A DNA stretch of 38,131 nt from assembly GCA_021787335.1 (NCBI GenBank), contig JAJYMC010000043.1:1-38131 (forward strand). The letters run 5' to 3'. Within the stretch, counting starts at the first letter, position 1. Each line of letters opens with the position of its first letter. This DNA is from Bacillota bacterium. GTDB taxonomy: Bacteria; Bacillota; Sulfobacillia; JAJYWN01; JAJZPE01. Positions 1 to 38,131 of the stretch are shown here, piece after piece. The notes below the pieces were generated by a model. That model was given only the letters and a program-made list of their open reading frames with translations. It did no database searches and had not been told where the DNA came from. Both the position numbers and the translations under genes were made by a program.

Positions 1-538
1 TCGTAAAGGAACAGGCCATCGTCATCCCAACGTGGGTGGGCAAATCGACCCTGAACCTCTTGGGCGAATGCTTTCCGACCGCCAAAGGAACATTCGCCCT
101 TCAGTTACCAACACGGGCTCCTAGCCTTGCCAAACATCTCTGAACTGCCAGCTTGATAGTAGCGCGGATGGTTGCCGTCCGGTCAGTGTACTCGCATACA
201 GCCTCTAATAACCGCAATGCTCCAAGAGCCACGACGTCCATGGTATACTCGGGGTCCTCGAAGGACGCCTGCACACGGGACTGCCCACCCAGGTTATAGA
301 TCTCATCCGGCTGAACAGCGTTGACGATTCTTCGCAGGGCGGACGTATCCCTTAGGTCCCCAAGGTGAAAGGACAAGGAACAGCCCCCAGGGGCAAGACT
401 GAAAGGCTCGCGTGGATGAATGCCCGGGGGGGACATTTGCCTGACGATGCCGTGAACCGCGTACCCCTTGCCCAGCAGGAATTCGGTAAGGTAGGTGCCG
501 TCCTGGCCGGTAATCCCGGATATGAGCGCGGTCCTCAC
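1..538 (-). pseudogene. gmd: GDP-mannose 4,6-dehydratase, frameshifted and cut by the window edge
   Basis: Gmd converts GDP-D-mannose to GDP-4-keto-6-deoxymannose, the precursor of GDP-fucose, GDP-rhamnose and related sugars. The reading frame opens at GTG 538, with an AAAGGGG ribosome site about 10 nt upstream. It gives the family N-terminus: the Rossmann motif GITGQDG, then HGIVR, DLRD, and PDEIYNLGGQS. Homology in this frame stops near 165, but it continues in other frames. On the minus strand 164-128 reads YYQAGSSEMFGKA, the conserved SSEMFG region; about 122-75 reads an EPV..TE..F..RS stretch; and about 80-1 reads KAFA...GLFLY, which resembles the segment before the family's NGILFNHESP. 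At least three frameshifts are therefore needed. The first fits a duplicated GC dinucleotide at about 162-165. It is the last gene of the visible operon and is almost certainly non-functional, unless these are assembly errors. The later two segments are weaker matches than the first two. Confidence 0.72.
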
Positions 539-657
539 GCTAACAATGCCCCTTTCAAGAATCGTTGTCAGCCTCGGCCCTGCCCCGCTTGCAGTCGGGG
601 AACAGGTTGAGTGATGTCTGACTGACCACAAGGTAACCGAGCTGACCTTTGAACGGG

Positions 658-1557
658 TCAGGAGGAGACAACCCATTTCAGCAGAGCGCTACCGAACCCC
701 GAGGCGAGATCTCCGAGACTACCCGAGAGGAGCCTCCGGCCAGCCACCTCAATTGCGCTGAACGCAGGCACGGAGAACCGGATTGAATAAAGAACCACGG
801 CCAAGCGCGACGAGTATGGGCGGTCGGAGGGCCCGCAACCCTCGAACGATATGACTCCGATACTTGGCTACAAGACCGCCCATGATGAAAAGGGGAAGGG
901 AGTTGGTTTCAACCATTAACCCTCCGGACAGCTTCCCCAGGGCGAGAAGGACTAAACTGGCGGCCATGACCCCCAGGGCACCACCATGGCTCTTGCGTCT
1001 CAAGACCATTATGACGAATGGGTAAACGAGGGCAATCCGCATCTCAATGATGAGTGTCCAGACAACACCATTGATTCCGGAGGGGTGACGACCAACCAAG
1101 GCGATGTAATCCCTCACCATTGCCCAGGTAATCGGCTGGAGCCAGGTTGTTGACCAGCCGTCGGCCAGTCCGGTCAGTCCTCCGGGGCGAAACACAATCA
1201 GTCTCAGGGCCAGCATTAGGGCCAAGGACGCGAGGTAGGCCGGGTAGACGCGGAAGACTCGCCTGATCCAGAAAGCGGTGATCTCTCCGAAGTCCATTGC
1301 CACCTTACGGTCATCGGCAAGGTAAGGGAGGGCAAGAACGAAACCGCTTACACAAAGAACAGGTCAACAGCCGCCCCACCATCATAGAAGATGTGCAAGA
1401 TGCTCTGGTCGGTGTGGTCGAGAATCCGGGAGATCAGGCCCGAAAACCCTGACGTATTCTGGGAGACCATGCGAAGACCCAAGGTATGCGATAAGAAGAC
1501 CGTGAGAGCCGCTAACCCACGTAAGCTGTCGAGTTGTCGATACCTCTCCCCCAACAT
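658..1557 (-). pseudogene. Acyltransferase 3 family membrane O-acyltransferase, frameshifted
   Basis: Acyltransferase 3 (OafA/NodX-like) proteins are multi-pass membrane enzymes that O-acetylate or O-succinylate surface glycans. The N-terminus at 1557 has the family motif LDSLRGLAALTVFLSH and proceeds to AVDLFFV, then hits TAA at 1350-1348. Restoring one T (TA to TTA) gives FFVLSGFVLALPY and rejoins the next segment, which runs from 1347 to about 790 with several hydrophobic helices. A second shift near 790 ends that segment at 749. Another frame carries a plausible C-terminus (AIEVAGRRLL) to TGA at 658-660. The sum of segments is about 315 residues, slightly below the usual 350-380. The start ATG lies 2 nt after the stop of the WbpL-like gene, so it was co-transcribed. 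As read it cannot give a full-length enzyme. Confidence 0.8.
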
Positions 1558-1558
1558 C

Positions 1559-2638
1559 TCACCCCCTTGGTCCCGGGATCTTCGGATCAGGCCGATTGGA
1601 GGCCAACGCCGAGGACTTCCCGGACCCAGTTAGGACCCGTTCGGTCAGAATCAGCCAGACTAGGGCCAAGCAGCTGAGGGCCGCTGCTTCAATCGCAAGG
1701 ACGGCGTTCGGGTACCGTATGCACAACCAAGCAAGAAAGGCCAGAAGGGAGTCGACCGCCACTACTAGGCCCGTCATTCCTCCATGGGTCAAGCCCGTCC
1801 GGGTGAGCATCTGGTAAGCATGTGACCGGTGGGCTTCGAACCACCGTTCCCCGCGCAGCACTCGCCTAATCAGGGTGGCGGTGGCGTCGACGATGAAGAC
1901 CCCGAGCAACAGGACCCAGATCAGGGCGGGCAGGGACCCGGACCGCTCAGAGTAAAGAGCCGAAACCCCAAACACGTATCCGAGCAGCCCGCTGCCCACG
2001 TCGCCCATGAACACCTTGGCTGGGGGCAGGTTCCAGGCCAGGAACCCCACGGCCGCACCGGCGATCAGGAGGGATACAGTCGCGAGCCCGGTGTCACCGC
2101 CGGTCGCCAAGAGGACCCCCGCGGTCGCGGCCACGGCGACGGCCTCAGAGGCCGCCAACCCGTCAATGCCGTCCATGAAATTATAAAGATTGACGAGCCA
2201 GGCGATGGCCAGGACGGCCATCAGGTCGCCGAGGACGCCCAGCCGCAGCAGGTTGTTCCCCAAACGGAGGGTGGGCAGACCGCCTAGCCAGAACACCGCC
2301 CACGCCGCCGCGGCCAGGTGGGTGAAGACACGGAGGGCCACCGGCCGGCTGCTGCGATCATCGAACCAGCCGACTGCCGCAACCAGCAGGCCGCCCCCGG
2401 CTATGGCGACGACCAAGCGCCGGGGGGCCAGTCCGCTCAGGCCCAACAAGGTTGTTCCGGCCAGAAGGACAAAGGCGATGGCCAGCCCTCCACCCCTGGG
2501 GGTGGCCTTCGGATGGGAACTCCTGGCGTTCGGCACGTCCAGCACGCCGTTCCTGACGGCGTAGTCGCGGGCCCAGCCCGTGAGCAGGTAGGCTGCGGGT
2601 ATAGCCATTCCCAGGATGACGAGGGCATTGAAGACCAT
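1559..2638 (-). CDS. WecA/WbpL-type polyprenyl-phosphate sugar-1-phosphate transferase
   Basis: This 359-residue polytopic membrane protein belongs to the MraY/WecA (glycosyltransferase 4, PF00953) family. Members transfer a HexNAc-1-phosphate from UDP-sugar to undecaprenyl phosphate, the first membrane step of repeat-unit assembly. Visible signatures are DVPNARSSH followed by TPRGGGLAI at residues 34-53, the Asp pair in GWFDD near 92-94, the catalytic NLYNFMDGIDG at 150-160, KVFMGDVGS, and a His-rich cytoplasmic loop (EAHRSHAYQ) near the C-terminus. Alternating hydrophobic segments span the length. It starts 2 nt after the stop of the SDR gene at 2641, the same pairing as wbpK/wbpL or fnl-type loci, which suggests that the SDR makes its substrate. 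It is the only initiating transferase in the window. The exact sugar specificity cannot be read from sequence. Confidence 0.93.
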   Translation of the reverse strand: MVFNALVILGMAIPAAYLLTGWARDYAVRNGVLDVPNARSSHPKATPRGGGLAIAFVLLAGTTLLGLSGLAPRRLVVAIAGGGLLVAAVGWFDDRSSRPVALRVFTHLAAAAWAVFWLGGLPTLRLGNNLLRLGVLGDLMAVLAIAWLVNLYNFMDGIDGLAASEAVAVAATAGVLLATGGDTGLATVSLLIAGAAVGFLAWNLPPAKVFMGDVGSGLLGYVFGVSALYSERSGSLPALIWVLLLGVFIVDATATLIRRVLRGERWFEAHRSHAYQMLTRTGLTHGGMTGLVVAVDSLLAFLAWLCIRYPNAVLAIEAAALSCLALVWLILTERVLTGSGKSSALASNRPDPKIPGPRG

Positions 2639-2640
2639 GG

Positions 2641-3528
2641 TCAGGGCCGTCCCCTCCGGATGAGCCCTTTCTCCCGCATCATCTCCACCTCCGCCGTTAT
2701 CCCGACGGTGAAGGCACGCGGGGAAAAACCCAAGTCCGCAGCCGCCTCATCGTGCGGGAAAGCCTTGTCCTCGTCAAATCTGAGGACCTGCTCCGCCTTG
2801 ATGAGCGGCCGGCGCGCCGTTCGTTCGTACAGGCGAAGCGCCAAAGCAACCGGGGTCAACGGGACATGGAGCTTGATGACCCGCCGCCCTAGGGCGGTCG
2901 CGGTCTCGTCAACCGTCTGGCTATAGGTCAGCGGCCGCTCCCCCGACAGGTTGTAGGCCCGCCCGCACGAAGCCGGCCGGTCCAGGGCCGAGATGACGGC
3001 CGCCGCCAGGTCATCAACGTGAACCGGCTGTTGGAGTCCACGGCCGGAGCCCGGGATGGGGACCACCGGATAGCGGTCGATGAAGCGGATGAGCCGGGCG
3101 AAGTTTCGATCCCGCTCGGTCCCGTAGATCATCGTCGGCCTGAGAATGGTCCAGGCAAGCCCGCTCTCGCGGATGAGTCTCTCAGCCTCGAGGCGGACGG
3201 CTTTGGTCCGAGCGTCCAGTTTGGTGAAGATGGCCGTCGTGCTGATGAAGACCCCGCGCTCTATACCCGCCAGCCGGCAGGCTTCCACAATGAACGGCGC
3301 GTGGCCAAACCCAAGCGAGGCCAGATTGACCAGCGTCTTGACTCCGTTCAAGGCGGCCACCAAGCTTCCGACGTCCCCGAGGTCTCCGACGCGCAGGGGG
3401 AGCCCCGTAGCTTCGATGACCCGCGTGTCGCTGCTCGGCCGGACGAAACAGGCCGGGCGAGCCCCCGCCTTGAGCAGCTGGGTGACCACGTGGCTCCCCA
3501 GGAAACCGGTGGCCCCGGTGACCAGCAT
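2641..3528 (-). CDS. Atypical NAD(P)-dependent SDR epimerase/dehydratase
   Basis: This is a nucleotide-sugar-type short-chain dehydrogenase with the N-terminal Rossmann motif VTGATGFLGSH and a C-terminal substrate domain (RPTMIYG, VHVDDLA, NLSGE). ATG 3528 is chosen because GGGGGAG lies 9 nt upstream and the ATG overlaps the preceding stop (GTGATG). A longer TTG start at 3546 is possible. The usual catalytic Tyr-xxx-Lys is not evident: after STTAIF the region reads ARTKAVRLEAE, with no Tyr at the expected place, as in atypical NDUFA9-like SDRs. Its immediate neighbour is the WbpL-like transferase, so formation of the starter sugar (as for WbpK/WbpV) is the natural inference. The missing Tyr makes the reaction uncertain. 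Confidence 0.85.
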   Translation of the reverse strand: MLVTGATGFLGSHVVTQLLKAGARPACFVRPSSDTRVIEATGLPLRVGDLGDVGSLVAALNGVKTLVNLASLGFGHAPFIVEACRLAGIERGVFISTTAIFTKLDARTKAVRLEAERLIRESGLAWTILRPTMIYGTERDRNFARLIRFIDRYPVVPIPGSGRGLQQPVHVDDLAAAVISALDRPASCGRAYNLSGERPLTYSQTVDETATALGRRVIKLHVPLTPVALALRLYERTARRPLIKAEQVLRFDEDKAFPHDEAAADLGFSPRAFTVGITAEVEMMREKGLIRRGRP

Positions 3529-4790
3529 CACGGGCGGCTCCCCCAATCAACGGACTGTTCCCCGGCCCCGCGCCCGGCCAGGGCCAGCAGGCGCTCGTAT
3601 TCAAGGGCCAACTTCGCCCGATCGTAGTGCCGGGCGACGAAGGCGGCCCCGGCCGCGCCTAGCCGATTGCGTGCCACCCTGTCCTCGACCAAGCCCAGGA
3701 TGGCCCCGGCAATGGCCGCGCTGTCCTCGGGCGGGACGACGACGGCCCCCCCGGAGCGGTCCAGAATGTGGGCGGCCTCGCCGGCAAGGGATGCCACGAT
3801 GGGACGACCGCAGGCCATGATCTCAAACATCTTCGAGGGGATGAATCCCTTGAACAAAGCCACGTTGCGTAAAGGAACAAGGCAGACGTCGGCCGTACGG
3901 TAGAAATCGGGCATCCGCTCTTTGGGCTGAGCCGGAAGGAAACGCACGCCGGCCAGCCCGAGTTCAGCCGCCAGCCGTTGCAGTCTCGCCTTCTCCGCGC
4001 CCTCGCCGACCAGTGCGAAGACGACGTCGCCCCTCCCCTTGAGCCGCTCGGCCGCCCCGATCACGGACTCCAACCCCTGTGACATACCCAGGGCCCCGAT
4101 GTAGAGGACCAGGGACTTCCCGCGGCAGTCAAGCATCTCTCCCACCGCTTCGGACTTCGGCCCCGGTGAGTAGCGCTCAAGGTCGACGCCGTTGGTGATG
4201 ACGGTGACCTTCTCCGCGGCGATGCCCCTGGAGACCAAGTTCTCCTTGAACGCCTCGGTCACCACGACCACGTGGTTGGCGGCGCGGTAGGCCCATAGCT
4301 CCAGAGCTTCGAGGACGTAAATCAGGGCCCGGTTCCTGAGCACGCCCAGTTCGATGATGGCTGCCGGCCAGAGGTCCCTGATCTCCAGGACCAGGGGGGC
4401 CCGCTTGATGCGGCTGAAGACGTACCCGGAGAAGATGGAAAAGAAGGTCGGCGAACTGACGACCACGACATCGGCCGGCCCGGTTCGGAACAGGCTCAGG
4501 AGGACGCTGGTGGCCATGAACGACAGGTGCCCGATGGTCTTCTTCAACACGCCTTCGTTGCTCGTGACGTAGGTCCAATTGCGGTAGACTCTGATGTCGC
4601 CGAGATCGTCAACGACCTGCAGCCGCCCGCGGTAGCGCGGCGGGACCACGCCGGTCGGGTGGTTGGGAAAGCAGGTCACCACCTTCACTGCGTGACCGTG
4701 CTTGGCCCATTCCCGGGATATCTCGAAGAGTCTTGCCGACGGGGCTCCAGGTTCAGGGGCGAAGTAGTGGCAAAGAAGGATGACGTTCAT
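3528..4790 (-). CDS. Glycosyltransferase family 4, WbuB-like
   Basis: A GT-B-fold retaining glycosyltransferase of about 420 residues. The N-terminal acceptor domain has HYFAPEPGAPSARL and PNHPTG, typical of WbuB/WcaI-type enzymes. The C-terminal GT4 domain has NGVDLERY, VLYIGALG, the GEGAEK segment and the nucleotide-binding E-x7-E region around FIPSKMFEIMACGRPIVAS. There is no signal peptide. One internal hydrophobic segment (MATSVLLSLF and following) may associate with the membrane. ATG 4790 overlaps the heparinase stop as ATGA, with AAGGTG just upstream, so translation is coupled. An in-frame extension to 4862 lacks homology and was rejected. WbuB transfers a deoxy-HexNAc in E. coli O26. 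Here the donor is unknown. Confidence 0.92.
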   Translation of the reverse strand: MNVILLCHYFAPEPGAPSARLFEISREWAKHGHAVKVVTCFPNHPTGVVPPRYRGRLQVVDDLGDIRVYRNWTYVTSNEGVLKKTIGHLSFMATSVLLSLFRTGPADVVVVSSPTFFSIFSGYVFSRIKRAPLVLEIRDLWPAAIIELGVLRNRALIYVLEALELWAYRAANHVVVVTEAFKENLVSRGIAAEKVTVITNGVDLERYSPGPKSEAVGEMLDCRGKSLVLYIGALGMSQGLESVIGAAERLKGRGDVVFALVGEGAEKARLQRLAAELGLAGVRFLPAQPKERMPDFYRTADVCLVPLRNVALFKGFIPSKMFEIMACGRPIVASLAGEAAHILDRSGGAVVVPPEDSAAIAGAILGLVEDRVARNRLGAAGAAFVARHYDRAKLALEYERLLALAGRGAGEQSVDWGSRP

Positions 4791-6772
4791 TGCGACACCT
4801 TCTCGGCGCCAGGATCGGCCCGGATCTTCTCCACCGTGGGCCTCGGGCTTGAGACCCGCCAACGGATCTCGTAGGTCTCCCGTTCAAGTTCGAGCCGGCA
4901 GACGCGGTCCCGCCCGACCCGCACCAACCGCACGGCCCCATGGCCTCCCGTCGGGACAATGGCGTAGGTGATGAGGCACGGCAATTCCCCGGCGCGGAGG
5001 ACCAGAGTCTGGCCGGCCTCGGCGAGCCCAAACTCCGGCATGTACCAGCCGTTCAAAGGCTCCCGGGCACCGGTGACCAGTTTCACGTCGGCCGCTCCGG
5101 ACACCAACAGGCGCATGGGCCGATCCCCCTGTTCGAAGACCGCCCCGTCTTCCTCAAGGGTCACCCGGACGCTGGGATGCAGGTGGATGAGACTCTCGAC
5201 CCGGGCCGCCCCTTCCCCATCGACCTCGTCAATGACTACCCAGGCCGGGCCGCCGAGGTCAACCAGGACTCGCGTGTGGGGGCGGGCGCGCCCATACCCG
5301 CGATGGACGGCCGCGAGCGCTGCGAACCCATTTGGGTCGGCCCGCCAGAACACGTCGCTCGGACGGACCCGGCGGCCGACGCGGAAGGAAGCCCAGACGT
5401 CGACCTGGTTCCGGCCACCCACGACCACGGTGTTGTGGGCCCTTGTGCTCCGGGCATAGTCACGCCATTCGCCCGCCTCGTACTCCCTGACTCCGCTGTC
5501 GACGACAAAGCGGCGCCCACCCACGGACAGCTCGTAGCTAAACATGTCCGCGTGGGCGTGGGCCGGGAGTTCATCCGGGCAGGTCGGCCCGGCGTCGGCC
5601 ACCAGGAAATCGCCGCCCCTCCTGGAGACGAAATACCCGGAAGCCGCAAAGGCCGCCGCTTTCGGGGGGTCATCACGGCCGCTACCTGCCGGGATGGGGT
5701 CGCCCTCTCCCGGGACCTGGCCAGCTTCTCCCAAAACCGACCTGACGAAGGCGAGCAGAGCGCCGGGCTCAGCGGCGACGTCGAAGGCCGAATCGTTGAA
5801 CAACGGGATCTGACCGTCCGGGTGGAGGATTGAGCTCAGGAAGTCGGTCATCTTGGCGAGGCCGCCGCGAAGTCCGTCCGGCCAGGGAATCCCGGCGGAG
5901 GTCAGGGCGGCGGCCACCGTCGTCAGGTCCTCCAGGACGATGGCGTGGTACATCGGGCTGCGCTCGTAGTGCCCGCCATCCGACAGCACCTGACGTCCCA
6001 CCTCGGTCCGCAACAGCCGCAGCCCCTGGCCAAGCCACCGGTCGGGGACGGCTCCGGCGAATCTGGCTCCGGCCAGGCAAAGAGCCTTGATGTTGGCGAC
6101 GAGGTGGTTGCCGCCGACGTCGAACTCGGGGTGACGGGCGACGTAGAGGACCTGCCCGACCAGCGACCGGAGCAATTGGTCCAGAAAGGGCCGGTCCTCG
6201 GCCAGGGGCTTGGCGAAGAGGTCCATGGCCAGGAGCCAGTTGACCACCCTGACCGAAATTACGTACGGATGCCACCCGTCGCCCCGGGGCATGGGGTTGG
6301 CCGACATCCAGTCGCTCACGAGTTCCTTGAACGAGGCGTAGAAACGGCGTTCGGCGGTGGCCCGGTGGGCGACCGCCAGGGACACGAGATAGGCGTGGTA
6401 GTGCAGATTGTAGCGCCAAAGTCGGCCGGCGTCCGGGAAGCCCCAGTCCGGTCGGTTCCGGAAGGAGATCCGGCGGTTGAGGAAAGCGAACTCAAGCCGG
6501 GTGGCTGATTCGGCCACGGCCAGGTGGTCCCGGCCAAGCCCCGGGCCCGGGGCCAAGCCCGGCGTCGCCCCCGCGGCCCACTCGACGACCGGTCGGAGGG
6601 GGCTGTGGACCCTTGGGGTAATGGACCCGGCCACGGCCGCAGCCTGGCTTTCCCAGGCGGACCGCAAAGCCGCGATGTTCCCGTGCAGAAGCCGACTGGC
6701 CCGCAGGTAGGGGCGCCAGGCCAACTGGCGGAGACGCAGGTGCCGTAGAGTCTGAACGTACCTGGCGATCAT
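4787..6772 (-). CDS. Heparinase II/III (alginate lyase-like) family protein
   Basis: A 661-residue protein with the two-part layout of heparinase II/III-like lyases found inside polysaccharide clusters. The N-terminal half is an alpha-toroid: RLWRYNLHYHAYL, NPMPRGDGWHPYVISVRVVN, GNHLVANIKAL and DGGHYERSPMYHAIVLED with a conserved Tyr/His pair. The C-terminal half is the beta-rich Hepar_II_III domain, with HAHADMFSYELSVGGRRF, VVDSGV and RAHNTVVVGG. Family members cleave uronate-containing glycans by beta-elimination. I see no clear N-terminal signal peptide, so it may act in the cytoplasm or be exported in an unusual way. ATG 6772 overlaps the dehydrogenase stop (ATGA). With the WecC-type uronate dehydrogenase immediately upstream, an editing or release role on a uronate polymer is plausible but inferred. 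Confidence 0.9.
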   Translation of the reverse strand: MIARYVQTLRHLRLRQLAWRPYLRASRLLHGNIAALRSAWESQAAAVAGSITPRVHSPLRPVVEWAAGATPGLAPGPGLGRDHLAVAESATRLEFAFLNRRISFRNRPDWGFPDAGRLWRYNLHYHAYLVSLAVAHRATAERRFYASFKELVSDWMSANPMPRGDGWHPYVISVRVVNWLLAMDLFAKPLAEDRPFLDQLLRSLVGQVLYVARHPEFDVGGNHLVANIKALCLAGARFAGAVPDRWLGQGLRLLRTEVGRQVLSDGGHYERSPMYHAIVLEDLTTVAAALTSAGIPWPDGLRGGLAKMTDFLSSILHPDGQIPLFNDSAFDVAAEPGALLAFVRSVLGEAGQVPGEGDPIPAGSGRDDPPKAAAFAASGYFVSRRGGDFLVADAGPTCPDELPAHAHADMFSYELSVGGRRFVVDSGVREYEAGEWRDYARSTRAHNTVVVGGRNQVDVWASFRVGRRVRPSDVFWRADPNGFAALAAVHRGYGRARPHTRVLVDLGGPAWVVIDEVDGEGAARVESLIHLHPSVRVTLEEDGAVFEQGDRPMRLLVSGAADVKLVTGAREPLNGWYMPEFGLAEAGQTLVLRAGELPCLITYAIVPTGGHGAVRLVRVGRDRVCRLELERETYEIRWRVSSPRPTVEKIRADPGAEKVSQ

Positions 6773-8175
6773 CCGCTCCCGGCCCTTCCTTCAGAATTGC
6801 CGGGAGACACCTCGAGGATACCCGCCCCAAGGCGGGCCACCCTGAACCCGGCGGCCTGCCAGGGGGCGGCCTCGAGGAACCCGCGGGTATCAAGAAGCAA
6901 TCGTCGGGCAACGAGCCGGCCGGCGGCGCAGGGATCGAGCGACCGGTAGGCCCGGTGGTCGGTCAGCAAAAGGATGGCCTCGGCGCCCGCCAAGACTTCT
7001 TCGAGCGGCTTCCTAAATCGCTCCACGTGAGGGTCGTGAACGGCGACCTTCACCGCTCGTTCCTCGAGCAGCCGGATGACTTCATAGGACGGGCTCTCGC
7101 GGTCGTCTCCGACGTCGGCCTTATAGGCCGCCCCAAGGACGGCCACGCGACCCGGGAGACGCCCTCCCGCCAGGTCAGCCAGCAACTCGAGCGCGTGCCC
7201 AGGCATACCGCGGTTGACCATCCTCGCCGTTTGGATGAGCGGAGTGACAGTGGGCGCAACCTCGGCGATGAAGTATGGGTCGACGGCGATGCAATGCCCC
7301 CCCACTCCCGGCCCCGGCCGGAGGAAGTTGACCCGCGGGTGGCGATTGGCAAGTCGGATCGCCTCCCAAACGTCGATTCCGAGGACCTCCCCGACCTTGG
7401 CGAACTCGTTGGCCAGGGCGATGTTCACGTCCCGGAAGGTGTTCTCCATGAGTTTCACGAGCTCCGCGGTGGCGGCGTCGGTCCCGACGACCTCGCCCCT
7501 CACGAACGTCCGATAGAACTCGCAGGCCAGGCGGGTGTCCTCGGGCGTCAGACCCCCGACGATACGGTCGTTGTCCACCAGTTCCCTGACCACGTTCCCG
7601 GGGAGGACACGTTCCGGGGCGTGGGCGAAGCGGACCCTTGCCACGTCGACCCCTTCCCGCTCCAACGTCGCTCGGACGACGTCCTCGGTAGTGCGCGGGG
7701 GCACCGTCGATTCGAGGATGACCAGATTGCCCGGTTTGACGTGGGGGGCCAGGCCGCGTACGGCGGCCTCGACAAAGGACAGATCGGCGAGGAAGGGTGG
7801 CTCGGAGGGACCCGCCGGCCCGCGGCCGTCGGGACCCGGCAAGCCGGCCGCGCCCTGCGGCCTGTCCAGCGGGGACGACGTGGACGTCGCCGCGGCCTCG
7901 TCCACCGCCTGGGCGGGACGGAAAGGCGTCGGGACGGCGATGATGAACACGTCGACCGGCTCGGGAACCGTCGCCACCCGGAGCCGCCCCGAGCGCAGCA
8001 CCGCCTCGGCCAGTTCGGCGAGACCATCCTCGTTGACGATGTGGAGCCGGCCTTGAGCCAACCGGTCGATGACCGAGCGGTTCACGTCAACACCGATCAC
8101 TTCGTGCCCGGCCCGGGCCACGAGGCAGGCGGTGGGGAAACCGACGTAACCCAGACCGATGACGCAGACGCGCAT
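6769..8175 (-). CDS. wecC: UDP-sugar 6-dehydrogenase, UDP-ManNAc (WecC) type
   Basis: A 468-residue UDP-glucose/GDP-mannose dehydrogenase superfamily protein that oxidises C6 of a UDP-sugar to the uronate in two NAD steps. Signatures: GLGYVGFPTACLVA (NAD-binding, residues 7-20), VPTPF at 81-85, ESTVPPRTTE at 155-164, ELVKLMENTFRDVNIALANE with Lys241, and GPGVGGHCIAVDPYFI with the catalytic Cys295. The GGHCIAVDPYF form favours UDP-N-acetylmannosamine dehydrogenase over UDP-glucose dehydrogenase. Oddity: residues about 86-128 are a Pro/Gly/Ala/Ser-rich, low-complexity loop that the family normally lacks. No UDP-GlcNAc 2-epimerase (WecB) is in the window, so its substrate would come from elsewhere. 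WbpA- or WbpO-like specificity is an alternative. Confidence 0.9.
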   Translation of the reverse strand: MRVCVIGLGYVGFPTACLVARAGHEVIGVDVNRSVIDRLAQGRLHIVNEDGLAELAEAVLRSGRLRVATVPEPVDVFIIAVPTPFRPAQAVDEAAATSTSSPLDRPQGAAGLPGPDGRGPAGPSEPPFLADLSFVEAAVRGLAPHVKPGNLVILESTVPPRTTEDVVRATLEREGVDVARVRFAHAPERVLPGNVVRELVDNDRIVGGLTPEDTRLACEFYRTFVRGEVVGTDAATAELVKLMENTFRDVNIALANEFAKVGEVLGIDVWEAIRLANRHPRVNFLRPGPGVGGHCIAVDPYFIAEVAPTVTPLIQTARMVNRGMPGHALELLADLAGGRLPGRVAVLGAAYKADVGDDRESPSYEVIRLLEERAVKVAVHDPHVERFRKPLEEVLAGAEAILLLTDHRAYRSLDPCAAGRLVARRLLLDTRGFLEAAPWQAAGFRVARLGAGILEVSPGNSEGRAGSG

Positions 8176-8177
8176 GG

Positions 8178-10394
8178 CTACCCCTCTTCAACCCCGGGAG
8201 CCTTGGACCAGCCGACCGGGACTTCCCGCCCTAAGCGGAGTGAATCCAGAACGCGAAAGGTGGTCAGGGTGGCCAGGACCGCCTCCTCAAGAGGAATGGG
8301 CGTCGGTCGGCCGTTATTGATCGCTTGGAGGAGGGCCTCAAGTTCGCTCTTCTGGCCCTTGTCCTTGACGGGCGACCGCCAGACGGAGGTCCGCCCGTTC
8401 TCCGTGTACCGGGCACGGCGGAAATCCTCGAGGATGAACGTCCGGCCGGCCCCGTGAACTTCAAGATACTCCTTGGCCACGGCCTTATCCCCATTGGCGA
8501 AGTAAAGAATCGTGCCCACGGAGCCATCGGCAAAGCGGATGGTGATGCTCACGGTGTCGTCTTGACCGGCCACCGCCGCGGCGAAGACCGAGACGGGCTC
8601 GGACCCGCACAAGTACTGCAACAGGTCCACGAAGTGGCAGGCTTCGCCGATAATGCGGCCCCCACCCTCCTCGGGGTCCTGGGTCCAATGGGACGCCGGC
8701 ACAGCTCCCGCGTTGACCCGATAGACCATCGCCAGCGGCCGGGCGTGGCCACGGAACTTGTCGCTCGCCATTTGGATGAGCGGGGCGAATCGGCGGTTGA
8801 ACCCGACCATCAGGTGCCGGCCCGCCTGTCCGGCCGCGTCGACCACCAACCGGAGGCCCTCCTCGTCGATGGCCAGCGGTTTCTCCACAAATACATGCTT
8901 GCCGGCCCGCAGGGCGGCCACGGCCAGGGCGGCGTGGGAATCATGCCGCGTCGCGATGACGGCCAGCTGAACCCGATCGTCCCCGATGACCTCCCGGACA
9001 TCGGTGGCCGAGAATTCGAAGCCGAACCGCTCCGCCGCGTGCCGGGCGCTGAGCCCGCGGGACGTGCCGACCCCGATCAGCCGCGCGGCGTCGTTGGCCT
9101 TCAGCATCGGGAGGAGGACCTGCCGGGCATAGTTGCCGGCCCCGATGAGGCCGACCCCAACGCGGCCCCCGGCCCCCGTCGCGGCCGGGGCCCTGTCCGT
9201 CCAGGTCCCCGGTCTCTTGACTTGATCCACTTCCCCCCGCGGCATCCGACGCCGCAGGTCTGGTTCGGCGGGATAGGTGAGGACCACGCCGAGGTAAGGT
9301 TCCTTGGCCGCCCCGCCGATCAAAGCATAGCCCTTGTCGGCCTCGGCGATGGAGAAGCGGTGAGTGATGAGGCGGGCCGGGGTCACCTTCCCTTCGGCCA
9401 CGAGTTGCAGGAAGGTCTCCATGTTCCGCTGTTCGGTGAACGGGACGTAGGCATACGGGTAATCGATGCCGTGCTCCTCGTAGGTCGGGTCGTAACGTCC
9501 CGGCCCATAGGACCGCGACACCCTGAGGTCAAGCTCTTTCTGGTAGTAAGTCCGGCGGGGCACGTCGAGGCGAACGTCGCCCACGGCCACGACTCGGCCC
9601 TTCAAGCGCGACCATTCGCCGGCCAGCTCCACCGGCTCATTGCTCGGGGTTGCCGCAGCGATGATCACCGCGTCGGCCCCGTGTCGCTCGGTGAATTTGG
9701 CGACCGCTTCGGCGGCAGCCGTGGACGGGGTCAGCTCGTGGGCCCCGTCGGCCCCAAGTTCGCGGGCCAAGGCGACACGATTCGGATTCGGGTCGAAGCC
9801 GAGGACCCGGCAGCCGGATGCTTTCAGCAGCTGCACCGTCAGGAGCCCGATGAGGCCGAGCCCCAGGACGACGACCCGCTCGCCCACGCGGACGTCGGCG
9901 ACCCGTAGACCCTGCAGGGCCACAGCCCCGAGGGTAGCGAAGGCGGCATCCTCGAAAGGAACGTCGCCTGGGACGCGGACGGCCAGGTTTCTTGGAACGG
10001 CCACGACCTCCGCGTGGGAGGCGTATCCGGCGCCGGCGCAGGCAACCCTATCCCCGACTCCGCAACCATCAACCGCTGTCCCGGCCTCGAGGACCAGGCC
10101 GGCCGAACTGTATCCCAGGGACAGAGGAACGTCAAGCCTCGCCTGGACCACTTGGTACGCGTGGAGCAACCCGTCGGCCCGGACCTTATCGACCACCTGC
10201 CTGACCAGGTCCGGGCGGCTCCGCGCCTTCTGCAGGAGGCTCTCCTGGCCGAACCTGACCGCCGCCCCCTCCGTCCCCGGACTGATCACGGAGGCCCGGG
10301 TGTGGACCAGAACGTATCCCGGCCGGCACGTCGGCGCGGCGACATCCGCGACGGATATGACTCCGGAACGGTAGTCCTCGGTGACCTGTTTCAC
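8178..10394 (-). CDS. Bi-domain oxidoreductase: MDR dehydrogenase fused to Gfo/Idh/MocA
   Basis: A natural fusion of about 738 residues. The N-terminal half is a medium-chain dehydrogenase: a GroES-like domain (SVISPGTEG, LGYSSAGLV, VGDRVACAGAGYASHAE) followed by a Rossmann domain with VVLGLGLIGLLTVQLL. The C-terminal half is a Gfo/Idh/MocA oxidoreductase: GLIGAGNYA, HDSHAALAVAAL, the EKPLA motif, and GGGRIIGEACHFVDLLQYL, the usual substrate-site region. GTG 10394 has GAGGAGG 8 nt upstream. A longer frame to 10469 would run into the upstream gene. This architecture recurs beside heparinase II/III genes in exopolysaccharide loci. It probably oxidises or reduces sugar nucleotides, but the reaction is not established. 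It lacks the structural-zinc Cys cluster of classical ADHs, as far as I can see. Confidence 0.92.
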   Translation of the reverse strand: MKQVTEDYRSGVISVADVAAPTCRPGYVLVHTRASVISPGTEGAAVRFGQESLLQKARSRPDLVRQVVDKVRADGLLHAYQVVQARLDVPLSLGYSSAGLVLEAGTAVDGCGVGDRVACAGAGYASHAEVVAVPRNLAVRVPGDVPFEDAAFATLGAVALQGLRVADVRVGERVVVLGLGLIGLLTVQLLKASGCRVLGFDPNPNRVALARELGADGAHELTPSTAAAEAVAKFTERHGADAVIIAAATPSNEPVELAGEWSRLKGRVVAVGDVRLDVPRRTYYQKELDLRVSRSYGPGRYDPTYEEHGIDYPYAYVPFTEQRNMETFLQLVAEGKVTPARLITHRFSIAEADKGYALIGGAAKEPYLGVVLTYPAEPDLRRRMPRGEVDQVKRPGTWTDRAPAATGAGGRVGVGLIGAGNYARQVLLPMLKANDAARLIGVGTSRGLSARHAAERFGFEFSATDVREVIGDDRVQLAVIATRHDSHAALAVAALRAGKHVFVEKPLAIDEEGLRLVVDAAGQAGRHLMVGFNRRFAPLIQMASDKFRGHARPLAMVYRVNAGAVPASHWTQDPEEGGGRIIGEACHFVDLLQYLCGSEPVSVFAAAVAGQDDTVSITIRFADGSVGTILYFANGDKAVAKEYLEVHGAGRTFILEDFRRARYTENGRTSVWRSPVKDKGQKSELEALLQAINNGRPTPIPLEEAVLATLTTFRVLDSLRLGREVPVGWSKAPGVEEG

Positions 10395-10426
10395 GTCCCG
10401 CACCTCCTCGCCGGGCGAACGATTCG

Positions 10427-11206
10427 TCAACGTCCCCTCTTGGCGCCAAGACCCCTGAAGACGTACCACACGGAGCCGATCTTTTCGCGGAAGACGGTCG
10501 TGGTGACGCTCAGGGCGTCCGATTGTGGGACCCAGGCCAGGGCCCCCCCGGGCGAGCTGGCCATGTACGAGTCGGCCGGGATGCCCACGACCTTTGGGTA
10601 CAGCCTCCGGAACGCGGCCATGGCCCTGGGAAGGTGCCAGGCCGAGGTTACCAGACCGATGGTCTCCTCGGGGTCAACGCGGCCGAGTCTTGACAGTTCC
10701 AAGGGGTGCTCAAAGGTGTTCCGGGATCGGCATTCGGTGATGATGTTCGCCGGCGGGATCCCCATCTCGACCGCCAGGGCCTTCATCATGCTGACCATCC
10801 GGTCCGGTGCCGCGTCCTCGGTGAACCCCGACATGACCATCAGGCGCGCGCCGGTCTGTTTATAGGTCCGAACCCCCCTGACCACTCTCGAATACGTCGA
10901 GCCCACGAGATCATCCAGGTTCGGGTTCAGCCCTTTGAAGTAACCGCCGCCCAAGATGACCACCACCTCAAGCGGCCCGGGGTCCGAACTTCGCTCCGCC
11001 ACGTAAGGAGCCTCGAGGCTCCCGGCGAGCTTGACGGCCACGGCGGGAGAACTGGCCAACCATAACAGCAGCGTCCCCGACCAAAACAGACAGGCGCCGA
11101 CGCGACCGCGGGAGCCGAGCTTCCGCCATTCCAGAGCCAGGAGGATTCCCCCCGCGGTCAGGCCGGCTATGGCGATGAAAATTGGGGACAGCAGGGCCGC
11201 TACCAA
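10427..11206 (-). CDS. YdcF/SanA/ElyC-family membrane protein (DUF218)
   Basis: Two N-terminal hydrophobic segments (LLSPIFIAIAGLTAGGILLAL and a following LFWSGTLLLWLAS stretch) precede a soluble DUF218 domain. That domain has VVVILGGGYFKG, YSRVVRGVRTY, RLMVMSG, ECRSRNTFEHPLELS and the signature LVTSAWHLPRAMAAFRR. Relatives such as ElyC and SanA act in envelope biogenesis and possibly undecaprenyl-carrier metabolism. The biochemical role is not settled. The upstream oxidoreductase ends at 11221, inside a longer open frame. GGGAGG at about 11219-11214 best serves TTG 11206, so I chose that start; TTG 11212 or an overlapping upstream start remain possible. Confidence 0.82.
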   Translation of the reverse strand: MVAALLSPIFIAIAGLTAGGILLALEWRKLGSRGRVGACLFWSGTLLLWLASSPAVAVKLAGSLEAPYVAERSSDPGPLEVVVILGGGYFKGLNPNLDDLVGSTYSRVVRGVRTYKQTGARLMVMSGFTEDAAPDRMVSMMKALAVEMGIPPANIITECRSRNTFEHPLELSRLGRVDPEETIGLVTSAWHLPRAMAAFRRLYPKVVGIPADSYMASSPGGALAWVPQSDALSVTTTVFREKIGSVWYVFRGLGAKRGR

Positions 11207-11220
11207 GACCAAACCTCCCG

Positions 11221-12810
11221 CTAACGGATGCCAGCCGAGAGCTTGCCGACCAGTCTCTCCTGGAGGCCCAGGACCAATCGGGTTGAAACCGCGAAGGAAT
11301 GCGCCGAATCGCCTTCCCCTCCCTCGGCGATTCGACGGCACACGTCTTCGTACATGGTTCTGTAAGTATCAATCTTGTTGACCCTGAGGCTTCTGACGAC
11401 CGCGTTGCCCCTCTCCGCCGTGTAGGCTGACTCGTTGACGATCCGCACGGTCGCATCCCCCGCCCTCAACTCGACGTGATCCTGAACCCCGATGCGAGCG
11501 CTGCCGTGGTCGGTCAGGGCCATGGTGAAGAAAGCGCCGTTCTTCAGGCCGACGGTGCAGTTGAGGGTCCCGTCCCTGGCGGCCGCGATATCGAAGAACT
11601 CGACATCGGCATAGCCGTTCAGGAACAGGAAGTGGTCGAGCCAGTGCCAACCGTTGGAAACCAGACGGCTTCCCGAATTCGGCCAGCGGTACCAATGCAA
11701 CTCGGGTAATGGTACTTCAAACACGATGCAGTGGTACGATACCGGGTCCCCAGGATTGACACCCAGGTCCCGTAGGGCCAACCGGTTGAACGGAAGGTAC
11801 CGCTTGTGGAAGCAGGAAAACAGTCGCCCCTGGGAAGTGCGCATGGCGGCCAGCAACTGTTCCAACTGGCTTTCGTCCACGACCACGGGCTTCTCGACGA
11901 CCGCCCAGGCCCCCTGCTCAATAGCCCGGACGGCCAGGGGGCCATGGGTATGGTGGAAACCGGCCACCAACCAGACGTCGTAGTTCTCGTCGTCCCTGGG
12001 AACGGGGGAGGTATCCCAGGCCTTGTCGGCATCCTCTTTCAGGGGGAGCTGGGTAGGGTCGATCTCGTGGATGCAGTCCACGGACAGGCAAGGACGGACG
12101 TTCGGCAGGATGATGGTCTTCGCGTAGTTGCCGTATCCGAAGAGGACAGTGTGCGGAGGCCGCCGCGTGGGAGCGGGGCCGGACCGTCCCTTCGTCTCGG
12201 CCACGGGCCCGCGGTCGACGGGCAGGCTCCGGGCGCCTTCCCAAGGGGTCTGCCGGACCGCCGATAGCGCCCGGCCCAGGGTCTCGGCACAGCGTTCACG
12301 CTCAAAATGCCGCCCAGAATACCCGGACCACCCGGTCAGGGGTGCCCACCAACGGTCCGGAGCCGCCTCGTCAGCGTCCACCGGCAGGTGCAGGACGTGG
12401 TCGGAAGGCGCTTCGGGCTCCGCCAGCGGATCAACCTTCAGGAGCATCTCCTCCTGCAGGACGACCCGCTCCGCGCATGCCGGCTGACAGGGGGCGAGGA
12501 AGACCACCGTTTGGCCAAGGGGGAACTTGCTCTCGTCGGCGGACTCAATGACCCTGCCGAGGCCGCAAGAGACGTACTTCTCATTCCTGTACTTCTCGTG
12601 GTTCCGGGAAGCCACCTTGCGGAGCACGGCGGTGGGCCCGATCTCACGCAGGTAGTTCCATAAGAGCCTTGGGTCCTTTCGTCGCACGAAGTGCAGGCCC
12701 TCGATCTTCTCGAGGTTCCGACAGGCCAGCACCTCAAGCCGGTACTCGCCGGGGCCGCAGTGGTAATCGGGAAAGCCGTCTTTCCACTCCCGGCCGACCA
12801 TGATCTTCAT
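11221..12810 (-). CDS. Gfo/Idh/MocA oxidoreductase with a degenerate MDR-like N-terminal domain
   Basis: A protein of about 529 residues. The C-terminal two thirds is Gfo/Idh/MocA-like: HTVLFGYGNYAKT (nucleotide-binding), WLVAGFHHTHGPLA, AVVEKPVVVDESQ, SCFHKRYLPFNRLA and SNGWHWLDHFLFLNGY, which parallels the substrate motif of the neighbouring fusion protein. The first 200 residues resemble a GroES-like MDR domain (KYVSCGLGRVI, FPLGQTVVFL, ACAERVVL) without the MDR Rossmann half. It therefore looks like a paralogue of the gene at 8178-10394 that lost part of its MDR portion. AAGGG precedes ATG 12810 by 6 nt; ATG 12816 is the alternative. Its substrate is unknown. The Gly-Gly-Gly found in the partner is replaced by SNG, so activity may differ. 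Confidence 0.85.
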   Translation of the reverse strand: MKIMVGREWKDGFPDYHCGPGEYRLEVLACRNLEKIEGLHFVRRKDPRLLWNYLREIGPTAVLRKVASRNHEKYRNEKYVSCGLGRVIESADESKFPLGQTVVFLAPCQPACAERVVLQEEMLLKVDPLAEPEAPSDHVLHLPVDADEAAPDRWWAPLTGWSGYSGRHFERERCAETLGRALSAVRQTPWEGARSLPVDRGPVAETKGRSGPAPTRRPPHTVLFGYGNYAKTIILPNVRPCLSVDCIHEIDPTQLPLKEDADKAWDTSPVPRDDENYDVWLVAGFHHTHGPLAVRAIEQGAWAVVEKPVVVDESQLEQLLAAMRTSQGRLFSCFHKRYLPFNRLALRDLGVNPGDPVSYHCIVFEVPLPELHWYRWPNSGSRLVSNGWHWLDHFLFLNGYADVEFFDIAAARDGTLNCTVGLKNGAFFTMALTDHGSARIGVQDHVELRAGDATVRIVNESAYTAERGNAVVRSLRVNKIDTYRTMYEDVCRRIAEGGEGDSAHSFAVSTRLVLGLQERLVGKLSAGIR

Positions 12811-12861
12811 ATTCATCCCTTCTTGCGCGAGGAATCATCTGACGTTCTCTGGCTTGTTGCT

Positions 12862-13199
12862 CTACCGGGGCTCCGCGGATCCCGTCACCTTTCGGTTGTG
12901 CTTGTCCATCCAGTGCCCGAGGTCGCGGTGGTCCAAATGAACGAGGTCGTTCCTGAGCCAGCCCACCCCACCTTCCGCGACGGAGTGTTCGTTGGCCCAC
13001 GGCCCTCGCAACGAGCCAATCCGTGTTTGAAGAGGCGCAGGAGCCAGATCGGGCAGTAGCCTCCGTGCCTGAGCCACCGACCTATGAAGATGAAGCGCCG
13101 CCTGGCCATGAACCCCGCGTAGTGACCCAATCGATCTTGGTTGGCGAGGAGATCGCTCAGCTCCCTGGCAAAACCCCTTTCAGGACGGCCCCAACGTAC
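12862..13199 (-). pseudogene. 3' remnant of a WaaE/KdtX-like family 2 glycosyltransferase
   Basis: This stretch holds the C-terminal part of an LPS-core-type GT2. In one frame 13199-13000 reads FARELSD, then RRRFIFIGRWLRHGGY, then WLLRLFKHGLARCEG. This matches the family pattern in which a basic segment and a GRW-RHGG motif precede LRLF. After about 12999 the match continues in another frame as WANEHSVAEGGVGWL, then HLDHRDLGHWMDKHNR, ending at the stop at 12862. One single-base change (restoring a T to give CGT-TGG) joins the two. The first 120 or so residues, including the DxD region, are absent. The left junction falls where the GT4 gene at 13180 ends, so a deletion probably fused the two loci. 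It cannot encode an active enzyme. Confidence 0.78.
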
Positions 13200-14427
13200 G
13201 GGGTGAATCCGGGGACCTGACGGCCTGATGACCACGGCCTCTGAACAGCTCGTAACGTTCCACCAGAGCAGCCACAACGAAACTCGCAGCGAAGGACTCG
13301 CGCACCAGCTGGACGCCCGCGGTACCCATGGCCCGGCATAATGCTTCATCATCAAGCAACCGTTCCAAGGCGGCCGCAATCTGCTCCGCCACGGGATCGG
13401 TCACAAAGCCGGCACCTGCCTGGCTGACGTATCCCCATATGTCTACCCTGTTGGAAACCACCACCGGGAGTCCCGAGCCCATGGCCTCGACCACGGCCAC
13501 GCCGAAGTTCTCGTGGTATGAAGGCAGGGCGAAGATGTCGGCCTCCCGGAAGACGGCCCACTTCTCTTCCCCCGCCACCCTGCCAAGCATGGCGGTCCTG
13601 GCCTCCAGACCGTGCCTCCTGATCAGAGCTTTCACCTCGGCCTCGTAAGCACCTGCCCCTCCGCCGGCCAGAACGAAAGCGAAATCGTCCCGTCGGGCCG
13701 CCAGCCTGCCCAAGGCGGGCACCAGTTGATCCAGCCCCTTAACCGGGTCGAGCCGCGAGAGAAAGAGGATAATCTTCTTGCCCTTGAACTGCGGATAGCG
13801 AGACCTCAGCGCGGTAATCGCCTCGCCATGGGTTCGCGGGATGTCTACCGGCAACGGGGCCACGAAACCGGGGGCGAGCAGCCGAAGCGAGGCCGCGGTC
13901 TCCATTTCGGGCTGGGATGTGAAGTGAAGGGCGGCCGCGCGGCCGAGGTCGAGCTTGGCCAACGTGCGTAGGTAAACCCACTTGCGGACCCTTGACCCCA
14001 GCACCGTCAGTCGGTTGGTCAGATAACCCTTGCTTAGGCTGGTCGGATCCAGAGAACCGTGAGGAGAGAGGATGTAAGGTACACCGTGGCGCCAGCACCA
14101 ATAGGCGGCCGCCGTCGTTGGGAACAGGAAGACCGAGTGGATGTGGACGATGTCGAAATCTTTGACCTTGCTTCGGAGGGCGAGCGCCATGGCCCTCGAA
14201 TAGCACCATCTCCGAGGTCTGCCGGTCGGGTAGTACCACACCTCGGCCCCGTCCATCTCGATGGGCTGCCCTAGCGGTACATCAAGGGTGCCGGATCCGT
14301 CCACATTCGTGGTCATGACGGCCACCTGATGCCCCTGTCTGGCCTGCTCCCGCATCAGATGGTGGACGGCATGGATGGGGCCACCATACCGCGCCGCGAA
14401 GCTCGGGATGACGTGCAGTATTCTCAG
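13180..14427 (-). CDS. Glycosyltransferase family 4 with a CTG start
   Basis: A GT4 enzyme of 415 residues. The frame encodes LRILHVIPSFAARYGGP upstream of the first ATG (14355), a classic GT4 N-terminus with the acceptor/nucleotide Gly-Gly loop, so the true start lies upstream. The only initiator-like codon is CTG at 14427-14425. It overlaps the preceding TGA and has GGAGGGGGAG 5 nt before it. Later motifs are HIHSVFLFP, SPHGSLDP, FLSRLDPVKGLDQL, LAGGGAG and the SYHENFGVAVVEAMGSGLPVV donor site. The last 12-18 residues after YELFRG look like read-through into the GT2 remnant, consistent with a deletion junction near 13215-13190. The donor sugar is not predictable. Confidence 0.88.
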   Translation of the reverse strand: MRILHVIPSFAARYGGPIHAVHHLMREQARQGHQVAVMTTNVDGSGTLDVPLGQPIEMDGAEVWYYPTGRPRRWCYSRAMALALRSKVKDFDIVHIHSVFLFPTTAAAYWCWRHGVPYILSPHGSLDPTSLSKGYLTNRLTVLGSRVRKWVYLRTLAKLDLGRAAALHFTSQPEMETAASLRLLAPGFVAPLPVDIPRTHGEAITALRSRYPQFKGKKIILFLSRLDPVKGLDQLVPALGRLAARRDDFAFVLAGGGAGAYEAEVKALIRRHGLEARTAMLGRVAGEEKWAVFREADIFALPSYHENFGVAVVEAMGSGLPVVVSNRVDIWGYVSQAGAGFVTDPVAEQIAAALERLLDDEALCRAMGTAGVQLVRESFAASFVVAALVERYELFRGRGHQAVRSPDSPRTLGPS

Positions 14428-15482
14428 GGTTTCTCCCCCTCCCTGGGCCCGTCCCGGTTCGGGAAAGCCGGTTGCCTCGCCCTTTCAACCCGCTGGCGGA
14501 CCAGTCGGTTGAACGGGTTGCCGTCGTGGGCCTCGATCTCCCCCGGGAGGCGGTATGGTGTGCCGGAAAGGCCGGCCTTGAAGTGATAAATGCCCGGCGG
14601 GGTGAGGACCGGGTCCATCCCGCCAAGGTCGAGCCAGCGATAGCCAAGGGCCTTCAGTTCGGCGATGGCCCGCCAGAGGAGCAGATGTCCGGCGTTTACC
14701 GCCCGACCCTCGGCCCCAACGACGCCCGCGACGTACTCGCCGGTGTCGCCGTATCTGGCGATGAGGATGGCGCCCAGAAGCTGTCCTTCACGCAGGCAAC
14801 TGAAAACCAGCATCTTATCGTTTGGCCCGGAGCAGTCCTGGAGCCGGAAGAGTAGGTCTGGCGTGACGCTGGTCCGAAATACCCGGTCCGCCAGCATTCG
14901 CTCGTAGGCCTCAAGAAAGGCACCGAAGCCGGGTTCATCGATCCCGGACCTAACTTCCAGGCCCGACCTTTCAGCCTTACTGACACAATTCCGCCATTTC
15001 CGCTGAAGACCTGCACGCAAGGTCTCGAAGGTGCCCGACAGGTCCAAGCGGGCGGAGGCCCAGCCAGAAGCCGCCAGGACCGGCCGATAACCGGCCATCG
15101 CCAAGACCGCCGGGGCCATCACTCCGTCGCCCGACGGCAAGGCGACCCTGAGGTACATGTGCCGTGCCTCCACCCAGTGACGGCGGAGCTCTCTCAGCAC
15201 CGCCGGGAGCAGTGGCTGGCCGCCATCCTGCGGCCTCAGGAGGGGTCCCCGGTTGACCCACACCAGACCCCCTGGCACCAACGGCAACCGGCGAATGAGG
15301 GCCTGGACCGTCCCGACCACGCGTTCGTCGTCGAGGAAGACGGCTCTCCAGGCCTTCCACGGCCCGGTACGGGTCTTGGCCTCCCCATACGCCCAGGTCT
15401 GCAGGAGGTTCAGACCTTCGAACCCGGATAAGGCGGCGCTCCATTCTTCCTGTGAGAAATCCCTGACCACCAAGTGCACCAT
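14424..15482 (-). CDS. FemAB/GNAT-like acyltransferase
   Basis: A 352-residue protein with a double-GNAT organisation like FemA/FemB-type aminoacyltransferases and the FemAB-like proteins of exopolysaccharide loci. Visible segments: NLLQTWAYGEAK near the N-terminus, a basic linker LQRKWRNCVSKAERSGLEVR around the middle, then FSCLREGQLLGAILIARYGD, AGHLLLWRAIAELKALGYRWLDLGGMD and the terminal YHFKAGLSG. The LGG-D and Y-FK-G motifs are typical of the second GNAT domain. In capsule and exosortase-linked clusters such proteins are thought to transfer acyl or aminoacyl groups to a glycan or lipid intermediate. The acceptor here is unknown. GGAG lies 7 nt before ATG 15482. The stop overlaps the CTG start of the next gene. 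Confidence 0.85.
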   Translation of the reverse strand: MVHLVVRDFSQEEWSAALSGFEGLNLLQTWAYGEAKTRTGPWKAWRAVFLDDERVVGTVQALIRRLPLVPGGLVWVNRGPLLRPQDGGQPLLPAVLRELRRHWVEARHMYLRVALPSGDGVMAPAVLAMAGYRPVLAASGWASARLDLSGTFETLRAGLQRKWRNCVSKAERSGLEVRSGIDEPGFGAFLEAYERMLADRVFRTSVTPDLLFRLQDCSGPNDKMLVFSCLREGQLLGAILIARYGDTGEYVAGVVGAEGRAVNAGHLLLWRAIAELKALGYRWLDLGGMDPVLTPPGIYHFKAGLSGTPYRLPGEIEAHDGNPFNRLVRQRVERARQPAFPNRDGPREGEKP

Positions 15483-15486
15483 GGGT

Positions 15487-16338
15487 CTACTCCGCGTTCC
15501 CGGCGGCCGGTGGCGCGCGCCGCCGGTCGCGGGATGTCGCCCCGATATTCATGTAGCAGTAGGCGCCCTCAAGCTTGCGCCGGAAGACCTCGAGGGAGTC
15601 CCCGGGGTATACAGGGACGCGCTTCATGGTCATGAGGCGCCGCAGCAAATGGTGCATCCACCAGCCGCCCGCGCAGGCGGACGTGTAGCCGACCTCCCGT
15701 GCGATGTCCACCGTCCTCTCGTCGAACCGGCACCACGGGTAGGCAAGGTCGCGGACGGGAACTCCGAGACGTTGTTCGAGGGCGTCCTTGGACGCCGCGA
15801 GTTCCGCCCGGACCGTCGCCGGCGGGAGATTCAAGAGGTCGGCGTGAGTCAGGGTATGACTGCCAAATTCTAGCCCGGCCCGGCTCAATTCCTGCATTTC
15901 GCCCCACCCGAGCAGCCGGCGGCTCTCCGGGTCGGCCGAAGACCAGACCGCTTGTGCCCCGGCGAACCCCGGCACGGCGAAGACCGTGGCCGGAATCCGG
16001 TGCTCCTGGAGCACCGGGAAGGCGTTGGCGAGCAGGTTCCGGTAGCCGTCGTCGAAGGTGACCACGGCCCAATCGGTGGGGCCTTTGTGCCCCGCCCGCA
16101 CGGCCTCGACGGCCAGCGACAGGGGCACAACAGTGTACCGTTGACTGAGGTAGGCCATCTGCGCGGCGAACGCGGCCCGGCCGGCTTGGTCGGGGCCGGG
16201 GCGTTCAGCCACGCCATGGTAGAGCAAGACCGGGACCCGAAGGCCAGTCAGGTCCGCGCCACTAAGCACGAGCCGGCCCAGCCCGGACCAGTGCACGGCC
16301 GAAGCCAGCCCATCCTTGATCAATCCCCGCGCCCTCAC
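15487..16338 (-). CDS. Polysaccharide deacetylase (NodB homology domain)
   Basis: A carbohydrate esterase family 4 protein that removes N- or O-acetyl groups from glycans. The NodB motifs are clear: VPVLLYHGV, VVTFDDGYRN (motif 1, catalytic base and metal Asp), FGSHTLTHADLLNL (motif 2, H-x3-H metal ligands) and LAYPWCRFDERTV (motif 3). It is about 283 residues from GTG 16338, which overlaps the polymerase stop as GTGA. TTG 16323, with GAGGG 8 nt upstream, is an equally good start. An N-terminal hydrophobic patch (LASAVHWSGLGRLVL) is short and not a convincing signal peptide, so action on a lipid-linked intermediate in the cytoplasm or at the membrane is possible. A longer frame to 16479 has no family similarity. 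Confidence 0.92.
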   Translation of the reverse strand: MRARGLIKDGLASAVHWSGLGRLVLSGADLTGLRVPVLLYHGVAERPGPDQAGRAAFAAQMAYLSQRYTVVPLSLAVEAVRAGHKGPTDWAVVTFDDGYRNLLANAFPVLQEHRIPATVFAVPGFAGAQAVWSSADPESRRLLGWGEMQELSRAGLEFGSHTLTHADLLNLPPATVRAELAASKDALEQRLGVPVRDLAYPWCRFDERTVDIAREVGYTSACAGGWWMHHLLRRLMTMKRVPVYPGDSLEVFRRKLEGAYCYMNIGATSRDRRRAPPAAGNAE

Positions 16339-17630
16339 CGGCCCCCCACCCCCCCGCCGGATGCCGTCGCCACGGCCGGGACCGAGGCGGCCCCCTTCAC
16401 GGGCAGGCGGGCCAGACGCGCCCCGACCATGAAGGTGACCCAGAAAAGCCCCCCCTCGAGGCTCCCCGCGGAAGTCCACCAGCTTTCGAAGAGACCGTTG
16501 GTCAGCCCGGCCAGGGTGACCGATAGGCAGGCGACGGCGAGGGGCTTGTGTTCTCGGACGGCCGAGGCGCTAAGGGCCTTCGCGACCTGGCTCAAGCCAG
16601 CCATGACTACCACGGCGAAGAGGGCTAGACCGATGAGGCCCACCTCCAAGAGAAGCGTGAGGAGCGTGTTGTGGGGGCCCATCGGGACCAAGACAGGGGC
16701 GGTGCCGAAACCGTACCCCAGCGCGGGGCTCCTCGCGGCGACGTCCACGGCCGTCTGCCAGAGGGGCAGGCGGGCTTCCATGACGTTCGACACCTCAAAT
16801 CGTTCGGCCAGCGAGGGTAGGTAAGGCCCCAGCGGCAGTTCCAGGACGGCGAAAATGATGGCCACGGTCAGCAGTCCGGCCCACACTTTCTGATGCGGGC
16901 GCCCAGGGCCGAGCAAGATGACGGCAGCCGCGACGACGAGGCCCGCCAGACCCGCCCGGGACTCGGATAACAGCGTAAGGGCCACCCCCAACCCGAGGGA
17001 GAAGAGCATCGTGATCCGCAACAACCTTGATTTGTGGACCGTGCCCAAGTACCACAGGGGGCCTGCGGTCAGGCCGACCACCGAACCGACCGTATTGGCG
17101 TTGCCCAGGCTGCCGGCGAACCGCCCGGCGTCAAAGGCACCACTGTAGCCGGCGAGCAGGAGGATGGCCGAGGTCGCGATGGCCAGCAAACCGATTCCGG
17201 CCACAATGGCCACGACCTCCCCCGCCTTCTTCCAGTCAGAGATGTAACCCCAGAGGGCCCAATAGGTGCCCATGACCAAGAGAGCCAAACTGATGGCTCG
17301 TTGCAGCGTGTAATAGGGGATTTCGGAATAGGCCGCGGTGAAGAGGACATAGCCGGTGAACGCCAGCCACGCGGCGTGCAGGAAGTCAAGCCGCAACACC
17401 TTGGCCTTGAGCAACAACGGCCGGAAGACGCGGACCGAAAGCAGACCCCATCCGGCGAACTTCGTCACAAAGATCGTCATTGAACCGCCGGCGCCGGTCA
17501 AGACGGGGGTGTAGCTCCAAAGCATGGCCAGGAGGACGATGGCCACGAGGGCGGGCTCGAGCCCCCTCGGGACTATGACCCAGAAGCCCATCACCGCAAC
17601 CAGGATGAAGATGAGCGCCAATTGAAACAT
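16335..17630 (-). CDS. O-antigen ligase/Wzy polymerase family membrane protein
   Basis: A 431-residue protein with about ten or more hydrophobic segments and the Wzy_C/O-antigen ligase (PF04932) features: GSLGNANTVGSVVGL, LLSESRAGLAGLVVA and, in the large external loop, PMGPHNTLLTLLLEVGLIGL. In this cluster it is the candidate polymerase of flipped repeat units, working with Wzx (26148) and the YveK/kinase pair. AGGTG lies 4 nt before ATG 17630, and the previous stop is 3 nt away. The C-terminus is Gly-rich over a long G-run (16336-16366 region on the minus strand), a place prone to slippage. A ligase role is less likely because no LPS-core genes are present, but sequence alone cannot separate the two. 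Confidence 0.9.
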   Translation of the reverse strand: MFQLALIFILVAVMGFWVIVPRGLEPALVAIVLLAMLWSYTPVLTGAGGSMTIFVTKFAGWGLLSVRVFRPLLLKAKVLRLDFLHAAWLAFTGYVLFTAAYSEIPYYTLQRAISLALLVMGTYWALWGYISDWKKAGEVVAIVAGIGLLAIATSAILLLAGYSGAFDAGRFAGSLGNANTVGSVVGLTAGPLWYLGTVHKSRLLRITMLFSLGLGVALTLLSESRAGLAGLVVAAAVILLGPGRPHQKVWAGLLTVAIIFAVLELPLGPYLPSLAERFEVSNVMEARLPLWQTAVDVAARSPALGYGFGTAPVLVPMGPHNTLLTLLLEVGLIGLALFAVVVMAGLSQVAKALSASAVREHKPLAVACLSVTLAGLTNGLFESWWTSAGSLEGGLFWVTFMVGARLARLPVKGAASVPAVATASGGGVGGR

Positions 17631-17633
17631 GGT

Positions 17634-18869
17634 TCACCTCTCGTCCCCGGGGGACGCGCTCGTGAGACCCGGCCTCACGGTCTCGAGAGCGGCCGCGAAA
17701 GCAGCTACCGACTCTTTGTGGGTCCATCCGGAGATAACCCGTCTCGAGGCTTCCCCCATCCGCCGCCTCAACTCGGAAGAGGAGACGAGCCGCCGCAGCG
17801 CCCGCGAAAGGGCAGGCGCGTCCCCGGCGGTCACGACATACCCGTTCTCACCCTCGTGCACCAGGTCGTCCACGGCCCCGACGGCGTCGGTCGTCACTAC
17901 CGGCAGCCCACAGGCCAGCGCCTCGTTGATGACAAGGCCCCAGGGTTCCTGAAGTGACGGCAGGACGAAAACGTCGGCCGCCGCGTACCAGTCCACAAGG
18001 TCGAGACCCTGCTGGAACCCGGCAAGACGGACCTCGACGCCGAACACACCGGCCAGCGAGGCCAGGCCTTGCCGTTCCGGCCCCTCGCCCACTAAGACCA
18101 AACGGCAGGCGGGAAACTCCCTCCGCACTTTGGCATAGGCCTCCAAGAGCACACTTGGCGCTTTTCGGGCAACCAACCGGCCCACGTAAACCAACACGAT
18201 CGCGTCTTCCGGCAGTCCGAGCCGCCGGCGCAGGGCCACGCGGTCGGCGCGGGCTTCCTCCGCTCGGGCTTTGAACCACCCCACGTTAACGGTCATGTGG
18301 TGAACCCGCATTCTCTCCGCCGGTACTCCATAATGGGCGAAGTAGGCCCACTGGCGGGAACCGGCCGGCAGGAAGAAGGCGCTGAGTCTCAAGAACCTGG
18401 TCAGGACAGCCCGCTTGAGAGTCCGTCTGAGGCCCCGCTTCGGTGCCTGTGTGACCGGGCCACCCTCCACCGGAAGCTGCGTGTCGCTCGACATTATCGT
18501 CGGCAGCCCACGCCACCGGCACCAGGCCAGGATGACGGCCCACGGCCAGGGCCAATACCCTTGCAGCAGAGCAGCCTCGTACCTGGTGGGATCGAGCCGG
18601 TCCAGCAGACCCCATAAGGATCTGAGCCGCCCGAGAAAACCTTCGCACGGCTCAAAAATTAACCGCGCCCCGGGGTTCACGGCGACGTCCCAGTTGGCCG
18701 AGAGGTTCTTCTCGAGGAAGAAGACATCGAAGTGAAGCCCCGGCAGCGAGGAGCGGATGTGATCTATGTCCGAAAGGATGTAGGACGTGGGCTCCACGTA
18801 GAGCAGCGCGACCCGCGGGCCTGGGCGACGCTCGTCCGGACGCCGGACGGCCGCCGGATGAGTACTCAT
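17634..18869 (-). CDS. Glycosyltransferase family 4
   Basis: A GT-B retaining glycosyltransferase of 411 residues. After a short polar N-terminus, VALLYVEPTSY begins the acceptor domain. IMSSDTQLP and HHMTVNVGWF lead to the GT4 domain with VYVGRLVARKAPSVLLEAY, LVLVGEGPER and the donor-site motif SLQEPWGLVINEALACGLPVV. ATG 18869 overlaps the upstream GT4 stop (ATGA) with GAGGAGG in front. An in-frame extension to 19019 lies wholly inside that gene and was rejected. The pair 18866-20083 and this gene are probably translationally coupled and add successive sugars. Donor and acceptor are unknown. Confidence 0.92.
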   Translation of the reverse strand: MSTHPAAVRRPDERRPGPRVALLYVEPTSYILSDIDHIRSSLPGLHFDVFFLEKNLSANWDVAVNPGARLIFEPCEGFLGRLRSLWGLLDRLDPTRYEAALLQGYWPWPWAVILAWCRWRGLPTIMSSDTQLPVEGGPVTQAPKRGLRRTLKRAVLTRFLRLSAFFLPAGSRQWAYFAHYGVPAERMRVHHMTVNVGWFKARAEEARADRVALRRRLGLPEDAIVLVYVGRLVARKAPSVLLEAYAKVRREFPACRLVLVGEGPERQGLASLAGVFGVEVRLAGFQQGLDLVDWYAAADVFVLPSLQEPWGLVINEALACGLPVVTTDAVGAVDDLVHEGENGYVVTAGDAPALSRALRRLVSSSELRRRMGEASRRVISGWTHKESVAAFAAALETVRPGLTSASPGDER

Positions 18870-20083
18870 GTCGTCCTCCTCTGGGCCGCCCGCTCCGTCA
18901 CGGTCGCATAGAGTTGTCCATAGCCCTGGGCGTTCCTCGCCCAGGAGAACTCCCCAGCCCGCTCCGCGCCGGCGCGGCCGAGGGCCTCGGCCAACGACGG
19001 CTCCATGAGCAACCGCCACATGGCCGTGGCCAAGCCGACGACGTCGTGCGGCTCGACCAGGAGCCCGTTAACCCCATGGGTCACGATGTCCTCGGCCCCC
19101 TGGCCGCGGCACCCGATGACCGGCTTGCCCTGAGCCATAGCTTCAAGGTAGACGATGCCGAAGGCCTCCTGCCAGCTAGGCAGGGAGAACAGGTCGCAGG
19201 CTTTCATCCAGGATATGGTCTCCTCGCGGGGGAGCCGGCCGAGGAAGGTGACCCGGTCCCGGAGACCGAGGCGCTCGGTGAGGCGCTCGAAGGCCGCGCG
19301 GTCTGGGCCCTCGCCGATGACCACGTAATGGAGGTCCGAAAGCCCCTCGTCGACTAGGGCCCTCAGGGCCCTGAGGTTTAGGTCGATGCCCTTCGACTGG
19401 TGCAGGTTGCTGACGCTGAGGACGAGCCGGCCGTTCCCGGCCACGTCGTGGTATCCAGCCGATACGGGTGGGGTTGGGTGGACCTCGACCCCGTTTGGTA
19501 TCACGCTGACCCGCTCGCCCGGACAACCGAGGGTGCCGGCATACTTCAACAGCGGGCGACCGACCACGCCGACGTGGTCGATGGAGGCCCAGAGGGTGTC
19601 GCGCAGGCGGTTGTACTCGGTCGTCCCGGATCTGGTGGTGAAGAAGGGATCCTCCCCGTGCAGGGTAAGGACAATGGGTAAGTCCAGTTCCTTCTTGAGG
19701 CTGGATGCGGCCAGCCCTACCGGCAGGAGCTCGTGGCCGTGGACGACATCGAAGTTGATACGGGCGTGTAGACCGAGCACCAAGCGGCGCATCGCCAACC
19801 AAGCGCGGGAGCCGGCCGTGGGCCAACCCAAACCCAGCGGGAAGAGCCAGTAACGCGGTAGCCAGACCTCGCGCCCGCCAACCTGCGAACGTCGTGGCAG
19901 CCGTTGCCGCCATTGTCGCTTCTCCCGGCCCGGCACGGGCAGCCAGCGCGGCCGCGGGGAAACCACAGTCACCTCGCAGCCGGCTTCGGAAAGGGCCCGA
20001 ACCTGCTGCTCGATGAAGAGACCCTGAGTCGGGTTCGTGTCGGTGGGATACCACGGAGTCAGGACGAGGACGCGCAAGCGCAT
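18866..20083 (-). CDS. Glycosyltransferase family 4
   Basis: A 405-residue GT4. The N-terminus VLVLTPWYPTDTNPTQGLFIEQQVRAL is typical of enzymes related to teichuronic-acid and colanic-acid transferases. HGHELLPVG and LTLHGEDPFF follow. The nucleotide-sugar domain has IPNGVEV, LSVSNLHQSKGIDLNL, VIGEGPDR and LPSWQEAFGIVYLEAMAQGKPVIG. There is no signal peptide. The ribosome site before ATG 20083 is weak (GTGGGTG). Upstream lies a fossil of another gene (20101-20275), so this gene may have lost its original coupling partner. Function beyond hexosyl-type transfer is not predictable. Confidence 0.92.
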   Translation of the reverse strand: MRLRVLVLTPWYPTDTNPTQGLFIEQQVRALSEAGCEVTVVSPRPRWLPVPGREKRQWRQRLPRRSQVGGREVWLPRYWLFPLGLGWPTAGSRAWLAMRRLVLGLHARINFDVVHGHELLPVGLAASSLKKELDLPIVLTLHGEDPFFTTRSGTTEYNRLRDTLWASIDHVGVVGRPLLKYAGTLGCPGERVSVIPNGVEVHPTPPVSAGYHDVAGNGRLVLSVSNLHQSKGIDLNLRALRALVDEGLSDLHYVVIGEGPDRAAFERLTERLGLRDRVTFLGRLPREETISWMKACDLFSLPSWQEAFGIVYLEAMAQGKPVIGCRGQGAEDIVTHGVNGLLVEPHDVVGLATAMWRLLMEPSLAEALGRAGAERAGEFSWARNAQGYGQLYATVTERAAQRRTT

Positions 20084-20100
20084 TCACCCACACTTTTCTA

Positions 20101-20275
20101 TCACGCGGAACAGCTTCGCCGGGGTGTCAACCACTCCCGGCGGTGGAGCTGACCGGGGCCATGACGGCTGACACGGGATACCGCTGGCCGTGCCATTGGG
20201 GAAGGCGGTAGGACGGACGGGGACGGTAACGGGGTGGCCGGGGCGACGGCCTAGGATCTTCTGTCATAACCGTCC
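20101..20275 (-). pseudogene. Internally deleted fossil of a paralogue of the gene at 21106-22827
   Basis: Three short blocks match separate parts of the intact gene to the right in the same order. 20221-20275 corresponds to about 21475-21525 and, on the minus strand, reads GHPVTV against GHPITV. 20171-20220 corresponds to about 21287-21336 and reads TAFPNGTASGI against TVFLNCVASGI. 20101-20162 corresponds to 21080-21141, including the last codons VMAPVSS and the stop. The intervening portions are deleted. The stretch fills the gap between the methyltransferase stop and the GT4 start, and encodes nothing intact. Confidence 0.75.
20105..20162. repeat. 58-bp direct repeat, copy A
   Basis: Matches 21084-21141 at 56 of 58 positions: 39 identical bases, a TG/CA difference, then 17 identical bases. 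It covers the end of a coding frame plus about 22 bp beyond the stop. With copy B it brackets the methyltransferase gene 20276-21058. Confidence 0.95.
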
Positions 20276-21058
20276 CTAACGATGTTTCTCGTCGAAGAGG
20301 GGGGGAAGTTCACCACGAACTGCAGAGATAATGAGTTCCTTCTGAAACTGCTTGCCATAATTGACGCCGAACAGTCGGTGCAGGAAGGCATACCACATGA
20401 TGATTACCCAGCGCAGGAAACTGCCAAGAAGTCTTCTCGCCCCGGGCATGGGGTCGCGGAACCGGTGGAACTCAATTCCTTCGAAGTTGCACAGGCTGAG
20501 AAGAGAAGACAGGTTTGACCCGGTAAAACCGTACTCATGGCCCAGCGTGACATACATGCTTGACAAAGCGCATGGCCCTTCCATGTTGGGACACCTCAAG
20601 AAGAGGCGTCCGCCCTTTTTCATGGCCCAATACATAGAATCGACCACATAGAGCAATGTGTATTTCGGGACATGTTCCAAGACGTGTGAAAGATGAATGA
20701 AGTCATATCTCTCCGGCTGGTTGACAAGGAAGTCACCGATATTGCTTTCGATTTCGTACAACTCACGAATTGCCGAAGACCACTCTCGTATAAATCCTTT
20801 GCCCCCCACACCGAAGTCGGCTCCATAGAGGTTTTTGTAACCCAACTTGACGCAGGCCGCCATAAACCAGCCATTCCCAAAACCAATGTCCAGTATCGCG
20901 GCCTCTTTGTTGGCCGGCAAGACACTCTTGTATTGCAGGCAGGCGAGTGCAACCATGGGGTCACCGTCCATCTGCTCAAACGACAAGCCAGTTGGGGGCG
21001 AGGGGAATCTGAGGCTCATGCGTCGGTACACTTCGGACACAAATGCGCTTGGTTCCAT
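20276..21058 (-). CDS. Class I SAM-dependent methyltransferase
   Basis: A 260-residue protein of the Methyltransf_11/23 kind. Motif I is AAILDIGFGNGWFMAAC (residues about 53-69), an acidic/post-I segment is NLYGADFG, and YDFIHLSHVLEHVPKYTLL and KKGGRLFLRCPNMEGP give motifs II-III. A hydrophobic C-terminal stretch (FLRWVIIMWYAFLHRLFG) could bind the membrane. GGGAGGG lies about 7 nt before ATG 21058. The gene is visibly AT-richer than its neighbours and is flanked by the 58-bp direct repeats, so recent acquisition is likely. It probably methylates a sugar of the repeat unit or a lipid-linked intermediate. The target atom is unknown. Confidence 0.88.
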   Translation of the reverse strand: MEPSAFVSEVYRRMSLRFPSPPTGLSFEQMDGDPMVALACLQYKSVLPANKEAAILDIGFGNGWFMAACVKLGYKNLYGADFGVGGKGFIREWSSAIRELYEIESNIGDFLVNQPERYDFIHLSHVLEHVPKYTLLYVVDSMYWAMKKGGRLFLRCPNMEGPCALSSMYVTLGHEYGFTGSNLSSLLSLCNFEGIEFHRFRDPMPGARRLLGSFLRWVIIMWYAFLHRLFGVNYGKQFQKELIISAVRGELPPLFDEKHR

Positions 21059-21083
21059 GTCGGTTCCCTCCCTGACCTCTCAG

Positions 21084-21141
21084 GCGGAACAGCTTCGCCG
21101 GGGTGTCAACCACTCCCGGCGGCAGAGCTGACCGGGGCCAT
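21084..21141. repeat. 58-bp direct repeat, copy B
   Basis: Second copy of the repeat at 20105-20162 (56 of 58 identical). It spans the last codons and stop (21106) of the surface-carbohydrate gene and 22 bp beyond. An inverted pair CGCCGGG/CCCGGCG within it could form a 7-bp stem but lacks a U tract. Confidence 0.95.
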
Positions 21142-22827
21142 CACGCGATTGAGGTTGCCCCTGACCACTGGTTTGGCCCCAAGCTCCCGCACCAACGCCA
21201 AGACCTCTTCGAGCGAATCAGCGAAGTGTATGAGGCCCTCCCGTTCGAGCGCCTCCCGCCAGATGAACGGGTACCATCCCAGGCTAATGACCAGAATACC
21301 GCTGGCCACGCAATTGAGGAAGACGGTGGACAGGAACATCAAGGCGACATCCGTTTCCTGCAAGACAGCTTCCAGTGGCCCGCCCTTTTCGAACCGCACC
21401 CCCGAAGGGACGGCTCCGGTGTTATCAATCCAGGCCTTCCGCCAGGTCTCGATGCGATCGGCGGGATGCACGCGCACGGTGATGGGGTGGCCGGCGGCGG
21501 CGAGGCGGTCAAGGATGGTCGTGACCTCCCAACAAGCCACCGCCGGGCTGGCGAATGGCAGCTGTTGGACCGGGGCGGTGAAGAACGTGACGCGTGCCGG
21601 ACCGGGGCCACGTGTCCTCGCCACGGGGACCACCTCGAACCCCGGGTTAACCACCTGGATGCGGTGGCGGGCCTCTGGGTTGACGGCCTCCCGCCAGAAA
21701 TCCCCCCAGACGAGGAAGCGGTCTGAGTAGATGGGCGCATAAGCATAGTACTGCTCCAGGACGCCGTGCTGGACCTGGGTCACGGGAACACCCAGGTGCC
21801 TCGCCGTCTGCACCAAGTACCCTTCGCTCCCCCACTGGTTGGCGACCCAAACCTCCCTGGGGCGCGCCTGCTGGATGAAGGATTCCATGAGGTCTACTTC
21901 CGCCAATAGCTGTGGGAGAACACGGGATACGGACGGCAGGATGCCGGACAGCACGGCACGCAGAGGGAACCCGTCAACTAGCTCCGTTGCCTCGCAAAGA
22001 AACTGAAGGCCTTCACGAACGGCCCGACGCCGGTCCCCCATGGTCTGATGTCCGGCTTTGTACTGCCACAGGTAGTGGAATTGGGCACCGGGCGGAAGAC
22101 CCCGGCGCGCCGAGTAGTTGCTGACGACCCAGCGGGGCCGGTCTTGGGCCCAACTCTGATGACGGCCAAGGGCCCGTGCGCAGTTCACATAGCTGGCATA
22201 AACCCATTTCCCTCCGGCCGGACCAGAGGCCGCCGGCCAGGCCCGCTGTCGAACGGCGTATTCCCCATCGACGACCTCAAGCGGTACCCAAAAAGCCTGG
22301 GCCCAATCCCCATCCGCAGCCGTCTCCTCGAGCAGGCGCCTTAACCCGCCCAGGGCCCTTGCCAAGCGATGCGGTCGTGCTGGGGCATGGGACAAGACTT
22401 TCAAGGTCAGCGGCGAGCCGCGGGCCACGTTCAGCATGTCCAGCGTCGCAGCGTGTTCCACGGTAGGAGTAAAGTCGACCTCCGTGCCTTCGCCGTGGCG
22501 GCCAAGGAGGGAATCAAGGAGGTCGGCTACGACGACCGGCTGAAGCAGAGCGGTGGCCATGGGGATGTATGGCTCATATAGGCTGACCCCGCGGTATTGC
22601 GGCGAGTCCGGGACGACGCGGGAATAAAGCCGGTGGGAACGCCGAACGACCTTTTCATAGCTTTCAACCAAAGCGTTCAGGGCTAGACACGGCTTGCCCG
22701 TAGCCCGCTCAAGGCTGCCGGTATACTCCGACGAGGCCCAGCTCAAGAGCACCACGGAATCGCAACTTGCGGCCAACTCGGGGACTCTGGTCAGATCGGC
22801 GGGATGGGCCAAGAGGACTCTGGTCAT
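21106..22827 (-). CDS. Surface-carbohydrate biosynthesis protein, probable GT-B-fold transferase
   Basis: A protein of 573 residues from ATG 22827 (GGAGGTG 8 nt upstream). It opens with TRVLLAHPADLTRVPELA. The C-terminal half carries VTQVQHGVLEQYYAY, then SDRFLVWGDFWRE, then GHPITVRVHPADR and a distal FLNCVASGILVISLGWYP. The QHG...VWG...RVHP order resembles capsule and CDP-glycerol-type GT-B transferases (KpsC/KpsS, surface carbohydrate biosynthesis proteins). I cannot assign a donor. The start overlaps the stop of a GNAT-like fossil as ATGA. A degraded second copy of its 3' part lies at 20101-20275. The long frame upstream to 22869 is not needed. The family assignment is by motif order only. 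Confidence 0.75.
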   Translation of the reverse strand: MTRVLLAHPADLTRVPELAASCDSVVLLSWASSEYTGSLERATGKPCLALNALVESYEKVVRRSHRLYSRVVPDSPQYRGVSLYEPYIPMATALLQPVVVADLLDSLLGRHGEGTEVDFTPTVEHAATLDMLNVARGSPLTLKVLSHAPARPHRLARALGGLRRLLEETAADGDWAQAFWVPLEVVDGEYAVRQRAWPAASGPAGGKWVYASYVNCARALGRHQSWAQDRPRWVVSNYSARRGLPPGAQFHYLWQYKAGHQTMGDRRRAVREGLQFLCEATELVDGFPLRAVLSGILPSVSRVLPQLLAEVDLMESFIQQARPREVWVANQWGSEGYLVQTARHLGVPVTQVQHGVLEQYYAYAPIYSDRFLVWGDFWREAVNPEARHRIQVVNPGFEVVPVARTRGPGPARVTFFTAPVQQLPFASPAVACWEVTTILDRLAAAGHPITVRVHPADRIETWRKAWIDNTGAVPSGVRFEKGGPLEAVLQETDVALMFLSTVFLNCVASGILVISLGWYPFIWREALEREGLIHFADSLEEVLALVRELGAKPVVRGNLNRVMAPVSSAAGSG

Positions 22828-23214
22828 GACTCTGTCACCTCCACCCATCCCAGCTTCACCCGGTTCCAAGACAGGACCGATCGGCCGATTGCCCGGAACC
22901 TGGGGGCGAAGCCCGCTTTCTGGATTCCGTCCAGTGAGGCTCGTTCACCAAGCGAACTCAAGACCCAGTCGACCAAACCCTCCTTTGCGAAACTAGCCGC
23001 AGCCTGCCGCGAGGCCAGCGGGCAAAACCCTCGCCCCCGAAGCAAAGAGGGTGTCCAAGTGTCGAAGAGAACCACGACTGCGCCAGCGCCCTGGTGATGT
23101 TACGGCGGCCCGAATCTCTTCAAGGTAGAATCGTTGAAAGTCGACGGCCCACAGAAAGTAGACCGGGACGTCCTCGGCTGTTAGGACCATCCCCTGGGCG
23201 TGGCCTCGGCTCAT
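22824..23214 (-). pseudogene. GNAT-like acetyltransferase remnant, frameshifted
   Basis: ATG 23214 opens a frame reading VYFLWAVDFQRFYLEEIRAA. Near 23085-23095 it must shift to another frame, which reads SRQAAASFAKEG, then ERASLDGIQKAGFAPRFRAIGRSVL, and stops at 22824. The ASL..I.KAGF pattern is the usual acetyl-CoA/motif-B end of GNATs. The stop overlaps the ATG of the next gene (ATGA), so this was once a translationally coupled operon member. In front of it a short frame (TTG about 23311 to TGA 23211, with SPEQAREAIDRLVLKRLG) also ends in an ATGA overlap with its ATG and may be the tail of yet another lost gene. Assignment rests on one motif. Confidence 0.5.
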
Positions 23215-23324
23215 GGTTGTCGGCCAAGTCGTTTGAGGACGAGGCGGTCGATGGCTTCGCGCGCCTGCTCGGGAGAGGTGAAACTGGTGCCCGCAAGGGC
23301 GCGGCGAGTCAATACTTAGGAGGT

Positions 23325-24200
23325 CTATTGGGACACGCATTGGGGTTGCCCAGCCATAATCCGCGAGTAGTACTCGTCTGGGCAGGCAAAAAGGTCCCTC
23401 AAGGGCGGTATTGTCTCGTCCACAAGAACTGGCCCGTTCGGCGATAGGTGGAACACCCGATAGCCGATTGATCCGAAAAGAGATAGCGTTTCCCTGAGAT
23501 CCGTCCGCTGCAAGTATTCAAACATGATCAGGTCTGGCCTGGCAACACGGAGAAAACGGAGGGCTCCCCGTAGGACAGCATTCTCGTGCCCCTCAACGTC
23601 AATCTTGATTACTTTCACCCGTGACAGTCCTAAACCAGCCTCGTCGAGGAATTGATCCAAAGTCGCTACAGTTACAACGCGCGTCGGGAAGCCGGTCTTA
23701 TCTCGGCTTGCAACGATTCGATTAGTTGTGTTAACACTGCCCCGATCCTCGAGATTTGCCTTCCCCGCAAAATCTGAAAGGGCCAATTCGTATACGTCAA
23801 ATGACAGCCGGTTGAGAAAAAGGTTCTCTCTTGCACGAGATGCGGCCTTCGGGTTTGGTTCAAAGAGAACCGCGTGGTCAACCCTGTCCGCAAGCATCAA
23901 ACTGATGCTACCAACATTTGCGCCAACATCCAGAAAGGTCCCGCCCCGCAAGTGCTTACGAAGGAAGCTGATCTCCCTGCCGTTCGGCATCCGACTATAC
24001 AGGAGGCTCGACGACACCGTGCAGTCTGGGTAGGCAATGAACTTATAACCGTTGAATAGCCTTACTGTCAGAGGTCTTGAGATAGTATGTTTCCAGAGCT
24101 GCCACCCGACAAAGGTGAGCAAGCGCCGAAAGCGTTGACCTCTGTTGAACTCGTCCCGCCAGATCGATGAGGTTATCCGCGCTAAGTCTAATACCCTCAT
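23325..24200 (-). CDS. FkbM family SAM-dependent methyltransferase
   Basis: A 291-residue FkbM-domain methyltransferase, a family that O-methylates sugars and polyketides. Motifs: GGTFLDVGANVGSISLMLADR (SAM-binding motif I), AVLFEPNPKAASRARENLFLN (acidic loop), VVTVATLDQFLDEAG, VKVIKIDVEGHENAVLRGA (the FkbM IDVEG signature) and LIMFEY. GAGGA precedes ATG 24200 at close spacing. ATG 24212 is an alternative. The open frame upstream to 24434 overlaps the tail of a decayed GT4 and is not part of the protein. It is AT-richer than the flanking GT genes, as is the other methyltransferase at 20276. It most likely methylates the exopolysaccharide repeat. Confidence 0.92.
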   Translation of the reverse strand: MRVLDLARITSSIWRDEFNRGQRFRRLLTFVGWQLWKHTISRPLTVRLFNGYKFIAYPDCTVSSSLLYSRMPNGREISFLRKHLRGGTFLDVGANVGSISLMLADRVDHAVLFEPNPKAASRARENLFLNRLSFDVYELALSDFAGKANLEDRGSVNTTNRIVASRDKTGFPTRVVTVATLDQFLDEAGLGLSRVKVIKIDVEGHENAVLRGALRFLRVARPDLIMFEYLQRTDLRETLSLFGSIGYRVFHLSPNGPVLVDETIPPLRDLFACPDEYYSRIMAGQPQCVSQ

Positions 24201-24201
24201 G

Positions 24202-24318
24202 CTATTCCTCATGAATGCCCAGAAGGAGTTGTTCCCATTGCTTGGCCACGTTGTCCCAATCGAACTGCCGGGCACGCAAGACCGCCGCGTTCCCCATCCG
24301 TCGCCGCAGACCCTGAGG
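24202..24318 (-). pseudogene. C-terminal tail of a lost GT4 glycosyltransferase
   Basis: Minus-strand translation ending at TAG 24202 reads LRRRMGNAAVLRARQFDWDNVAKQ and WEQLLLGIHEE, the canonical helix-rich end of GT4 proteins. It closely parallels the end of the intact GT4 immediately upstream (FNWDAVTKQWEEAFEAAV). The preceding 130 bp shows no GT4 donor-site motif, so only the tail survives. It sits between an intact GT4 and the FkbM gene, 1 nt before the latter's ATG. Confidence 0.72.
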
Positions 24319-24449
24319 TGACCAGGCCGAGACCCCTTGACGCCGCGGACGAATGCCGGAGAGGCCAGGCCATGAGGACGAGGGCATCGTAGCCTCTGGC
24401 CCAGCTCTAAGATTCGCCACGTCCTTTGCACCAATTAGGGGAATTCGGT

Positions 24450-25541
24450 TCATGTCTTGGCCCCCACCGCGGCTTCAAAGGCTTCTTCCCACTGTTTCGT
24501 CACGGCGTCCCAATTAAAGCTCTGGATGTGGCGGATTGCGGCCAAGCCCAAACGAAGGCGGAACTCATCGTCGTTGAGGAGGAGCCAGAGCCGCTCGGTC
24601 ATTTCATCCAGATCTTTCACTTGAAACCCCGTGACCCCATCTAACACCGAAGGCGTTCCGTAGTCGCGGAAGACGATGCAGGGTAGACCAGTGGCGGCGG
24701 CTTCAAGAGTCACTTTGGGGGTCCCTTCAAGCTGTGATGGTAAGACGAAAATGTCGCAGGCCCGCATCCATTGACTGACCTCCGGCTGGGACAGCCTCCC
24801 GTGAAAGGAAACGTGTCGTAGGTTCTCCTCTTGTTTGCGCTTCAACAAGGCATCGCGATAGGAAGTTGAACCTATAGCGTCGCCGATGACATGGAACTCA
24901 GCCCGTTGGGCGGGGATTCGCCGCGCCAGATCCAACAGGAGGTGGATCTGCTTGTGCGGCTGGATGGAGGCAACACACAAGACTTTCGCCGGTTCTTGGC
25001 GTCCGGCTCGGTCTGTTGGCGCAAACAACGAGGTGTCGACGCCGATAGGGATAGACCCTATCGTCATGCCGAATTCACGGAGCACGGTCTCAGCGACGAA
25101 TGGGCTTATGGCATAGGTGGCATCCGCAGTCCGCAACAGCTTCAGGAACCGGTCCATTATTTTTGGCGGGAGCGCCTCGATCTGCTGGGCCATTCCCTCT
25201 ACGGTCATCACAATTGCCTTTGGGGTCCCCAGCCAAGAGGCCAGATTGTACCAGACCAATAGATGATCCAACGGCGGGTAGAAGAGAATGTCGTAAGGTC
25301 CCCAGACCAGGTGGGGAGCGATGACGAGCGAACGAAGGCGGCGCGGCAGACGAATCAGTCTGACGCCGGGCCGATTCAGGAGTCTTGGGTCCGGCCGACT
25401 TGTGACAAAAAGGGTGCTCGTAAAACGCTTAGGATCGAGGCGAAGAGCCAGATCCCGAGCGTTCAGGCTTTGGGCGTTGGTGTTGTCGACGTCAGCAAAG
25501 ACGTTAAAAAGGACCCGTATCCGATTTAGCTTTCTTACCAT
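24450..25541 (-). CDS. Glycosyltransferase family 4
   Basis: A GT4 enzyme of 363 residues. It begins RIRVLFNVFADVDNTNAQSLNAR, with an Asn/Asp-rich acceptor loop in place of the usual Gly-Gly. It continues with TVEGMAQQ, YAISPFVAETVL and IPIGVDTSLFAP, then the donor domain VLCVASIQPHKQIHLLLDLA, FHVIGDAIGS, LPSQLEGTPKVTLEAAATGLPCIVF. ATG 25541 overlaps the stop of the broken methyltransferase (25535). The frame upstream to 25709 lies inside that pseudogene and was not used. The ribosome site is weak, so expression may have depended on coupling to the now-damaged upstream gene. Confidence 0.9.
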   Translation of the reverse strand: MVRKLNRIRVLFNVFADVDNTNAQSLNARDLALRLDPKRFTSTLFVTSRPDPRLLNRPGVRLIRLPRRLRSLVIAPHLVWGPYDILFYPPLDHLLVWYNLASWLGTPKAIVMTVEGMAQQIEALPPKIMDRFLKLLRTADATYAISPFVAETVLREFGMTIGSIPIGVDTSLFAPTDRAGRQEPAKVLCVASIQPHKQIHLLLDLARRIPAQRAEFHVIGDAIGSTSYRDALLKRKQEENLRHVSFHGRLSQPEVSQWMRACDIFVLPSQLEGTPKVTLEAAATGLPCIVFRDYGTPSVLDGVTGFQVKDLDEMTERLWLLLNDDEFRLRLGLAAIRHIQSFNWDAVTKQWEEAFEAAVGAKT

Positions 25542-26140
25542 TTGCGGGCAACACTCCATAACAAGGGGGAGAAGTGCGAATTCGGAACATTGTAGAGGTG
25601 CGCCAGCTTGAGCAGTTTCTGAGCCCCTCGGGACACGAGGTCCAGCGCACCGGGCAAGGAGTAGAAGGGGCGCCAGGTGACCCAGTAGTCGAAATAGAGC
25701 AAGTCGCACCGTTCAGAAAGGTACTTCCGGAGCAGGCCGGGGTGGTCGATAAGCTCCAGCTTGTGAGTGGCGTAGTCGGCCGGGTGAAAGTTCTTGATCA
25801 GCCAGCGATGGATCCCACGCACGTTGGGGAAAGACAAGACGAGAAGACCTCCGGCCCGCACAGGAGTCCCTGGCCAAGGAGATGGCGGAGGAATAGTCAA
25901 CCCCATGAACTTGATAGCCGAATTCCTTATGGAAATAGACCATCCAGCCCCCCGGAACGCACCCAATCTCGAGAAAGCGAAGGCCGTTCCCGTGGGGGAG
26001 GTACGTCTGAGCAGTGGATCGGCCTCGAAATGAGGTCCGCTGTATTTCTCGACTTTACGCCCCGCCCAAACATTGTCCCAGTATTCCTTGGACACGCCCG
26101 AGGTCGCCGCCATTCCCACTAGCCCGGCCTCCCAGTCCAC
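25535..26140 (-). pseudogene. SAM-dependent methyltransferase with frameshift and internal deletion
   Basis: The ends are intact: EYWDNVWAGRKVEKYSGPHFEADPLLRR at the N-terminus, then AGGLLVLSFPNVRGIHRWL and NFHPADYATHKLELIDHP. The middle is in another frame. Adding one base near 26018 gives RRYLPHGNGLRFLEIG, CVPGGWMVYFHKEFGYQVHGVDYS (motif I and the acidic loop). After about 25872 the sequence drops back to the first frame as AGGLLVLSF, with roughly 60-80 residues missing where motif II should be. As read, no functional methyltransferase is made. The stop overlaps the ATG of the following GT4, showing an originally coupled arrangement downstream of wzx. Confidence 0.82.
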
Positions 26141-26147
26141 GTCATGA

Positions 26148-27584
26148 TTAAGACCCTACCCGGATCGCCGCCCGCAGGTCACGTCCATTTAGCAAATCCA
26201 ACATCCAAACAGCGGCCAGGTAGACAAGGGCTCCAGCAATGACCTTGAACCCCACGTGTATCTGATAAGGCTGGAGGACAAGCAGGGCAATAGCCATTCC
26301 CCCGCTGGCCAGGAACGGACTGAGGAGGGACCGGCTGAAGGCACCCACCAGATAACCGCGTCCCATGGCCACCGCCGCCAGAGCCACGCTGCCCTGAGCG
26401 ACGGCCGTGGCGATGGCCGCTCCGATGCCGCCGAGGGGCGGGATGAGGACGACATTCAGAACCATGTTGACGACCGCCCCAATGCCTACCGCAAGGGCGT
26501 ATCGCCGGTGGTGGCCCGGAGCGTACAGGACCGCACCGGCAAAGAGGCTCGATAGCCCGCCGAGCGGGACCGCCAGCATCAGGACTCGGAAGGCGGGAGC
26601 CGACGCCGAGTACGAGGGACCGAGAACAAGGGCCACAAGGTCATCGGCGAGGAACGCGCCGCCCGCAGCCAGAGGAACCGAGACAACCGCAAGGACCAAC
26701 AGGCTCTTACGTATCAGCTGGCGGAACTCACCAGGGTCCCTGGCCGCAGTCGCAGCGGCGTAGGGTATGACCACCGAGGTTCCCATCGCGATGAACCCCA
26801 TTAGGGCCTCCATCAACCGGTAGGCGCCACCATACTGCCCCAAGGCGGCGGAACCTTTTAGCCAGCCGACCATGAGGTGGTCCGCTTTCTGGTAGACCAT
26901 GGACATGGCCGAAGCCATTCCATAGAACGAGGCCACCCGCAGGACATCCCGCCAATCCCCCGGGGACCAGCGGAGGCTTAGCCGGATGCCGGCCCGGCCG
27001 AGCCAGCGCCAGCCCACAAGACCGCCGGCCGCGGTGGCCACCAAGGCGAGGACCGGCAACAGCCAGACCGTCTCGGACCGGCGCAGCAGAAGAACCACGC
27101 CTCCGGTGGTAATCAACTGTGAAAACACCTGCAATAGCGCCACGCGGTCGAACCGTTGCAGGCCGGAAAAGACCCAGTCATTCGCGCATACAGAGCTGAG
27201 GACGAGGTTCAACCCCAGGAGGACGACAAGGGCGCGGGACGTAGGGTCGCGGGTCAGGACCGCAATGGGTCCGACGAGGCCGATGTAGCTCACCAGGGCC
27301 GCGGTGAGCAAGAGGGACAGGATGGGCGGTAGCAAACCGGCAGCCAGCTTCCGCCTGGCCGCCACCTGCTGCAGACCGTACGTCCTCAGGCCCGGGTTGG
27401 CCGCGACGCCGAAGAACCCCACCACCGCCTGGGCGTAGACCCATTTACCGTAGACCTCGGGGCCCAGGACACGGACCACGATGGGCAGGGTGATGAGCGG
27501 CAAGAGGTAGCCGAAAACCCTGGCTGCGGACAACCAGCCAACATTGGCGAGCCAATTAGGTTGCACCCGTTCGGCGCTTCCCAT
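26148..27584 (-). CDS. wzx: Wzx-type polysaccharide flippase (MOP superfamily)
   Basis: A protein of 478 residues with about 12-14 hydrophobic segments that translocates undecaprenyl-linked repeat units. The N-terminus NVGWLSAARVFGYLLPLITLPIVVRVLGPEVYGKWVYA is the typical Polysacc_synt first repeat. Later features include YGMASAMSMVYQKADHLMVGWLKGSAALGQYGGAYRLME, a glycine-rich central helix pair and VNMVLNVVLIPPLGGIGAAIATAVAQ. TAGGTG lies 8 nt before ATG 27584. ATG 27602 is also in frame. It follows the pse module after 97 bp and marks the change from AT-richer to GC-rich sequence. Confidence 0.92.
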   Translation of the reverse strand: MGSAERVQPNWLANVGWLSAARVFGYLLPLITLPIVVRVLGPEVYGKWVYAQAVVGFFGVAANPGLRTYGLQQVAARRKLAAGLLPPILSLLLTAALVSYIGLVGPIAVLTRDPTSRALVVLLGLNLVLSSVCANDWVFSGLQRFDRVALLQVFSQLITTGGVVLLLRRSETVWLLPVLALVATAAGGLVGWRWLGRAGIRLSLRWSPGDWRDVLRVASFYGMASAMSMVYQKADHLMVGWLKGSAALGQYGGAYRLMEALMGFIAMGTSVVIPYAAATAARDPGEFRQLIRKSLLVLAVVSVPLAAGGAFLADDLVALVLGPSYSASAPAFRVLMLAVPLGGLSSLFAGAVLYAPGHHRRYALAVGIGAVVNMVLNVVLIPPLGGIGAAIATAVAQGSVALAAVAMGRGYLVGAFSRSLLSPFLASGGMAIALLVLQPYQIHVGFKVIAGALVYLAAVWMLDLLNGRDLRAAIRVGS

Positions 27585-27681
27585 TGAGGGGGCACCTACC
27601 ATTCAATGGTCCGGTTCCGATTCAGCTCACCCATTCAATCTTCGGTGACGCTTCGACGTCCACCATCAAGGCCCCCTCGTC

Positions 27682-28416
27682 CTAGACCTGTTTTTGCTTC
27701 ACGGCGGCGTTGATGGCCATTAGAGTTGGATGCTGACGGACATAAGCCAGAATGGTCCTATAAGACATGAAACGCAACCCCAGGTCAAGGTCTTCATAAA
27801 CTTGCCTAATAAGCACCAAATCTTCCGGCGTATCGACAGTCCAGCGAAGGTCAGAGTTATCCTGGACATCCTTCACCGAGCGAACCAGGAACAGGTCCGG
27901 GCGCTCCTGCAGAAGGAAGAAGGTCACGTGTTCTCGCGCCGGACTCGACCGTGCCACTCTCCCGATTCGTTCAAGCGTATCACGGAAAAACGCCTCCACG
28001 TCCAGCCCACGAGGAAAAGTCCTTTCGACTGTATTCGCAGCGTAATCGCATTTGTCGGTGTGGCTCTCCAGTTCCAAGACAACTCGGTCGGTTTCTTCCG
28101 GATCAATAAGAGGACAATCGGAGGTGATTCTTACAGCAATATCGGCTGATGACTCGCGGGCAGCGCCGACGTATCGTGAAAGAACATCGTACTCGCTGCC
28201 GCGGAACCAGCGGACATCTTCGCCGCGAGCCAAAGCAACGATAGGGTCATCAGCGTCGTTAAGGGTTGTGGCTACCGTTATGTCATCAATTGCCCGACAC
28301 TGTTTGAGACGCTTCAATTGCTGGGTCAGCATCGGTCGACCCGCTACATCCATCAACACTTTCCCAGGTAGACGTGTCGAGGTCGTGCGAGCTTGGACTA
28401 TGCACACACGTCTCAT
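27682..28416 (-). CDS. pseF: CMP-nonulosonate cytidylyltransferase, SpsF/PseF type
   Basis: A 244-residue nucleotidyltransferase. It carries the CTP-binding N-terminus VQARTTSTRLPGKVLMDVAG, RGSEYDVLSRY, RITSDCPLIDP and RWTVDTPEDLVLIRQV near the C-terminus, the pattern of SpsF from Bacillus spore-coat loci and of PseF/NeuA-like CMP-sugar synthases. It activates the nonulosonic acid made by the synthase at 28413 with CTP. Its ATG overlaps the synthase stop (ATGA), so the two are translationally coupled. Activity on pseudaminate rather than legionaminate is inferred from the neighbouring PseB/PseC/PseG/PseI, not from this protein. Confidence 0.9.
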   Translation of the reverse strand: MRRVCIVQARTTSTRLPGKVLMDVAGRPMLTQQLKRLKQCRAIDDITVATTLNDADDPIVALARGEDVRWFRGSEYDVLSRYVGAARESSADIAVRITSDCPLIDPEETDRVVLELESHTDKCDYAANTVERTFPRGLDVEAFFRDTLERIGRVARSSPAREHVTFFLLQERPDLFLVRSVKDVQDNSDLRWTVDTPEDLVLIRQVYEDLDLGLRFMSYRTILAYVRQHPTLMAINAAVKQKQV

Positions 28417-29483
28417 TCCTGGCTCATCCTTCGGGAATTACCAATAAGGTCCCATGAAAGTGGCGTACCCCGCTGGATGTCCCTGGTCGCCTGCCGACCG
28501 ATGATATCTCCCAGGTAGCGGGTATGTAGACCGCATGCCGGGCGAATGGACCGCACGTTTCTCAAGGTGAATACTTCTTCGGCCCTAATGTCTTCGATGA
28601 CAAACAGGGAGCGTCGATAGGCACGGCTCGTAGCCTCACCTGCGCTTACCCCATAATGAACTGCGCCCAAGGCTTTCTCCGTCGACCGAACCGCCTGTAC
28701 CATCGCTCGGAATTCGTGTGGCTCCAGTGAGAAAACGCTGTCAGGCCCACCCGCGGCTCGGGACATAGTAAGGTGCTTCTCTATAATGCATGCGCCCAGG
28801 GCGACGGCCGCCACCGGCACAGCCAAGTCCAAGCTGTGGTCTGAAAGTCCTACCGGCAGCTCAAAGCCATCGGCCAAGTGAGGAATGGTCCTAAGGTTCA
28901 TCTCCTCAGGGGGAGCGGGGTAAGCGCTTGTGCACTTTAGCAAGGCCACTTGGCTCCCACCCGCCTCACGAATTGTTCGAACAGCTTCGTCAATCTCGGC
29001 CAGTGTCGCCATACCTGTGGAGACAATAATCGGCTTGCCGGTTAGGGCTGCCTTTCGCAGTAACGGTAGGTCCACGACCTCAAATGAAGCGATCTTGAAC
29101 GCCGGAACACCCATCCCTTGTAGGAAATCAACTGCCGCATCGTCGTAGGCGGTGGAAAACAGCTGCAATCCCAGCTCATCGGCAATCTCCTTGAGCCGAG
29201 GTTGCCAGTCCCAGGGCGTACAAGCCTCCAAATAGAGGTCATGAAGGGTACGCCCCTCCCAAGGTGGGCTTGTGACTTTGAAGCATTCATTGTCGGACTT
29301 GAGCGTTAGCGTATCTGGCGTATAGGTCTGGAGTTTGACCGCATCAGCACCCGCCGCTTTGGCTGCTTTCAGGATCGTCACCGCTTGCTCGAAGTCATGT
29401 CGGTGGTTGGCTGAAAGCTCAGCAATAATGTAAGTTGGATAGCCCTGCCCAATCCGGTGATCGAGGATGGTTATATAGTCCAA
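28413..29483 (-). CDS. pseI: Pseudaminic acid synthase
   Basis: A 356-residue NeuB-family enzyme that condenses a 2,4-diacetamido-trideoxy-hexose with phosphoenolpyruvate. Motifs: YIIAELSANHRHDFEQA, ADAVKLQTYTPDTLTL, FKIASFEVVDLPLL, PIIVSTGMATLAEIDEA, LLKCTSAYPAPPEEMNL, VGLSDHSLD and IIEKHLTMSRAAGGPDSVFSLEP. The GGPDSVFSLEP form is characteristic of PseI rather than sialic acid synthase. A C-terminal SAF antifreeze-like domain follows (RSLFVIEDIRAEEVFTLRNVRSIRP). The start is TTG 29483 with GGGAGAG 8 nt upstream. Confidence 0.95.
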   Translation of the reverse strand: MDYITILDHRIGQGYPTYIIAELSANHRHDFEQAVTILKAAKAAGADAVKLQTYTPDTLTLKSDNECFKVTSPPWEGRTLHDLYLEACTPWDWQPRLKEIADELGLQLFSTAYDDAAVDFLQGMGVPAFKIASFEVVDLPLLRKAALTGKPIIVSTGMATLAEIDEAVRTIREAGGSQVALLKCTSAYPAPPEEMNLRTIPHLADGFELPVGLSDHSLDLAVPVAAVALGACIIEKHLTMSRAAGGPDSVFSLEPHEFRAMVQAVRSTEKALGAVHYGVSAGEATSRAYRRSLFVIEDIRAEEVFTLRNVRSIRPACGLHTRYLGDIIGRQATRDIQRGTPLSWDLIGNSRRMSQE

Positions 29484-29542
29484 GTGCTCATCTCTCCCAT
29501 CCTGGCTTTATCGGCCCTTATGCCTCATGGGCACCAAGGTCT

Positions 29543-30286
29543 TCAATCATTCAGCCAAAGGTGAAAAGTGTGGCCCGAGGTCTGAATTTCGAAGCCGAGC
29601 CGTTGCCATACGCGTTGCACGGCATAGTTATTGACCTGGGTGCCCACTTCCATCTCGCCAAATCCTCGTTCTAAGCACCACTGCATGCCTCTGACCATGA
29701 ACGACCGGTAAATGCCTAGCCCCTGAGCCTTAGGAGCCACACCGAAGAGAGCCCCTTCCACTGATACAGCGTTTAGCACCTTTAACGTAGCAAACCCCTG
29801 CAGGTCTCCATCTCTGTCCGCCACGAGCACCTCGTCAGCTAGATTCCTATCACGGCAGGAGTTAACCGCCCATTCCGAATAGACCGAGTCACATGTCTCC
29901 CGATCCAGTCTGGGATCGCTATGGAAATGCCCCACGTAGCCCTTGAATGAGTCGCGGGCTACATCATGGATCTTGGGAATGTCATCGGGTTGGAAGGGAC
30001 GTATCGGGATTACTCCGGAATCAACTGGAATGGTTTTCTTAGCAAACGAGAAAGTATAATGCACAAACGTATCCATTAGTAGGAACATGTGGTGCTGCAA
30101 TTCGTGTACGACTGCGACGTTACTGGTGTCGCAGCGTGCCATCAGAAACTTGACGCCTTGGTCTCGGGACCAATCGACAGCTGTTTGTATGTCCGACACG
30201 TTCTCAGGAGCGAACCGGGCCATCCTAAGACCAAAATGGTTAGTATCCCACGACAATAACTGAGCTTGGCGAGCTGTCTCGGACAC
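29543..30286 (-). CDS. WecD-like GNAT acetyltransferase in the PseH position
   Basis: A 247-residue protein whose start is LLSWDTNHFGLRMARF and whose centre is SFKGYVGHFHSDPRLD. These match WecD/RffC-type N-acetyltransferases that act on 4-amino-4,6-dideoxy nucleotide sugars. The GNAT core is DEVLVADRDGDLQGFATL, GALFGVAPKAQGLGIYRSFM and EVGTQVNNYAVQRVWQRLGFEI. By position it should N-acetylate the 4-amino group of the PseC product, a step done by PseH elsewhere, yet it is not PseH-like in length or motifs. GTG 30286 has GGGGAGG 8 nt upstream, directly after the pseG stop. An alternative acyl donor is possible. Confidence 0.85.
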   Translation of the reverse strand: MSETARQAQLLSWDTNHFGLRMARFAPENVSDIQTAVDWSRDQGVKFLMARCDTSNVAVVHELQHHMFLLMDTFVHYTFSFAKKTIPVDSGVIPIRPFQPDDIPKIHDVARDSFKGYVGHFHSDPRLDRETCDSVYSEWAVNSCRDRNLADEVLVADRDGDLQGFATLKVLNAVSVEGALFGVAPKAQGLGIYRSFMVRGMQWCLERGFGEMEVGTQVNNYAVQRVWQRLGFEIQTSGHTFHLWLND

Positions 30287-30289
30287 GTT

Positions 30290-31336
30290 CTAGTCCTCCC
30301 CGCCTAGCTTACTGAGCATAGCCTGGATGACTCTCTGGCTTCCCAGACCGTCCACCAGGTCCTTGCCCGCAACGCTGAAACGACGCCTTAGGCCTTCGGC
30401 GTAAGCTAGAAACTCGATTCGCTCAGCCAGGGTCCTTGAATCCACTTGCGTGGCCCATCCTGCACTTTGACAAACACCTTGCTCTTCCAACCGCCTGACC
30501 GCCCCTTCTTGGTTCTCGGCCAAGACCAACGTCACACTTGGCAACCCCATAAAGGCCAGCTCCCACAGGGTGCTACCGCCGGCGGAGACGCTCATGTCGG
30601 ACCAAGCCATCAGCTCCGCCATGTTGGCAGGGTTACGGTGGAATTGCACGGTCAAGGGCAAACCCCTGACTATCGATACAAGTTCATCAAGATGTCGGTT
30701 ATCCGGCCCCACTGCAACGGCTATTTCAAGCCCCTCTATGGTCAATAGCTCTAGCGCTCGAAGTACCAACGCGGTAGCGTTGTCGGTGTCAGTTCCCCCC
30801 ATAGTCACAAGCACCTTGGTAGCCACAGGTGCGATTTGTCGTCGCCACTTTCGCCAGGCTAGAAACTCCGGCCTCAGCAGCACGTAGCGGATACCTAACA
30901 GTAGTAAGGTGTCGGCTTCTGTCCGGTAGGCTAATTGGTCAGCATTGATATTCTGGTTAAGCAGTACGCTTGCATAATAATGAGGGAGAAGCGCATTGTC
31001 ATCAATGACTAACAATTCATGGCCCGTGGCTCTTAGTGCCTTCTGATAAGACTGGTCAAAGTGGTATCCGTCCAAGACAAGCCACGGACGTTGGTGGTCA
31101 TGAGCAGCAATGTTGTCAAGCACTCTGAGGGTAGTATTCAGGTCATCAGGGTCAGGGTGCAGTTTATCTAGGGCGGCGAAGGTGAGGTGGGTCGCCTCGA
31201 TTTTCCGGCGGAGCGCGTCGCCTTGACAACGGCTCACAAACTTAGCCTTCCCGCCATGGGCAAGCCAGGCCTGACCTAGCGCCAGACATCTCATTACATG
31301 GCCGGTTCCCACATCGGTGCCGGCGTCGGCCCGCAT
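30290..31336 (-). CDS. pseG: UDP-2,4-diacetamido-trideoxy-altropyranose hydrolase
   Basis: A 348-residue PseG/SpsG-family protein that removes UDP from the pseudaminate precursor before condensation with PEP. The N-terminal RADAGTDVGTGHVMRCLALGQAW holds the conserved GxGHxMR motif with the catalytic His. Later come LVLDGYHFD, VTMGGTDTDN, VAVGPDN, SAGGSTLWELAFMGLPSVTLVLAENQ and the closing DGLGSQRV. It has GT-B-like (MurG-related) architecture. No good ribosome site is visible in front of ATG 31336. GAGAAG better suits an in-frame CTG at 31342, so the first residues are uncertain. It lies between pseC and the WecD-like gene. Confidence 0.92.
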   Translation of the reverse strand: MRADAGTDVGTGHVMRCLALGQAWLAHGGKAKFVSRCQGDALRRKIEATHLTFAALDKLHPDPDDLNTTLRVLDNIAAHDHQRPWLVLDGYHFDQSYQKALRATGHELLVIDDNALLPHYYASVLLNQNINADQLAYRTEADTLLLLGIRYVLLRPEFLAWRKWRRQIAPVATKVLVTMGGTDTDNATALVLRALELLTIEGLEIAVAVGPDNRHLDELVSIVRGLPLTVQFHRNPANMAELMAWSDMSVSAGGSTLWELAFMGLPSVTLVLAENQEGAVRRLEEQGVCQSAGWATQVDSRTLAERIEFLAYAEGLRRRFSVAGKDLVDGLGSQRVIQAMLSKLGGED

Positions 31337-31361
31337 GACCAGGTGGGGAAGCTTCTCATTA

Positions 31362-32552
31362 TCAGACGGTATAGTACGTCACCACTTTAGACACGGCTGA
31401 GATTACGTTCCCCACGTCAGCGTCGGTCATTTGCGGAAAGATAGGCAATGAGATGATCTGCTCGTACGCCAGCTCGGCCACGGGGCATAAACCAGGCCCA
31501 GTACCAAGACGCTTGCGATAGTAGGGATGCAGGTGCACTGGGACGTAGTGAACATTGACCCCGATGCCCTCCGCCCTGAGAGCCGAAAAAATCGCACTCC
31601 GATCCACATTCAGCCTCGTCAGGTCAAGCCTGACAACATAGAGGTGATAACCGTGGGACACACCTTCTCTGACGGCTAGTGGGCTAACCGCATGCAGACT
31701 GGCGAAGGCGTCATTGTAACATCTTGCGATGGCTTGCCGACGAGCAACCCAATCCGACAGCTTGTGCAGTTGGCTAATCCCCAAGGCACATTGAAAATCG
31801 GTCAACCGGTAGTTGTAGCCTAGATCGACCATCTCATAAGACCAAGAGCCCGCGGCTTCGCGTTGCCGATGGTCGCTGGTAATACCGTGGTTCCTGAAAA
31901 CCCGTATCCGCTGAGCCAGGTTGGCCTCACCCGTTGTGATGGCCCCACCTTCCCCGCTGGTCATGTTCTTCACCGGATGCAGGCTGAAGGTATTAAGATC
32001 AGCGAGGGTGCCTACCGATTTTCCCTTGTAGCTTCCCCCTAAGGCGTGGCACGCGTCGGCAACTATGGCCAAATTATAATGTTCAGCTATCGCCGTCAAA
32101 GCATCATAGTCACAAGGCTGGCCCGCGTAATCTACAGCTATGATAGCCTTTGTCCGTTTGGTGATCTTGGTCTCGACTTGAGCCGGGTCGAGCAGTAACG
32201 TTCCTGGTTTTACGTCGGCGAAAACCGGGGTGCCTCCCTGGTAAACAACACAATTAGCGCTGGCGGCAAAAGTCATGGCTGGTACTATGACTTCGTCCTC
32301 CGGTCCAATTCCCAGCGCATACATAGCTGCGTGCAACGCTGCCGTCCCGCTGCTGACTGCGACCGTTTCTCTGGCGCCCGTCCAATGAGCAAACGCTTTC
32401 TCGAATTGACCCACTTTAGGACCAGTCGTCAACCAGTCGGATTGCAGTGTTTCTATGACGGCGGCGATGTCATCCTCGGTTATCCATTGCCGGCTATAGG
32501 GAAGCATGGTCTGACGTATGGGCCGGCCCCCATGAATTGCAAGCTCAGTCAA
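31362..32552 (-). CDS. pseC: UDP-4-amino-4,6-dideoxy-N-acetyl-altrosamine transaminase
   Basis: A 396-residue PLP-dependent DegT/DnrJ/EryC1 aminotransferase that aminates C4 of the PseB keto product using glutamate. Signatures: MLPYSRQWITEDDI, SSGTAALHAAM (phosphate site), VPAMTFAASAN, ADACHALG with Asp166 for the pyridine nitrogen, and FSLHPVKNMTSGEGGAI with the Schiff-base Lys195. The C-terminal region IGVNVHYVPVHLHPYYRKRLG is typical of PseC. TTG 32552 overlaps the pseB stop by 8 bases, with GGAGG 9 nt upstream. All catalytic positions look intact. Confidence 0.95.
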   Translation of the reverse strand: MTELAIHGGRPIRQTMLPYSRQWITEDDIAAVIETLQSDWLTTGPKVGQFEKAFAHWTGARETVAVSSGTAALHAAMYALGIGPEDEVIVPAMTFAASANCVVYQGGTPVFADVKPGTLLLDPAQVETKITKRTKAIIAVDYAGQPCDYDALTAIAEHYNLAIVADACHALGGSYKGKSVGTLADLNTFSLHPVKNMTSGEGGAITTGEANLAQRIRVFRNHGITSDHRQREAAGSWSYEMVDLGYNYRLTDFQCALGISQLHKLSDWVARRQAIARCYNDAFASLHAVSPLAVREGVSHGYHLYVVRLDLTRLNVDRSAIFSALRAEGIGVNVHYVPVHLHPYYRKRLGTGPGLCPVAELAYEQIISLPIFPQMTDADVGNVISAVSKVVTYYTV

Positions 32553-33549
32553 TTGCTTCTACCTCCGCCAGACCAACCATCGAACGTAATTCCTCGACCG
32601 ACAGCCATTGTGGGTTAGTGTCACTGCCATAACAGAAACCATCTGGGCACGGCCGACCACCGGTTTGCCGGGCATAGTTTTGGATGCCCCCGCTCTCGGT
32701 GACCGGCAATACCATAAAGTAGTCATCATACTCGACCGCGTGCCAGGCATCGGCCTCCGGTACCATTACCTCATGCAATTTCTCCCCGGCTCTGATTCCA
32801 ACCACCTTGATCTGGCACTCCGGAGCGATGGCCCGGGCTAAGTCTATTATCCTTATACTAGGAATCTTCGGCACGAAAACCTCACCGCCATGCATTCGCT
32901 CGAGAGACTCCAAAACAAAGTTCACACCTTGCTCAAGGGTGATCCAGAAGCGAGTCATCCGTGTATCCGTAATCGGGAGCACACCTGTTTCACGTGCTCT
33001 GGTAAAAACGGGAACCACACTTCCGCGGCTGCCGACCACATTGCCATATCGCACGACACTGAATCTAGTGACGTGTTGACCCGAGTAACTGTTGCCAGCC
33101 ACGAATAACTTGTCAGAGCACAGTTTGGTGGCGCCATAGAGATTAACGGGGTTGGCCGCCTTGTCAGTGCTTAATGCCACTACTTTCTGTACACCCCGGT
33201 CTATAGCCGCATCTATGACGTTGGCTGCGCCAAGGATATTAGTCTTGATTGCCTCCACCGGGTTGTACTCGCAAGCTGGAACCTGTTTCATCGCCGCAGC
33301 GTGGACCACCACATCCACATCGTCAAAGGCTCGGTATAAGCGATCTCGATCGCGAACGTCACCAATAAAGTAGCGCATACACGGGTATTCGCCATCCGGG
33401 AATTTCTGATGCATTTCAAATTGCTTCAGCTCATCGCGGCTGAACACGATGAGCTTTCTTGGATGATACCGCTGCAGCACAATTTCAACGAACTTCTGGC
33501 CGAATGAACCTGTTCCACCGGTCACGAGCACCACTTTATCGTCGAGCAC
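32545..33549 (-). CDS. pseB: UDP-GlcNAc 4,6-dehydratase (5-inverting)
   Basis: A 334-residue extended SDR that makes UDP-2-acetamido-2,6-dideoxy-4-keto-altrose, the first step to pseudaminic acid. From GTG 33549 it reads (V)LDDKVVLVTGGTGSFGQKF, the exact N-terminus expected for PseB. GGGAGG lies 9 nt upstream. ATG 33570 is in frame but has no ribosome site. Catalytic elements: VVVHAAAMKQVPACEYNP, LSTDKAANPVNLYGATK (Tyr and Lys kept, unlike the CapD-type protein upstream) and RYGNVVGSRGSVVP. Length and motifs are standard. It begins the AT-richer pse module after a 247-bp spacer. Confidence 0.95.
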   Translation of the reverse strand: MLDDKVVLVTGGTGSFGQKFVEIVLQRYHPRKLIVFSRDELKQFEMHQKFPDGEYPCMRYFIGDVRDRDRLYRAFDDVDVVVHAAAMKQVPACEYNPVEAIKTNILGAANVIDAAIDRGVQKVVALSTDKAANPVNLYGATKLCSDKLFVAGNSYSGQHVTRFSVVRYGNVVGSRGSVVPVFTRARETGVLPITDTRMTRFWITLEQGVNFVLESLERMHGGEVFVPKIPSIRIIDLARAIAPECQIKVVGIRAGEKLHEVMVPEADAWHAVEYDDYFMVLPVTESGGIQNYARQTGGRPCPDGFCYGSDTNPQWLSVEELRSMVGLAEVEAID

Positions 33550-33591
33550 TGCATCCGCCCTCCCGGTCATGGGACCAAAGTATCGGCGACA

Positions 33592-33609
33592 ATTCCCGTT
33601 AACGGGAAT
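33592..33609. promoter_or_regulatory. Perfect 18-bp palindrome before pseB
   Basis: ATTCCCGTTAACGGGAAT is a perfect inverted repeat with no loop, centred about 51 bp upstream of the pseB GTG. Perfect short symmetry of this kind fits a dimeric repressor operator. No convincing -35/-10 pair could be fixed around it. Confidence 0.45.
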
Positions 33610-33661
33610 GCAGAGTCCACCTGTGTTCTCTTAGCATCAGATAGCTAAAGCACTTAGCGAT

Positions 33662-33684
33662 AGGTGGCGGGTCTACCGCCACCT
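33662..33684 (-). terminator. Strong hairpin in the capD-pseB spacer
   Basis: Nine-base-pair stem (AGGTGGCGG with CCGCCACCT) and a 5-nt loop. On the minus strand it is not followed by a T tract, so it may be a pause, RNA-stability or factor-dependent terminator element rather than a classic intrinsic terminator. It lies between the CapD-type gene and pseB. Confidence 0.4.
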
Positions 33685-33695
33685 TGCAAGAAATG

Positions 33696-33730
33696 GTTTT
33701 GTCAAAACTTTTGGATATCGTTTTCAAAAC
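33696..33730. promoter_or_regulatory. Pair of GTTTTG-CAAAAC palindromic boxes
   Basis: Two related palindromes, GTTTTGTCAAAAC (33696-33708) and GTTTTCAAAAC (33720-33730), have centres about 23 bp apart, roughly two helical turns. On the minus strand the first box also contains TTGACA, but no matching -10 is seen at standard spacing. A candidate operator pair controlling the pse genes; function inferred only. Confidence 0.4.
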
Positions 33731-33796
33731 GCCGGGGCTATCCAGGTGATGGTTCAAGACCTTCCTCCCGCCCCTCATTCAGGCTCTCGTAGCCAG

Positions 33797-35695
33797 TCAC
33801 TTGGTCATGGCAGCGTTCTCCTCGATGACGCCCCGTAGAAGACTGAGGGTCGAAACCGTGTTTAGCGGCTCGAGGACCTCCTTGAGATCGGACCATGAAG
33901 CCTCCAGGTTCTGGGCCATGTAAATACGGTCGTGGCTGGTCGGCACATGGACTTCCTCCCCGGAAACCAGTTTCTCGTGGACCTTCTCCCCTGGGCGTGT
34001 GCCGGTGTAGGTGATCTTGATGTCCCTATCGGGGGTGAACCCAGAGAGCCTGATCAACTGGCGGGCCAGCCAGTCGATGCTCACCGGCTTGCCCATTTCG
34101 AGGAGAAAAACCTCGCCGCCCTCGCCCATCCCCCCGGCCTGCAGCACCAGGGCCACGGCCTCGGGGATGGTCATGAAGTAGCGGGTCATCTCAGGGTGGG
34201 TCACGGTCACCGGGCCGCCGCGGGCGATCTGCGCTTTGAATATCGGGACGACGCTTCCCGCGCTGCCGAGGACGTTCCCGAAGCGGACGGAAACGAAACG
34301 GCAGGGGGCCGAACCGTTGTACCCCCGGATGAGCATCTCGGCCATCCGCTTGGTCGCCCCCATGACGCTCTTGGGATTGACGGCCTTGTCCGTCGAGATG
34401 AGGACGAACCGCTTGGCGCCGTATCGCGCGGCCATGTCGGCGACGTTCTTCGTCCCGTACACGTTGGTCTTGATGGCCTCTTCGGGGTAGGCCTCCATCA
34501 GCGGAACATGTTTGTGGGCCGCCGCATGGAAGACGACCGTCGGCCGGAACGTCCTGAAGACGTTCTCAATCTTGGTCCTATCCCTGATATCGGCGATGAT
34601 GCTCGTCCGTTTCAGCGCAATATAGCTGGTCCCCAACTCGAGGTCGAGTTCATAGACCTCGTTTTCATGGTTATCCAGCATCAGCAACGACTCGGGCCGC
34701 AGCCGGGCGATTTGCCGGCACAGCTCGGACCCGATGGAGCCGCCGGCCCCGGTCACCAGGACCCGCTCGCCCTCGAGGTAGGCGGCGATTTCGGCCAGGT
34801 TCACCCGGACCGGTTCGCGGCCGAGCAGGTCCTCCAGGGAAACCTCGCGGATCTGGCTCACCGTGACCTTGCCGTCGATGAGTTCATATACCCCCGGCAG
34901 GGTCCTTATCTTGACTCCGAGCGCGGCGCACTCCTGGACCACCCGCCGCACGGGCGCGGTCCCAGCCGCAGGCATGGCCACGATGACCTCGTTGCAGGCC
35001 AGCCGCTGGGCGATGGTCTTGAGGTCATCGCTGGTGCCAAGAACGGGCACGCCGTTGATGCGCAGCCCACGCTTGCGCGGGTCGTCATCGACGAACCCGA
35101 CCGGCTTGTACCCCAATTCGGGGTGCCGCTGCAGCTCGCGCAGGGTCATCGCCCCGGCCTGGCCGGCCCCGACGATGATGACCCGCTTGGGGTCGCGCAG
35201 ATCACGCATGTCGGCCACGACCTGGAGCCGCCTGGCGATGCGGATGGACATCCGCCCGCCGGCCAGGGCCAGGAAGTTGAAGAACAGAGCCATCAGGACG
35301 ACGCTGCGCGGGAAGCCGTGCGTCGGCGGCAGGTAAAGGAGCATTGCTAGGGCTACAGCGCTGACCCCCGCCCCTTTAGCCGCGGCCAAGGCCTCGTCGA
35401 CGCTGGCGTACTCCCAAATGCTGTTGTAAAGCCCTAAGAAGTAAAAGGCTATGAGGCAAACTATTGTGTAGGGCGCGGCCACGACGAAGTACTGCTGGAA
35501 GTACCTCCAGGGCACGTCCCCGTCGAACCGAAGGATGAGGCCGAAGGTGACCACCAGGTTGATGGCCACGGCGTCATAGGCCAACATGACGAGCTTCTTG
35601 GCCACCGGGCTCAACCGGTCCCAGAGCCGCCCCTGGGCCTCAACGGCCTGTCCCATCTTCACTTTTGCCTTGACGTCAATCTGTCTGACTGCCAC
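33797..35695 (-). CDS. Membrane UDP-HexNAc 4,6-dehydratase, CapD/PglF/WbpM type
   Basis: A protein of 632 residues from GTG 35695 (AGGTGG 6 nt upstream). Four hydrophobic segments fall at about 36-56, 72-92, 108-125 and 131-148. A CoA-binding-like Rossmann domain follows (VIIVGAGQAGAMTLREL, near 172-188), then the catalytic extended SDR: VLVTGAGGSIGSELCRQIA (about 312-330), VVFHAAAHKHVPLMEAYPEEA, LISTDKAVNPKSVMGATKR and RFGNVLGSAGSVVPIF. The active-site Tyr is replaced by Met (VMGATK), the known feature of WbpM/PglF-type retaining dehydratases. It should feed UDP-4-keto-6-deoxy-GlcNAc to aminotransferases or reductases for bacillosamine, FucNAc or QuiNAc. It corresponds to epsC in Bacillus eps order. 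The in-frame extension to 35944 crosses the terminator and is considered non-coding. Confidence 0.93.
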   Translation of the reverse strand: MAVRQIDVKAKVKMGQAVEAQGRLWDRLSPVAKKLVMLAYDAVAINLVVTFGLILRFDGDVPWRYFQQYFVVAAPYTIVCLIAFYFLGLYNSIWEYASVDEALAAAKGAGVSAVALAMLLYLPPTHGFPRSVVLMALFFNFLALAGGRMSIRIARRLQVVADMRDLRDPKRVIIVGAGQAGAMTLRELQRHPELGYKPVGFVDDDPRKRGLRINGVPVLGTSDDLKTIAQRLACNEVIVAMPAAGTAPVRRVVQECAALGVKIRTLPGVYELIDGKVTVSQIREVSLEDLLGREPVRVNLAEIAAYLEGERVLVTGAGGSIGSELCRQIARLRPESLLMLDNHENEVYELDLELGTSYIALKRTSIIADIRDRTKIENVFRTFRPTVVFHAAAHKHVPLMEAYPEEAIKTNVYGTKNVADMAARYGAKRFVLISTDKAVNPKSVMGATKRMAEMLIRGYNGSAPCRFVSVRFGNVLGSAGSVVPIFKAQIARGGPVTVTHPEMTRYFMTIPEAVALVLQAGGMGEGGEVFLLEMGKPVSIDWLARQLIRLSGFTPDRDIKITYTGTRPGEKVHEKLVSGEEVHVPTSHDRIYMAQNLEASWSDLKEVLEPLNTVSTLSLLRGVIEENAAMTK

Positions 35696-35998
35696 TCGGT
35701 ACCACCTGCTCCCCTTGTGGAGGCTGGCTACCGGTGGCCCGGGCGCATCTGACGCGTCCGACCAAAAAACCGGCAGCCAGGCACATAATAGTGCTAGAGC
35801 TGTCGGTTTCACTACTGACTCCACGCCGGCCAAGTGACCATGTACAGACGGCGTTTCCTCGTCCCAGCTATCCCCCTGCCCCAACCCACGGGGTGACGCT
35901 ATTGGGTTTTTGAGCAGCCTCCGGGCTCGAGTGGCCTCAGGCATTCAGTTGTCTGTGCCGGCGCCTCTGCGGGCGCCTATGTCGTTTGTTGCGGCGCC
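35696..35998 (-). promoter_or_regulatory. Long untranslated leader between the kinase and capD-type genes
   Basis: No homologous protein frame is seen in this 303-bp stretch. It contains three copies of GGCGCCT just after the kinase stop (35960-35966, 35972-35978, 35993-35999), able to form alternative GGCGCC pairings; an AACCCA/TGGGTT stem (35883-35888 with 35903-35908); and an intrinsic terminator (35764-35807) about 70 nt before the capD-type GTG. The position equals that of the EAR antitermination RNA between epsB and epsC in Bacillus subtilis. I cannot confirm EAR sequence similarity by eye. Attenuation or processive antitermination control is the working hypothesis. Confidence 0.5.
35764..35807 (-). 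terminator. Intrinsic terminator/attenuator upstream of the capD-type gene
   Basis: On the minus strand, ACCGACAGC (35807-35799) pairs with GCTGCCGGT (35777-35769) with one mismatch. An inner GCAC/GTGC helix (35794-35791 with 35784-35781) closes a 6-nt loop, and a run of six T follows (35769-35764). Stem, loop and T tract fit an intrinsic terminator that would stop read-through from the kinase gene into the rest of the operon. Confidence 0.75.
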
Positions 35999-36703
35999 TT
36001 ACCGGCGCTTCTTCTCCCCGCCCTCGCCGTAGTAGTAGTAATAATAGCCCTTCTCGCGGTCGGTGAGGGCGCCGTCCAGGACCACCCCGAGGAGGTTGGC
36101 CTTGACGTTGGCCAGCAGTTCCTTGGCCCGCTGGGCCTGCTTGTAGCTGACCTTGCCGGCCGCCACCACCAGGAGGACGCCGTCGCAGACGCTGGCCAGG
36201 ACAGCCGCGTCGGTCACCGCCCCGACCGGCGGCGAGTCGTAGATGACCGTGTCGGCCCGCTCTTCAAGGGCGGCCATGACGCTCTTCATCCGGTCGGAGG
36301 CCAGAAGCTCGGCCGGGTTCGGCGGCATCGGGCCGGACGGGAGGAGCCGCAGCCCGCGGGTCCTGGTGTTCACCAGGGCGTGGTCGAGCGACGCGGCCCC
36401 GGAGATGACGGTGGTCAGGCCCTGCCGCTCATGGACCCCGAAGATCTCGCAGAGGGTCGGCCGGCGCAGGTCGCTGTCGATGGCGATGACCTTCTTGCCC
36501 GCCTGGGCCATGGTGATGGCCAGGTTGGCCACGGTCAGGGTCTTCCCTTCGCGCGGCGACGCGCTGGTCACGACGACGCTCCGGAGGGTCTTGTCGAGGG
36601 TCAGGAACTGAAGGTTGGTGCGCAGTTCGCGGTATGATTCGGAGACCGGGGAACGCGGGCTGAGGCTGGTCACCAGCTTCTCGCCGTTGGTTTCCTTGGC
36701 CAA
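35999..36703 (-). CDS. BY-type tyrosine kinase (CpsD/YwqD/EpsB-like)
   Basis: A 234-residue cytoplasmic bacterial tyrosine kinase of the Firmicute type, separate from its membrane activator. Features: the N-terminal SPVSESYRELRTNLQF helix, Walker A ASPREGKT (48-55), Walker A' VIAIDSDLRRP (73-82), Walker B VIYDSPPVG (153-161) and a C-terminal autophosphorylation cluster of six consecutive Tyr (220-225) before a basic end. It phosphorylates itself and probably other exopolysaccharide enzymes, controlling chain length with the YveK-like partner 13 bp upstream. TTG 36703 has AGGAGGT 7 nt before it. Confidence 0.95.
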   Translation of the reverse strand: MAKETNGEKLVTSLSPRSPVSESYRELRTNLQFLTLDKTLRSVVVTSASPREGKTLTVANLAITMAQAGKKVIAIDSDLRRPTLCEIFGVHERQGLTTVISGAASLDHALVNTRTRGLRLLPSGPMPPNPAELLASDRMKSVMAALEERADTVIYDSPPVGAVTDAAVLASVCDGVLLVVAAGKVSYKQAQRAKELLANVKANLLGVVLDGALTDREKGYYYYYYGEGGEKKRR

Positions 36704-36716
36704 TCTGGTGACCTCC

Positions 36717-37475
36717 TTATTTGACGGCCTTTATCCCGCCGCCGCGTTCTTTGTCCGCCGCCACCTCGGCCTGGGCGGGCGGCCTCCCGTATCTCGCCTC
36801 CTGGCGGAGGTCGATGACCGGGATGGTCCCCAGGACGGGCAGGTCCAGGTAGCGCCGCACGTCCTCGGGGGACTTGACCGTGTTGTCGAGGTACTCGAGG
36901 ATGAAGGCCAGTCCGACCCCGACCATGATCCCGAGCACGCCGGCCACGGCCATGTTCAGCTTCGGCCTGGGCTTCACCGGCGCCACCGGGGCGATGGCCG
37001 GGTCGACGACCTGGACGTTCTCGACCTTCATTATCACGACGACCTGCCGGATGAAGTCCTTGGCCACGGCGTTGGCGATGAGCGCCGCCTGGGTCGGGCT
37101 GGTGCTCTCGGCGCTTATCTGGATGAGCTGCGTGTCGCGGACCGCGTTGACGTGAACGGTCCCCTGCAGCTCGGCCGCGGTCATGCCGAGTTGGAGTTCT
37201 GCCAGGACGTGCTCGGCCACCGTCCGGCTCTTGGCGATTTCGCCGTAGGTCTTCACCAACTGCTGGTTCATCAGCAGGGTGGAGTAGTCGATGGTCGGAG
37301 AGTCCTTCTTGATGACCATTAGGCTTGTCGACGCAGAGTAGATGGGTTCGATGAAGAAGTAGCTTATGACTCCGCTGGTCGCCACGGCGACGACGGTCAC
37401 GAGGACGATGGCCCAGAAGCGGCGGCGGATTATGTTGAGGTAGTCGCGCAGGTCGATGACGTCTTGCTCTTCCAT
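36717..37475 (-). CDS. Wzz/YveK-family chain-length regulator and kinase activator
   Basis: A 252-residue polysaccharide co-polymerase. An N-terminal cytoplasmic segment (EEQDVIDLRDYLNIIRRRF) leads to TM1 at about 21-41. A roughly 130-residue extracytoplasmic domain has YSASTSLMVIKK and STSPTQAALIANAVAKDFI. A Pro-rich stretch (VAPVKPRPKLN, about 164-174) precedes TM2 at about 174-194. The C-terminal tail continues into LDNTVKSPEDVRRYLDLPVLGTIPV, the part that activates the tyrosine kinase. GGAGGG lies 6 nt before ATG 37475. It corresponds to EpsA/CapA. Confidence 0.95.
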   Translation of the reverse strand: MEEQDVIDLRDYLNIIRRRFWAIVLVTVVAVATSGVISYFFIEPIYSASTSLMVIKKDSPTIDYSTLLMNQQLVKTYGEIAKSRTVAEHVLAELQLGMTAAELQGTVHVNAVRDTQLIQISAESTSPTQAALIANAVAKDFIRQVVVIMKVENVQVVDPAIAPVAPVKPRPKLNMAVAGVLGIMVGVGLAFILEYLDNTVKSPEDVRRYLDLPVLGTIPVIDLRQEARYGRPPAQAEVAADKERGGGIKAVK

Positions 37476-37489
37476 TTAGTGCCCTCCGG

Positions 37490-37675
37490 TCAGGCCGATG
37501 GGTCATGGTAGTCGATCTTCTCGATGCCCTTGGTGTGGATGGTCACCAGGCGCTTGCACTTGTTGCACTTGATCTCGATCTTGTCCCCGCGGACGATGCA
37601 GATGAGCTTGTTGCAGATGCACCGCTTTGGTACGCCGGCGTCCTGCGCCTGGGGGGTGGGCTGGACCGTCGCCAT
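37490..37675 (-). CDS. Small Com-like zinc-ribbon protein
   Basis: A 61-residue protein, first gene of the visible operon. Cys19, Cys21, Cys26, Cys37 and Cys40 sit in CICNKLIC...EIKCNKCK, which closely resembles the four-Cys zinc finger of phage Mu Com, an RNA-binding translational activator, and Com-like families. The N-terminus is a flexible Pro/Gln tail, and the C-terminus is charged. AGGAGG lies 9 nt before ATG 37675, and the YveK-like gene starts 15 bp downstream. Its place at the head of an exopolysaccharide operon suggests a regulatory role, possibly at the RNA level, but this is inference. A simple structural zinc ribbon of unknown function is the alternative. Confidence 0.85.
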   Translation of the reverse strand: MATVQPTPQAQDAGVPKRCICNKLICIVRGDKIEIKCNKCKRLVTIHTKGIEKIDYHDPSA

Positions 37676-38131
37676 TACGTCTCGCCTCCTGTTCCGTGGA
37701 CTCTGGATGCGGAGAGGTGAGGCTGGGCGGAAAGCTCAGCTTGGGGCCCTATCCGTGCACCAGCGGCCAGCCGTTAAAAGGCGACAAAAAAGAGAGGCTG
37801 CAGAACCTTTTCCTGAATCGGTCTCAGTGGACCAACTCTTGACCCGGTGCGCTCTCTGGTGCGTCTGAACTAGGTTTGTGGTCCCGGGGTGCCAGGGGTC
37901 GGCCGGAAATCCCTTTTTAGCTGGTGCTTCTTGGAAAACTTGCAGAAGGAAAGAATGAGGAATTAGGTCTTTCCACACCTTGGCTCGGAATTCCTGCTTT
38001 TCATAATCCAGGGAGACCGTCGGCTATGTGATTTTTGTCTAGCAATTGACTATCGCCTCGACGTGGCGGCTACCGGCGAGCTGCTTATCAGGCCTAACGG
38101 TAGGCTGCCATCCCCCCAGGGCGCCCTGCGC
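37676..38131 (-). promoter_or_regulatory. Upstream leader/promoter region of the operon
   Basis: This 456-bp stretch is visibly less GC-rich than the genes and has no credible protein frame; the open frame at 37736-37978 has no family features. A strong ribosome site lies at the left end. Notable elements are a perfect 12-bp palindrome CAGGGCGCCCTG (38117-38128), a GCCTA/TAGGC hairpin (about 38093-38106) and a T6 run at about 37785-37790 without a good preceding stem. I could not identify a clean sigma-A promoter or a known riboswitch consensus (cyclic di-GMP types were considered). Confidence 0.35.

What the first reader, a model, noticed from the sequence alone, without database searches (positions are those of the whole stretch)
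35696..35998. Terminator-bearing leader in the EAR position between kinase and capD genes
The order YveK-kinase-leader-CapD mirrors epsA-epsB-EAR-epsC. The sequence shows a good intrinsic terminator 70 nt before the capD-type start plus repeated GGCGCCT boxes and another stem. If transcription of more than 30 kb of downstream genes depends on passing this terminator, a processive antitermination RNA or another attenuator is expected here, outside Bacillales and in a GC-rich host.
Basis: partly seen in the sequence, partly recalled or inferred. Interest (0 to 1): 0.72.

Follow-up and report, generated by a model that had tools for sequence, protein, structure and literature searches.

The report
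Cyclic-di-GMP switch inside a slime operon
The leader is not a Bacillus-type EAR element but a standard c-di-GMP-II riboswitch whose terminator overlaps the sensor, so it is predicted to let the cell make its exopolysaccharide only when the biofilm messenger cyclic di-GMP is high.

Summary
The RNA upstream of it is a full-length c-di-GMP-II riboswitch aptamer (Rfam RF01786, window 35875-35792, 64.0 bits against a cut-off of 53.5). It is not an EAR/epsC element: RF01735 scores nothing in the window or in 154 genomes of the class, while the same search finds it in B. subtilis.

The 5' arm of the terminator consists of the 3' strands of the aptamer's pseudoknot and P1. The bound aptamer and the terminator therefore exclude each other, which predicts an ON switch: c-di-GMP gives read-through into capD and about 35 kb of polysaccharide genes. 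A second genus of the family has the same order (Wzz, kinase, c-di-GMP-II, CapD) and the same terminator arms with a different loop. The third family genome shows neither the riboswitch nor a close kinase homologue.

The genome has 11 GGDEF matches and six other c-di-GMP riboswitches. The class is known. The intra-operon location in an EPS cluster, where B. subtilis has EAR, is the new part. Similar RNAs head EPS-type clusters in other Bacillota genomes. Ligand binding and termination were not tested. The GGCGCC boxes are not conserved.

The parts
35792..35875 (-). c-di-GMP-II riboswitch aptamer (RF01786), positions 1-84 of 84
   Evidence: cmscan 64.0 bits, gathering score 53.5, E 3.4e-12 in the whole window and 4.5e-14 in the leader alone
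35799..35810 (-). shared segment GAAACCGACAGC: 3' strands of the pseudoknot and P1 of the aptamer, and also the 5' arm of the terminator (the mutually exclusive element)
   Evidence: fold; identical in G002; stem 5' arm found by script
35766..35810 (-). intrinsic terminator hairpin with U6 tract at 35771-35766
   Evidence: arms identical in G002 and loop different
35834..35839 (-). loop strand GGUCAC of the pseudoknot, pairing with GUGA..CC (35812-35809 and 35806-35805)
   Evidence: 100% paired in 24 class members, with compensatory changes in many rows at two of six pairs and in a single row at a third
33797..35695 (-). CapD-type sugar-nucleotide dehydratase (CoA_binding_3 + Polysacc_synt_2), first gene behind the switch; GTG start
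   Evidence: Pfam, NCBIfam, start by comparison with G002
35999..36703 (-). polysaccharide-synthesis tyrosine autokinase, gene before the switch
   Evidence: TIGR01007 209 bits, over its cut-off
36717..37475 (-). Wzz/YveK-type chain-length/kinase-modulator protein
   Evidence: Pfam Wzz and GNVR over cut-off
104..33570 (-). downstream polysaccharide cluster, all on the minus strand: PseB, PseC, PseI, Wzx-type flippase, glycosyltransferases, O-antigen ligase/Wzy_C, polysaccharide deacetylase, UDP-sugar dehydrogenase, heparinase II/III-type lyase, PF00953 sugar-1-phosphate transferase
   Evidence: Pfam and NCBIfam
35702..35715 (-). conserved ribosome-binding region of capD (AGGGGAGCAGGUGG)
   Evidence: identical in G002

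Best explanation
The leader is a c-di-GMP-II riboswitch that works as a transcriptional ON switch inside an exopolysaccharide operon. RNA polymerase arrives from the upstream Wzz and kinase genes (or from a weak local promoter) and transcribes the aptamer. If c-di-GMP is scarce, the segment GAAACCGACAGC leaves the aptamer, pairs with GCUGCCGGUUUU, and the polymerase stops at the U tract 71 nt before capD. If c-di-GMP is high, the bound aptamer holds that segment in its pseudoknot and P1, the terminator cannot form, and capD and the following biosynthetic genes are transcribed. Shown by sequence and comparison: aptamer identity, overlap of aptamer and terminator, conservation of both in a second genus, and presence of diguanylate cyclase genes. 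Inferred: ligand binding, termination, direction of the response, and read-through from the upstream genes.
For: RF01786 full-length hit over the gathering score. All 15 invariant columns of 24 class aptamers are present here; the pseudoknot pairs in 100% of the 24, with compensatory changes in half or nearly half of the rows at two of its six pairs. Terminator 5' arm lies inside the aptamer's 3' strand. The same design is general: 81 of 104 c-di-GMP-II loci carry a U-tract stem of at least 8 pairs with the last 24 aptamer nucleotides, against a mean of 22.8 with shuffled downstream sequence. G002, another genus of the family, has Wzz (72% identity), kinase (81%), the aptamer (62.7 bits) and CapD (75%) in the same order with identical terminator arms and a different loop. 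11 GGDEF matches in the own genome. Published precedent: all four C. difficile type II switches are induced by c-di-GMP (PMC3649979); the c-di-GMP-I switch Bc2 of B. thuringiensis works by ligand-driven anti-termination (PMC4933901).
Against: No binding, RNA-seq or termination data. Unconstrained MFE folding favours the terminator and shows no aptamer, as expected without ligand and pseudoknot. P1 is imperfect: five contiguous pairs, with mismatches in the outer part. The exact arrangement is seen in two genomes only; 80 CapD loci elsewhere have no aptamer match and 20 kinase loci of the class have no Rfam match.
Confidence: 0.88

Rival explanations
1. EAR-like processive antitermination RNA: the leader modifies RNA polymerase so that it ignores terminators further down the operon, as EAR does for epsC-O in B. 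subtilis.
For: Same position, behind the kinase gene and before the capD/epsC-type gene; a terminator follows. EAR lies between the second and third eps genes and antiterminates distal terminators (PMC7858274).
Against: No RF01735 hit in the window, at E<=1 in the leader, or in 154 class genomes while the B. subtilis control rings. The sequence is fully used by a c-di-GMP-II aptamer plus its own terminator. Terminator-like sites downstream are fewer than expected by chance.
Confidence: 0.03
2. Same riboswitch with its own promoter, so that capD onwards is a separate transcription unit and the Wzz-kinase genes belong to another.
For: A spacer of about 120 nt between the kinase stop and the aptamer leaves room for a promoter; a short block (GGGTTGGGGCA) just before the aptamer is conserved.
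Against: No sigma-70-type match in the spacer here and none anywhere in the G002 contig; the -35/-10 region is not conserved. A head leader conserved with G002 precedes the Wzz gene and could serve the whole operon. The scan covers only one promoter type.
Confidence: 0.35
3. Terminator is an ordinary end of the Wzz-kinase transcript, and the aptamer-like sequence is a decayed relic.
For: Imperfect outer P1.
Against: Aptamer core, pseudoknot and terminator arms conserved in another genus while flanks diverge; score well over the cut-off.
Confidence: 0.03
4. OFF switch: ligand binding promotes termination.
For: Some c-di-GMP-I switches repress, e.g. those before flagellar genes (general knowledge).
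Against: Here the aptamer consumes the terminator's own 5' arm; four C. difficile type II switches activate (PMC3649979).
Confidence: 0.05

Closest known systems
c-di-GMP-II riboswitch (RF01786), e.g. C. difficile Cdi2_4 before pilin gene CD3513 and Cdi2_3 before CD2831
   Same: Aptamer sequence, secondary structure and pseudoknot; predicted positive control of a surface/biofilm function
   Different: Target is a whole exopolysaccharide biosynthesis cluster rather than a single adhesin or pilin, and the switch lies inside the gene cluster; expression platform is an overlapping terminator, not a group I ribozyme as in the C. difficile CD3246 example
EAR / epsC RNA (RF01735) of Bacillales
   Same: Sits between the kinase gene and the capD/epsC-type gene of an EPS operon; acts on transcription termination
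   Different: No sequence or structure match; predicted to sense c-di-GMP and act on one adjacent terminator, not processively
Bc2 c-di-GMP-I riboswitch of B. thuringiensis (cap gene)
   Same: Works like it: ligand-driven anti-termination, ON switch (PMC4933901)
   Different: Different aptamer class and a single adhesin gene as target

Membership tests
c-di-GMP-II riboswitch (RF01786) | Covariance model score over the gathering score, full length | tested here: met
   64.0 bits vs 53.5, positions 1-84 of 84
c-di-GMP-II riboswitch (RF01786) | Pseudoknot between hairpin loop and 3' strand | tested here: met
   GGUCAC with GUGA-AA-CC; 100% paired in 24 relatives with compensatory exchanges
c-di-GMP-II riboswitch (RF01786) | Invariant core nucleotides | tested here: met
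   All 15 columns invariant in 24 class members (this one included) are present here
c-di-GMP-II riboswitch (RF01786) | P1 helix closing the aptamer | tested here: met
   AGCUG/CAGCU plus scattered outer pairs; outer P1 imperfect
c-di-GMP-II riboswitch (RF01786) | Lies upstream of genes linked to c-di-GMP-controlled functions | tested here: met
   EPS cluster downstream; 11 GGDEF matches in the genome
c-di-GMP-II riboswitch (RF01786) | Binds c-di-GMP | not testable with these tools
   needs in-line probing
EAR / epsC (RF01735) | Covariance model match | tested here: not met
   no hit; B. subtilis control positive
EAR / epsC (RF01735) | Position between the kinase and capD/epsC-type genes of an EPS operon | tested here: met
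EAR / epsC (RF01735) | Processive antitermination of distal terminators | not testable with these tools
   no excess of terminator-like sites downstream

The most novel reading that the evidence does not exclude
The EPS operon is gated in two stages: a family-specific structured leader with a terminator-like stem at its head (window about 37860-37770), and the c-di-GMP-II switch in its middle. The chain-length and kinase module would then be made in advance, and only the costly biosynthetic module would wait for c-di-GMP.
Probability: 0.25. Interest if true: 0.65.

Novelty: new member of a known kind. Interest (0 to 1): 0.5.

Why it matters
If true, c-di-GMP controls transcription of a Wzx/Wzy-type exopolysaccharide operon directly through RNA, with no protein receptor, in an uncultured Bacillota-type lineage. 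It would also mean that two unrelated RNAs, EAR in Bacillales and c-di-GMP-II here, were placed at the same point of EPS operons. An earlier survey noted that signalling molecules were candidate ligands for the epsC RNA (PMC2864571); here a signalling-molecule riboswitch does occupy that place. The searches I ran in an open-access library found no paper linking c-di-GMP-II to an EPS operon, but that library lacks most subscription journals.

Tried and rejected
EAR: no RF01735 match. GGCGCC boxes as regulatory repeats: not enriched in the window and absent from the relative. Conserved occurrence of the arrangement outside the family: none in 80 CapD loci from genome contigs with my model R1, none by Rfam in 20 kinase loci of the class or in 12 of the CapD loci. 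The 715-aa reading frame that runs open through the riboswitch (35944-33797) was rejected as the CapD start, because the G002 homologue begins at the GTG equivalent to 35695. The swapped-downstream control (91 real against 53 swapped) is not a clean null, since the aptamer 3' end is itself conserved; I used the shuffled control. A 20-nt pattern for the operon-head leader found only the two family members without mismatch. The key structural paper on c-di-GMP-II is not in the library, so ligand contacts were not checked residue by residue.

Full report
OBSERVATION. On the minus strand the window reads: a 61-codon ORF (37675-37490), a Wzz/YveK-type gene (37475-36717), a tyrosine autokinase (36703-35999), a 303-nt spacer, a CapD-type gene (35695-33797), then some 25 more genes, all on the minus strand, to the end of the contig. 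The window is a whole contig, G000:C19, of a 3.55-Mb genome in 65 contigs. The spacer holds an intrinsic terminator, hairpin 35810-35766 with six U, 71 nt before the GTG start of capD. The start is supported by the aligned N-terminus and ribosome-binding site of the relative G002. The GGCGCC boxes are real but neither enriched in the window (26 found, 31.8 expected) nor conserved.

WHAT IT IS. Rfam finds one family in the window, c-di-GMP-II (RF01786), at 35875-35792 minus, full length, 64.0 bits, E 3.4e-12; nothing else reaches E 1 in the leader apart from lower-scoring matches of the same clan. Among 24 class members of at least 51 bits, 15 columns are invariant. With the pseudoknot written in, 84.7% of pair cells are standard against 63.0% in shuffles, and the pseudoknot pairs in 100% of sequences; two of its six pairs change on both sides in half or nearly half of the rows, and a third in a single row. 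The nested Rfam structure line shows no pseudoknot, so this is support beyond what the model scores. The epsC/EAR model has no hit here or in 154 class genomes, and does hit B. subtilis.

HOW IT WORKS. The terminator's 5' arm, GAAACCGACAGC (35810-35799), is aptamer positions 66-77, that is most of the 3' strand of the pseudoknot plus the inner 3' strand of P1. Aptamer and terminator cannot coexist. Ligand that stabilises the aptamer should therefore prevent termination. This is an inference, but the layout is general: 81 of 104 c-di-GMP-II loci examined carry such an overlapping U-tract stem of at least 8 pairs, against 22.8 on average with shuffled downstream sequence; in the class set it is 21 of 24. 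Published type II switches of C. difficile activate their genes (PMC3649979), and a c-di-GMP-I switch in B. thuringiensis works by ligand-driven anti-termination (PMC4933901). The genome has 11 matches to GGDEF, so it probably makes c-di-GMP.

CONSERVATION. G002, another genus of the same family, has Wzz (72% identity), kinase (81%), a 62.7-bit aptamer and CapD (75%) in the same order. Between the two, the aptamer core, the terminator arms and the capD ribosome-binding site are nearly identical while the terminator loop and the rest of the spacer differ. G003, in the same genus as the window, has no c-di-GMP-II hit and only a distant kinase match (E 9e-12), so it seems to lack the whole cluster. 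Outside the family the arrangement was not found: 80 CapD loci and 20 kinase loci were negative.

WIDER PICTURE. c-di-GMP-II occurs in 42 of 154 class genomes and 108 of 398 genomes sampled from the phylum. By eye, most first genes downstream in the class encode proteins with signal-peptide-like N-termini; this was not tested with profiles. Polysaccharide targets recur elsewhere: in G187 the switch heads Wzy_C/O-antigen ligase, Wzz, kinase, CpsB/CapC and CapD (L303), and in G248 mannose-1-phosphate guanylyltransferase, phosphomannomutase and a glycosyltransferase (L238). G102 of the own class has two genes read by eye as glycosyltransferases behind it. The survey used tblastn with window proteins and first-gene reading, so more may exist.

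OPEN POINTS. Whether transcription enters from the kinase gene or from a local promoter is undecided. No sigma-70-type site was found in the spacer in either genome and the region is not conserved, which leans towards read-through, but other promoter types were not scanned.

VERDICT. The finding is a c-di-GMP-II riboswitch at the EAR position of an EPS operon: a new member of a known class in a notable place, probably an ON switch.

Noticed in passing
window 37860-37770, minus; G002 contig C133 (L112) near 4165-4179: Operon head: structured leader conserved with G002, a long-range AGAGAG/CTCTCT stem around a GAGTTGGTC/GACCGATTC hairpin, then CAGGAnAAGG and a T run, terminator-like. No Rfam match; fold energy not better than shuffles; a 20-nt pattern of it is exact only in the two family members.
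   Followed up: partly
window 37675-37490, minus: 61-aa ORF with two cysteine pairs (CxC and CxxC, zinc-ribbon-like), conserved in G002 between that leader and Wzz; no Pfam or NCBIfam match.
   Followed up: partly
window 38007-37989, minus: Box ATTATGAAAAGCAGGAATT, conserved in G002 upstream of the operon; its 18-nt core TTATGNAAAGNAGGAATT is found once in the own genome.
   Followed up: partly
L114 (G000:C47:9048-9134): Second c-di-GMP-II riboswitch of the own genome, before a small secreted-looking protein and a protein with a sub-threshold WxL-interacting domain match.
   Followed up: partly
L314 (G000:C38:70272-70369) and L315 (G002:C21:3695-3791): c-di-GMP-I riboswitch after genes read by eye as type IV pilus assembly genes and directly before a prepilin-like gene in the own genome; the same class of RNA lies after similar genes in G002. 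The own genome has five c-di-GMP-I matches in all.
   Followed up: partly
L130 (G079:C31:4128-4211 and 4292-4377): Tandem c-di-GMP-II aptamers about 80 nt apart before one gene.
   Followed up: no
window 28000-34000: G+C drops to about 53-56% over the pseudaminic-acid genes against about 65% elsewhere, suggesting a separately acquired sugar module.
   Followed up: no
   Followed up: no
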